Below are positions 1-47,323 of a DNA stretch of 47,323 nt, piece after piece; position 1 is the stretch's first letter, and each line of letters starts with the position of its first letter. The notes under the pieces are model-generated. The model saw only the letters and a program-made list of their open reading frames with translations, did no database searches and was not told the origin of the DNA. Source of the stretch: Elusimicrobiota bacterium (GTDB lineage: Bacteria; Elusimicrobiota; Elusimicrobia; Elusimicrobiales; UBA9959). The position numbers and the translations under genes were made by a program. The stretch is taken from the NCBI GenBank assembly GCA_016207645.1, contig JACQPH010000023.1, forward strand, positions 1 through 47,323, written 5' to 3'.

Positions 1-1
1 G

Positions 2-448
2 AACTACATGTACGCCACCAGCCAGCTCTCGCAGACCACGCTGCGCAGCGTGCTCGTCCAGCAGGAGCTGGACGACCTGCTCTCCAACCGCGACAAGATC
101 AACAAGAACCTCCAGGAGATCCTGGACCAGCACACCGAGCCCTGGGGCATCAAGGTCTCCAGCGTCGAGGTCAAGAACGTGGACCTGCCGCAGGAAATGC
201 AGCGCGCCATAGCCCGCCAGGCCGAGGCCGAGCGCGAACGCCGCGCCAAGATCATCCACGCCGAGGGCGAATTCCAGGCCTCGCAGAAACTGGCCGACGC
301 GGCGGCGATAATAGGAAAGGAGCCGGCCGCCATACAACTGCGCTACCTGCAGACCCTCACCGAGATAGCCACCGAGAGGAACTCCACCACCATCTTCCCG
401 GTGCCGATAGACCTGCTGACCATGTTCATGAAGAAGAACCAGAACTGA
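2..448 (+). CDS. Stomatin/prohibitin (SPFH, slipin) family protein, C-terminal part
   Basis: The gene enters from the left edge already in frame, and only its last 148 codons are present. The visible part is the end of an SPFH domain ([18 protein letters not shown], then [16 protein letters not shown]) followed by the alpha-helical segment typical of slipins ([22 protein letters not shown]). It ends with [11 protein letters not shown] just before the stop. Slipins are inner-membrane scaffold proteins that form oligomeric rings and often work with an NfeD-type protease. The membrane anchor and any NfeD partner would lie upstream of the window. The first visible ATG is internal to the conserved domain, so it is not the start. 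Family call is secure. The specific role is unknown. Confidence 0.9.
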
Positions 449-462
449 GGTTTAAAGCAAGA

Positions 463-503
463 GGAAGGGGCAGAGCGATGCATGGGCAGAACTCTGCCCT
501 TCC
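463..503 (+). terminator. Imperfect hairpin between the SPFH gene and hemW
   Basis: The arm 463-475 (GGAAGGGGCAGAG) pairs with 492-503 (CTCTGCCCTTCC), giving 12 pairs with one bulged G around a 16-nt loop. No strong T-run follows (TCCCTTTCCG), so it may be a weak or Rho-assisted terminator, or simply an mRNA hairpin. Confidence 0.4.
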
Positions 504-530
504 CTTTCCGCCCGCGGCCCCGCCCCCCCT

Positions 531-1622
531 ATGCGCGGACTATACGTACATCTGCCTTTCTGCCGGGCCAAGTGCGGCTATTGCGACTTCGCCTCCGCCC
601 CCGGCGCCCCGGCGGAAATAGACGCTTTCCTGGAAGCGCTGGCCGGCGAGGCTTCGGCTTACGGCGCGCTGAAGGGGAAGTTCGACACCCTCTATATAGG
701 CGGCGGCACGCCCAGCCTGCTTTCCGCGCGCCAGCTGGTAAAGCTTTTCTCGGTCCTTTCGGACGTGGCCGGCCCGCTGAGCCGCCTGGCCGAAAGCACT
801 TTCGAAGCCAACCCGGAAAGCCTGGACGTGGAAAAGGCCGCCCTGCTGAAGAAAGCCGGGATGAGCCGGATAAGCCTCGGCCTCCAGGCCTCGCAGGACG
901 CCCTGCTGAAGCGGCTGGGCCGCATCGCCATGTCCGGGGATTTCCTGAAGGCCTTCTCCCTGCTGAGGGAGGCCGGTTTCGACAATATCAGCGCGGACCT
1001 GATGTGCGGCCTGCCGGGACAGACCCTGAAGGATTTCACCGGCTCCATAGAATGGCTGCTGAAGCTGAAGCCGGAACACGTTTCTTTTTACGCGCTGGAG
1101 GTACACGACGGGACGCCGTTCTCGGCCGACGGTCTCAAGGAGGAACCGGAGGCGGCGGCGGCTATGTACGAAACCGGGGCGGCCGCGCTCGCCCTGGCCG
1201 GTTTCCGGCGCTACGAGATCTCCAATTTCGCCAGGCCGGGCCATGAATCCCGGCATAACCTGAATTACTGGGACCAGGGCGAATACCTGGGCCTCGGCCC
1301 CTCCGCCGCCTCCTACCTGGGCGGGGAACGGCGGGCTAATACGGCCGGCGCCGCGGCCTATGTCAGGGCTGCGCTGGCCGGGGAGGAAATACCGGCTCAG
1401 TACCGGGAAACGCTCTCCGGCCGGAAGAAGAGCGCGGAAAAAATAATGCTGGGCCTGCGCAAGACGGCCGGAATTGAACTGCCGGACGATATATTTATAG
1501 AATTTGAACAGGAGCTCTCCCGTTTGGCGGAAGCCGGCCTTCTTGAAAGGAGCGGCCGCCATATAAAGATAAGAGAAGACCGCTTTTACGTCTCCAACGC
1601 AGTTTTCCGCGAATTCGTGTAA
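531..1622 (+). CDS. hemW: HemW-like radical SAM protein (heme chaperone, coproporphyrinogen III oxidase-like)
   Basis: This 363-residue protein starts directly at the conserved HemW N-terminus (MRGLYVHLPFCRAKCGYC). The radical-SAM cysteines are C11, C15 and C18 (CX3CX2C). IGGGTPSLL is the SAM-binding glycine motif, and GLQASQDALLKRLGR and NLNYWDQGEYLGLGPSA match HemW rather than HemN. HemW is now seen as a heme-binding chaperone that delivers heme to cytochromes and respiratory enzymes. True HemN carries extra N-terminal residues and a fourth cysteine context not seen here. No Shine-Dalgarno sequence precedes the ATG, since the upstream bases are almost all C and G. It runs in the same direction as valS, 12 bp downstream. 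Family call is firm. The chaperone role comes from the family. Confidence 0.92.
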   Translation: MRGLYVHLPFCRAKCGYCDFASAPGAPAEIDAFLEALAGEASAYGALKGKFDTLYIGGGTPSLLSARQLVKLFSVLSDVAGPLSRLAESTFEANPESLDVEKAALLKKAGMSRISLGLQASQDALLKRLGRIAMSGDFLKAFSLLREAGFDNISADLMCGLPGQTLKDFTGSIEWLLKLKPEHVSFYALEVHDGTPFSADGLKEEPEAAAAMYETGAAALALAGFRRYEISNFARPGHESRHNLNYWDQGEYLGLGPSAASYLGGERRANTAGAAAYVRAALAGEEIPAQYRETLSGRKKSAEKIMLGLRKTAGIELPDDIFIEFEQELSRLAEAGLLERSGRHIKIREDRFYVSNAVFREFV

Positions 1623-1634
1623 TTAAGGAAGATC

Positions 1635-4328
1635 ATGCTCAGCAAAGTTTACGCTCCCGGGCCGGTAGAGGCGAAGTGGGCCGAAGCCTGGCAGAAGGAC
1701 AGGCTTTTCATTTCCGAGCCCAGCCCGGACAGGAAGCCTTTCGTCGTCGTCATCCCCCCGCCCAACATAACCGGCGCGCTGCACATAGGCCACGCCCTCA
1801 ACAACACCCTGCAGGACGTGCTGGTCCGCTACGCCCGCATGCGGGGCCGCGAGGCCTGCTGGGTGCCCGGCACCGACCACGGCGGCATAGCCACCCAGAA
1901 CGTGCTGGAGAAGATGCTCAAGGCCGAAGGCAAGACCCGCCACGACCTGGGCCGCGAGGAATTCCTGAAGCGCACCTGGGCCTGGTACGGCGAATGCGGC
2001 GGCACCATCCTGGGCCAGCTGCGCAAGCTGGGCTGCGCGCTGGATCTCGGCCAGGAGAACGTCCGCTTCACCATGGACAAGCCCCGCGCCGCCGGGGTCT
2101 TCGAGGCTTTCCGCTCCCTCTGGGAGAAGAGCCTGATCTACCGCAGCGAGCGGATGATAAACTGGTGCACCCGCTGCGGCACCGCCCTCTCCGACATCGA
2201 AGTGGAGTACGAGGACGAAAAATCCAAGCTCTGGCATATCCGCTATCCCTACGAGGACGGCGCCGGCTCGGTGACCGTGGCCACTTCCCGCCCCGAGACC
2301 CTGCTGGGCGACACCGCCGTGGCCGTGAACCCGGAAGACGGCCGCTACAAGGGCCTCGCCGGCAAAAAGCTGAAGCTGCCGCTGACCGGCCGCCTCATCC
2401 CCCTCGTCGCCGACGAGGGCGTGGAAAAGGATTTCGGCACGGGCGCGGTGAAGGTCACCCCCGCCCACGACCCGCTGGACTTCGAGATAGGCCAGCGCCA
2501 CAAGCTGGAGGTCCTGCGCGTCATCTCCTACGAAGGCCGCATGGTCAACTGCCCCGCCGAGTACGAGGGGCTGAGCGTGCAGGCCGCGCGGAAAGCCGTG
2601 GTGGAGGCCCTCGACGCGGCCGGCCTGCTCGAGAAAGAAGAACATTACAAGCATTCGGTCAGCAAGTGCTCCCGCTGCCTGAGCCATATCGAGCCCCTGG
2701 TCTCGGAGCAGTGGTTCGTGAAGATGAAGGGCCTGGCCGCCCCGGCCATAGAGGCGGCCGAGAAGGAAAAAGTCAGGTTCTACCCTTCCTCCTGGAAGAA
2801 GCCTTTCACGGCCTGGCTCGGGAACATCCAGGACTGGTGCATCTCCCGGCAGATCTGGTGGGGCCACCGCATCCCGGTCTGGTACTGCCGGAGCTGCTCC
2901 GCCGACGGCCTCAAGTTCGACGACAAAGGCGCGCTCTCCCGCGTTTCCTTCGCCGACGGAGCGCGCCCTATAGTTTCCCAGGACAAGCCCTCCTCCTGCG
3001 GAGCCTGCGGCGGGCATGACCTGCTGCAGGACCCGGACGTCCTGGACACCTGGTTCTCCTCGGCGCTGTGGCCCTTCTCGGTCTTCGGCTGGCCGGAGAA
3101 GACGAAAGAGCTGGATTATTACTATCCCACCTCCGTGCTGGTCACCTGCTACGACATCCTCTACCTCTGGGTGGCCCGCATGGTGATGAGCGGCCTGGAG
3201 CACATGGGGCGGCCGCCCTTCGAGCAGGTCTACGTGCACGGCATGGTGCGCGACAAGCACGGCAGGAAGATGTCCAAGTCCATCGGCAACGTGATAGACC
3301 CTCTCGTCATGATGGAGAAATACGGCACCGACGCTATGCGCTTCTCGCTGATGGCCCAGACCATGGGCGGGCGCGACGTCCCCTTCTCGGAGGAGGGGAT
3401 CATCGGCGGCCGCAATTTCGTGAACAAGCTCTACAACGCCGCCCGCTTCATACAGCTGTACCTGCCGGAAAAGCCCGGCCCGCTCAAGACGGAGCCGCCC
3501 CGCGAACTGGCCGACCGCTGGATACTAGAGCGCTACGCCGAAGCCCTGAGGAAGTCCGAAGCCTCCATGGCGGAGTACGACCTGCCGAAAGCGCAGGACG
3601 CGCTTTACGCCTTCGTCTGGGACGAGTTCTGCGACTGGTACCTGGAACTGGCCAAACCGCGCCTGCAGGGCCCCGGCAAGGAAAAGGTCCTGGCGCTCAT
3701 GCTTGAGCTTTTCAGCGGCGCGCTCAAGGCGCTGCACCCTTTCATGCCTTATATCACGGAGGAGCTTTACGCGAGCCTGAAGCCGTACCTGGAGAGGCCC
3801 GGCGATTACCTGCTGAAGCAGCGCCGGCCTGAAATTTCCGGTACCGGCACGGGCGCCACGGCCGAGATGGAAGAGCTGATGGGCATGATAACCCAGCTGC
3901 GTGTGGCGCGCGCCCAGTTCGAGATCCCCCCCGGCAAGACCATAAAGGCGCTGGCCGCCTCCGCCGACGCGGCGGCGCTGGAGCGCCTCAGGGCGGGCGC
4001 GGCCTACGTCAAGCTGCTGGCCAAGGTGGAGGAACTGGAGATAGGCCGGGACCTGCCCAAGCCCCCCCGGGCCATCAGCGCTCTTTCCGGCGCTTTCACT
4101 CTCTATGTGCCGATGGAAGGCGCGGTGGACCTGGAAAAAGAGAAGGCCAGGCTGGCCAAGGAGCTGGAAAAGGCCCGCAAGGACGGCGAGCAGGCCCTTT
4201 CGCGCCTTAACGACCCGGCCTTCACCGCGCACGCGCCCAAAGCCGAAGTCGAAAAGATAAAAGCCCGCTCCGAAGAAATGTCGGGGAAGATCTCCAGGCT
4301 GACGGCGATACTCGAGGAGCTGAAGTGA
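1635..4328 (+). CDS. valS: Valine-tRNA ligase
   Basis: An 897-residue class I aminoacyl-tRNA synthetase that charges tRNA-Val with valine. The HIGH motif is residues 50-53 (PPNITGALHIGH) and KMSKS is residues 545-549 (GRKMSKSIGNVIDP). The CP1 editing domain lies between them (TSRPETLLGDTAVAVNP, GTGAVKVTPAHDPLDF). The anticodon-binding region (ADRWILERYAEALRKSEASM) is followed by a C-terminal coiled coil (EKEKARLAKELEKARKDGEQAL), which is diagnostic of ValRS over IleRS and LeuRS. Length is normal for the family. An AAGGAAG ribosome site sits 5 nt before the ATG. The gene ends 16 bp before a miniature inverted-repeat element that separates it from the convergent riboflavin operon. Confidence 0.98.
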   Translation: MLSKVYAPGPVEAKWAEAWQKDRLFISEPSPDRKPFVVVIPPPNITGALHIGHALNNTLQDVLVRYARMRGREACWVPGTDHGGIATQNVLEKMLKAEGKTRHDLGREEFLKRTWAWYGECGGTILGQLRKLGCALDLGQENVRFTMDKPRAAGVFEAFRSLWEKSLIYRSERMINWCTRCGTALSDIEVEYEDEKSKLWHIRYPYEDGAGSVTVATSRPETLLGDTAVAVNPEDGRYKGLAGKKLKLPLTGRLIPLVADEGVEKDFGTGAVKVTPAHDPLDFEIGQRHKLEVLRVISYEGRMVNCPAEYEGLSVQAARKAVVEALDAAGLLEKEEHYKHSVSKCSRCLSHIEPLVSEQWFVKMKGLAAPAIEAAEKEKVRFYPSSWKKPFTAWLGNIQDWCISRQIWWGHRIPVWYCRSCSADGLKFDDKGALSRVSFADGARPIVSQDKPSSCGACGGHDLLQDPDVLDTWFSSALWPFSVFGWPEKTKELDYYYPTSVLVTCYDILYLWVARMVMSGLEHMGRPPFEQVYVHGMVRDKHGRKMSKSIGNVIDPLVMMEKYGTDAMRFSLMAQTMGGRDVPFSEEGIIGGRNFVNKLYNAARFIQLYLPEKPGPLKTEPPRELADRWILERYAEALRKSEASMAEYDLPKAQDALYAFVWDEFCDWYLELAKPRLQGPGKEKVLALMLELFSGALKALHPFMPYITEELYASLKPYLERPGDYLLKQRRPEISGTGTGATAEMEELMGMITQLRVARAQFEIPPGKTIKALAASADAAALERLRAGAAYVKLLAKVEELEIGRDLPKPPRAISALSGAFTLYVPMEGAVDLEKEKARLAKELEKARKDGEQALSRLNDPAFTAHAPKAEVEKIKARSEEMSGKISRLTAILEELK

Positions 4329-4343
4329 ATTTAAGGAAACTTA

Positions 4344-4557
4344 GTAACTACCCAGGTGGTGGAGGGTTGGCAGGGGTTTTGTTTCGCGAACCCCTTGCGG
4401 AAGGGGGGCCCCGCTTCGGGGGGGAAACCGACGCAAGGGTTTCCGAAGCTATGCTAGTGCCGTCTAAAGAGCTATGCTCATCGGACGGCCCTCTTCCGGG
4501 GTTCGCGGGGCAAAACCCCGTACAACCCGAACCCCGTATAGCGACCTGAGCAGTTAC
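4344..4557. mobile_element. Miniature inverted-repeat element, copy 1 (MITE-like, 214 bp)
   Basis: The left end GTAACTACCCAGGT and the inverted right end GTAACTGCTCAGGT agree at 12 of 14 positions, so these are terminal inverted repeats. The interior holds three GC-rich hairpins, for example GGGGTT/AACCCC around 4374-4394 and again around 4498-4518. The same element occurs in opposite orientation at 29032-29200. There is no open reading frame of note and no transposase, so it would be mobilised in trans. It fills the gap between the convergent ends of valS and ribE and may also serve as a two-way terminator. This copy differs from the other mainly by a 46-bp internal insert. Confidence 0.75.
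4445..4490 (+). repeat. Nested short hairpin repeat, copy A (46 bp)
   Basis: Comparison with the element copy at 29032-29200 shows that these 46 bp are absent there: GGGTTTCC continues directly into CTCTTCCGGGG. The insert has two related ~22-bp units beginning GCTATGC. Its second half folds as GCCGTC...GACGGC around an inner GAGC-TAT-GCTC hairpin. Related copies lie at 36360-36402 and 39472-39536. Confidence 0.7.
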
Positions 4558-4562
4558 AGCAG

Positions 4563-5168
4563 TTAAAAGAAACCGTTCTCTTTCAGGAATTCCCTGGTTA
4601 TGCCCGGGGAAGCCGCCTTGGCGGCGTATTTGCCCAGAATATCGTATTCTATGTTCAGCAGGCCGCCCGGCTTCAGCGTTCTCAGGGCGGTATTTTCCCA
4701 GGTATGCGGGATGATAGCGGCCTTGAAGGAAACCGCGGAAATGCCGTAAACCGTCAGGCTTATACCGTCCAGGGCCACGGAGCCTTTCTCCACAAGCAGG
4801 GCCCCCGCCGTCTTTTCCACTTCTATGACCACGCTATTGCCGGCCTTGCGCGCCGCGATAAGCCGCGCGGCGCCGTCCACGTGGCCGGTCACGAAATGCC
4901 CGCCCAGGCGCGCCCCCGCGGCCAGCGCACGCTCAAGGTTGACCGGCGAGCCGGCTTTAAGCAGGCGCAGCGTCGTCTTCGAGGCCGTCTCCGGGCTCAC
5001 CGAGAAAACGGCGCGCCCCGGCCCCGACCCGGCAACGGTAAGGCAGGCCCCGTTCACGGCCAGGCTCTCGCCGTCGGCGAGCTTCCAGGCGGCGGGGATG
5101 GAAATTTCCAGCCCTCCGGCCGGGACGGCCTTGACTTTCCCCACGGCTTCTATTATCCCGGTGAACAT
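4563..5168 (-). CDS. ribE: Riboflavin synthase alpha chain
   Basis: A 201-residue protein that dismutates two 6,7-dimethyl-8-ribityllumazine molecules to riboflavin and the pyrimidinedione that is recycled. It starts with the invariant MFTGIIEAVG and has the family's two tandem lumazine-binding barrels: LAVNGACLTV in the first and VALDGISLTV in the second. The linking segment GGHFVTGHVDG is also typical, and length is normal. It is the last gene of the riboflavin operon, 2 bp after the ribD stop codon, so translation is probably coupled. Expression should follow the FMN riboswitch in front of ribBA. The name ribE follows the usage in which ribH is lumazine synthase. E. coli calls this gene ribC. 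Confidence 0.97.
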   Translation of the reverse strand: MFTGIIEAVGKVKAVPAGGLEISIPAAWKLADGESLAVNGACLTVAGSGPGRAVFSVSPETASKTTLRLLKAGSPVNLERALAAGARLGGHFVTGHVDGAARLIAARKAGNSVVIEVEKTAGALLVEKGSVALDGISLTVYGISAVSFKAAIIPHTWENTALRTLKPGGLLNIEYDILGKYAAKAASPGITREFLKENGFF

Positions 5169-5170
5169 GT

Positions 5171-6268
5171 TCAGAACCTCAGGTCCAGCATAAGGTCCGG
5201 CCCGGCGCGGCCTATGGAGGCGAGGCGCGCCTTTATCCCCAGTTCCTTCCTGGCGGCGTTAAGCGAGTCGGGCCAGACCATCGAATTCTTCGATCCCGTG
5301 CCCCCTATTATGAGCGGCGAGACGAAACAGACGAACCTGTCGGCGAGGCCCTCGCTTATGAAGGAGCCGGCCACCCTGCCGCCGCCCTCGACCAGCACAT
5401 GGCTTATGCCCAGCCCGCCCAGCGCTTTGAGCAGGGCGGGGAGGGAAACCCGGCCCCTGTCGGATGGCAGGACCAGGACCTTGACTTCATGCGGGAGCTT
5501 CTTCATCGCCGAGACGGATGCTCTGCGCGTGGTAGCCACGATAACCCGCTCGTTCTCGAATATTCTGGCCCGGCGCGGCACCCTGAACGAAGAGTCCAGG
5601 GCCACTATCCAGGGCTGGCGGCGTATCTTCACGCCCCGCACGTTAAGCCTGGGGTCGTCCGCCAGCACCGTGCCGATACCGGCCAGCACCGCGTCCGCCT
5701 CCGCCCTCAGCCTGTGCCCCTCCAGCCTGGCCTGCGGCGAGGAGATCCAGCGCGAGCGCCCCCGGGCGTCGGCTATCTTCCCGTCGAGGCTCTGGGCGAT
5801 CTTTACTGTGACGTAAGGCAGGCCGGTGCGCATGTACTTATTGAAGGCCGGGTTGAGCGCTTCGCACTCTTTTCTCATGAGGCCGGACTTTACCCGGAGC
5901 CCCGCCCGCCGCAGCAGGGCCTCGGCCCTGCCGCCGTTCGCCGGGTTCGGGTCGGCTGCGCCTATGAAGACCGACTTTATGCCGGCATTTATGATGGCCG
6001 CGGTGCAGGGCGGGGTTTTGCCGAAATTGGAGCAGGGTTCCAGGGTGACATAGAGAGCAGCCCCGGCCGCCGGGGCGGAGCAGGCCTTCAGGGCGTTCAT
6101 CTCGGCGTGCGGGCCGCCGAAACGCAGATGGGCCCCCTCGCCTATGATCTTACCGCCCCTTACTATCACCGCCCCGACCATGGGGTTGGGATGCGCGCCG
6201 TAGCGGCCTTTCCCGGCCAGCTCGACGGCGCGCGCCATGAACGCTTCGGTCCTGCTGAGTTCCCGCAT
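5171..6268 (-). CDS. ribD: Bifunctional diaminohydroxyphosphoribosylaminopyrimidine deaminase/reductase
   Basis: A 365-residue two-domain enzyme for the second and third steps of riboflavin synthesis. The N-terminal deaminase (about 1-145) has the zinc ligands H54 in HAE and C79/C88 in PCSNFGKTPPC, with E56 as proton shuttle. The C-terminal reductase (about 148-365) has VTVKIAQSLDGKIA, the NADPH-binding region, and GISHVLVEGGGRVAGSF. Both active sites look complete. It lies 13 bp after ribH and 2 bp before ribE in the same operon. Confidence 0.97.
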   Translation of the reverse strand: MRELSRTEAFMARAVELAGKGRYGAHPNPMVGAVIVRGGKIIGEGAHLRFGGPHAEMNALKACSAPAAGAALYVTLEPCSNFGKTPPCTAAIINAGIKSVFIGAADPNPANGGRAEALLRRAGLRVKSGLMRKECEALNPAFNKYMRTGLPYVTVKIAQSLDGKIADARGRSRWISSPQARLEGHRLRAEADAVLAGIGTVLADDPRLNVRGVKIRRQPWIVALDSSFRVPRRARIFENERVIVATTRRASVSAMKKLPHEVKVLVLPSDRGRVSLPALLKALGGLGISHVLVEGGGRVAGSFISEGLADRFVCFVSPLIIGGTGSKNSMVWPDSLNAARKELGIKARLASIGRAGPDLMLDLRF

Positions 6269-6281
6269 ATAAGGACCCGCG

Positions 6282-6743
6282 CTATTTAAGTTCTTTGAAC
6301 AAATTCGCCATCTCTATGGCGGTGACCGCCGCTTCGGCGCCCTTGTTGCCGTGCTTGACCCCGGCGCGCTCGATAGCCTGTTCCAGGTTATCGGCGGTAA
6401 TTATACCGAATGACACCGGCACCTTGTGCTTCAGCGAGACCGTCGCTATGCCCTTGGCCGTTTCCTGGGCCACGAAGTCGAAGTGGGGGGTCTCACCTTT
6501 TATGACGGCGCCCAGGCAGATGAAGGCGCTGTAGCCGCCGGCGGCCAGCTTTTCGCAGACCAGCGGGATCTCGTAGGAACCCGGCGTCCTGACCACGGTT
6601 ATGTCGGCCTCGGCGGCGCCGTGCCGCCTGAGAGAATCCACGGCCCCGTCCAGCAGCCGGCTGGTGATGAAGTCGTTGAACCGCGCCACGACTATCGCGA
6701 ATTTCAGTTTCCCGGCCGTCAGGCCGCCTTCTATGACTTTCAT
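6282..6743 (-). CDS. ribH: 6,7-dimethyl-8-ribityllumazine synthase
   Basis: A 153-residue protein that condenses 5-amino-6-ribitylaminouracil with 3,4-dihydroxy-2-butanone 4-phosphate. Substrate-binding motifs are all visible: [23 protein letters not shown], the phosphate-binding [14 protein letters not shown] with the catalytic histidine, and [13 protein letters not shown]. Length is normal, and members form pentamers or 60-subunit capsids. An excellent AGGAGG site precedes the ATG by 5 nt. It lies 35 bp downstream of ribBA. The order ribBA-ribH-ribD-ribE differs from the common ribD-ribE-ribBA-ribH order of Firmicutes. Confidence 0.97.
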
Positions 6744-6778
6744 TTTATCCTCCTGTGAATACTCCGCCGCTCTCCGCT

Positions 6779-7978
6779 CTACACCAGATGTCCCAGCTTC
6801 TCTTTTTTGGTCTTCATATAGCGGGCATTGTGCCTGTTCGGACCGATGATAAGCGGTACCCGCTCCTTTATCTCCAGGCTGTACCCCGCCAGCCCGGCCA
6901 GCTTGCGGGGATTATTGGTTATCAGCCGCAGGCGGCGCAGGCCGAGGTCGCAGAGTATCTGCGCCCCTATGCCGTAATCCCGCAGGTCGGCGGCGAAACC
7001 CAGCGCCTCGTTGGCCGTCACCGTGTCGTAGCCCTTGTCCTGCAGGCTGTAGGCCTTCACTTTATTGGCCAGCCCTATGCCGCGGCCCTCCTGGCGCATA
7101 TAGAGGATGACGCCCGAGCCCTCTTTGGCTATCAGGCGCATGGCCGCGCGCAGCTGGGGGCCGCAGTCGCAGCGGCGCGAGCCGAACACGTCCCCGGTCA
7201 GGCATTCCGAGTGCACGCGCACCAGGGCGGGGTCCCCGGCCTTTCCCAGCATAAGGGCCAGATGCTCCAGCCCGGTCAGCCTCTCCTTATATACGGTGAT
7301 ATCGAAAGTACCGAATTCGGTGGGGAGCGTCGAAGCGGCGGCCTTCTCGACCAGGCTCTCGTTGCGGCGGCGGTAGGCTATCAGGTCGGCTATGGTGCCC
7401 AGCTTCAGGGCGTGCCGGGCGGAGAAACGCGCCAGTTCGGGCAGGCGGGCCATGGTGCCGTCGGGGTTCATGATCTCGCAGATAACACCGGCCCCGCCGA
7501 GCCCCGCCAGCCTGAGGAGGTCCGTACAGGCCTCGGTATGGCCGGCGCGGGCCAGCACGCCGCCGGCGCGCGCTTTGAGAGGGAAAACATGGCCGGGGCG
7601 GGTAAGGTCCCCGGGAAGGGAGGCCGGGTCCGAAAGCACCTTGATGGTGCGGGCCCTGTCCGCCGCGGAAATACCCGTGGTGACGCCCTTGGAGGCGTCC
7701 ACGGAAATAAGCCAGTTGGTCTTGTAGGGGTCGCTGCTCTCCCTTTCCATCTGGAACAGGTGGAGAGCGCGGGCCCTTCCCTCTTCCAGCGGGGAGCAGA
7801 TAAGCCCGCGCCCGTACCTGGCCATGAAGTTTATCCTGGCGGGGGTGGCGAACTTCCCGGCCAGCACCAGGTCGCCCTCGTTCTCGCGGCCCTCGTCGTC
7901 CGTGATCACCACCATGCGGCCGAGCTTAATATCCTTAATTATCTCTTCTACCGGAGAGAACCTGATGTTTTTCTTCAT
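6779..7978 (-). CDS. ribBA: Bifunctional 3,4-dihydroxy-2-butanone 4-phosphate synthase/GTP cyclohydrolase II
   Basis: A 399-residue fusion feeding both precursors into riboflavin synthesis. The N-terminal RibB domain (about 1-200) has [15 protein letters not shown] and the [13 protein letters not shown] loop. The C-terminal RibA domain has the zinc site [20 protein letters not shown], the catalytic RQEGRGIGL, and [15 protein letters not shown]. Both halves look catalytically intact. It is the first gene of the operon. Its ATG directly follows an eight-T run of an intrinsic terminator, and the AGGG in the terminator's 3' arm, about 9 nt before the ATG, is the only plausible ribosome site. The FMN riboswitch therefore probably controls both termination and translation of this gene. 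Confidence 0.97.
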
Positions 7979-8003
7979 AAAAAAAAGCCCTGGAGCAGGG
8001 CTT
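7979..8003 (-). terminator. Riboswitch-controlled terminator abutting the ribBA start codon
   Basis: On the minus strand AAGCCCTG-CTC-CAGGGCTT forms an 8-bp, 3-nt-loop hairpin that runs into eight T residues (7986-7979). The next three bases are the ribBA ATG. The AGGG of the 3' arm is the probable ribosome site, so the same hairpin would also hide it. The 10 bases at 8001-8010, which overlap the 5' foot of this stem, are perfectly complementary to 8190-8199 in the 5' strand of the riboswitch, suggesting an antiterminator. Confidence 0.85.
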
Positions 8004-8091
8004 CAGGGCGTAAGCGGAAGTAGCGGCGACCGGTAACCGGCGATCGGCGTCGCGCGCCGATCACTGGAGACTGATCACGAATTACTTAGCC

Positions 8092-8203
8092 GGTTCTTCT
8101 TTCATCCGGACTTTACCGTCGACCCCGGAATTTCGCCGGGTCTGCCCTCGCGGGCTTGCGGGTTATACCGCCGGTGGGGAGTTTCGCCCCGCCCTGAAGA
8201 ACC
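8092..8203 (-). ncRNA. FMN riboswitch (RFN element)
   Basis: Read on the minus strand, the element closes with the perfect 8-bp P1 helix GGTTCTTC/GAAGAACC. Between these lie the hallmark RFN segments: GAAACTCCCCACCGGCGGTA, AAGCCCGCGAGG, GGCGAAATTCC, GTCGACGGT and AGTCCGGATG. RFN elements bind flavin mononucleotide and switch off riboflavin genes. This one sits between its promoter (TSS predicted within a few bases of the first P1 base) and ribBA. An extra hairpin (8042-8062, GATCGGCG/CGCCGATC) lies between the aptamer and the terminator. Confidence 0.97.
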
Positions 8204-8211
8204 ACGGGAAT

Positions 8212-8220
8212 ATTATATCA
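8212..8220 (-). promoter_or_regulatory. Extended -10 promoter for the riboflavin operon
   Basis: The minus strand reads TGATATAAT, an extended -10 element (TGnTATAAT). No recognisable -35 hexamer is found about 17 nt upstream, as expected for extended -10 promoters. The predicted start, near 8205, is at the first bases of the FMN riboswitch. The motif begins 2 nt after the stop codon of the 1117-residue surface-protein gene. Confidence 0.65.
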
Positions 8221-8222
8221 AA

Positions 8223-11200
8223 TCAATAGCAATCCGTTTTCGTGCCGGCGATGGCCCACTGCCCCAGGGCGGTACCGGTAGAGAAGCAGAGGTTGGCGAG
8301 GGTGGAATTGAACACCACGGCGCCTACCGCGGTCGGGGTCCCTCCGGCGGCATGGAGCTGGGCCGTGGTCATGGACCGCGGCAGCCAGTAGCCTTCGGCC
8401 GTGAAAGTAGACCTGGTGACGCCGGAGCCGAACTGGGCCGCGCCGTTCACGTCCAGCTTGGTTTGCGGGGACCCCGTGCCTATGCCCGTATTGCCGCTCT
8501 GCGTGCTGACGTAAACCACCGCCGAGGCCCGGTCCGCCCCGATCAGGAAGGTGGAAGCCACGTGCATCCTTTCCTTCGGGGTCCCGGTGCTGATGCCCAC
8601 CGACCCCGTGCCGGTGGAAACGAATAACGCCGCGTTCGCGCCGGGCGCGCTTACGCGCAGGGTGGCCGCCACGTGGAACCTCTCCTCGGGGACGCCGGTG
8701 CCTATGCCGAACTTCCAGTCCGCGTAATTGGTCCCGTCGTCGGCGGTGTCGACCCTGAATACCTCGACGCCTCCTTCGATAGTGGCGGCGCCGGCCTTGT
8801 AGACCAGGTCGTTGGAACTGCCCGCGAAGCCCAGGGCGCCCTTGTTCTGGCCGCCGCCGGTGTTCTCGCTCCAGGCGATATAACTGGGTCCGGCGCTCGG
8901 GCGCAGGGAAAGATGGGCTTCCTGGTCGCCGTACGTCTCGGCCCCTATCCTGATGGACTTCATCACCTGCAAAGTGCTGCTGGGTTCGTTCAGCGGCTCG
9001 GCCCAGGCGTTCGCCAGGCCTATGCCCACCCGGCCCCAGGTGGTAACTACGAAGTCATAAGTGTTGGCCGGGGGGAACTCGATGCTGGTAAGGTCGGTGT
9101 GCGTACCTACCGCCAGGGTGTATTTCGCGGTCGGCTTCTCCGCCACCTGCAGCACGGCGTCGGCGGACGCGCCGGTCCCTATGCCGGAATTGCCGTCGAG
9201 GTAAATATCGCCGCCGGTTATTTTCACCAGCCCGCTCTGGTCGCCGTAATAGCCGCCCCGGGCCGTCACGGATGAGACCGCGTTTATTCCGCCGTTGACC
9301 GTGAGGGTGTGTCCCTGGGAGGAGGTGTTTATCGAGACCCGGCCGGAAGTCGTGCTTATATAAAGTATGGGATTGGCCGCCGAAGTGCTGACGAGCATGT
9401 TGGTAGCCACGTGGAAGCGCTCCTGGGGATTGGAAACGCCCAGCCCGAACTGCCAGTTCCTGGGATCGTAGTTGAAGAACTCGTCGGGCAGCACGCGTAT
9501 CCGGAAAACCTCGGCCCCCGGGAAGCCGGCGCCGGACGGGTCCGAGGCCATGGCCCGGTATACGAGGTCCCTGGTCGCGGCGAGAAAACCCAGGGCGCCC
9601 TGGTTGGTATTGCTCCCGGAGTAGAAGTCGTCGCTCCAGTGCAGGAAGTTGTCGCCGCCGTTGCCCGCGACGTGGAACTGGGCGGCGCCGGCGGGGTTGG
9701 AGACGAGCACCTCCTGGTTCACCTCCAGCGGGGCCGCCGGGATCGCGGAGACCGGGAGCATTATGCCGACGCGCCCCCCGGTCATACCGCCGGTTCCGGG
9801 CGCGCCGCCCGTGGTCACGGCCAGTATATAGTTGGTATTTTCCGCGGGGTTGAGCACCCTCAGCGAGTAAGGATTCTGGTCGTTAGGGTAGATGGTAAAG
9901 CTGGAATTATAGATAAGCAGGTGGCCGTTCATCGTGTCGCCGTTCCTGAGGAGGCGGTTGGGGTCGGTGCCGGTGACATTCGTCAGCTGCGAGCCGTCGC
10001 CGATGAAGCCGCCGGGCGAATTGACGACGCCTGAATTGACCTTGATGCCGCTGGCCGTGGTGATGCTGTAGCTGTTGGCCGCGTCGGGGCCGCTGTAGGC
10101 CCAGAACGAGGCGCTGGAAGCCCTGACCCCCTGCGCTATATTCGCCTGGAGGCCGCTGAGGACCCCGAAGGGGGCGAAGATCCCGGCGCTGACCGTTATC
10201 GTGGAGCCCGTTAACTCCTGCGCCACGGAGAGGCGCCCGGCGGAAGTGTTCCCGTTCAGCACCAGGAAGGTGGTGGAGCCCGATACCGAGAAGGCGCTGC
10301 CGGTCACGGTCAGGGTGGTGACGGACAGGGGGCCGGACATGGTATCGCCGGCTTTCAGCACCTTGGTGGTGTCCGTACTGATAACGTCGGTAAGGCCGCT
10401 GCCGTTGCCGTAATAGACCGCCCCCGGCGGCAGGAAAACGTGGGTGCTGACGAGAACGCCGCCCCTGGCGGAGGCCGCCGCCGAGGAGATCTCCACGTTC
10501 CCCAGCAGCCTGACCTTGGGGGCGCCCAGGCCGGAGGCTGAAGTTACCGTAAGGCTGGAAGCCGCCAAAGTCAGCTGGCCGGTCATAGTGTCGCCGGCCT
10601 TCCGCAGTATGCCGGTCAGGGTGGTCCCGTCCCCGTAATAAGGCCCGCCGTAAACCTCCCCCAGCGCGTTCACCCTGAGGAGTTCGGTGTCGCCGACGGT
10701 GATAAGCAGCAGATCGCCGACCGCGCCGGTCCCCGAGGAAATATGCAGGCGCGCCCCGGGGTTGGTGAGGTTGTTTCCTACGCCCTTATCGCCGATACCG
10801 GTATTCCCGGAGTTTATCGAATACAGGCTGTTGCCGCTCACGTCCCACATGGTGAGGGCGGCCGCCTTCGTCTGCACCGAGCCGTCCGGGAACTTGAAGC
10901 CGCAGGTAAAGTTCAGCGGGTCGGCGCAGGCCGGGTAGGACCCTTTGCTTTCCACCATGCCGGACACCGAAAGCTTCTGGCCGGGGGTGATGTCCCCCAC
11001 GGAAATACCGCCCTGCACGAAAAGGTTGGTGGAGATCGTGATAGCCCCGTTAGTGGTCTGCGGCAGGGCTTCTATGATATCCGCCTTGAAGACCGTGGTG
11101 GCCGCGGAAGCGGTAGAGGCGTAAAGGGAGTTGAAAGCGTACGGCGACGCCTGCAGCCTTACGCGCGGCGTCATGGCCTCGTAGGCCCCGGCGCAGTCGC

Positions 11201-11576
11201 CGTCGCCGTCCACCTGTATCTCCAGCCAGACCCCGTTGTAGTCGGTAAAGAGCGAGGCCGGCAGCCCGCCGGGGACGGCGGAGCCTATCTCCACGTCATA
11301 GCGGCCTTTGCTCACCTTCACGTTGCAGCGGCTTTCCGTGAAACGCGCCGTCCCGGCCACGGCGGCGTCGTAGATCACGAATTTGATGTCCTGCGGCGTT
11401 TCCACCGGCAGGTTCGTGATCTTGCTGAGCAGGAAACCCTGGTAGTTAATGGTCGGGGTGATGGTGGCAAAGACGGGGGACAGGGTAGAGGGCGGAGGGC
11501 AGAGGAAAGCGAGGAATAAAACCCAGAGCCGCGGTTTCTTCAGCGCAGTGCCTGCGATATTTTTTACCGTACGCAT
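8223..11576 (-). CDS. Large secreted tail-fibre-like repeat protein, probable surface adhesin
   Basis: A 1117-residue protein with a signal peptide (hydrophobic WVLFLAFL, cleavage probably after SPVFA). The N-terminal ~140 residues form a domain often found at the start of large secreted proteins in uncultured phyla (NYQGFLLSK, FVIYDAAVAGTARF, GRYDVEIGS, PRVRLQASPYAFNSLYAS). The rest is repetitive in the manner of phage tail fibres and trimeric beta-structured adhesins. Units with YYGDGTTLTG or GNGSGLTD lead into KAGDTMTGQL or KAGDTMSGPL. Many copies of a GIGTGSP.. LDV-type unit follow (SGNTGIGTGSPQTKLDVNG, GSVGISTGTPKERMHVAS). No transmembrane anchor or self-cleaving chaperone domain is seen. 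It lies 23 bp downstream of the fibronectin-type protein gene and probably shares its transcript. GGAGG precedes its ATG closely. Exact function unknown. Confidence 0.8.
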   Translation of the reverse strand: MRTVKNIAGTALKKPRLWVLFLAFLCPPPSTLSPVFATITPTINYQGFLLSKITNLPVETPQDIKFVIYDAAVAGTARFTESRCNVKVSKGRYDVEIGSAVPGGLPASLFTDYNGVWLEIQVDGDGDCAGAYEAMTPRVRLQASPYAFNSLYASTASAATTVFKADIIEALPQTTNGAITISTNLFVQGGISVGDITPGQKLSVSGMVESKGSYPACADPLNFTCGFKFPDGSVQTKAAALTMWDVSGNSLYSINSGNTGIGDKGVGNNLTNPGARLHISSGTGAVGDLLLITVGDTELLRVNALGEVYGGPYYGDGTTLTGILRKAGDTMTGQLTLAASSLTVTSASGLGAPKVRLLGNVEISSAAASARGGVLVSTHVFLPPGAVYYGNGSGLTDVISTDTTKVLKAGDTMSGPLSVTTLTVTGSAFSVSGSTTFLVLNGNTSAGRLSVAQELTGSTITVSAGIFAPFGVLSGLQANIAQGVRASSASFWAYSGPDAANSYSITTASGIKVNSGVVNSPGGFIGDGSQLTNVTGTDPNRLLRNGDTMNGHLLIYNSSFTIYPNDQNPYSLRVLNPAENTNYILAVTTGGAPGTGGMTGGRVGIMLPVSAIPAAPLEVNQEVLVSNPAGAAQFHVAGNGGDNFLHWSDDFYSGSNTNQGALGFLAATRDLVYRAMASDPSGAGFPGAEVFRIRVLPDEFFNYDPRNWQFGLGVSNPQERFHVATNMLVSTSAANPILYISTTSGRVSINTSSQGHTLTVNGGINAVSSVTARGGYYGDQSGLVKITGGDIYLDGNSGIGTGASADAVLQVAEKPTAKYTLAVGTHTDLTSIEFPPANTYDFVVTTWGRVGIGLANAWAEPLNEPSSTLQVMKSIRIGAETYGDQEAHLSLRPSAGPSYIAWSENTGGGQNKGALGFAGSSNDLVYKAGAATIEGGVEVFRVDTADDGTNYADWKFGIGTGVPEERFHVAATLRVSAPGANAALFVSTGTGSVGISTGTPKERMHVASTFLIGADRASAVVYVSTQSGNTGIGTGSPQTKLDVNGAAQFGSGVTRSTFTAEGYWLPRSMTTAQLHAAGGTPTAVGAVVFNSTLANLCFSTGTALGQWAIAGTKTDCY
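11475..11508 (-). repeat. CCCTCTACC-type simple repeat encoding part of a signal peptide
   Basis: The minus strand reads CCTCTGCCCTCCGCCCTCTA and continues CCCTGTCCCCC. It encodes the cleavage-region residues CPPPSTLSP of the large adhesin. Nearly the same DNA encodes CPLPSTLSP in the PorV-like gene at 13855-13890, although the rest of the two proteins is unrelated. Shorter pieces lie in the gaps at 11580-11604 and 13745-13773. Confidence 0.65.
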
Positions 11577-11599
11577 AACTCCTCCCTCCGCCCTCTACC

Positions 11600-13219
11600 C
11601 TATCTTATCACGGCCACCGTGCCGTTATAGACCGTGCCTTCGGCCTCTATCTGGTAGATATACACCCCGCCGGGCACCGGCTGGCCGCCGGATTTGGCGT
11701 CCCAGATCAGGGAGTTCCCGACCGGGCCGGTCTTCATGGAACCCACCAGCGCGCCGCGCAGGTCGTAGATCCTGCCTTTCACGTTCCTGTCCTGCGGGTT
11801 GTCGAAAACAAAGACCATGGTATCATTTTTGTTGTCGCCGTTCGGCGTTATAAGGCGGTTGGTAAGGCCCGCTTTATCGGCGGAGAAACTGCCGCCCCGC
11901 TCGGTGGTGCGCAGCTGGTACCGGCCCAGCAGCCGGGTGTCGAGCGTGACGCTGTGCTCGGCCGCGTCGACGTCTCCGTACAGCTGCATCCAGCGCGCGC
12001 CGTTATGGAAATACACGCTCAGGGTCTTCTCGTCGATCACGGCCGAGGGGGTGATGGTCTCGCCCGACTTGGCGTAGTACAGCTTCAGCGCGCCGTTCCT
12101 GGAAAGCTTGAAGTCGGAGGCCGGTTCCAGACCGCCGCGGTAGGCCGAGAACTCCACGGATTTCACCACCCGGCCGGCCAGGTCCTCCGGGTGGGTGGAG
12201 ATCTCTATGCTGTAGGAATCCATGGGGTCCGCGGACGCCGAGAAAAAATCCCCGGTCCCGTCCTCCGGGATCTGCAGTATGCTCTTGTTGTCCGGGGCCA
12301 GAAAAAAAAGCCCGCCTCCCTCGCTCGCTCGCGCGTAGGACGGGATGGAGATCCCGGCCTCGTTTACGGCGCGCGCGTGGTAGTAGAAGGATTCGCCCTC
12401 TCCCAGGATGTCGGTCCAGGACAGCGTGCCCGAGGAAGTAGCGCCGAGGTACGCCCATTCCGCGTCGGCCGGGGCGGTGGCCCGGTAGACTTCGTACTTC
12501 TTTATCTCGTACGGATAGGACGGGCTGAAGCGGTCGCCGAAGGGGATGCGGCTCTGGTAGCCGGCGGGGGAGACCCAGGTCATGGTCACGGAATTCCCGG
12601 CGCGGGCGATCTGGAAATTCATCGGGGCCAGCGGGACCAGCGCGAAAGCGGCGGCCGGGTTGGAGAGTTCGGAACGCAGGCCGTGGCTGTTGATGGTCTC
12701 GAGGGAGAAATAATAGGTGCTGCCCGGATTGAAGCCCTCGATGATCCGGCTTTCCGCGGCGCCCGCCGCCAGCGGCGTCCAGGTCTGCGCGTAGGCGGCG
12801 GCGCTCTCGAATTCCTCGTCGGTGTCGATGAACCCCGAGTCGGTATAGCGCAGCGTATAGGTGTCGGCCGGTTCGGCCTGGCGGCTGATATCGGCGGAAG
12901 GGGCGGTCCAGGTCAGGCGTATCCCGGTGCTCGAGACCGTGACGGGCGTCAGGTCGTGGACGGAAGCCGGGAAAGGCCAGAAGGACAGCTTGCCGCTGCG
13001 GTGCGACCAGGTTCCCGCCTCCTGCGTCGAGACCGCGACCTCCTGGAGGCTGGCGTTCTGCTCGTAGTTGGGGGAAACCATGGAGGCGGAGCCGTAACCG
13101 TAGACCCCGTTCACGTCCAGGAAGCTGGCGGAGGCCATATGCGCGGCGTAAAGCCCGTCGGCGGCCCGACAGAGGGCCGCCAGGAAAAGGAAGGCGCGGG
13201 CAGCAGGTTTCACGGTCAC
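11600..13219 (-). CDS. Secreted fibronectin type III protein with gliding-motility-type C-terminal domain
   Basis: A 539-residue protein with a short hydrophobic N-terminus (ARAFLFLAALCRAADG) that should act as a signal peptide. Two fibronectin type III-like regions follow (about 65-185: TGIRLTWTAPSADI, TYTLRYTDSGF; about 190-305: SVTMTWVSPAGY, FYYHARAVNEAG). A beta-rich region follows, and the last ~85 residues resemble the gliding-motility-associated/type IX type B C-terminal domain (LITPNGDNKNDTMVFVF, GRIYDLRG, PVPGGVYIYQIE, ending GTVAVIR). In Bacteroidota such domains direct proteins through the type IX system. Here that role is inference. The start is GTG at 13219, exactly where a transcript from the TATAAT at 13226-13231 should begin, so the mRNA may be leaderless. 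An alternative GTG lies 6 nt downstream. The adhesin gene follows 23 bp later. Confidence 0.75.
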   Translation of the reverse strand: MTVKPAARAFLFLAALCRAADGLYAAHMASASFLDVNGVYGYGSASMVSPNYEQNASLQEVAVSTQEAGTWSHRSGKLSFWPFPASVHDLTPVTVSSTGIRLTWTAPSADISRQAEPADTYTLRYTDSGFIDTDEEFESAAAYAQTWTPLAAGAAESRIIEGFNPGSTYYFSLETINSHGLRSELSNPAAAFALVPLAPMNFQIARAGNSVTMTWVSPAGYQSRIPFGDRFSPSYPYEIKKYEVYRATAPADAEWAYLGATSSGTLSWTDILGEGESFYYHARAVNEAGISIPSYARASEGGGLFFLAPDNKSILQIPEDGTGDFFSASADPMDSYSIEISTHPEDLAGRVVKSVEFSAYRGGLEPASDFKLSRNGALKLYYAKSGETITPSAVIDEKTLSVYFHNGARWMQLYGDVDAAEHSVTLDTRLLGRYQLRTTERGGSFSADKAGLTNRLITPNGDNKNDTMVFVFDNPQDRNVKGRIYDLRGALVGSMKTGPVGNSLIWDAKSGGQPVPGGVYIYQIEAEGTVYNGTVAVIR

Positions 13220-13225
13220 GCTTTA

Positions 13226-13231
13226 ATTATA
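13226..13231 (-). promoter_or_regulatory. -10 element 6 nt before the GTG of the fibronectin-type gene
   Basis: The minus strand reads TATAATTAAAGCGTG: a perfect TATAAT, six bases, then the GTG start codon. Transcription would begin at or next to the G of GTG. No Shine-Dalgarno sequence is present. No clear -35 hexamer is seen. Confidence 0.5.
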
Positions 13232-13338
13232 TACCGCCCGTGCGACCAAAATATTACGGAGAGGTTTCAGGCTTCCGCGATAAATTCCACAAGTGCGCAA
13301 CAAAACAGTCACAATTGAAAAGTAGAATTATCCAGATT

Positions 13339-13746
13339 ATGCCGGCAAACAAATCCGCCCTGTTCCTTCTTGCGGCCCTGGCGCTCTGCCCGGCGGCGGC
13401 TTTCTGCGCCGCGTCGGCGCTCGGGCAGTCCCTGGCGCTGAACAAGCTGGTCACTCCCAACGGGGACGCGAAGAACGACACCTTCATCTTCCGCTGCCAT
13501 AACCCGCGCGACTCGGACGTAGAGGGCAGGATCTACGACCTCCACGGCAGGGAAGTCGCGGTCATGCGCCTTAAGCAGCGCTCCAACGGGGTCGGCCCGT
13601 CCATCGCGGTGGATAACAATTCCGGCATCTACTATGACCTGGAATGGAACCCCAATTCGGGCGGGCATCACCCCGGCGGCTTATATATCTACCAGGTCCG
13701 GCTCGAATCGAAGGTCTTTAAGGGAACAATAGTAGTAATAAGGTAG
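13339..13746 (+). CDS. Small secreted protein consisting of a gliding-motility-type C-terminal domain
   Basis: Reading from ATG 13339 gives 135 residues: a clear signal peptide (MPANKSALFLLAALALCPAA, cleavage near FCAAS) followed almost at once by one domain. That domain parallels the end of the divergently encoded 539-residue protein: KLVTPNGDAKNDTFIF, GRIYDLHGREV, HPGGLYIYQVR and the terminal GTIVVIR. It therefore looks like a type B sorting-like domain without cargo. It might be a decoy, an anchor subunit or a stripped paralogue. An in-frame ATG at 13240 would add 33 residues with no signal-peptide logic, so I reject it. The PorV-like gene follows 47 bp downstream on the same strand. Role unknown. 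Confidence 0.7.
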   Translation: MPANKSALFLLAALALCPAAAFCAASALGQSLALNKLVTPNGDAKNDTFIFRCHNPRDSDVEGRIYDLHGREVAVMRLKQRSNGVGPSIAVDNNSGIYYDLEWNPNSGGHHPGGLYIYQVRLESKVFKGTIVVIR

Positions 13747-13793
13747 GGTGGAGGGTTTAGGGGATAGGGTAGAGGCAAAACGGGAACGGTTTT

Positions 13794-15794
13794 ATGAAGA
13801 TTCAAACGCAAAACAGGAGGAACACGGCGCTGTCGGCGCTGCTGTTCGCTTTTATCCTCTGCCCTCTACCCTCTACCCTCTCCCCCGCCTTTGCCGCCTT
13901 CGAGGACCTGGGTTTCGGCGCGAGGTCCCCCGGCATGGGCGACGCCGTCACCGGCGTGGCCGACGATATTTCCGCCCTCTATTACAACCCGGCGGGCCTT
14001 TCCAACCTGGAGCGCCCGAAGCTGATGGCCTCGCACTCCCTCTTTTATACCGGCCTGAGCGACGGTTCCAACCTGGGCCTCAGCGCCGTAGCGCTGGCCA
14101 TGCCCGTCACCGGCGGCCGCAACGGCACTCTCGGCGCCTCCTGGCAGCAGTTTTCGCTTTCAGGGGTCTACTACGAGCAGACCGGGCAGGTTTCCTGGGG
14201 CTACCGGTTCCCCAAGAACACCAAGTACGAGAAATTTTCGATAGGCGGCTCGCTCAAGTACCTTAACCACGGGTTCACCCGCCTGCCCGAGTCCTACAAC
14301 GCCGTGGAAGACGACCTGATGCAGCGGAACGCCACCGACCCGGTGCTCGCCGGGATAAATTCCAAGTCGGCCATAGACGCCGACGCGGGGCTGCTGTACC
14401 GGCTCACCCGCCGCTGGACCCTGGGCGCGGCCGTCCTGAACGCCATGCAGGCCGACGTGGCCTTCAGCGCTTCCGGCAAGGACAAGGTCCCCATGAAGAC
14501 CAGGATCGGCGCCTCCTACAAAAGCCTCTGGATGGTGCTCGCCGCCGACGCCAGGCTGCAGAAGGGACCCGACGGCAAACTGGACAAGCAGGTGGTCTTC
14601 GCGGCGGAGAAGGTCTTCCCGAGCCTGGACAGGGGCGACGTCGGCGTAAGGGCCTCGCTGGGCGCCGGCGACAGGGAATTCAAGCAGGCCACGCTGGGCC
14701 TTTCCTACAAGATACAGAAGATACAGTTCGACTACGGCTTTTCCCTGCCCATAGGTACGGTAAAGGAGACCGCCGGCAACCATAAGCTGGCGCTCACCTA
14801 CCACTTCGGCGCTCCCACGCAGACGGAACTGGCGGAGACCGAACTGCTCGACCAGTATAAGAAGCTGCGCGAGGCGCAGGATTACAAGAGTCCGCGCGAC
14901 ACCGCCAGTCTTAACGACCCGCGGCTCGCCGAGGTCAAGGAGCAGGTCGCCAAAGAGAACTATTACGCCGCCAACAAGCTGCTGCTGGAAAAGGCCAACG
15001 AGCTGCTGCCCGACTCCTCCGTGGTCAGCCTCACGCGCCGCCTCTCCACCGTGGCGGCCTTCTTCCCGTCGCTGGCGGTGGAGGACAGGAGGAAGCAGTA
15101 CTGGGAGGAGCTCCTCTCGGGCGGGGCCAGGAATTTCATAAACGGCAACGACCTGCGCGCGATGAAGCAGCTGGCCTACGCGCAGAGCCTCAACCAGCAG
15201 GACTCCGCCCTCTCCAATTTCCTGGACCGCGCGGCGGAACTGACGCGCGTGGCGGCGGACCGGGTCCCGGCCGATTTCAGCCGCGGCTGGGCCGAATACA
15301 AGATGACGGAATCCGACGATTTCTACGTCAAGAAGAAACACAACGAGGCCCTGCGCAAGCTGGAGGAGCTGCTGGAGCTCGAACCCGGCAACCTGATGGC
15401 CCTCAAGAAAAGCGGCTCCTGCAACTATATGCTCGGCAACTACGCGCGCGCCGGGCGTGACTGGGAACTGGCTTTCAAGCTGGAGCCCGATCCCCTGGAA
15501 AAGGCCAAGGTGGGCAAGATGGTGGACGAGGCCCGCGCCAAACTGGGCGGCAGGGAAGGGGCCTGGGAGCCCGGCTCGGTCCAGGGCCGCGGCCCCGTCG
15601 AGGAAGAGGCGCCCGTCTCCAAGGCCGCCGTCGACGCGAGAGAGATAGAAAAGCTCTACCAGGCCGGGGCCGACTCCTACGCCAAGGGGGAATACGGCAA
15701 AGCGGCCGACGCCTTCCGCAAGATCCTGACCAAGGACCCGCAGAACACCCAGGCCAAGAAGGCCCTGGAGCGCATAATCAGGCTCTCGCGCTGA
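13794..15794 (+). CDS. PorV/PorQ-like outer-membrane barrel with C-terminal TPR repeats
   Basis: A 666-residue protein with a signal peptide (ALLFAFILCPLPST, cleavage near AFAAFE). Residues about 35-340 match the PorV/PorQ (UPF0164) type of outer-membrane protein: GFGARSPGMGDAVTGVADD, SALYYNPAGLSNLERP, then alternating beta strands such as FSIGGSLKYLNHGF and KLALTYHFGAP. The C-terminal half is helical with TPR-like units (NEALRKLEELLELEPGNLMA, LYQAGADSYAKGEYGKAADA). In Bacteroidota PorV receives type IX cargo at the outer membrane. Two proteins with type-B-like C-terminal domains are encoded next door, which makes a similar role attractive but unproven. The histidine kinase gene begins 21 bp downstream. 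Confidence 0.8.
   Translation: MKIQTQNRRNTALSALLFAFILCPLPSTLSPAFAAFEDLGFGARSPGMGDAVTGVADDISALYYNPAGLSNLERPKLMASHSLFYTGLSDGSNLGLSAVALAMPVTGGRNGTLGASWQQFSLSGVYYEQTGQVSWGYRFPKNTKYEKFSIGGSLKYLNHGFTRLPESYNAVEDDLMQRNATDPVLAGINSKSAIDADAGLLYRLTRRWTLGAAVLNAMQADVAFSASGKDKVPMKTRIGASYKSLWMVLAADARLQKGPDGKLDKQVVFAAEKVFPSLDRGDVGVRASLGAGDREFKQATLGLSYKIQKIQFDYGFSLPIGTVKETAGNHKLALTYHFGAPTQTELAETELLDQYKKLREAQDYKSPRDTASLNDPRLAEVKEQVAKENYYAANKLLLEKANELLPDSSVVSLTRRLSTVAAFFPSLAVEDRRKQYWEELLSGGARNFINGNDLRAMKQLAYAQSLNQQDSALSNFLDRAAELTRVAADRVPADFSRGWAEYKMTESDDFYVKKKHNEALRKLEELLELEPGNLMALKKSGSCNYMLGNYARAGRDWELAFKLEPDPLEKAKVGKMVDEARAKLGGREGAWEPGSVQGRGPVEEEAPVSKAAVDAREIEKLYQAGADSYAKGEYGKAADAFRKILTKDPQNTQAKKALERIIRLSR
13855..13890 (+). 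repeat. CCCTCTACC simple repeat inside a signal-peptide coding region
   Basis: The run reads CCTCTGCCCTCTACCCTCTA and continues CCCTCTCCCCC: three tandem CCCTCTA-like units. It encodes the residues around CPLPSTLSP just before the predicted cleavage site, and matches the repeat in the adhesin signal peptide (11475-11508, minus strand). Confidence 0.7.
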
Positions 15795-15815
15795 GAAGCC
15801 GCGGCAAGGAGAAGA

Positions 15816-17147
15816 ATGAGGCTTTTCCACAAGTTAAGCGCGGCGCTGATGGCCGCCGCACTGGCGGCGGCCCTGCTGCTTTCCGGCATCTTCTTCAGCT
15901 TCCAGAACCGCACCGTCCGGCAGGCGCAGGAGGCCCGCCTGCAGGCGCTCGAGCAGTCCGTACTGGCCATGCTCGGCGAGGCCGAGCTGGCCGGCGACCC
16001 CCTGATGGCCGTGGATTATCTGTCGGGGCTGTGCAGCTCCAGGGCTGAAATACGGTCCTGCCAGCTCGATATCGGCCGCGGCATGGTCCCCGTCAAGGTC
16101 CGTAAAGCCGGCTCATTCGCCAAGTCCGACCTCCAGCTGCCGAGAACCATGCGCGGCGGCAAATTCTCGGCGCGCATAAATTTCTCGACCGAAGTCCTCT
16201 CCCTGGAGCGGCGCGAGGCCCTGGCCGGCGTCTGGCACGACCTGGCGGCGGCTTTCCTGGCCTCCATGGCGGCGGCGGCCCTGCTCGGCCTGCTGCTGGC
16301 GCGCCGGCTTACCAGGCGGCTCCGCCGGCTGGCCGCCGAGGCGGCCGCGGTAGGAGAGGGCAGGTTCGGCGTAAAGACGGACGCCGGCGGCTCCGACGAG
16401 GTCGCGGAGCTGGCGGCCTCCTTCAACGCCATGTCCGACCGCCTCCTGGAGCTGGAGACGATGAAGAAGAATTTCACGGCGTCGGTGACCCACGAACTCC
16501 GCTCGCCGCTGGGCGTGATAGAGACCTACGCCGCCATGCTGCTGAAGGAGAAAGACGCCTTCAGGCCGGAGGACCGGGCGGTCTTCGCCAGGATAAAAGA
16601 GAACGCGGGCCGCCTGGCCAGCTTCGTAACGGCCATGCTGGACCTGGCCAGGATAGAGCGCGGCAGGATGGAGCTGCGCCCGGCGAGGGAGGACCCGCTG
16701 GCCCTGACCCGCGACGCCGCCGATTTCCTGCGCCCCAAGGCCGAAGAAAAACAGGTAGCTTTCCTGGTCGAAGCCGGGGGGAGCGCCGCAGCCCTGCTGG
16801 ACAGGGAGCTCCTCACCCACGCCCTCACCAACCTGGTCTCCAACGCCATTAAATTCACCCCGGCCGGCGGCAAAGTCACCGTCCGCGCCGCCGTCTCCGG
16901 CGGCAAATACCGCGCCGAAGTGGAGGACACCGGCCCCGGCCTGCAACCCGGCGAGCCGGAAAAACTCTTCTCTCCCTTCTCCCAGGGCTCGGCCGCCCCC
17001 GGCCACGGCGGCACCGGCCTCGGCCTGGCCCTCGCAAAATCCATAGCCGAGCTCCACAAAGGCTCCATAGGCTGCGCCGCGGCTCCCGGCGGCGGCGCCC
17101 TTTTCTGGCTGGAGCTCCCGGTCGCGCCGGAGGCAAAAGCGCAGTAG
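15816..17147 (+). CDS. Membrane sensor histidine kinase with HAMP domain
   Basis: A 443-residue class I histidine kinase. TM1 is at about residues 8-29, a ~105-residue extracytoplasmic sensor follows, and TM2 is at about 137-160. Next come HAMP (RRLTRRLRRLAAEAAAVGEG), HisKA with phospho-acceptor H226 (FTASVTHELRSPLG), and the ATPase domain with N box (LTNLVSNAIKFTPAGG), G1 (VEDTGPGL) and G2 (GGTGLGLALAKSIAELHKG). All catalytic elements are present. It lies 21 bp after the PorV-like gene with an AAGGAG site before its ATG, so the two are probably co-transcribed. No response regulator is adjacent on this strand. The nearest three are in the convergent operon at 20.7-22.1 kb, making cross-operon pairing likely. 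Confidence 0.93.
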   Translation: MRLFHKLSAALMAAALAAALLLSGIFFSFQNRTVRQAQEARLQALEQSVLAMLGEAELAGDPLMAVDYLSGLCSSRAEIRSCQLDIGRGMVPVKVRKAGSFAKSDLQLPRTMRGGKFSARINFSTEVLSLERREALAGVWHDLAAAFLASMAAAALLGLLLARRLTRRLRRLAAEAAAVGEGRFGVKTDAGGSDEVAELAASFNAMSDRLLELETMKKNFTASVTHELRSPLGVIETYAAMLLKEKDAFRPEDRAVFARIKENAGRLASFVTAMLDLARIERGRMELRPAREDPLALTRDAADFLRPKAEEKQVAFLVEAGGSAAALLDRELLTHALTNLVSNAIKFTPAGGKVTVRAAVSGGKYRAEVEDTGPGLQPGEPEKLFSPFSQGSAAPGHGGTGLGLALAKSIAELHKGSIGCAAAPGGGALFWLELPVAPEAKAQ

Positions 17148-17256
17148 CCCGGTCCGCAGGCGTTCGCGGTTTTGCCCCTCCGGCAAGGACGCGGGGGCCG
17201 TAACGGATCTTCGCAATAACTTTGTAACCTGCTTAATATAGAATTACAGTGGAGCT

Positions 17257-18699
17257 ATGAAACCGATCTCACGCCTTCTCGCCGGTTCGATAGTCTGCTT
17301 CGCCCTTTGCGCCGGCGCTCAGGAGACCCCCGTGGCCTCGCCCAGCGCGCAGGCCGCCGAGCTTTCCGCCCGCATGCAGGAGGACGTCTCCCGCCTGCTC
17401 GAGCAGCTGGTCGGCCGCGGCCGCGCCCGCTCCTTCGTCTCCGTAGAGGGGGAAATAGTGCTCAAAAGCAAGAGCGAATCCGGCGCCCCGGCCGAGGACA
17501 CCCTCACCCTCCCCGGCTACGCCTCCGTCAACATCCTCGAGAAGACCGGGCAGTACCTCAAGCAGCAGCGCGAGGAGAGCCAGCGCACCAGCGAATTCCG
17601 CGTAAAGAAACTCTCGGTCTCCCTGGTCTTCGACCGGAGCGTCCCCGAAGCCCGGGTCAACGCCATAAAGCTGATGATCTCCGCCGTGCTGCGCCTCAAC
17701 GAAGCCCGCGGCGACAGCATAATCTCCGAAAGGTCCGAAATGCTCCCCTGGTGGAAGAGCGCCCTGGAAGCCCCGGAAATACGCCCCGTGCTCATCGCCT
17801 CCGCCTTCGGCGCCCTGGCCCTGGCCGTACTCCTGGTCTTCGGCTACATACTCGCCTCGCGGCTGCTCAGCGGGTTCGTGGATTACGCCCGCATCAACGC
17901 CCCCGCCGGCGCCACCGTGACCGCGACGGGGGGAGGAGCGGGCGGCCCCGGCGCCCCCGGCGAAGGCGAAACCGACGAATTCGGCGAAGTGATAGACGTG
18001 GAAGCCCGCGCCGCCGCGGGCGGGGCCATGCTCACCGCCGGTTCGGCCTTCGAATTCCTGGAGAAGATCCCGCCCTCCGAAGCCGCCGACCTCCTCTCCG
18101 ACCTGCCGGACGAGGACGCGGCCATTATAATCGCCAACCTCGCCGACCGCAAGGCGCACATCTCGTCCAAAATACTGCTCGCTCTGGCTCCCGCCAAGAA
18201 ACAGGCCGTCTCCGCCCGGCTGCTGGGGCTCAAGCAGGCCGAACCGGAAAAGGTCTACGAGATAGAGAACGACCTCCGCCTGAAGCTGGAAAAAAGCCTC
18301 AAGGGAGCGGAAAAACTCGGCCGCCTCCTCTCGCTGGTGAACGAAGCCGAGCGCACCGAGATAATGGACAACCTCTCCCGCACCGACCCCAAGGGCTCCG
18401 AGGAACTGCGCCGCAAGATGGTCACTTTCGACGACATCTGCCGCCTGGACGAAAAGAACCTCCGCCCGCTGGTAGTGTCGATGCCCTACGCCGACTGGGC
18501 CACCGCCCTGGCCGCCGCCGGCGAGACCGCCGTAGGCAACGTGACCCGCCTGCTGCCCGAGGACATACGCATCATCATGAAGGACATGATGCTCAGCCGT
18601 CCGGAAGAGGAGAAGGTGATGGTGGCGAGGGCGAAAATAATCTCGGCCGCGGTCGAGCTCAACGCCAAGGGCAGGATAGCCCTGAAGGAGAACGTGTGA
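17257..18699 (+). CDS. FliF-FliG-like fusion: inner-membrane protein with flagellar rotor domains
   Basis: A 480-residue protein. Residues 1-21 are a signal peptide or TM1. About 85-165 resembles the last periplasmic part of FliF (VKKLSVSLVFDRSVPEARVN, then AVLRLNEARGDSIIS, compare FliF RLSVAVxVD and FDxARGD). TM2 is 177-199, followed by a Gly/Ala-rich linker. About 264-348 resembles the FliG middle domain (FLEKIPPSEAADLLSDLPDE, EKVYEIENDLRLKLEKSL), and 350-475 resembles the FliG C domain (LLSLVNEAERTEIMDNLSRT, MVTFDDICRLDEKNLRPL). FliF is normally ~550 residues with three ring-building motifs. Here most of it and FliG-N are missing. Torque-helix charges are only partly kept (R431, D443, R448; M444 where many FliGs have Asp). 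It is translationally coupled to the next gene, and motAB lies 6 kb away. The family match is my own alignment by eye. Function as a motor part is inference. Confidence 0.75.
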   Translation: MKPISRLLAGSIVCFALCAGAQETPVASPSAQAAELSARMQEDVSRLLEQLVGRGRARSFVSVEGEIVLKSKSESGAPAEDTLTLPGYASVNILEKTGQYLKQQREESQRTSEFRVKKLSVSLVFDRSVPEARVNAIKLMISAVLRLNEARGDSIISERSEMLPWWKSALEAPEIRPVLIASAFGALALAVLLVFGYILASRLLSGFVDYARINAPAGATVTATGGGAGGPGAPGEGETDEFGEVIDVEARAAAGGAMLTAGSAFEFLEKIPPSEAADLLSDLPDEDAAIIIANLADRKAHISSKILLALAPAKKQAVSARLLGLKQAEPEKVYEIENDLRLKLEKSLKGAEKLGRLLSLVNEAERTEIMDNLSRTDPKGSEELRRKMVTFDDICRLDEKNLRPLVVSMPYADWATALAAAGETAVGNVTRLLPEDIRIIMKDMMLSRPEEEKVMVARAKIISAAVELNAKGRIALKENV

Positions 18700-20669
18700 G
18701 CCCGCCTTCCGACGCTTTCAATTCCGAACTGGACTACCTCTGGCGCGCCGTGGGCGAAGCGCAGGACGCCTCCGCCCGCTCGGAGGCCGAGCGTGCGGAA
18801 GCCAGGAAAGGCCTGCTGGACACCGCCGGGAAGGCGCGGCGCCTGGAAAGCCGGCTCGCCGAAAGCCTGGAGCGGGAGCGCGGTCTTAAAGCCGAAACGG
18901 AAAGCCTCAGGGCCTCGATAAGCAGGGACGCCGGAACGCTGGCCCTGGCCGCGCGCCAGGCCCGCGAAGCCGCCGAAGCCAGGGCGGGCCTGCTGAAAAA
19001 AGAGAACGAAGCCGCCCTGGCCGGCGTCGAACTGGCCGCCCTGCGGGCCGAGGCCGGCAGCCTCAGGGAAGCTCTGGCTGCCCGCGACGCCGCCATAGAA
19101 GCCTTCAAAGAAAGGATCGCCGGCCTGCTGTCCCTGCCGGAACTCGCCCGGGCCCTGAAGGAGGACTCGGCGCTCTCCGGAAAACAGGCCTCCGCTTACG
19201 AGGAACTTCTCGAACGCGCCGAGAAAGGCAAGCGCGCCGCGGAAACGGCAGCGGCGGACCTGGCGGCCGCGGCGGAGCGCGAAAATTCCTTCAAGACCTC
19301 TCTGGCCGCGTCCGAAACCGAACTCTCCGCCCTGCGCTCCGAGCTCGGCGGCAAACGGCGGGAACTGGCCGCGCTGGAGACGGCGCTGGCCGGGGCGGCC
19401 TCGAAAGAGAATATTTCCGCCGGCGAGAGAGCCTCGCTGCAGGGCCGCGCCGCCGCCCTCGGCGCCGCCCTCTCGGAGAAGGAAACGGCCCTTAGAACCG
19501 CTCTCTCCGACTGCGCGGCCCTGCGCGCCGAGCTGGACGCTTCCAGGTTCGAGGCAGAAAAACTCCGCCAGGCGGCCGACGGGCACGCCCTGCAGGCGCA
19601 GGAACAGCGCTCCAATTTCAGCGGGGCCGTGGCCCAGGTTTTCGAGCTGCAGAAGCGCGCCGCCGCCCTGAAGAGCGCCCTGGGCCAGGCCCAGGAACAG
19701 AACGCCGCCCTCGCCGCGGAACTTAAAGGGCGCGGGGCGGATATAGAGACCGTCAACGGCCTGCTGCGCGACGCCAAGAACGGCCTGGCCCTGGAGAAGG
19801 AGACCGGCAGGCGCGCCGGCCTCAGGATTAAGTCCCTGGAAGGCGAGATAGAGAACCTTAAGGCGAAGATAACGACTGCCGCCGATCACGCGGCCCGGTT
19901 GCTGAGGGCCGTGGAGGAGCGCGACCTGCAGATCGGCAAGCTCAGGACCGATCTCAAGAAGGTCGAAGACCTCGAGATAGAGAACGAGGACCTGCGCCGG
20001 AAGAACATCAGGTTCACCGGCTTCCTGAAAAGGGAACAGACGGATTTCAACTCGCGGATGATAACGGCGCTGGACAGGACGGCCAAGGACCTGAAGACCT
20101 TCAACCTGCGCATCCCCGCCGCCGAGCGCAAAAGCCTGGAGCCGGCCATGAAGAACCTGCTGGCCTCGGTCAACCTGCTGAGGGGCTGGCAGGAATACCT
20201 GGACCCGGAAACCCCCGAACTGCGGGATACGGAGCTGGCCGGCTTCGTATCCGGCGAGGTGGCGAAATGGGAAAGAGCGTTCAGGCAGCGCAAGCTCTCC
20301 GTCACGGCCGCCGTGCTCAACCCGCGCCTGCGCGCGCCGCTGGCGCACGAGAGCATGAAGATACTTTTCCACCAGCTCATCAAGAACGCCTACGAGCGCC
20401 TGCAGCAGGGTGGCAGCCTGCGCGTCACGCTGAAGGGCTCGGAGGACGGGCGGCACGCCTCGCTGCGGTTCGAGGACAGCGGCCCCGGCTTCTCCCAGGA
20501 AGCGCTTTCGAAGCTTTTCGCCCCTTTCAACACCACCGAGAAGGGGAAAGCCGGCATAGGGCTGGCCGTGGCGCGCCGCATAGCCGAAAAGCACGGCGGG
20601 ACCCTGGAGGTCTCGAACAAGAAAGAGCGCGGCGCCGTGGTGGAAGTCCTGCTCCCGCTGGGGGGTTAA
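18696..20669 (+). CDS. Coiled-coil protein with C-terminal GHKL (histidine kinase-type) ATPase domain
   Basis: The start is GTG at 18696, overlapping the preceding stop as GTGA, with AGGAG 4 nt upstream, so translation is coupled to the FliF-FliG-like gene. The 657-residue product has no signal peptide. About residues 10-440 are almost pure heptad-rich coiled coil (Ala/Glu/Arg/Leu). A short helical region follows, then a GHKL ATPase domain: N box HQLIKNAYERLQQGG, G1 EDSGPGFS, G2 KAGIGLAVARRIAEKHGG. No histidine is found where an H-box should lie; that helix reads DFNSRMITALDRTAKDL. It may therefore be a kinase-like ATPase without autophosphorylation, a phosphatase, or a structural switch. Its coupling suggests a direct partner of the FliG-like protein. 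Confidence 0.82.
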   Translation: MSPPSDAFNSELDYLWRAVGEAQDASARSEAERAEARKGLLDTAGKARRLESRLAESLERERGLKAETESLRASISRDAGTLALAARQAREAAEARAGLLKKENEAALAGVELAALRAEAGSLREALAARDAAIEAFKERIAGLLSLPELARALKEDSALSGKQASAYEELLERAEKGKRAAETAAADLAAAAERENSFKTSLAASETELSALRSELGGKRRELAALETALAGAASKENISAGERASLQGRAAALGAALSEKETALRTALSDCAALRAELDASRFEAEKLRQAADGHALQAQEQRSNFSGAVAQVFELQKRAAALKSALGQAQEQNAALAAELKGRGADIETVNGLLRDAKNGLALEKETGRRAGLRIKSLEGEIENLKAKITTAADHAARLLRAVEERDLQIGKLRTDLKKVEDLEIENEDLRRKNIRFTGFLKREQTDFNSRMITALDRTAKDLKTFNLRIPAAERKSLEPAMKNLLASVNLLRGWQEYLDPETPELRDTELAGFVSGEVAKWERAFRQRKLSVTAAVLNPRLRAPLAHESMKILFHQLIKNAYERLQQGGSLRVTLKGSEDGRHASLRFEDSGPGFSQEALSKLFAPFNTTEKGKAGIGLAVARRIAEKHGGTLEVSNKKERGAVVEVLLPLGG

Positions 20670-20701
20670 GGGGAGCAGTTACGCTTAATCCTTGATACTA
20701 C

Positions 20702-21379
20702 CTACAACTTAAACAGGTAGCCGAGGCCGAACACGGTCCTGATCTTCGCGCCGAAGGGCCCGAGGCGGGAGCGCAGCGCCTCTATGCGCTTGTCTACGGC
20801 CCTGGGCCCGGCCTCGAGGCCCTGCCGCCAGACCTGCTCGAGCAGCACGGTGCGGGAAACCACCCTGCCCTGGTTCCTGAGGAAATAAAGCAGCAGGTCG
20901 AACTCCAGCGCCGTAAGCCTTATACGTTTCCCTCCGACCGAAACGGTCCTGGCCTCGGGTGAGATCCGGAGCGGGCCAAAAGCGTACTCCGCCGGCTTTT
21001 CGGAGGCGGCCGCGCCCGGGCCGGCCCTCGCCAGCAGGTTCAGCAGCCTGGCGCGGAAAAGGCGCGGCTCCGGCGGGAAGGTAAAATACTCGTCGGCGCC
21101 GTTCTCCAGGGAGAGCGCCGCCGCCGCCGGTGAATAAGGGCCGGAGCCGGTCAGGACCAGCAGCAGCCGCGAAGTCCTTTTATCCCCGCGCAGGACGGAA
21201 ACCAGGTCCCTCCCGCTCATATCGGGCAGGGAGGAGTCGATCACGGCCAGGCCGCGCGGCCGGGCTTTCAGGAAAGCCGCGGCGGAAGGGTGGAATTTGA
21301 GGCGGAAGCCTTCCAGGGCCGTCTTTAGAAAAGCCAGCGCCGCGGGGCTGGAGGTTACGCAGGAAGCGGCGGGTTTCAT
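20702..21379 (-). CDS. OmpR-type response regulator with degenerate receiver
   Basis: 225 residues. The N-terminal receiver-like domain (about 1-118) keeps the phospho-acceptor position D48 (AVIDSSLPDMSG). It lacks the acidic Mg-binding pair (CVTSS instead of xxDDx) and the conserved Lys-Pro (YFTFPPEP). The C-terminal winged helix (about 128-225) is a good OmpR-type DNA-binding domain: TALEFDLLLYFLRNQGRVVS, DKRIEALRSRLG, IRTVFGLGYLF. It is the last gene of the motA-motB-HK-RR-RR-RR operon, its ATG overlapping the previous stop by 4 nt (ATGA). A pseudo-receiver suggests phosphorylation-independent action or control by protein contact. It may regulate the neighbouring surface or motor genes, but no operator could be identified. 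Confidence 0.9.
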   Translation of the reverse strand: MKPAASCVTSSPAALAFLKTALEGFRLKFHPSAAAFLKARPRGLAVIDSSLPDMSGRDLVSVLRGDKRTSRLLLVLTGSGPYSPAAAALSLENGADEYFTFPPEPRLFRARLLNLLARAGPGAAASEKPAEYAFGPLRISPEARTVSVGGKRIRLTALEFDLLLYFLRNQGRVVSRTVLLEQVWRQGLEAGPRAVDKRIEALRSRLGPFGAKIRTVFGLGYLFKL

Positions 21380-21759
21380 CGGGGTGCGGGGAAAACGGCC
21401 GCCTTTATGCGGGCCTGCAGCTCGTCGGGATCGAAAGGCTTTATCACGTAGCCGGCGGCGCCCAGCTTCAGGCCTTCGGTCACCATGTCCAGCTCGGAGC
21501 GCACGGTAAAGAAGATTATCGGGGTGCGGGAGAGCGCCGGGATCGCGCGGATGCGGCGCGCGGCCTCGAAGCCGCTGATATCGGGGAGCCCCACGTCGAG
21601 CAGTATCATGGCGGGTTCGTTCTTTTCCGCCAGCTCCACGCCCTTCAGGGCCAGGGGGGCCGTGAGCACCGCGCAGCCGGCCCCGGCCGCTATGCGGGCG
21701 GCTATGGCCAGGTAATCCGGTTCGTCGTCGACTATAAGTATTTTGGGGCGGGCTGTCAT
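21376..21759 (-). CDS. Single-domain response regulator (CheY-like)
   Basis: 127 residues, only a receiver domain. All catalytic residues are present: D11-D12 (LIVDDEP), phospho-acceptor D55 (ILLDVGLPDISG), the Thr in FFTVRS and the Lys of YVIKPFDPDEL. There is no output domain, so it probably signals by protein contact, like CheY, or serves as a phosphorelay intermediate. Its start overlaps the stop of the upstream receiver gene by 4 nt and its stop overlaps the start of the next by 4 nt, so all three regulators are translationally coupled. A CheY-like protein beside a FliG-like protein and MotAB invites the idea of motor switching, although no CheA, CheW or FliM is encoded in the window. 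Confidence 0.92.
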   Translation of the reverse strand: MTARPKILIVDDEPDYLAIAARIAAGAGCAVLTAPLALKGVELAEKNEPAMILLDVGLPDISGFEAARRIRAIPALSRTPIIFFTVRSELDMVTEGLKLGAAGYVIKPFDPDELQARIKAAVFPAPR

Positions 21760-22133
21760 GGCTTCTTCGGGACCAGGGATTCCACTTTTTTCTGCAGGTA
21801 GGAAAGCTCCACCGTCTTGCTCATGAACTCGCGGCAGTTGGCTTCCTGCCTGAAGAGCTCGCTCATGTGCTTGTCGAAAAAAGTGCCGGTGATGACCAGC
21901 ACCGGGATATTGCGCGTATCGTCGTCCGTCTGCAGGTTGCGCAGCACCTCGATGCCGCCGATATCCGGCATCATCACGTCGAGCAGGATTATCCGCGGTT
22001 TGACGGCCCGGGCTTTCAGCAGGCCTTCGCGGCCGTTCTCGGCGATCTCGACGGTGAAGCCGAGGTCGGTGAAATAGTCGGAGACCATGGTGCGGAACTC
22101 CACGTTATCGTCGATTATCAGGATCAGGTTCAT
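21756..22133 (-). CDS. Single-domain response regulator (CheY-like)
   Basis: A receiver-only protein of 125 residues. I chose the ATG at 22133 (MNLILIIDDN) because GGAG lies 6 nt upstream. An ATG at 22145 would add four residues but has only a weak site. The acidic pair is in IIDDN, and the phospho-acceptor is D52 in ILLDVMMPDIGG. Switch Thr (VITGTF) and Lys (FMSKTV) are present, although the usual Pro after the Lys is Thr. It follows the histidine kinase gene by a few bases and overlaps the next receiver by 4 nt, so it is probably a direct target of that kinase. Confidence 0.9.
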   Translation of the reverse strand: MNLILIIDDNVEFRTMVSDYFTDLGFTVEIAENGREGLLKARAVKPRIILLDVMMPDIGGIEVLRNLQTDDDTRNIPVLVITGTFFDKHMSELFRQEANCREFMSKTVELSYLQKKVESLVPKKP

Positions 22134-22148
22134 TTCAGGCTCCATGCT

Positions 22149-24284
22149 CTATTTCGGGGGCGCGGGGGGAGGGGGCGGCGCGGCCGGCGCGGCGGCCGCC
22201 ATGGACCTGGAGACCGTGAAGATGAACTTGCTCCCCTTGCCCACCTCCGACTCCACCCAGATATCGCCCTTGTGCAGCTCTATCGTCATCTTGCACATCG
22301 CCAGCCCCAGGCCGAAGCCCATGCTCTTGTGCTCTTCCATCTGGGAATACTTCTCGAAGATCTCCTTGCGCTTGTTCTCCGGTATGCCCGGGCCGGTGTC
22401 CTCGACCGCGAAGAAGACCTTATCCCCGTCCTCCCAGGTCGAGAGGGTAATACTGCCGCCGCCCGGGGTGAACTTGAGAGAGTTGCCCATCAGGTTGGTG
22501 ATGACGCGTTCCAGCAGGCCCGGGTCGGCGGTGAACGTTATCGGCGCGGGAGGCAGCACGACCGAGAGCTTTATATTCTTGGGACCGGCCACGGGCTCGT
22601 GGTTCTCGCGCACGCGGGTCACTATGGCCCCGGCGTCGACCTGGTCCAGCGAGAGCGTCATGTTGCCGCGCTCGAGCTTGGTGGTGTTCAGGATGTCGTC
22701 TATCATGCCGCGCAGGCGGCGCGACGAGTAAAGCATGCTGGTCAGGTACTTGTCCGTGGAGGGGGAGGACGGGATCTTCTTCATCAGCAGCTCGGTGTAG
22801 CCCTGCAGCGTGGAAAGCGGCGCGCGCATGTCGTGAGTGATCATGTGGAAGAAGTCTTCCTTGGCCTTCTCTATCTCCTTCTCGCCGGTGATATCGCGGA
22901 TTATGAGGACCCGGCCGGGACGCTTCAGCGTGGCCAGCAGGAACTGGTTGGAAATGATGCGGAAGCTCTTCAGCACGGTGGAGGTCTCGGTCTCCACCGG
23001 CGCGTCCAGCTCGATGCGCAGGTACTTCTCCTTCAGCGCCATCATGTCGGTCAGCCCCTTGTAGAAAGCCTCGTTCTTGACCGAGCGCGGCACCGAAACC
23101 TCGGGGGAGATCTTCGGGATGCCCAGCAGCTTGAGGGCCGTATTGTTGGAATAGATGAGCGAACCGCGGTCGTCGACCAGGATGACGCCGTCGGAGATGG
23201 TGTCGATGAGCGCCTGGGCCTTGCCCTTCTCCTCCACTATCTGGTTCAGCTGGAAGGCGCGGTAGGCCTGCAGCTCCAGCATCAGGCGGTTCAGGATGCC
23301 GCCGAGCACCCTGACCTCCGGCCAGCCCGCCTGCGGGATGACGTGGTCCAGGTGCTGGGTGCGCAGGAAGCCCTTTACCCCGTTGACCATGTTGTTGATG
23401 GGGACGATGATGCGGTTGGAGATCAGGAAGACCACCACCATGGTTATGCCGAAAATTGCCGCCGCCAGGAGGGAGAAGACCAGGATGGACTTGCGCTGCT
23501 TGCCGTACAGCTCGTCCTCCGACTGGACCGAGACCGCCGCCCAGTCCAGCTTGTCGATGGCCGCATAGGCGCCGGAATACTCCGCCCCGGAGAATTTGAA
23601 TTTGGCCAGCGTGCCCGTCCGGCCGCCGGTCTTGAAGGCCTTCCTCATCGCCTCCGGCTTATACTCCAGGCCCTTCATGTCCTGGCAGGGCAGCGGACGG
23701 CCCTCCCCGTCGGAAACGAAGACGCGGCCGCTGCGCCCGGCCTTCTGCGAATTTATCTTGCCCAGCAGCTTGTCCATCGCGAAATGGAAGAGCACTACGC
23801 GCCCGTCCACCAGCGGGTAGGCGAGCGGGAAAAATGCCTGGCCCTTGACGCAGAGCACGGGGCCGGGGGTAACTATGCCGGACTCGTGCGCCTGGCTCGA
23901 GACCGCGGTGGCGTAGGAAGCCAGGGAGCTCTTCTCCCTGACCTTGTCGCTCTGGATGAAGAACACTTCCTTCCCTTCGCGGGAAAGAAGGCTGAGCGAC
24001 ATGATGTCCGAATTTATGCGCGCGGCCTGCTGTATGACCTTGGCCTCGTCCAGCTTTTTAGCCTGGAGGGGGTTCTCTATCTCGTACAGGAAAGCCAGGC
24101 TGCGGTTGGTGGTCAGGAACCACTCGTCCACGTTCACCGCGGAAAGGCCGGAGAGGCCCTTGTGCAGTTCGTAGTAGCTGGCCACGGAAGAGTTGTACTG
24201 GTAGATGTTCCAGCCCACGGAAAGCAGCAGCGGGAGCACCGCTATGCCCAGCAGGATCAGGAGGAACCGTGTAGTCAGCTTCAT
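22149..24284 (-). CDS. Sensor histidine kinase: Cache-like sensor, HAMP, PAS, HisKA, ATPase
   Basis: 711 residues. TM1 is at about 5-27, and a ~240-residue extracytoplasmic region of Cache type (VDEWFLTTNRSLAFLYE, GRSGRVFVSDGEGRPL) is followed by TM2 at about 268-290. Then come a HAMP-like linker (SNRIIVPINNMVNGV), PAS at about 360-475 (LIDTISDGVILVDDRGSLIY), HisKA with the H in FHMITHDMRAPLS, and the ATPase domain (NLMGNSLKFTPGGG, VEDTGPGIPEN, GFGLGLAMCKMTIELHKG). It ends in an unusual Ala/Pro-rich tail (PAAPPPPPAPPK). It lies between motB and two CheY-like receivers in one operon, so it is the likely input for them. The extracellular sensor suggests response to a small ligand. Confidence 0.93.
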   Translation of the reverse strand: MKLTTRFLLILLGIAVLPLLLSVGWNIYQYNSSVASYYELHKGLSGLSAVNVDEWFLTTNRSLAFLYEIENPLQAKKLDEAKVIQQAARINSDIMSLSLLSREGKEVFFIQSDKVREKSSLASYATAVSSQAHESGIVTPGPVLCVKGQAFFPLAYPLVDGRVVLFHFAMDKLLGKINSQKAGRSGRVFVSDGEGRPLPCQDMKGLEYKPEAMRKAFKTGGRTGTLAKFKFSGAEYSGAYAAIDKLDWAAVSVQSEDELYGKQRKSILVFSLLAAAIFGITMVVVFLISNRIIVPINNMVNGVKGFLRTQHLDHVIPQAGWPEVRVLGGILNRLMLELQAYRAFQLNQIVEEKGKAQALIDTISDGVILVDDRGSLIYSNNTALKLLGIPKISPEVSVPRSVKNEAFYKGLTDMMALKEKYLRIELDAPVETETSTVLKSFRIISNQFLLATLKRPGRVLIIRDITGEKEIEKAKEDFFHMITHDMRAPLSTLQGYTELLMKKIPSSPSTDKYLTSMLYSSRRLRGMIDDILNTTKLERGNMTLSLDQVDAGAIVTRVRENHEPVAGPKNIKLSVVLPPAPITFTADPGLLERVITNLMGNSLKFTPGGGSITLSTWEDGDKVFFAVEDTGPGIPENKRKEIFEKYSQMEEHKSMGFGLGLAMCKMTIELHKGDIWVESEVGKGSKFIFTVSRSMAAAAPAAPPPPPAPPK

Positions 24285-24301
24285 GGCGGATCGGTCAGCG
24301 C

Positions 24302-24928
24302 TTAAATTTCATGCCGGATAATGTTTATCTCTATGCGCCTGTTCCCGGAGCGGCCTTCGGGGTTGTCGTTGGACCTTACGGGCTTGAATTCCCCGTACCC
24401 CACCGCGGAAAGTTTCTCCGGGGCCACGCCTTCCTTTATGAAGAACTGCAGCACCGAGAAAGCCCTGGCCGAGGAAAGTTCCCAGTTGGACCTGAAACGG
24501 AGGGTGCGCCCCAGCGGCCGGTTATCCGTGTGGCCCTCTATCTGGATCGGGTTGGGCAGGTCCTTGAACACGGCGGTCAGGCGGTGCAGGTGGGGGAAAG
24601 AGGAGGGCTTCAGCACGTCGCTGCCGGGCTCGAAAAGGATGGGGTCGGAGAAGTTGATGCTGATCTTGTTGGCCGAGATCTCGACCTGGGCTATCTGCTG
24701 GATGCCGTTCTTCGAAAAAAGGGTGCTCACTATGGTCGTGTCCCTGCCGAAGGTCTCCTCGATGGCTTTCTGGCTGAACTGCGTGTCTATCTTCTTGGAG
24801 CTGTAGAAAGCGAACAGGATCATGAAGAAGATCATCAGGTAGCTCATCATGTCGCCGTAGGTGATGGCCCACAGCGCGCCGCGGTTGAGCTCGTTCTCCA
24901 GTTCGTCCTCGCGTTCATAGTAGCGCAT
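24302..24928 (-). CDS. motB: MotB-type stator protein (OmpA-like peptidoglycan-binding domain)
   Basis: 208 residues. There is one N-terminal transmembrane helix with the MotB signature WAITYGDMMSYLMIFFMILF. D26 matches the proton- or sodium-binding aspartate. A short linker precedes an OmpA-like peptidoglycan-binding domain (IEGHTDNRPLG, ELSSARAFSVLQFF, LSAVGYGEFKPV, NRRIEI). In the family MotB anchors the MotA ring to the cell wall and conducts ions. It lies 3 bp after motA. The protein is shorter than E. coli MotB (308) but near the size of many minimal MotB proteins. With no flagellar genes nearby, it could power the FliG-like fusion protein encoded at 17.3 kb or act elsewhere. Confidence 0.93.
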   Translation of the reverse strand: MRYYEREDELENELNRGALWAITYGDMMSYLMIFFMILFAFYSSKKIDTQFSQKAIEETFGRDTTIVSTLFSKNGIQQIAQVEISANKISINFSDPILFEPGSDVLKPSSFPHLHRLTAVFKDLPNPIQIEGHTDNRPLGRTLRFRSNWELSSARAFSVLQFFIKEGVAPEKLSAVGYGEFKPVRSNDNPEGRSGNRRIEINIIRHEI

Positions 24929-24931
24929 AGT

Positions 24932-25711
24932 TCAGGGTTTGCCGGCGACGCCGTGCCTGACGCCCTCCATCGCCTGGTAGCCGCGCAGGTGCATCTCTAT
25001 CAGGTGGGGGGTCTTGCCGGACATGATGTCCAGCACGCCCTCGAGGATGAGCTGGAGCACCAGGGTCTCCTCCATGGCCCGCAGGCGGATCTTGTTGGCC
25101 ACCGGCACGCAGAACATGTTGGAGAAGCCGATCCCGAACAGGGCGGAGGTGATGGCCACGGCCATCGAGCGGCCTATCGCGGCGGGGTCCGAGATATTGC
25201 TCAGCGTCTGGATGATGCCGAACAGCGTGCCGATCAGGCCGAACATAGGGGACAGCACGCCCATGGTGCGGTACAGATTGGAATCCTCGCTCACATCGAG
25301 GCGGCGCAGGCGGATCTCCTCCTCGAGGATGCCCCGCGTCTCGCGCGACTCGGCGCTCACCATGGCCACGCTGACCGCCCGCTTCAGGAACCCGCCGGCG
25401 AAAGCCGGGTCGGTGTTCGTCAGCGCCATGATGCCGCCCTGCTTCTGAGCGGTCTCGGCCATGCCCACCAGCGTGCGGACCGTAACGTCCATGGGGGGGG
25501 CCTTAGGCGCGTAGAAAATATCCAGGAGCGCCTTTAAGCCGGCCAGGAAGCGCTTGTAGGAGGTATTGATGATGGTGGAAGCCAGCGTGCCGCCCAGCAC
25601 GATCACGATGCCGTGCGTGTTCAGGATATTGCCGGCGACACCCGAGGAAAAGGCGCCCCAGACCATAATGGCCGCGCCGGCCACGAAACCGATTATCGTC
25701 ATTAAGTCCAT
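24932..25711 (-). CDS. motA: MotA-type stator protein (proton channel)
   Basis: 259 residues with four predicted membrane helices: two near the N-terminus (IIGFVAGAAIMVWGAFSS, GIVIVLGGTLASTIIN) and two after a ~110-residue cytoplasmic loop (YRTMGVLSPMFGLIGTLFGI, IGRSMAVAITSALFGIGFSN). MSPMFGLIGT-type and PVANKI sequences carry the conserved channel prolines. The cytoplasmic loop is highly charged (ESRETRGILEEEIRLRR), the part that in flagellar MotA pushes on FliG. MotA over ExbB or TolQ is favoured by length, the large loop and the MotB partner. It is first in a six-gene operon (motA-motB-HK-RR-RR-RR). A G8 run on the plus strand (25493-25500) inside the gene encodes two prolines. Confidence 0.93.
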   Translation of the reverse strand: MDLMTIIGFVAGAAIMVWGAFSSGVAGNILNTHGIVIVLGGTLASTIINTSYKRFLAGLKALLDIFYAPKAPPMDVTVRTLVGMAETAQKQGGIMALTNTDPAFAGGFLKRAVSVAMVSAESRETRGILEEEIRLRRLDVSEDSNLYRTMGVLSPMFGLIGTLFGIIQTLSNISDPAAIGRSMAVAITSALFGIGFSNMFCVPVANKIRLRAMEETLVLQLILEGVLDIMSGKTPHLIEMHLRGYQAMEGVRHGVAGKP

Positions 25712-25866
25712 AGGTATAGCTCTCCGGTAAAGACCGTCGCCGCTTCTTTTATTGTAGCGAAGGCATGTTTCCGAAACTTTACATATATATATTATAAAAT
25801 TGCGCAGGCTTTTTCCTTTTTGATACCATATAAAAAAAGAGCGGCCATTTTTACCAGGAGCCCAAT
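25712..25866. promoter_or_regulatory. AT-rich divergent intergenic region between motA and the acyl-CoA dehydrogenase
   Basis: This 155-bp gap is strikingly AT-rich for the window, with ACATATATATATTATAAAAT near 25780-25800 and CCATATAAAAAAAG near 25827-25840. Both flanking operons must start here. A TACAAT hexamer points toward motA and a CATATAA toward the dehydrogenase, but neither has a convincing -35. AGGAG lies 7 nt before the dehydrogenase ATG. Confidence 0.5.
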
Positions 25867-27021
25867 ATGGATTATTTACTGACCGAGCAGCAGGTGATGA
25901 TACGCGACCTCGCCAGGAAGATAGCCGAGGAGAAGATCCGGCCCGTGGCGGCCCATTACGACGAGACCGAGGAATTCGCCTGGCCTATAATGAAGGTACT
26001 GGCCGACAGCGATCTGTTCGGCGTCTACCTGCCGGAGCAGTACGGCGGCCTGGGCGGGGGCATCCTGGACATGTGCCTGGTGACCGAGGAGCTCTCGAAG
26101 GCCTGCGGCGGCATAGCGCTGGGCTACGCCGGCACCGGCCTGGGCGCGCTGCCGATCCTGCTGCACGGCTCCGAGGAGCAGAAAAAGAAATACCTGCCGG
26201 ACATCGCCGCCGGAAAGAAGCTGGCCGCTTTCTGCATCACCGAGGCCGAAGCCGGCTCCGACGCCGGCTCCATAAAGACCACCGCCCGGAAAGAGGGCGG
26301 CAAATATATCCTTAACGGCACCAAGCAGTGGATCACCAACGCCGGCGAGGCGGAGATCTACACGGTGATAGCCAGCACCGACAAGAGCAAAGGCGTCCGG
26401 GGCGCCAGCGCCTTCGTCGTCGAGAAAGGCACGAAGGGCATGGAGTTCGGCAAGAAAGAGAAGAAGCTGGGCATCCGCGCTTCGGCCACGCGCGAGGTCA
26501 TCTTCACCGACTGCGAGATACCGGCCGCCAACCTCATCTCCCGGGAGGGCATGGGCTTCGTCATAGCCCTGAAGACCTTCGACTGCTCCAGGCCGGGCGT
26601 GGCCGCGCAGGCGGTGGGCATAGCCCAGGGCGCCCTCGACCACGCCCTGGACTACTCCCGGACCCGCGTGCAGTTCGACCAGCCCATCTCAGCCTTCCAG
26701 GCCGTCCAGCATATGCTGGCCGACATGGGCACCCAGGTGGAGGCGGCGCGCGCGCTGGTCTACGCCACGGCGCGCATGGTGGACTCCGGCGCGAAGTCGG
26801 TGGCGAAGGAATCCGCCATGGCCAAGCTTTTCGCCAGCGAGGTGGCCATGAAGGTCGCCACCGACGCGGTGCAGATCTTCGGCGGCTACGGCTATATGCG
26901 CGACTACCCGGTGGAGAAATATATGCGCGACGCCAAGATAACGCAGATCTACGAAGGCACCAGCCAGATCCAGCGCAACGTGATAGCCGCCAGCATGATA
27001 AAAGAGGCCATCAAGAAATAA
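25867..27021 (+). CDS. Short-chain acyl-CoA dehydrogenase
   Basis: A 384-residue flavoprotein of the butyryl-CoA dehydrogenase type. Family motifs in order: EQYGGLGGG, FCITEAEAGSDAGS (FAD and substrate loop), the KQWITNAGEAE region, SRPGVAAQAVGIAQGAL, QAVQHMLADMG, and QIFGGYGYMRDYPVEKYMRD. The catalytic base E363 is in QIYEGTSQIQRN, as in short-chain enzymes. It heads a tight operon with etfB (2-bp gap) and a ferredoxin-domain etfA. That set matches the layout of bifurcating butyryl- or caffeyl-CoA dehydrogenase complexes, in which NADH oxidation drives both enoyl-CoA and ferredoxin reduction. The acyl-CoA substrate cannot be told from sequence alone. Confidence 0.93.
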   Translation: MDYLLTEQQVMIRDLARKIAEEKIRPVAAHYDETEEFAWPIMKVLADSDLFGVYLPEQYGGLGGGILDMCLVTEELSKACGGIALGYAGTGLGALPILLHGSEEQKKKYLPDIAAGKKLAAFCITEAEAGSDAGSIKTTARKEGGKYILNGTKQWITNAGEAEIYTVIASTDKSKGVRGASAFVVEKGTKGMEFGKKEKKLGIRASATREVIFTDCEIPAANLISREGMGFVIALKTFDCSRPGVAAQAVGIAQGALDHALDYSRTRVQFDQPISAFQAVQHMLADMGTQVEAARALVYATARMVDSGAKSVAKESAMAKLFASEVAMKVATDAVQIFGGYGYMRDYPVEKYMRDAKITQIYEGTSQIQRNVIAASMIKEAIKK

Positions 27022-27023
27022 GC

Positions 27024-27806
27024 ATGCACATCATAGTCTGCATAAAACAGGTCCCTAATACCACCGACGTCAGGATAGACCCGGTGACGAACACCCTCAT
27101 CCGCGAGGGCGTGGAAAGCGTCATCAACCCTTTCGACGCCTACGCCATCGAGGAAGCCGTGCGCCTCAGGGAGCGCTGCGGCGGCAGGGTCACCGTCCTC
27201 ACCATGGGCCCGCCCCAGGCCGAGAACGCCCTGCGCGAGGCCATAGGGCTCGGCTGCGACGAGGCCGTGCTGGTCAGCGACCGGAAGTTCGCCGGCTCCG
27301 ACACCTGGGCCACCAGCTACACGCTCGCTTCCGCGATAAAGAAGATAGGCGATTTCGACGTGATCCTCTGCGGCAAGCAGGCCTCCGACGGCGACACCGC
27401 CCAGGTGGGCCCGGGGATCTCGACGCACCTGGACATCCCGCAGGTCACCTATGTTAAAAAGATAGAGGAGATCTCCGCCGAAAAGGCGAAGGTCGAACGT
27501 ATGACGGAAGAAGGCTACGACGTGGTGGAAACCCCGCTCCCCTGCCTGTTCACCGTAGTGAAGGAGCTCAACACGCCGCGCATGCCTTCCCTCAAAGGCA
27601 TGCTGCGCGCCAAGTCCGCCAAGCCGCTGAAATGGACGGCCGAGGACATAGAGGCCGATCCGGCCGCGCTGGGCCTGGACGGCTCCCCCACGCGCGTCAT
27701 AAAGATCTTCACCCCCGAGCCCAGGAAGGGGGGGGAAATGCTCAAGGGCGACACGGCCGACGTCGCCGCCGAACTGGCCGAACTGCTCAAGGACATAGCG
27801 CTCTGA
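27024..27806 (+). CDS. etfB: Electron transfer flavoprotein, beta subunit
   Basis: 260 residues. It begins MHIIVCIKQVPNTTDVRI, followed by IREGVESVINPFDAYAIEEA, VTVLTMGPPQAE and the adenine-nucleotide segment CGKQASDGDTAQVGPGI. The signature VETPLPCLFTVVKELNTPRM is diagnostic of EtfB. The ATG begins 2 bp after the dehydrogenase stop, and the stop overlaps the etfA start (TGATG). EtfB binds the bifurcating FAD in NADH-dependent bifurcating Etf proteins and AMP in ordinary ones. The IREG..NPFDAYAIEEA region resembles the anaerobic, dehydrogenase-linked group. Confidence 0.94.
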   Translation: MHIIVCIKQVPNTTDVRIDPVTNTLIREGVESVINPFDAYAIEEAVRLRERCGGRVTVLTMGPPQAENALREAIGLGCDEAVLVSDRKFAGSDTWATSYTLASAIKKIGDFDVILCGKQASDGDTAQVGPGISTHLDIPQVTYVKKIEEISAEKAKVERMTEEGYDVVETPLPCLFTVVKELNTPRMPSLKGMLRAKSAKPLKWTAEDIEADPAALGLDGSPTRVIKIFTPEPRKGGEMLKGDTADVAAELAELLKDIAL

Positions 27807-29005
27807 TGGCTTCCATAACCATATTGCTGGACAACTGCACCGGCTGCACGCTCTGCGTGAAGGCCTGCCCTTTCGGCGCCATCCACATGGCGAACAGGAA
27901 AGCCGTCATCGACATGGCCAAATGCACTTTCTGCGGCGCCTGCGTCGAGGCCTGTAAATTCTCCGCCATAGAGTTGAAGAAGGAAGCCGGCGGGAAGAAG
28001 GACCTTTCCGGCTACAGGGACGTCTGGGTCTTCTGCGAGCAGAAGAAAGGCGCGGTACAATCCATTTCCTTCGAGCTTCTCGGCGAGGGCCGGAAGCTGG
28101 CCGATAAGCTCGGAGTGAAACTAGCCGCGGTGCTGCTGGGCAGCGGCATGGAAGCGGCCGCGGCGGAACTGGGCTGGCGCGGGGCGGACAAGGTCTACCT
28201 CGTGGACCATCCGGCCCTGAAATCCTACCAGGACGACCCTTACACCGAAGTGCTGGTGAAACTGGCCGGGGAGTACAAGCCGGAGGCCGTGCTCTGCGGC
28301 GCCACCACCATAGGCCGGAGCCTGGTCTCGCGCGTGGCCATAAAGCTGAACGCCGGCCTCACCGCCGACTGCACCGGGCTCGACATAGACCCGAAGGAGC
28401 GCCTGCTCCTCCAGACCCGCCCCGCCTTCGGCGGCAATATCATGGCTACCATCATCACCCCCAACCACAGGCCGCAGATGGCCACGGTGCGGCACAAGGT
28501 GATGAAAGAGGCCCCCGTAGACAGGACCCGCCGGGCCGAGATAGTAAGGAAGAGCTATCCCGAAGAGGTTTTCAGCTCCCGCACCAGGCTGCTGGATATC
28601 GTGGAGGAGATCGGCGAGACCGTGAACCTCTCCGAAGCCGACATCATCGTTTCCGGCGGCCGCGGGATGGGGGGGAAGGAGGGCATCGCCCTGGTCGCGG
28701 AACTTGCGAAAACGCTGGGCGGCGCCGTCGGCGCCTCGCGCAGCGCGGTGGACGCCGACTGGATACCCTATTCGCACCAGGTAGGCCAGACCGGGAAGAC
28801 GGTCTGCCCCAAACTTTACATAGCCTGCGGCATTTCCGGCCAGATCCAGCACCTGATAGGCATGCAGTCCTCCAAGGTCATCGTGGCCGTCAACAAGGAC
28901 CCCGACGCGCCCATCTTCAAGATAGCCACCTACGGCATAGTGGGCGACGTCTTCGAGCTGCTCCCGGCGCTCACCAGGGAATTCCGCCGCGTGCTGAACA
29001 AATGA
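27806..29005 (+). CDS. etfA: Electron transfer flavoprotein, alpha subunit with N-terminal 2[4Fe-4S] ferredoxin domain
   Basis: 399 residues from the ATG that overlaps the etfB stop by one base. Residues 1-55 are a ferredoxin domain with two complete cluster motifs: C11, C14, C17, C21 and C40, C43, C46, C50. After a linker comes EtfA proper ([40 protein letters not shown]). The FAD domain has [36 protein letters not shown] and [16 protein letters not shown]. Ferredoxin-fused EtfA is known from the Acetobacterium caffeyl-CoA reductase (CarE) and from lactate dehydrogenase-Etf complexes, where the complex bifurcates electrons. By architecture this one should do so too. Biochemistry is untested. 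Confidence 0.94.
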
Positions 29006-29031
29006 ACCGCGCCCGCACCAAGCGTTGTATT

Positions 29032-29200
29032 GTAACTACTCAGGCAGCTGATGGGGTTCGGGTCGGCCGGGGTTTTGCCCCGCGAACCCCGGAAGAGGGA
29101 AACCCTTGCGTCGGTTTCCCCCCGCCAGGCGGGGGCCCCCCTTCCGCAAGGGGTTCGCGAAACAAAACCCCGTCCGACCCTCCACTACCTGCATAGTTAC
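29032..29200. mobile_element. Miniature inverted-repeat element, copy 2 (MITE-like, 169 bp)
   Basis: This is the reverse complement of the element at 4344-4557, without the 46-bp insert. Terminal repeats are GTAACTACTCAGGC on the left and GTAACTATGCAGGT inverted on the right. ATTGTA occurs at 29029-29034 and 29201-29206, a possible 6-bp target duplication that overlaps the terminal GTA. The element lies 27 bp after etfA and fills most of the gap before the HEAT-repeat gene. Internal GGGGTT/AACCCC hairpins could terminate the etf transcript. Confidence 0.75.
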
Positions 29201-29230
29201 ATTGTATTATGGATTTCAAATCGGCCAATT

Positions 29231-30184
29231 ATGCCTAAAAACGGAAAACCCGGGATCGAATGGTGGATCTCCCTGCTCAGGGACCCGGACCCCGCCGTGA
29301 GGAAGAAAGCGGCCCGGGCGCTGGGCGAGCTCCGGAAGCCCCAGGCCTTCGGCCCGCTGGTGGAGGCCCTTAAGGACCCCGATGAAAGCGTGCGCGCCAA
29401 CGCGGTGACGGCGCTCGCCGCCCTGAAGGACCCGGCCGCGGCCGCGCCGCTCATCGCCGCGCTCACGGACCCCGGGGACGAGGTGCGCAAGTGCGCCGCG
29501 CTGGCCCTGGGCTCGCTCGAGGACAAAGCCGCGCTGGACCCTTTGATCAAGGCCGCCGCCGACCCTAACGCCGACGTAAGGAACCTCGCCGTCATAGCCC
29601 TGGGGAAACTTAAGGACCCGGCCATAATAAAACCGCTTATCGCCGCCCTGTCGGACGGGAGCGAGAACGTGCGGGTCTCGGCCGTGGGGGCGCTGGGCCT
29701 GCTGCGCGCCGCCCGGGCGAGCGGCCCGCTGGCCGGGGCCATCAAAGATCCCAGTCCGCAGGTGCGCAAAACGGCCATAGCCGGGCTGATACGGCTCGGC
29801 GAAGCCTCCACGCCGGCCCTGATAAAAGCCCTGCAAGCCCCGGGCGGGAACATGCGCTACCTGGCCGCGGGGGCCCTGGGGATCATCGGGGATAAAAGGG
29901 CGGTGGAGCCTTTGGTCGAAGCCCTCTACGACGAGAACCTCACCGTGAGGTTCGGGGCCGCGGAGGCCCTCGGCCTTATCGGCGACCGGGCGGCGTCGGG
30001 CCCGCTCATAGCGGCGCTCGGCGACAGGAACGACCTGGTGCGCATAGCGGTGGCGGTCTCGCTGGGGCAGCTCGGGGACGAAAAAGCCGTCGAGCCCCTG
30101 ATAGCCGCGCTGAAGGACCCTAACGCCCACGTGCGCACTTACGTTGTGGTGGCCCTGAAGACCATCACGGGCCGGGCTTTCTGA
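29231..30184 (+). CDS. HEAT-repeat (PBS lyase-like) protein
   Basis: 317 residues from ATG 29231, made up almost wholly of about ten 31-residue HEAT units of the phycobilin-lyase type, for example DPDPAVRKKAARALGELRKP, DPNADVRNLAVIALGKLKDP and DRNDLVRIAVAVSLGQLGDE. There is no signal peptide, enzyme domain or membrane helix. Such solenoids are protein-binding scaffolds, so no specific function is assigned. An in-frame ATG at 29051 would translate most of the miniature element as a 60-residue extension, which I reject. The repeats are unusually uniform, suggesting recent expansion or gene conversion. It stands alone between the etf operon and the malic enzyme gene. Confidence 0.85.
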   Translation: MPKNGKPGIEWWISLLRDPDPAVRKKAARALGELRKPQAFGPLVEALKDPDESVRANAVTALAALKDPAAAAPLIAALTDPGDEVRKCAALALGSLEDKAALDPLIKAAADPNADVRNLAVIALGKLKDPAIIKPLIAALSDGSENVRVSAVGALGLLRAARASGPLAGAIKDPSPQVRKTAIAGLIRLGEASTPALIKALQAPGGNMRYLAAGALGIIGDKRAVEPLVEALYDENLTVRFGAAEALGLIGDRAASGPLIAALGDRNDLVRIAVAVSLGQLGDEKAVEPLIAALKDPNAHVRTYVVVALKTITGRAF

Positions 30185-30235
30185 CCCGCCGGAGCCTGTA
30201 AAACCGGCTTTAAATTTGTTAGGCTTAACTGTAGC

Positions 30236-30252
30236 GGCGGACCACGTCCGCC
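30236..30252. repeat. Short hairpin in the HEAT-maeB gap
   Basis: GGCGGA-CCACG-TCCGCC is a perfect 6-bp hairpin, preceded by GTAGC and followed by AAGCCTGCGGCGC. No T-run follows, so it is not a typical terminator. The rest of the 150-bp gap holds nothing else I can name. Confidence 0.35.
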
Positions 30253-30334
30253 AAGCCTGCGGCGCAAGAAGATCGAACCAACAAGGAGCTGCGTTCACCG
30301 AACCCGTACCGGCGCAAGCGACACGGGAATAAAT

Positions 30335-32638
30335 ATGAGCCTATCTAAAAAAGACGCTTTGGATTATCACTCCTACCCCACCCCCGGAAAAGTCGAAGTC
30401 GTATCCACCAAACCCTGCTTTACGCAGAGGGACCTCAGCCTGGCGTATACGCCCGGAGTGGCCGACCCCTGCCTGGAGATAGAGGCGCACCCCGAGGACG
30501 TCTACAAGTACACCTCCAAGGGCAACCTGGTGGCCGTGATCTCCAACGGCACGGCCGTGCTGGGCCTGGGCGATATCGGAGCGGCGGCCGGGAAGCCGGT
30601 CATGGAGGGTAAAGGCATCCTGTTCAAGAGATTCGCCGACATCGACGTCTTCGACCTGGAGATGGAAAGCCATAACGCCGACGAGATCATCCGCGCCTGC
30701 CAGCTCCTGGAGCCGACCTTCGGCGGCATCAACCTCGAGGACATAAAGGCCCCCGAGTGCTTCTATATAGAGGAGACCCTCAAGAAGACCATGAAGATCC
30801 CGGTCTTCCACGACGACCAGCACGGTACGGCCATCATCTCCGGCGCCGGGCTCATCAACGCCCTGGAAGTGACGGGCAAGGACATCTCCAGGGCGCGCCT
30901 GGTGGTCAACGGGGCCGGGGCCGCCGGCTTCTCCTGCGCCGACCATTATGTCCGGCTGGGCGTGAAGCGCGAGAACATAATCATGTGCGACACCAAGGGC
31001 GTGATCTACAAGGGCCGCGCCGCCGGCATGAACAAATACAAGGAGAAATTCGCGGTGGACACGAAGCTGCGCACCCTGGAGGAGGCCGTGAAGGGCGCGG
31101 ACGTCTTCGTCGGGCTTTCCGTCGCCGACGTGCTCACCCCGGCCATGCTCCTCTCCATGGCCAAGGACCCCATAGTTTTCGCCATGGCCAATCCCAATCC
31201 CGAAATAGAGTACAAGCTGGCCGTGGCCACGCGCAAGGACATCCTGATGGCCTCCGGCCGCTCGGACTATCCCAACCAGATCAACAACGTGCTCGGCTTC
31301 CCGTTCATCTTCAGGGGCGCCCTGGACGTAAGGGCCACGCAGATCAACGACGAGATGAAGCTGGCCGCCACCCTCGCCCTGGCCGCCCTGGCCAAGGAGG
31401 ACGTGCCGGATTCCGTCAGGAAGGCCTACGGCGGCCAGAAGCTGCAGTTCGGCCGGGAATACATAATCCCGAAGCCCTTCGACTCCCGGGTCCTGATCTG
31501 GGAAGCTTCCGCCGTGGCCGAAGCCGCGATGAAGACCGGCGTGGCCCAGAAGCCCGTGGACATCGCCGCCTACCGCCTGCAGCTCGAAAAGCGCCTCGGC
31601 CGGGCCAGGGAAGTGATGCGCACCGTCATAGACAAGGCCCAGCGCAACCCCAAGCGCATCGTTTTCCCGGAGGGCGAGGAGGAAAAGATCCTGCGCGCCG
31701 CCCGGGAGCTCATGGACGAGAAGATAGCCACGCCCATCCTGCTGGGCAGCGAGGCCCGGATCAAGGCCTCGATAGCGGAGCACGGGCTGTCGCTCGACGG
31801 CGTGGAGATAGTGGACCCCGCCACCTTCAAGGGCCGGGCGGCCTACGTCGCCAGATATTTCAAGATGCGCGAAAGGAAGGGCGCCACCCAGCACCGGTCC
31901 GAGGAGATCATGCTGGGCAACAGGAACGCTTTCGGCGCGATGATGGTGCACATGGGCGACGCCGACGCCCTGGTCTCCGGACTTACGGACCATTACCCGC
32001 AGACCATCCGCCCGGCGCTGCGCGTGATAAAACTGCAGGAAGGCGTAAAAAAGGTCTCCGGGCTCTACATGCTGGTCATGAAAAAGGAGATCTACTTCCT
32101 GGCCGACACCACCGTCAACATCGACCCGAACTCGGAGGACCTGGCCGAGATAGCCCTGCTGGCCGCCGAGACCGCCAGGCGCTTCAACGTCGAGCCGAGG
32201 GTGGCGATGCTCTCTTTCTCCAATTTCGGCGGCACGGCCCACCCGCTGACCGACAAGATCGTGAAGGCCGTGGAGATAGTCAGGAAGAAGGCCCCGGACC
32301 TCATGATAGACGGCGAGATGCAGGCCGATACGGCCGTGGTCCCCGAGATCATAGAGTCCACTTATCCCTTCAGCACCCTTAAAGGGGGGGCGAATATACT
32401 GATATTCCCCAACCTGGAGGCCGGCAACATCGCGTACAAGCTTTTAAGCCGCCTGGGCGGCGCCGCGGCCATAGGGCCTATCCTCATGGGGATGAGCAAG
32501 GCCGTGCACGTTCTGCAGCGCGACGCGGAGGTCAGCGACATTGTGAACATGTCCGCCATAGCCGCCGTGGACGCGCAGGAGAAGGAGAGGACCGGCGCGA
32601 AGAAGACCCGGGTCGCGGCGGCCGCCCCGCGATATTGA
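30335..32638 (+). CDS. maeB: Malic enzyme (NADP-type) with C-terminal phosphotransacetylase domain
   Basis: 767 residues, the usual length of MaeB fusions. The N-terminal malic enzyme (about 1-420) has [13 protein letters not shown], the catalytic-Tyr region, [20 protein letters not shown] and the dinucleotide site [16 protein letters not shown]. The C-terminal domain (about 430-755) is phosphate acetyltransferase-like ([67 protein letters not shown]). Malic enzyme decarboxylates malate to pyruvate with NAD(P)H. In MaeB proteins the second domain is chiefly regulatory, sensing acetyl-CoA. It opens a central-carbon cluster with malate dehydrogenase, citrate synthase and an Ldh_2 dehydrogenase. 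Only a weak GGGA site precedes the ATG. Confidence 0.95.
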
Positions 32639-32737
32639 CAAAAAGCAATAAAGCGGCTGCTTTTGGTTACTTTTTCGCGGAACCGCAAGTATGGTAGTAT
32701 TATTTGAATTTAGCGATAACAAGGGTATGGAGGCTTC

Positions 32738-33670
32738 ATGAACAGAAGAAAGGTTACAGTAGTAGGCGCCGGGCATGTCGGAGAATCGGTTGTCCGCGCC
32801 CTGGCCGAGAAGGACCTGGCCGATATAGTCCTGGTGGACATCCCGGCGGCCGAGAACATGCCGGCCGGAAAGGCCCTGGACATCATGCAGACCGGTCCCA
32901 TCTACGGTTACGACACCAAGGTCGCCGGCGCGACGAGCTATGAAAGCACCGCCGGCTCCGACATAGTGGTCATCACCGCCGGGATCCCCCGCAAGCCGGG
33001 AATGAGCCGCGACGACCTCCTGAACACCAACGCGGCCATAGTGAAGAGCGTTACCGAGCAGGCGGCCAAGTATTCTCCCGACTCCATCCTGATAATCGTC
33101 AGCAACCCGCTGGACGCGATGTGCCAGGTAGCCCTGCAGACCTCCAGGTTCCCCTAGAACTGGGTCATCGGCATGGCCGGCATCCTGGACTCCTCCAGGA
33201 TGCGGACCTTCATAGCCCAGGCGCTCAACGTCTCCACCGAGAACGTCCACGCGATGGTGCTCGGCGGCCACGGCGACACCATGGTGCCGCTCCCCCGGTT
33301 CTCCACCGTCGCGGGCATCCCGATAACCGAACTCATGTCGAAGGAACAGATAGACGCGATCAACACCCGCACCTGCAACGGCGGCGCCGAGATAGTGAAG
33401 CTGCTGAAGACCGGCAGCGCCTATTACGCCCCGGCCGCGGCCGCGGTGGAGATGGTGGCGGCCATCCTGCTCGACAAGAACAAGGTGGTGCCCTGCGCCG
33501 CCTACCTGGAAGGCGAATACGGCATCGACGGCATCTTCGTGGGCGTGCCGGTGAAGCTGGGCGCCGGGGGCATAGTGGAGATCCTCCAGCTCAAGCTCGC
33601 CGAGGACGAAAAAGCCGCCCTGCTGAAGTCGGCGGCGTCGGTGAAGGAATTATGCGGGGTCCTGAAATAG
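32738..33670 (+). pseudogene. mdh: Malate dehydrogenase interrupted by an in-frame amber codon
   Basis: The two halves lie in one frame, separated only by TAG at 33155-33157. The first half has the nucleotide site [10 protein letters not shown], the substrate-loop [10 protein letters not shown] and VSNPLDAM. The second resumes as [19 protein letters not shown] with the catalytic [10 protein letters not shown] and [15 protein letters not shown]. Without the stop it is a normal ~309-residue LDH-like malate dehydrogenase. Family members usually read SGFPKxRV here. This copy reads SRFP-stop-NWV, so three unusual codons (AGG, TAG, TGG) fall within 15 bases, each one substitution from GGG, AAG and CGG. 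TAG is an ordinary stop elsewhere, including at the end of this gene. A pseudogene, a strain variant or a base-call error are all possible. No frameshift is present. Confidence 0.85.
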
Positions 33671-33714
33671 GCGCCCGCGCGGACAGCTAAATTATCTTTA
33701 AGGAGAACAAAAAA

Positions 33715-35049
33715 ATGGAAGCGAACATCGAACTTAAGAAAACGCTGGCGAAACTGGTGCCGGCGTGGCGGACCGACCTCCAGAAATTCGTGAAAGAGAA
33801 CGCCCACGTGAAAGTGGACGAAGTAGCCGTGGACCAGGTGATGGGCGGGATGAGGGACATCAAGGCCCTCCCCTGCGACACCTCCTACCTGGACTCGATG
33901 GAAGGCATCCGCTTCCGCGGGTTCACCATCCCCGAAGTCAGGGAGAAACTGCCCAAGCCCGCCCCCGGCGCCGTGCCCTCCCCGCTCGCGCTGTGGCACC
34001 TGCTGCTTACCGGCGAAATGCCCACCGAGGCCGCCGTGCTGGAACTCGAGGCGGAAGTCAGGAAGCGCGCCGAACTCCCCGGCTACGTGCTGGACGCGCT
34101 CAAGGCCCTGCCCAAGGACATGCACCCGATGACGCAGCTGTCCATCGGCGTATTGGCGATGCAGAAGGACTCCGTCTTCGCGAAGCGCTACAGCCAGGGC
34201 TTCAAGAGGGACGAGCACTGGGACGCGATGTTCGAGGACTCGCTGACCCTCCTCGCCCGCCTGCCCGTGATCGCCGCCTGGATCTACCGCCGCTCTTACA
34301 AGGACGGGAAGACGATCCCGGCCGACAACACGCTGGACTGGGCCGCCAACATGGCGCACATGATGGGCGTGGAGAACAAGGATTACCAGAACCTCGCGCG
34401 GCTCTACCTCCTGCTCCACTCCGACCACGAGAGCGGCAACGTCAGCGCCCATACCGGGCTGCTGGTCGGCTCCGCCCTCTCGGACATCTATTACTCGGTC
34501 TCGGCGGCGCTCAACGGCCTCGCCGGCCCGCTGCACGGCCTCGCCACCCAGGAATGCCTGAACTGGATCCTGGGCCTGATGAAAGCCTACGGCGGCAGGA
34601 CCCCGACCAGGGAAGAGGTGGAAAAATACGCCTGGGAGACCCTCAACGCCGGCCACGTGATCCCCGGCTTCGGCCATGCCGTGCTCAGGAACACCGACCC
34701 CCGCTACGTCGCGCAGAGCGAGTTCGGCGCGCAGTACCTGCCGCAGGACCCGATCTACAAGACCGTCACCACCATGCTGGAGGTCATACCCCCGGTGCTC
34801 AGGAAGCTCGGCAAGGTCAAGAACCCCTGGCCGAACGTGGACGCGATGACCGGCTGTCTGCAGCAGCATTACGGCGTGACCGAGACGGATTTCTACACCG
34901 TCATCTTCGGCGTGTCCAGGGCGCTGGGCATCACCGCCCAGGCCGTCTGGGCGAGGGGGGTGTTCTTCCCCATCGAGCGCCCGAAGTCGGTCACGACGCA
35001 GATGCTCAAAGACATAGCCGCCAAGGCCAAAGTGGCCTCGGCAGCCTGA
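33715..35049 (+). CDS. gltA: Citrate synthase, eukaryotic (mitochondrial) type
   Basis: 444 residues. It condenses oxaloacetate and acetyl-CoA to citrate. The catalytic residues are H274 (GPLHGLATQE), H321 (GFGHAVLRNTDPR) and D376 (NVDAMTGCLQQ), nearly the same numbering as the pig enzyme. The stretch LLHSDHESGNVSAHTGLLVG followed by SALSDIYYS matches mitochondrial citrate synthase far better than the hexameric E. coli type. Eukaryote-like citrate synthases are known in Geobacter and some other bacteria. An AAGGAG site precedes the ATG, and a strong terminator follows 22 bp after the stop. It is co-directional with the interrupted mdh, 44 bp downstream of it. Confidence 0.95.
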   Translation: MEANIELKKTLAKLVPAWRTDLQKFVKENAHVKVDEVAVDQVMGGMRDIKALPCDTSYLDSMEGIRFRGFTIPEVREKLPKPAPGAVPSPLALWHLLLTGEMPTEAAVLELEAEVRKRAELPGYVLDALKALPKDMHPMTQLSIGVLAMQKDSVFAKRYSQGFKRDEHWDAMFEDSLTLLARLPVIAAWIYRRSYKDGKTIPADNTLDWAANMAHMMGVENKDYQNLARLYLLLHSDHESGNVSAHTGLLVGSALSDIYYSVSAALNGLAGPLHGLATQECLNWILGLMKAYGGRTPTREEVEKYAWETLNAGHVIPGFGHAVLRNTDPRYVAQSEFGAQYLPQDPIYKTVTTMLEVIPPVLRKLGKVKNPWPNVDAMTGCLQQHYGVTETDFYTVIFGVSRALGITAQAVWARGVFFPIERPKSVTTQMLKDIAAKAKVASAA

Positions 35050-35071
35050 GCCGGCGCCTGCCGGGACAAAG

Positions 35072-35103
35072 AGCCGGGGCCGCCCCACGCGCCCCGGCTT
35101 TTT
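35072..35103 (+). terminator. Intrinsic terminator of the citrate synthase gene
   Basis: AGCCGGGG (35072-35079) pairs with CCCCGGCT (35092-35099), and the stem runs into TTTT followed by ATTT. It separates the mdh-citrate synthase transcript from the Ldh_2-family gene. Confidence 0.85.
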
Positions 35104-35176
35104 ATTTGCGTAGCAGCCGCAATAGTAGCTATCATTTATACTGGTTCCGTCGTATATTTCCGCCGCGGGAGGATAA

Positions 35177-36289
35177 ATGGAAATCGAGAAAGGCTCCAAG
35201 TGGGTAAAGTTCGACACCATGGAGCGGTTCATGGCCGACGTGCTGAAGGGCGTGGGCGTGCCCGCCGCCGACGCCGCGGTCTGCGCCGACGTCCTCATCA
35301 AGGCCGACAAGCTCGGCATCGATTCCCACGGCATTTCCCGCCTGAAGACCATTTATTACGACCGGATTAAACAGGGCATACAGCTGCCGAAGACCAGATT
35401 CGAGATAGTGCGCCAGACTCCCACCACCGCCGTCATAGACGGGCATAACGGCATGGGCCATGTGATAGCCAGACGCGCCATGGCCATAGCCATAAAGAAA
35501 GCGAAAAGATACGGCCTGGGCATGACGGCGGTGAGGAACTCCACCCATTACGGCATAGCCGGCTACTACGCGCTGATGGGCGCGGAGGCGGGCATGATAG
35601 GCATCACCGGCACCAATGCCAGGCCCTCCGTGGCCCCCACTTTCGGCACCGAGAACATGCTGGGCACCAACGCCCTGACCTTCGGCATGCCCACCGACGA
35701 GAAATTCCCTTTCCTGCTGGACTGCGCCACTTCCACCACCCAGCGCGGCAAGATCGAGGTCTATGCGAAGCTCGGCAAGAAGCTGCCGGCGGGCTGGGTC
35801 ATAGATCACAAAGGCCGGGCCAGGACCGACTCAGCCGCCGTACTCGACGAACTGGTGGCCGGCACGGCCGCTCTGGTGCCGCTGGGGGGAATAGGCGAGG
35901 AGATGAGCGGCTACAAGGGCTACGGCTATTCCACCGTGGTGGAGATACTCTCCGCCGCGCTGCAGCGGGGCGCTTACATGAAGATGCTGCTGGGGATAAA
36001 GGACGGGAAGAAGGTCCCGTACCATCTCGGGCATTTCTTCCTGGCCATCAACGTAGAGGCCTTCACCACCCTCCGTTCCTTCAAGAAGATAACCGGCGAC
36101 ATCCTGCGCGGGCTCCGCGCCTCGAAAAAGATGCCGGGCGCGGGAAAGATCTACACAGCCGGGGAAAAAGAATACCTCGCCTGGCAGTACCGCAGGAACA
36201 GGGGCGTGCCGCTGAACCGGGAAACGCAGCTCGAAGTGCTGGCCATGCGGGCCGAACTCGGCCTGAAAAAGTACAAATTCCCCTTCTGA
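35177..36289 (+). CDS. Ldh_2-family NAD(P)-dependent dehydrogenase (malate/lactate/ureidoglycolate type)
   Basis: 370 residues of the second malate/lactate dehydrogenase family, which does not have a Rossmann fold. Motifs: ADKLGIDSHGISRL with the catalytic His, VIDGHNGMGHVIA, VRNSTHYGIAGYYA, TNARPSVAPTFG, LGTNALTFGMP and LGGIGEEMSGYKGYGYSTVV. The family reduces oxaloacetate, pyruvate or related 2-oxoacids, and substrate cannot be told safely from sequence. GGAGG precedes the ATG closely. Its place beside a broken classical mdh and a citrate synthase makes malate the attractive substrate, which would give the pathway a substitute malate dehydrogenase. That is inference from context. Confidence 0.9.
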   Translation: MEIEKGSKWVKFDTMERFMADVLKGVGVPAADAAVCADVLIKADKLGIDSHGISRLKTIYYDRIKQGIQLPKTRFEIVRQTPTTAVIDGHNGMGHVIARRAMAIAIKKAKRYGLGMTAVRNSTHYGIAGYYALMGAEAGMIGITGTNARPSVAPTFGTENMLGTNALTFGMPTDEKFPFLLDCATSTTQRGKIEVYAKLGKKLPAGWVIDHKGRARTDSAAVLDELVAGTAALVPLGGIGEEMSGYKGYGYSTVVEILSAALQRGAYMKMLLGIKDGKKVPYHLGHFFLAINVEAFTTLRSFKKITGDILRGLRASKKMPGAGKIYTAGEKEYLAWQYRRNRGVPLNRETQLEVLAMRAELGLKKYKFPF

Positions 36290-36308
36290 ACGGGGGGGGA
36301 ACCCGCGT

Positions 36309-36338
36309 TTGTCCTAAAAGCGGCCTTTTTGATATACT
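36309..36338 (+). promoter_or_regulatory. Candidate sigma-70 promoter upstream of the tRNA gene
   Basis: TTGTCC (36309-36314) and TATACT (36333-36338) are separated by 18 bp. Transcription would start near 36345, about 100 bp before the tRNA, and would include a copy of the short hairpin repeat. Confidence 0.5.
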
Positions 36339-36359
36339 TTAGCTTCACCCGAAGACAAG

Positions 36360-36402
36360 GCTATGCCGGTGCCGCAGCAAGCGCTATGCGCATCAGACGG
36401 CC
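36360..36402 (+). repeat. Short hairpin repeat, copy B
   Basis: Two ~22-bp units: GCTATGCCGGTGCCGCAGCA and GCGCTATGCGCATCAGACGG, then CC. It aligns with copy A (4445-4490) and copy C (39472-39536). The inner hairpin is GCGC-TAT-GCGC here where the other two have GAGC-TAT-GCTC. This is a paired change that keeps the stem. Confidence 0.7.
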
Positions 36403-36442
36403 AAGGGTCCCCGGTGATGAAACCTGCCCGCCATGGATTTAT

Positions 36443-36516
36443 GGCACCGTAGCTCAGATGGTAAGAGCGGGCGTTTCATAAGCGCTAGGTCGGAGGTTCG
36501 ATTCCTCCCGGTGCCA
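36443..36516 (+). tRNA. tRNA with CAU anticodon (tRNA-Met, elongator type)
   Basis: 74 nt. The 7-bp acceptor stem is GGCACCG/CGGTGCC with discriminator A at 36516. The D arm is GCTC...GAGC, the anticodon loop is TTCATAA with CAT at 36477-36479, and the T arm is GGAGG-TTCGATT-CCTCC. CCA is not encoded. Initiator tRNA is unlikely because the first acceptor pair is matched and the anticodon stem lacks three GC pairs. A lysidine-modified tRNA-Ile reading AUA cannot be fully excluded. A strong terminator follows. Confidence 0.92.
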
Positions 36517-36532
36517 CGGATTTCCAGCGAGC

Positions 36533-36569
36533 CTGTCCCGCCAAGAGGTGGTTGGCGGGACAGTTTTTT
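36533..36569 (+). terminator. Strong intrinsic terminator after tRNA-Met
   Basis: CTGTCCCGCCA (36533-36543) and TGGCGGGACAG (36553-36563) form a perfect 11-bp stem with a 9-nt loop, followed by six T residues. Transcription of the tRNA should end here, so greA needs its own promoter or readthrough. Confidence 0.95.
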
Positions 36570-36576
36570 CCCAGAC

Positions 36577-36587
36577 GGGGGGGGGGG
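36577..36587 (+). repeat. Eleven-G homopolymer in front of greA
   Basis: Eleven consecutive G residues end 7 nt before the greA ATG and occupy the position of its ribosome-binding site. Such tracts change length readily during replication. Confidence 0.8.
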
Positions 36588-36594
36588 TGCGAAA

Positions 36595-37065
36595 ATGTCC
36601 GAGATCTACCTTACCAAGGACGGCTTTGAAAAGCTGCAGGCGGAGCTTACGGAGCTCAAACGCCAGAAGAACGAGCTTTCCGCGGAGATAAACGAGGCCC
36701 GGGAGCAGGGCGACCTGAAAGAGAACGCCGGCTATATCTACGGCAAGGAAAAGCAGAGCCAGGTGATGACCCGCATCAGCGAGCTGGAGGTCCGGCTGCG
36801 CAGCGCGAAGCTCGTCGACAACCTCGCCATAAACAAGGACGAGGTCCGCCTCGGGGCCACCGTGACCATGCGCGATGAGAGCACCCGGGCCACCCTCGTC
36901 TACACCCTTTCCAGCGCCGACGAGGCCGACCCCTCGGCCGGGAAGATCTCGGTCAGCTCGCCGCTGGCCCAGGGCCTGCTGGGCTCCGCGGCCGGCGCCA
37001 CGGTGATAGTCCGCCTGCCCGGCGGGGAGAAACAGCTGGCCATCCTCAAGGTTGAGTATAAATAA
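36595..37065 (+). CDS. greA: Transcript cleavage factor GreA
   Basis: 156 residues from ATG 36595 (MSEIYLTKDGFEKLQAELTE). An in-frame ATG at 36433 would read through the tRNA gene and is rejected. The N-terminal coiled-coil hairpin has the GreA/GreB tip acidic residues (EAREQGDLKENAGY). The C-terminal FKBP-like domain has VRLGATVTMRDE, ISVSSPLAQGLLG and a shortened end (ILKVEYK). GreA enters the secondary channel of stalled RNA polymerase and stimulates transcript cleavage. GreA over GreB is favoured by the acidic tip and length. The only ribosome site is the eleven-G run just upstream, so its length could tune translation. The pilB-type gene follows, and its promoter lies in the last codons of greA. 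Confidence 0.93.
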   Translation: MSEIYLTKDGFEKLQAELTELKRQKNELSAEINEAREQGDLKENAGYIYGKEKQSQVMTRISELEVRLRSAKLVDNLAINKDEVRLGATVTMRDESTRATLVYTLSSADEADPSAGKISVSSPLAQGLLGSAAGATVIVRLPGGEKQLAILKVEYK

Positions 37066-37081
37066 TTATTAGTGTTATAAT
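37052..37081 (+). promoter_or_regulatory. Sigma-70 promoter for the PilB/GspE gene
   Basis: TTGAGT (37052-37057) and a perfect TATAAT (37076-37081) are separated by 18 bp. The -35 lies within the last codons of greA. AGGAG precedes the ATG at 37135 by 8 nt. Confidence 0.7.
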
Positions 37082-37134
37082 TTAGGAGACGGCGGCCGGG
37101 CGGTTTCTCCGCCCCGGTTTTCTAGGAGATAAAC

Positions 37135-38475
37135 ATGGCATTCTGGGGAAACAAGCAGGAAGGCGAAAGCCCTCAGCCGGGCCAGCAGGCGCAGGTGAAC
37201 GTCGCCGGCACGCTGGAAGACGGCTATAACGACATCGTCAAATCCAAGGGCCGCGCGCCCGGCATTGACCTCGCCATAAAGCTCAGCGACATGATCCTCG
37301 AGCACGCGGTCAAGGAGCGCGCCAGCGACGTGCATATAGAATCCCAGGGCGCCAATCTGCGCGTGCGCTTCCGCGTGGACGGCATCCTGCAGGACATGCT
37401 GAGCTCCCCCAAGAACGCCGACATCCCCCTTACCCAGCGTATCCGCGTGCTGGCGGGCTTCGACCCCGAACCCCCGACCTCCTTCCGCAACGAGGAAGGC
37501 CGCTTCCAGAAGATGCTGGCCGGCCGCGCCATACAGGTGCGCGTCTCCTCCTTCCCCACGGTCAACGGCGAGAAACTGGTGCTCCGCGTGCTGGACCGCC
37601 AGCAGTTGGGCCTGGACCTGGAGCAGGTGGGCCTGGACCAGGACGCCCTGACGCTGATAAAGAAGCTGATCCGCAACCCCTACGGTATCTTCTTCATCAC
37701 CGGCTCCACCGGCTCCGGCAAGACCACCTCCCTTTACGCGATACTCAAGAACATCAACTCCCCGATGATAAACGTCATCACCCTCGAGGACCCGGTGGAA
37801 TACCGCCTGGAGGGCATCAACCAGGCGCAGATAAGCGCCAAGACCAACTTCACCTGGGCCGAGGGCCTGCGCACCATCCTGCGCCAGGACCCCGACGTCA
37901 TCATGGTGGGCGAGATCCGCGACTCCGACACCGCCGAGATAAGCCTGCGCGCGGCGCTCACCGGCCATCTGCTTTTCACCACCATCCACACCATCAACTC
38001 CGCCAGCATCATCGAGCGCCTGTTCGAGATGGGCGTAGCGCCCTTCCTGATAGGCTCCTCCATGCTGGGCGCCATGAGCCAGCGCCTGGTCCGCAAGGTC
38101 TGTCCCAAGTGCGCCCAGCCCGCCGCCGCTCCTTCCGAGCCGGTGGTGAACGAATTCGTGAAGAACATGGACCCCGAAGAGGGGAAGATAGTCAAAGAGC
38201 TCATCCTCAAGCCCGGCGCCGCCTACAAGGTGGAAAAAGGCTGCCCCGAATGCCGCAGCACCGGCTATATGGGCCGCACCGGCATCTTCGAGCTGATGCT
38301 GATGAACGAGGAGATCCGCAGGCATATCCTCGACCACGCCCCCACCGACGTGATCAAGCGCACCGCCATCCGCACCGGCAAGATGCGCACTCTGCTGATG
38401 GATGGCATCCTTAAGGCCCGCAGCGGGTCTACGACCCTGGCCGAGATCATCCGCGTCACCGCGACGATGGTTTAG
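37135..38475 (+). CDS. GspE/PilB-type secretion or pilus assembly ATPase
   Basis: 446 residues. Motifs in order: DMILEHAVKERASDVHIESQ, Walker A at residues 190-197 (GSTGSGKT), the Asp box LEDPVEYRLEGINQAQ, Walker B TILRQDPDVIMVGEIRD, and the His box GHLLFTTIHTINSA. A four-Cys zinc motif (CPKC...CPEC) distinguishes GspE/PilB assembly ATPases from the PilT retraction motor. The family powers type II secretion or type IV pilus assembly from the cytoplasmic face of the inner membrane. The N-terminal regulatory domain is short (about 45 residues instead of ~150). No other pilus or secretion genes are present here, so the pathway is undecided. Confidence 0.93.
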   Translation: MAFWGNKQEGESPQPGQQAQVNVAGTLEDGYNDIVKSKGRAPGIDLAIKLSDMILEHAVKERASDVHIESQGANLRVRFRVDGILQDMLSSPKNADIPLTQRIRVLAGFDPEPPTSFRNEEGRFQKMLAGRAIQVRVSSFPTVNGEKLVLRVLDRQQLGLDLEQVGLDQDALTLIKKLIRNPYGIFFITGSTGSGKTTSLYAILKNINSPMINVITLEDPVEYRLEGINQAQISAKTNFTWAEGLRTILRQDPDVIMVGEIRDSDTAEISLRAALTGHLLFTTIHTINSASIIERLFEMGVAPFLIGSSMLGAMSQRLVRKVCPKCAQPAAAPSEPVVNEFVKNMDPEEGKIVKELILKPGAAYKVEKGCPECRSTGYMGRTGIFELMLMNEEIRRHILDHAPTDVIKRTAIRTGKMRTLLMDGILKARSGSTTLAEIIRVTATMV

Positions 38476-38498
38476 TCAACTCACCGCCCAAGGCGGTC

Positions 38499-39497
38499 AT
38501 GAAAGCAATAATTATAAAATTCGGCGGCAGCTCCCTGGCCGACCCCGGCAAGATACGCCGCGCCGCCGCCCTCGCGCTCGCCTCAAAGCGCCGCGGCTTC
38601 GCTCCCGTAGTAGTAGTCTCCGCCCCGGCCGATTCCACCGACGATCTCCTGGGCCTGGCCGCGCTTACCGGGGGAAAAGACTTGAACCCGAGGGAAACGG
38701 ACGCCCTGCTGGCCGCCGGCGAGCAGTTCAGCGCGGCTTTACTGGCGCTGGCCATAGAAGCGGAGGGGGGCAAAGCGGTTTCGCTCACCGGCTTCCAGGC
38801 GGGCATCCGCACCGACGCTGAATTTTCCGCCGCCGCCGTGAAGTCCGTGGACGCCCGCCGCGTAAAAAAGGAGCTAAAGGCCGGCCGTATCCCGGTGGTG
38901 GCCGGCTTCCAGGGCGCCTCCCCGCGCGGGGATATCACCACGCTGGGCCGCGGCGGCTCCGACCTGACGGCGGTGACGCTGGCGCGCGCGCTGGGTTCCG
39001 CCCCCTGCGAGTTCCGCACCGACGTGAAGGGCATCTATACGGCCCACCCGGCCATAGTCCCGGAAGCCTCGAAGATAAAGAACATCTCCTACGGAGAAGT
39101 CATAGCGCTGGCGGAAGCGGGCACCGAAGTGCGCCAGCTCCGCGCCGTCCGCTACGCCGGAAAATATTCCATCCCGCTGCATCTGCGCTCCTCTTTCCAC
39201 GACGAAGCCGGCACCCTGGTGACGGCGGCCGGCGGAAAGCCCGGAGTTTCCTGTCTTTCTATCAAGAAGGACGGCGGCGCGGCCCTCGTCTCGGCGATAG
39301 GCCGCGGCCTCGGCGCTAAGCACGCAGGCGCCGCCCTCTCGGCGGCGGCCGCGGCCGGGGTGAGCGCAAGCCGGCAGGACGCCTCCGGCGGAAAACTGGT
39401 TTTGAGGACCTCCCCGCTGGAAGCTGAAACATTACTTAAAGCGCTCCATTCCGAATTCTTTCCCCGGCATTGGCCGTCCGACGAGCATAGCTCTTGA
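38499..39497 (+). CDS. lysC: Aspartate kinase, short form with a reduced ACT region
   Basis: 332 residues. The kinase domain has KFGGSSLADPGKIRRAA at the N-terminus, AGEQFSAALLALAI, the substrate site TLGRGGSDLTAVTLARALG and the nucleotide site FRTDVKGIYTAHPAIVP. Aspartokinase makes aspartyl phosphate for the lysine, threonine and methionine pathways. Normal monofunctional enzymes have ~400 residues with two ACT domains. Here the kinase domain is followed by a single ACT-like segment (LVSAIGRGLGAKHAGAALSA, ending LLKALHSEFF), so allosteric control may be altered. The last ten or so residues (PRHWPSDEHSS) are encoded by a repeat that has entered the 3' end. No good partner is visible. The small membrane-protein gene follows. 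Confidence 0.85.
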   Translation: MKAIIIKFGGSSLADPGKIRRAAALALASKRRGFAPVVVVSAPADSTDDLLGLAALTGGKDLNPRETDALLAAGEQFSAALLALAIEAEGGKAVSLTGFQAGIRTDAEFSAAAVKSVDARRVKKELKAGRIPVVAGFQGASPRGDITTLGRGGSDLTAVTLARALGSAPCEFRTDVKGIYTAHPAIVPEASKIKNISYGEVIALAEAGTEVRQLRAVRYAGKYSIPLHLRSSFHDEAGTLVTAAGGKPGVSCLSIKKDGGAALVSAIGRGLGAKHAGAALSAAAAAGVSASRQDASGGKLVLRTSPLEAETLLKALHSEFFPRHWPSDEHSS

Positions 39498-39536
39498 TAC
39501 GGCATGAACATAGGTCTAATACGGCACATGCATAGC
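39472..39536 (-). repeat. Short hairpin repeat, copy C (three units)
   Basis: On the minus strand it reads as three ~22-bp units: GCTATGCATGTGCCGTATTA, then CTATGTTCATGCCGTATCAA, then GAGCTATGCTCGTCGGACGG plus CC. It overlaps the last nine codons of lysC and its stop. A perfect 9-bp inverted pair, TTTCCCCGG (39459-39467) and CCGGGGAAA (39548-39556), brackets the copy. Confidence 0.7.
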
Positions 39537-39537
39537 A

Positions 39538-39566
39538 TTGACTTGACCCGGGGAAAGCTATAGAAT
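39538..39566 (+). promoter_or_regulatory. Promoter placed for a leaderless transcript
   Basis: TTGACT (39538-39543) and TAGAAT (39561-39566) are separated by 17 bp. The expected start, about 7 nt after the -10, is the A of the ATG at 39573. No Shine-Dalgarno sequence is present (TTACACA before ATG). Confidence 0.6.
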
Positions 39567-39572
39567 TACACA

Positions 39573-39809
39573 ATGGCTACTTTAATACGGGCTATCTTCG
39601 CCGTTTTCTGGCTGGTCGCCACCGGTTTCCTGGGCTTCCTCGCCTATATCGTAGTCCAGACCGAAGCCAACCCGCAGATGCTCTGGGCCTGGCTGGTAAT
39701 GTGCGGCTTCACCTTTATTTCCGTAACTTTCCTCGCCTACAACATAATCTTCGGCCACCACGACCGGGCTAACGCCCCCCACCACCACACCCACCTGAAC
39801 AAGGCCTAA
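39573..39809 (+). CDS. Small two-helix membrane protein of unknown function
   Basis: 78 residues with two clear membrane helices (about 6-28, IRAIFAVFWLVATGFLGFLA, and about 36-60, MLWAWLVMCGFTFISVTFLA) and a short loop between them. The hydrophilic end is rich in His (GHHDRANAPHHHTHLNKA), which could bind metal. I do not recognise a family. Support for a real gene: a good promoter exactly at the start codon, strongly biased hydrophobic composition, and GC-rich wobble codons like the neighbours. It lies between lysC and an inverted-repeat element, with no operon partner. Confidence 0.65.
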   Translation: MATLIRAIFAVFWLVATGFLGFLAYIVVQTEANPQMLWAWLVMCGFTFISVTFLAYNIIFGHHDRANAPHHHTHLNKA

Positions 39810-39828
39810 AAGGCGCACTGTCGCGCTA

Positions 39829-39915
39829 AAGGGGACGTAGTTGATTTTATGACTATTTATCCACAGTTCGATCAGGGTTGTTAGTAATAAGTCATATAGT
39901 AAACTACGTCCCCTT
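39829..39915. repeat. 87-bp inverted-repeat element (REP/MITE-like)
   Basis: AAGGGGACGTAGTT (39829-39842) and its exact inverse AACTACGTCCCCTT (39902-39915) bound the element. Inside them TATGACT is also repeated in inverted form, giving an imperfect palindrome of about 30 bp per arm. The interior is AT-rich, unlike its surroundings. The right arm includes the first two bases of the ribF stop codon, so it probably also ends transcripts. Confidence 0.75.
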
Positions 39916-40798
39916 ATTTAAAAAACTTATGGGCTTCGGCGACGTCGGATTTGATGTGGGTGATGAGGGAGTCGAGGGAGTGGAACTTGCGTTCGGGGCG
40001 GAGGTGCTTCAGGAAGGAGACTTCGATGGTTTTGCCGTAGATCAAGCGGTTGAAGTCCAGGAGGTGGGCTTCCAGGACCATTTTGCAGTCCAGGGTGTCC
40101 ACCGTCGGGCGGCGGCCCACGTTCAGGACCGCGTTGAAAACCTCCTGGCCTATCTTTACGGTCGCGGCAAAGATACCAGGGGGGAGGATCTTGGCGGGAT
40201 TGGCGCCTATATTCGCCGTCGGAAAACCGATCTTGCGGCCCAGGCCCGCGCCCTTGATAACGGGGCCGCTTACCGTGTAATTCCAGCCCAGACAATGGTT
40301 CGCTTCCTCCACCGCGCCCGCCCGCAGGTGCGCGCGGATAAGGCTTGAGGAGATCTTATGCCCGCCGCGGCGGGCGAAGGGGACAGCCTTGAAAGCGACA
40401 CCTGCCGCCGCGCTCGCGCATTTCAGATAATCCAGGTGGCCTTCCCTGCCACGCCCCACCGCGAAATCAGGCCCCACGCACAGGCCGCCCGCCTTGAACT
40501 TATCCAGTATAACGCCCGTGAAAAACTCGTCCGCGCTCATCCCGGACAGAGCCGGATCGAAATGCAGGGGCTCCACCAAGGCTACTCCCAGTTCTTTTAC
40601 CAGCCTTTCCCTCTCCTCGGGCAGCGTAATAAGACAATTCAGAGTTTCGCCCGAGAAAAAGAATTTAGGCGGGCGGGGGAAATAAACCACCCGGCTTCTC
40701 ATGCCAAGGCGCTTAGCCTCGCCCACCGCGGCGCGGATTATCTTACGGTGCCCCAGATGCACACCGTCGTAAGTGCCGATAGCCAGGTAATTAAGCAC
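39914..40798 (-). CDS. ribF: Bifunctional riboflavin kinase/FMN adenylyltransferase
   Basis: 294 residues. It turns riboflavin into FMN and then FAD. The N-terminal adenylyltransferase has the nucleotidyl-transferase motif GTYDGVHLGHRKII and the ISSSLIR motif. The C-terminal riboflavin kinase has GRKIGFPTANIG and the catalytic region VLNVGRRPTV. Length is normal. The start overlaps the truB stop by 8 bp, and the gene is last of the rimP-nusA-infB-rbfA-nrnA-truB-ribF cluster, a common bacterial order. It is separate from the riboswitch-controlled riboflavin operon at 4.5-8 kb, so FMN synthesis should not be subject to that switch. Confidence 0.96.
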   Translation of the reverse strand: MLNYLAIGTYDGVHLGHRKIIRAAVGEAKRLGMRSRVVYFPRPPKFFFSGETLNCLITLPEERERLVKELGVALVEPLHFDPALSGMSADEFFTGVILDKFKAGGLCVGPDFAVGRGREGHLDYLKCASAAAGVAFKAVPFARRGGHKISSSLIRAHLRAGAVEEANHCLGWNYTVSGPVIKGAGLGRKIGFPTANIGANPAKILPPGIFAATVKIGQEVFNAVLNVGRRPTVDTLDCKMVLEAHLLDFNRLIYGKTIEVSFLKHLRPERKFHSLDSLITHIKSDVAEAHKFFK

Positions 40799-41504
40799 GC
40801 ACGGCTCCCGTAACCGGCTTCAACAAAGCCAGCGCCGCCTCGGCGGACATAGCGGCCAGGGCTTCCGCGTTGACCGCGTCCTTAACGCTCCAGGAACCGA
40901 TGGAAAGCCGCCGCAGCGCCGAAAGATGCGCCCTCGAGCCCAGAGCGCGGCCCAGCTCATGCGCGATGGACCTGATATAAGTGCCGCCGGAACATTCTAT
41001 CACGAAATCCAGCGCCGGCGGCCGCGCCGCCCAGGAGAGCCAGCGGACCTGCACTTCCCGCCGCACCTCGGGCATAGGCTGGTTGGCGCGGGCCAGTTTG
41101 TACATGTGCCTGCCGTTCAGGCGGACGGCGGAATAAGGCGGGATCTGCTGTATTATCTTCCCGTTGAAAGCCTCGACCCCCTTCCTTACCGCCTCTTCGC
41201 CCAAATCCGGCGCCGGAGCTTCCGCCGTCACTTTACCCTCGGCGTCCCAGGTATCCGTCTCCGCACCGAACAGGATGGTCCCGCCGTAGCTCTTGGCCTG
41301 CCCCTGCATGGCCGACTGCCCCGAAGTAGCCGAGCCCACCAGGAAGATCAGCAGCCCCGTAGCCATGGGGTCCAAAGTCCCCGTATGGCCTATTTTTTTT
41401 ATGGAAAGCTTGTTGCGCAGCAGCTCCACCGCGTCATGGGAGGTTATCCCTTTCGGCTTGTCGAAAAGGAACAGGCCGGAAGGCCCCGGAGAAAGGGAGG
41501 TCAT
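40791..41504 (-). CDS. truB: tRNA pseudouridine-55 synthase
   Basis: 237 residues. It makes pseudouridine 55 in the T loop of tRNAs. The catalytic Asp is D45 in HTGTLDPMATGLL. Other family motifs are LFLFDKPKGITSHDAV, the SYGGTILFGAETDTWDAEG loop, IQQIPPYSAVRLNGRHMYKLAR and IECSGGTYIRSIAHELG. It is shorter than E. coli TruB (314) because the C-terminal PUA-like extension is missing, as in some other bacteria. Its start overlaps the stop of nrnA (ATGA) and its stop overlaps ribF, so translation is coupled on both sides. Confidence 0.96.
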   Translation of the reverse strand: MTSLSPGPSGLFLFDKPKGITSHDAVELLRNKLSIKKIGHTGTLDPMATGLLIFLVGSATSGQSAMQGQAKSYGGTILFGAETDTWDAEGKVTAEAPAPDLGEEAVRKGVEAFNGKIIQQIPPYSAVRLNGRHMYKLARANQPMPEVRREVQVRWLSWAARPPALDFVIECSGGTYIRSIAHELGRALGSRAHLSALRRLSIGSWSVKDAVNAEALAAMSAEAALALLKPVTGAVRA

Positions 41505-42496
41505 GTCTTCAAAAGCCCGGTGAGGACGGCTATTATCTTTTCCCGGACGTCGTGGAGGCTGCCCCTGACGCGGCAGCCCGCGGCGTTTCGGTGCCCGCCT
41601 CCGCCGAAGGATTTCGCCACCGCGCTGACGTCCAGGTGGCCGCGCGAGCGGAAGGTGACGCCGATGCGGTCATCTTCCTCGCGGAACATCACCGCGGCCT
41701 TGACGCCGGGAGGCATCAGGCCGAAATTGATCACGTTCTCGGTATGCTCGGAGCGGGCGCCGAGCTCCTTGAAATCGGAAGCCAGCAGGGTAAGGACCGC
41801 CAGCCTGCCGCCGGCCCGCATCTCCAGGCTCTCCAGGGCCCGGCCGAGGATCTTGAGCCCCTCGCAGGCCTTGGTGGCGTAAAGCAGGTCGTTGACGCGG
41901 GAGAACTTGAAGCCGGTCTCGAGCAGCCGGGAGGCCACCTCCAGCGTGCGCGGACTGGTGGCGGGGAAATGGAAGCGGCCGGTATCCGTGACGATGCCGG
42001 TGTAAAGGCAGGCGGCCTCGCGCTTGGTCACGTGCACGTTCATGTTGTAGAACAGGCGGTAGACGATCTCCGCGGTGGAAGAGGAATGCGGCTCCACGAT
42101 ATTGATATCGCCGTAGAACTCGGAGGTCTTGTGATGGTCCAGGTTCACCACTTTGGCGGCCCGCTTCAGCACCGGCTCCAGGTTGCCGCCGCGGGCGGGA
42201 TTGGAGCACTCCAGCAAAATGGCCGCGTCGAACCTGGCCTTGGAGGAAGGCGGACGGGAGCGGATGCCCTTCACATGCGGCAGGAAGCGCAGGTTCTCCG
42301 GCACCGGGTCCTGCGAGAAAGTGCGCACCTTCTTGCCCAGGCGCTTGAGCACCGAGGCTATGGCCAGCATGGAGCCTATGGTGTCCCCGTCCGGGTTCAG
42401 GTGCCCGGCCAGGAAGAACGTCTTGGAGGTCACTATCAGGTCCTCGAGACGCTTGTACTCGGTCTCCAGGTCCAGGGTTCTCATCTGGGTCTTCAT
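41501..42496 (-). CDS. nrnA: DHH-family nanoRNase/pAp phosphatase
   Basis: 331 residues from the ATG at 42496, which overlaps the rbfA stop (ATGA). DHH phosphoesterase motifs are complete: GHLNPDGDTIGS (residues 31-42), the LDHHKTSEFYGD motif, TGIVTDTGRFHF, and the DHHA1-type end GGGGHRNAAG. NrnA hydrolyses 2-5-nt RNA fragments and 3'-phosphoadenosine 5'-phosphate with Mn2+. Its place between rbfA and truB is conserved in many bacteria. A longer frame continues upstream inside rbfA but lacks family homology, so the ATG at 42496 is preferred. Confidence 0.93.
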   Translation of the reverse strand: MKTQMRTLDLETEYKRLEDLIVTSKTFFLAGHLNPDGDTIGSMLAIASVLKRLGKKVRTFSQDPVPENLRFLPHVKGIRSRPPSSKARFDAAILLECSNPARGGNLEPVLKRAAKVVNLDHHKTSEFYGDINIVEPHSSSTAEIVYRLFYNMNVHVTKREAACLYTGIVTDTGRFHFPATSPRTLEVASRLLETGFKFSRVNDLLYATKACEGLKILGRALESLEMRAGGRLAVLTLLASDFKELGARSEHTENVINFGLMPPGVKAAVMFREEDDRIGVTFRSRGHLDVSAVAKSFGGGGHRNAAGCRVRGSLHDVREKIIAVLTGLLKT

Positions 42497-42840
42497 TTTT
42501 CGGAACGGATCTGCTTGAAGATGTTCTCTATATGCGCGGCCTTCTCCGGGGTATCGTCGTATTTGAAGACCAGCTCCGGCACGGTCTTGATGCACAGCCG
42601 CTTGAAGAGCTGGGTGCGGATCTCCCTGGCATTGGCCTTGAGCAGCAGTTCCTTGCGCTGCTTCTCCGCCTCGGTGCCCAGCACGGAATAGTACACGTAG
42701 AGCACTTTCGCGTCCTTGGTCAGCTCCGTGCCGGTCAGCGTCAGCAGGCCGTGCGCGTTGACGCCGTTGACGTTGCGGAGCGCCTCGCTGATCTCGTGCA
42801 GGAACAGCTCCTTCAGCCTTTGATTCCTCTTCGCGCCCAT
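42493..42840 (-). CDS. rbfA: 30S ribosome-binding factor A
   Basis: 115 residues. A KH-like fold protein needed for late 16S rRNA processing. Motifs: RNQRLKELFLHEISEALRNV at the start, LTLTGTELTKDAKVLYVYYS in the middle and RLCIKTVPELVFKYDDTPE near the end. Length is normal. It follows infB by 3 bp and overlaps nrnA by 4 nt, the usual setting for rbfA. Confidence 0.95.
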   Translation of the reverse strand: MGAKRNQRLKELFLHEISEALRNVNGVNAHGLLTLTGTELTKDAKVLYVYYSVLGTEAEKQRKELLLKANAREIRTQLFKRLCIKTVPELVFKYDDTPEKAAHIENIFKQIRSEK

Positions 42841-42843
42841 AGT

Positions 42844-45313
<2,470 letters not shown>

Positions 45314-45342
<29 letters not shown>

Positions 45343-46675
45343 TTTTCACCTCTTCTGTCTTGGGAGCTTCTTCCTGTGCGGCGGCTTGCCCGTAGTTAGG
45401 GTTCTCTTCAAGAAATTTCTTCGCGCCGGCGATGATCTTCTGGGCGGTCTTCTCGCCTATGCCTTCCAGCGAGCAGAGCTCCTCCTCTGTCAGGCCGGCC
45501 ACGGTGCGGATATCCAGCACGTTCATGGTGATCAGGGTCTCGGCCACTTTTGCGCCTATGCCGTCGATCTTGAGCAGGTCCTGCATGGCCATGTCGGTGG
45601 TGCGCTTGTTGTCCTCAAAGCGCTGGCCTTCGGACTTGACCTCTATCTCCCAGCCGGTCAGGCGGCTGGCGAGGCGGATGTTCTGGCCCTCGCGGCCGAT
45701 GGCCATGGCCAGCTGGTCGTCGGGGACTATGATCTGGGCCCGCTTATTCTCTTTATCGAGGATCCTCACCGAGCTGACCGTGGCGGGGGAGAAGGACTTG
45801 GCTATCATCGTGAGCGTGTCTTCGATGTAGGGGATGAGGTCTATCTTCTCGTTGGAAAGCTCGTTCATGATGACGCGGATGCGCGAGCCGCGGATGCCGA
45901 CGCAGGCGCCGACGGGGTCCACTTTGGGGGAGTTGCTGCGGACCAGCACCTTGGCGCGGAAGCCGGGGTCGCGGACCACGTCGAGTATCTCTATGACCTT
46001 CTCGGAGATCTCGGGGACTTCGGCCTCGAACAGGGCTTTCAGGAAATTGCCGGAGGCGCGGGAGAGGACGATCTGCAGGCCCTTGTTCTCCTTGTCGACG
46101 CGGTGGATGATGGCGCGGACGCGCTGGTTCACGCTGTAATGCTCGCGGCGGATCTGCTCGGAAAAAGGAAGGATGGCCTCGGCTTTGCCGAGGTCCACGA
46201 AGATGTCGCGGCCGGCCACGTGGTGGACGAGCCCGGTGACGACTTCGCCCTCGCGGGGCTTGTACTCGTCGAAGATGCGGACCTTCTCGATCTCGCGTAT
46301 CTTCTGGATCAGCACCTGCTTGGCGGTCTGGGCGGCGATGCGGGAGAAGTCCTGTATCGGGACGGGGATGTGCACGTCGTCGCCGAGCTTGGCGTCCGGC
46401 TGGTGGGTCCGGGCTTCGGCCAGGGTGATCTCCAGCTCGGGGGTGACCACGGGGTCGGCCACTTTCTTCACGAGGAAGCCGGCCATTTCGCCGGTGTCGG
46501 GGTCGATGCCGGCCATGATCTGGGCGGTCTTGCCGAAATATTTGCGCAGCGCGCTCACGAGGGAGTCGGTGATGGTCTTGAAGACGTCCTCGCGCTTGAT
46601 GTTCTTCTCGCGCTCCAGCTGTTCGAGCGCCAGCAAAAGGTCCGATTTGTTCTTCTGTTCTTTGTTCGTGGTCAT
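45314..46675 (-). CDS. nusA: Transcription termination/antitermination factor NusA
   Basis: 453 residues. The N-terminal RNA-polymerase-binding domain (LLLALEQLEREKNIKREDVF) is followed by an S1 domain (GEVVTGLVHHVAGRDIFVDL) and KH1/KH2 (DPVGACVGIRGSRIRVIMNE, LAMAIGREGQNIRLASRLTG). A C-terminal pair of helix-hairpin-helix units (IDGIGAKVAETLI, LEGIGEKTAQKII) precedes a Glu-rich tail. NusA promotes pausing and hairpin-dependent termination. It follows rimP by 15 bp. In other bacteria the operon is autoregulated by NusA through leader termination, and a leader hairpin is present in front of rimP here. Confidence 0.98.
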
Positions 46676-46690
46676 TTTCTTACCCCTGTT

Positions 46691-47155
46691 TTATTTTCTT
46701 TTGAAGATCTCTTCGTCGGCCGGGTGGAGCCTGGCCTCTTCGATATCCTCAAGGCTGAATTTCAAACCGCCGGACAGGAGAGCCTGCCCGTTCTCAAAGC
46801 CTTCGATAGCGCCGTAATAGACGCGGGAGCCGTTCACCGGCCGCTTGAGCCTCACTTTCACCTGCCGGCCCGCGAAGCGCTTGAAATCCTTTTCCTTCCT
46901 GACGACGCGGTCCACTCCCGGGGACGAAACCTCCAGGAAATAGCCGTTCTCGTAAAAATTGTTGGTATCCAGGCACTCGCCCAGCTTCTCGCTCAGGGCC
47001 CCGCAGTCGTCCAGGTTGACCCCGCCGACCTCCCTGTCCACGAAGACCTGCAGCAGCGGCTTCCCGTTATGGCTGGCCAGCTTCAGGTCCGCCAGCTCAA
47101 AACCGCTCTCGGCCAGCACCTTCTCCACTTCCGTCTCTATAGCAGCCTTATCCAT
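46691..47155 (-). CDS. rimP: Ribosome maturation factor RimP
   Basis: 154 residues from ATG 47155, which has GGAGG 8 nt upstream. A start at 47200 would place codons in the leader terminator and is rejected. Family motifs: ETEVEKVLAESGFELADLKL, LLQVFVDREVGGVNLDDCGA, YFLEVSSPGVDRVVRKEKDF and FAGRQVKVRLKRPVNG. RimP assists 30S assembly. It opens the nusA-infB operon as in most bacteria. Confidence 0.96.
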   Translation of the reverse strand: MDKAAIETEVEKVLAESGFELADLKLASHNGKPLLQVFVDREVGGVNLDDCGALSEKLGECLDTNNFYENGYFLEVSSPGVDRVVRKEKDFKRFAGRQVKVRLKRPVNGSRVYYGAIEGFENGQALLSGGLKFSLEDIEEARLHPADEEIFKRK

Positions 47156-47173
47156 AAAATAGCCCTCCGATAC

Positions 47174-47198
47174 AAAAAAAAGCGGCTGAACTTCAGCC
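47174..47198 (-). terminator. Attenuator-like terminator in the rimP leader
   Basis: On the minus strand GGCTGAA-G-TTCAGCC is followed by GC and eight T residues (47181-47174), 19 nt before the rimP ATG. A terminator this close in front of its gene implies attenuation, as known for the E. coli nusA operon leader, although a terminator for an upstream gene is also possible. Confidence 0.7.
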
Positions 47199-47284
47199 AC
47201 CTTCCATGATATATATTAGCAATTCAGCACGTTAAAAACAAGGAAAATAGGAGAAAAACTACAGAACAGGTCATTGCGAATCTC

Positions 47285-47323
47285 GACTCGGAGGGTCGGC
47301 AGGGGCGTAGCCCCAGCCCCCCC
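47285..47323 (+). repeat. Possible start of another dispersed repeat, cut by the window edge
   Basis: GACTCGGAGGGTCGGCAGGG resembles the early part of the miniature element (GGTGGAGGGTTGGCAGGGG at copy 1). After that it diverges into GGGGC-GTA-GCCCC. The terminal GTAACT end is not seen, so this may be a related but distinct repeat. The 120 bp between it and the rimP leader terminator are AT-rich, and no gene is visible. Confidence 0.3.

Follow-up and report, generated by a model that had tools for sequence, protein, structure and literature searches.

The window, a stretch of 47,323 nucleotides that forms one whole contig of an Elusimicrobiota genome (2.80 Mb, 167 contigs, 81% complete), carries a gene that joins parts of the flagellar rotor proteins FliF and FliG in a single chain, within a block of genes for a MotAB stator, two-component regulators and secreted proteins. 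The features of the block, in window positions, are:

8223..11576, minus strand: secreted repeat protein of 1117 residues, at the conserved end of the block
11600..13219, minus strand: fibronectin-III protein with a C-terminal CHU_C type IX sorting domain (2.1e-7)
13339..13746 (alternative start 13240), plus strand: small secreted protein with a CHU_C type IX sorting domain (3.8e-6)
13794..15794, plus strand: PorV/PorQ-like outer-membrane barrel with TPR (PorV_fam 6.4e-15, 55.5 bits, below the cut-off of 90)
15816..17147, plus strand: HAMP histidine kinase (Pfam, conserved block), directly upstream of the fusion
17257..18699, plus strand: FliF(RBM3)-TM-FliG(MC) fusion of 480 residues, the proposed rotor subunit (Pfam, predicted fold, orthologues, dN/dS ~0.03)
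17320..17745, plus strand: RBM3-like S-ring domain of the fusion, residues 22-163 (alpha-beta-beta-alpha-beta, with a low-confidence collar insertion at 74-110)
17782..17898, plus strand: long helix of the fusion with a single membrane segment, residues 176-214 (predicted fold, membrane prediction)
18043..18297, plus strand: FliG middle domain of the fusion, residues 263-347 (Pfam FliG_M 4.1e-5 over 289-347, fold match)
18370..18684, plus strand: FliG C-terminal (torque) domain of the fusion, residues 372-476
18696..20669, plus strand: coiled coil with HATPase_c and no HisKA match
20702..21379, minus strand: degenerate receiver with a Trans_reg_C DNA-binding domain (Pfam)
21376..21759, minus strand: single-domain receiver, CheY-like (Pfam)
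21756..22145, minus strand: single-domain receiver, CheY-like (Pfam)
22149..24284, minus strand: dCache-PAS histidine kinase (Pfam)
24302..24928, minus strand: MotB with the conserved Asp (E. coli D32) and an OmpA peptidoglycan-binding domain (Pfam, alignment)
24932..25711, minus strand: MotA of the flagellar (MotA/PomA) type (profile matches, tree)

One chain thus combines a signal peptide, the RBM3 (S-ring) fold of FliF, a single membrane helix and the FliG middle and C-terminal domains, and Pfam and fold comparison agree with the preliminary description of the locus on this architecture. Both the FliG and the FliF matches of the 480-residue protein are significant, by profile and by fold, with FliG_C detected by Pfam and the RBM3 domain by its fold; the predicted model (mean pLDDT 70, pTM 0.33) is of moderate confidence as a single-chain fold. 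MgtE_N, considered as another identity for the FliG part, scores lower and covers only 38 residues, and the fold match favours FliG. As a candidate rotor protein, the fusion is reduced. Besides the signal peptide it has one membrane helix, with no TM1 and no FliF N-terminal ring domains, and it does not reach the full-length FliG equivalog (TIGR00207, 53.6 bits against a cut-off of 226.7). Pfam gives no FliG_N match, in keeping with the loss of FliG-N proposed earlier; the FliF ring motifs had also been described as lost, but the fold match shows that the RBM3 ring motif is in fact kept. The EHPQ motif of FliG, which binds FliM, is not intact in the window fusion and is altered across the subtype to which it belongs (subtype S, defined below).

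Full-length orthologues of the fusion occur in 33 of the 59 genomes of its family, counting its own, and a further one lies in two pieces on separate contigs. They are 45-87% identical and sit in the same gene block, which rules out an isolated odd gene or an assembly fusion. The coiled-coil ATPase gene starts within the fusion gene, overlapping it by 4 bases, and an operon of MotA, MotB, the dCache-PAS kinase, two single receivers and a receiver-like transcription factor converges on it. Coupling of the ATPase to the fusion and the convergent operon with its three receivers had both been read from the sequence beforehand; Pfam upholds the domains, and the block proves to be kept in relatives. 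Comparing the window and 20 loci from 20 other genomes by tblastn, we found the fusion and the coiled-coil ATPase in 21/21 S loci and, among loci of sufficient length, the Cache kinase and receivers in 20/20, MotA and MotB in 19/20, and the PorV-like, CHU_C, FN3-CHU_C and repeat proteins in 18/18. The sole exception, L087, has no motAB and retains the remainder of the block. The HAMP kinase, PorV-like, CHU_C, FN3-CHU_C and repeat-protein genes lie upstream, beyond the region first described.

The genes of the block are under purifying selection. Against the nearest orthologue, in the same-genus genome G110 (87% identity), the fusion, MotA and the PorV-like protein each have a dN/dS of 0.03, MotB has 0.02 and the kinase 0.04, while one receiver reaches 0.11 and the coiled-coil ATPase 0.15; these values are rough because dS exceeds 1 in most pairs. 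For fusions from other subtypes we obtained 0.08 (A) and a higher 0.31 (the M pair tested).

Fusion subtypes and MotA pairing

The fusion has two paralogues in its own genome, and each of the three genes has a MotA-like gene within 10 kb; 11 of 12 closely examined genomes hold 2-5 FliG_C copies each. The single minimal rotor-stator system first envisaged is not supported, with three paralogues here and several subtypes in the phylum. Grouping of the FliG parts from the fetched loci gives T (84), S (the window type, 33), M (13), A (4), C (3), B (2) and D (2), plus six singletons, all of them separate from the flagellar FliG of E. coli and of G032; the subtype tree leaves the deep branching order unresolved. 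Judging by length, nearly all T-subtype proteins carry C-terminal TPRs, which Pfam detects in L133. In the fold comparison of this second subtype the FliG part was matched, the VIA-align rows being FliG and TPR and none RBM3, so that its RBM3 assignment is based on Pfam YscJ_FliF_C (7.2e-6), predicted secondary structure and one Foldseek FliF model (4.5e-5).

Within 12 genomes, 30 of 39 MotA-like genes, here open frames of at least 240 codons, lie within 10 kb of a FliG_C gene, where 1.07 would be expected if they were evenly placed. The stricter figure is 30/38, because G110:C29 grouped with ExbB/TolQ in the MotA tree, and the 30 pairs include the flagellar one of G032. ExbB/TolQ-like genes are found within 10 kb of a FliG_C gene in 1 case of 20, and 13 of the 43 FliG_C genes have no MotA-like gene within that distance. 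The window MotA matches the PomA model at 1.7e-47, below the equivalog cut-off. In a tree rooted on ExbB alone, with at most six MotA per subtype plus that of the window, the MotA proteins encoded in these loci cluster with flagellar MotA, and the phylum's ExbB/TolQ-like proteins fall elsewhere; the branch leading to all MotA is 2.2 long and its node support 0.50. Each rotor subtype sampled with MotA has its own MotA clade.

In a census of 135 unique loci, one of them flagellar, 87 had at least 6 kb on both sides. For these the counts, which are lower bounds, are at least 58 with MotA, at least 60 with MotB, at least 67 with a PorV-like gene and at least 64 with a protein of at least 1,000 residues.

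Surface-protein neighbours

The neighbours in these loci point towards the cell surface. Both CHU_C matches of the window are above the cut-off, and PorV_fam, below its cut-off in the window, is above it in an M locus (3.7e-46) and a T locus (3.3e-32); in subtypes C and D, a PorV-like gene is present in 0/4 loci with full flanks. We scanned ten large neighbours outside the S subtype (L133, L097, L099, L117, L120, L116, L070, L069, L106 and L136), and seven of them (L097, L117, L120, L116, L106, L136 and L069) have a C-terminal match to FlgD_ig, Por_Secre_tail or a related type IX domain. These C-terminal matches in the giants of other subtypes are partly below cut-off, and are weak in L106 (0.0003) and L069 (0.002). 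The large neighbours of L133 and L099, both partial, gave no type IX C-terminal match, and that of L070 is an AcrB transporter, so proteins of at least 1,000 residues are not all surface proteins. The 2633-residue piece of L097 contains 18 bacterial Ig-like and 6 invasin repeats, and Thr, Ser, Ala and Gly abound in slices of three giant frames.

Viewed from the sorting domains, 18 of 140 FlgD_ig matches in ten genomes lie within 10 kb of a FliG_C gene against 3.97 expected, a comparison that treats related genomes as independent and whose P-values are thus too small. Among FlgD_ig open frames of at least 5,000 codons the share is 8/10, the longest of these measuring 17,343 codons. Conversely, 15 of 40 FliG_C genes in the ten genomes have a FlgD_ig match within 10 kb and 25 do not. 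The presence of PorV/PorQ-like proteins and type IX sorting-domain proteins in the same loci as rotor and stator genes is new here.

Taken with the domain content of the fusion, this linkage makes it probable, by a modest measure, that the fusion forms an S-ring-like rotor which MotAB turns and which is linked to PorV-like proteins and to surface proteins with sorting domains, serving surface motility or adhesin movement. The preliminary description had listed gliding, secretion energising and surface-protein movement as possible roles, and the PorV/PorQ-like and sorting-domain genes of the loci favour the first and the last. The same genes would be expected if the rotor-stator unit powered the export or anchoring of type IX cargo and not the movement of cells or adhesins. 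In its favour, partial SprA-like matches (TIGR04189), all below cut-off, occur in 254/294 genomes, the own genome included (E 5e-24), and GldL and GldM gave no match in 30/30 genomes. The GldL/GldM search had no positive control, as no control genome gave a signal, and Pfam finds no SprA match in a protein of 1781 residues. At least 134 genomes, moreover, have an SprA-like match and no FliG_C, so such a translocon does not require this motor, and several paralogous motors per genome would seem to be cargo-specific and not general. We regard a role in secretion as unlikely, though worth keeping in view, and prefer surface motility or adhesin movement.

Torque contacts and flagellar genes

In E. 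coli, MotA R90 is paired with FliG D288-D289 and MotA E98 with FliG R281 (PMC12505986). At the MotA R90 position, all 18 S-subtype proteins have Q or H, so that the charged contact is absent in the window subtype; elsewhere the position is K or R in 31/31 T, 7/7 M, 3/3 A and 0/3 C. MotA E98 is kept in 17/31 T and 0/18 S. On the rotor side, the FliG R281 position is D in 32/33 S, G in 78/84 T and K or R in 13/13 M, and the D288 position is D or E in 32/33 S, E in 84/84 T and Q in 13/13 M. The residues of the ion path are conserved, with MotB Asp32 kept in 18/18 S and 34/35 T and MotA P173/P222 in 18/18 S. With the MotB aspartate and MotA prolines kept and the contact residues changed, the ion path is retained and the contact differs, most of all in the S subtype. 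This change on both sides of the S-subtype contact would fit either a re-coded contact or an altered role, and is the main caution for our reading.

An altered role could mean that the S subtype is a surface or load sensor, in which MotAB and the FliG ring yield no useful torque and report contact to the kinases, receivers and HATPase. Two sensor kinases, three receivers and the HATPase-coiled coil in the conserved block would suit such a device, as would the torque contacts altered on the MotA and FliG sides and the retention of the regulators in L087, which lacks motAB. Against it, the MotB aspartate and MotA prolines conserved in 18/18 S proteins and the MotA/MotB dN/dS of 0.02-0.03 indicate a working ion motor, and the two-sided change may equally be a re-coded contact. 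We hold a sensor to be rather improbable, and a working motor remains the preferred reading of the S subtype.

A FliG_C domain was found in 120 of the 294 Elusimicrobiota genomes searched (93/189 among good genomes), and 118 of these 120 are without FlhA. FlhA occurs in three genomes of the phylum, G032, G215 and G246, the first two being among the 120. The own genome has no FlhA export gate, and neither FliMN_C (FliM/FliN) nor the YscJ_FliF N-terminal domain (PF01514), each of which was found, among 17 genomes tested, in the same three FlhA-bearing genomes only. These absences rule out an ordinary flagellar base, against which the preliminary description had also argued, and the search for FlhA, FliM/FliN and the FliF N-terminal domain uncovered no complete flagellar set elsewhere in the genome. 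A scan of contigs with peptide patterns derived from the T subtype left 78 loci, and their titles are all Elusimicrobia, Elusimicrobiota, Elusimicrobiales, Elusimicrobium, Endomicrobia or similar, or simply 'bacterium'. The absence of flagellar genes in Elusimicrobia has been noted (PMC7031533). Isolates of the phylum have been reported as non-motile (PMC11257099), which counts against a motor for movement.

The locus might instead be what is left of a lost flagellum, decaying or retained by chance; flagellar export genes are present in 3/294 genomes of the phylum, so flagella may once have been commoner. Such a remnant is very unlikely in view of the purifying selection, the several distinct paralogues with gene partners of their own, the own genome's lack of FlhA, FliM/FliN and the FliF N-terminal domain, and the fusion orthologues of 45-87% identity in the same gene block. 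That the window genes serve an ordinary flagellum encoded in the missing 19% of an 81% complete genome is barely conceivable, since five related genomes with the same block and an estimated completeness of 91-100% (G110, G263, G212, G045 and G114) are likewise without FlhA, FliM/FliN and the FliF N-terminal domain, and the fusion has neither FliG_N nor an intact EHPQ motif.

The proposed motor and known systems

The locus is best read as one subtype of an ion-driven, non-flagellar motor built from flagellar parts, found across much of Elusimicrobiota. In the mechanism that we propose, the RBM3 domains would assemble in the periplasm into a ring resembling the FliF S-ring, the single helix would span the inner membrane, and the FliG middle and C-terminal domains would provide a cytoplasmic track. 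MotA-MotB, anchored to peptidoglycan and admitting ions via the MotB aspartate, would push on FliG_C. The resulting motion of the ring may be transmitted through the periplasm to the PorV/PorQ-like outer-membrane protein with its TPR repeats, and from there to surface proteins with type IX sorting domains, which are giant and adhesin-like in other subtypes and FN3/CHU_C proteins in S; the output would be gliding, or the movement of adhesins. As putative regulators of the motor we see the receivers, both kinases and the coiled-coil HATPase. Several observations count against this reading: the FliG_C genes that have no MotA-like gene or no FlgD_ig match within 10 kb, the S locus that has no motAB, the C and D loci without a PorV-like gene, the contact residues changed in S and T, the SprA-like matches in genomes without FliG_C, and the higher dN/dS of the M pair.

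Extending this model to the whole family, we tentatively suggest, with confidence a little short of even, that the phylum possesses parallel non-flagellar rotary motors, each with a fusion ring and its own MotAB, joined by a PorV-like outer-membrane protein to its own type-IX-sorted surface protein (among these, giants of ~7,000-17,000 codons), the S contact having been re-coded under two-component control. Parallel motors of this kind would put the flagellar rotor to a second use in biology, one cell holding several copies that are each specific to a cargo. More generally, if the proposed motor is real, the flagellar rotor has a use beyond the flagellum in a phylum described as lacking flagellar machinery, which bears on the question of what this motor may have been earlier than, or apart from, the flagellum. 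The fields of MotAB motors and type IX surface proteins would be brought together, and motility would be expected of lineages regarded as non-motile. A natural, reduced rotor of one ring domain, one helix and FliG would also allow MotAB torque to be studied without the export gate, FliM and FliN.

Several known systems resemble parts of this motor. SprB-type adhesins go with the type IX gliding of Bacteroidota. The motor proposed here is like GldLM and type IX gliding in that an ion-driven inner-membrane motor is linked to PorV-like and giant sorting-domain proteins (PMC9389320); unlike GldLM, it consists of MotAB and a FliF-FliG rotor, with no GldL or GldM match in the 30 genomes searched without a positive control. 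AglRQS-Glt of Myxococcus, in which a MotAB-like stator is used for gliding without a flagellum, offers a parallel for a stator of this kind serving gliding in the absence of a flagellum, and to our knowledge it has no FliG- or FliF-type rotor. In a MotAB phylogeny of 2025, AglRS are placed with generic, not flagellar, transporters, and the clade that unites MotAB and PomAB is called 'flagellar ion transporters'; its main text contains no word beginning Elusimicrobi (PMC12505986).

The FliF-FliG fusions known to us from print are engineered ones, in Vibrio and Salmonella (PMC11481574; for Salmonella also PMC9389320), and among the matches listed for open-licence papers, titles and abstract starts mention no FliG or FliF-FliG fusion in Elusimicrobiota. 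The window protein is like the engineered fusions in having FliF and FliG on one chain; unlike these laboratory constructs in flagellated hosts, it is natural, shortened and found without flagella.

In its parts the proposed motor resembles the flagellar MS-ring/C-ring rotor with MotAB, which shares the RBM3/S-ring fold, a helix followed by the FliG middle and C-terminal domains, and MotA and MotB of the flagellar type. The fusion differs from flagellar FliF and FliG in being one chain instead of two and in lacking RBM1-2, TM1 and FliG_N, and from the flagellar rotor in the absence of FliM, FliN and FlhA from its own genome and in its other gene partners. We know of no other system that uses a FliF-FliG rotor without a flagellum.

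FliG-type proteins across the phylum

The 120 genomes bearing a FliG_C domain include a single representative of family f2 (genome G134) and none of f15. Genomes of these two families are mostly 1-2 Mb in size, and we infer that the scarcity of FliG_C there may reflect loss in host-associated lineages.

We also observed a soluble FliG-type protein of 346 residues, encoded at 7336-8376 of locus L074 (genome G037, contig 15; L221 is the same locus). It consists of FliG middle and C domains followed by TPRs, with neither a FliF part nor a membrane helix, and its gene is flanked by ParA-type and ParB-type genes.

MotB pairs and a block lacking motAB

Two-MotB operons were found in loci L112 (6727-7407) and L136 (11541-12284). 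The ion-binding Asp is missing from two of four MotB copies in fusion subtype B and from three of eight in the singletons, which suggests unequal MotB pairs. In locus L087 (3585; genome G212), motAB is absent from a window-type block in which all other genes are present.

Sorting-domain frames and neighbouring genes

Three open frames of 14,000-17,600 codons match the type IX sorting domain FlgD_ig (G037:C6:90218, G110:C35:268943 and G028:C11:39408), two of them with a fusion gene at most 10 kb away. The window's own genome encodes a 1781-residue SprA/Sov-like protein, the match being partial only (G000:C74:20867-21355; L222 4356-9701). In the window, a riboflavin synthesis operon (4563-7978, minus strand) adjoins the conserved block.

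Flagellar-type genes in three genomes

FlhA occurs in three of the 294 Elusimicrobiota genomes, and these three also have FliM/FliN-type and FliF N-terminal matches:

Location of flagellar-type genes
G032, contig 2
G215, contig 78
G246, contig 208

G215 carries both a FliG frame of 320 codons and a T-subtype fusion. Binning error may account for the matches in these three genomes, which run counter to the published statement (PMC7031533) that the phylum lacks such genes.
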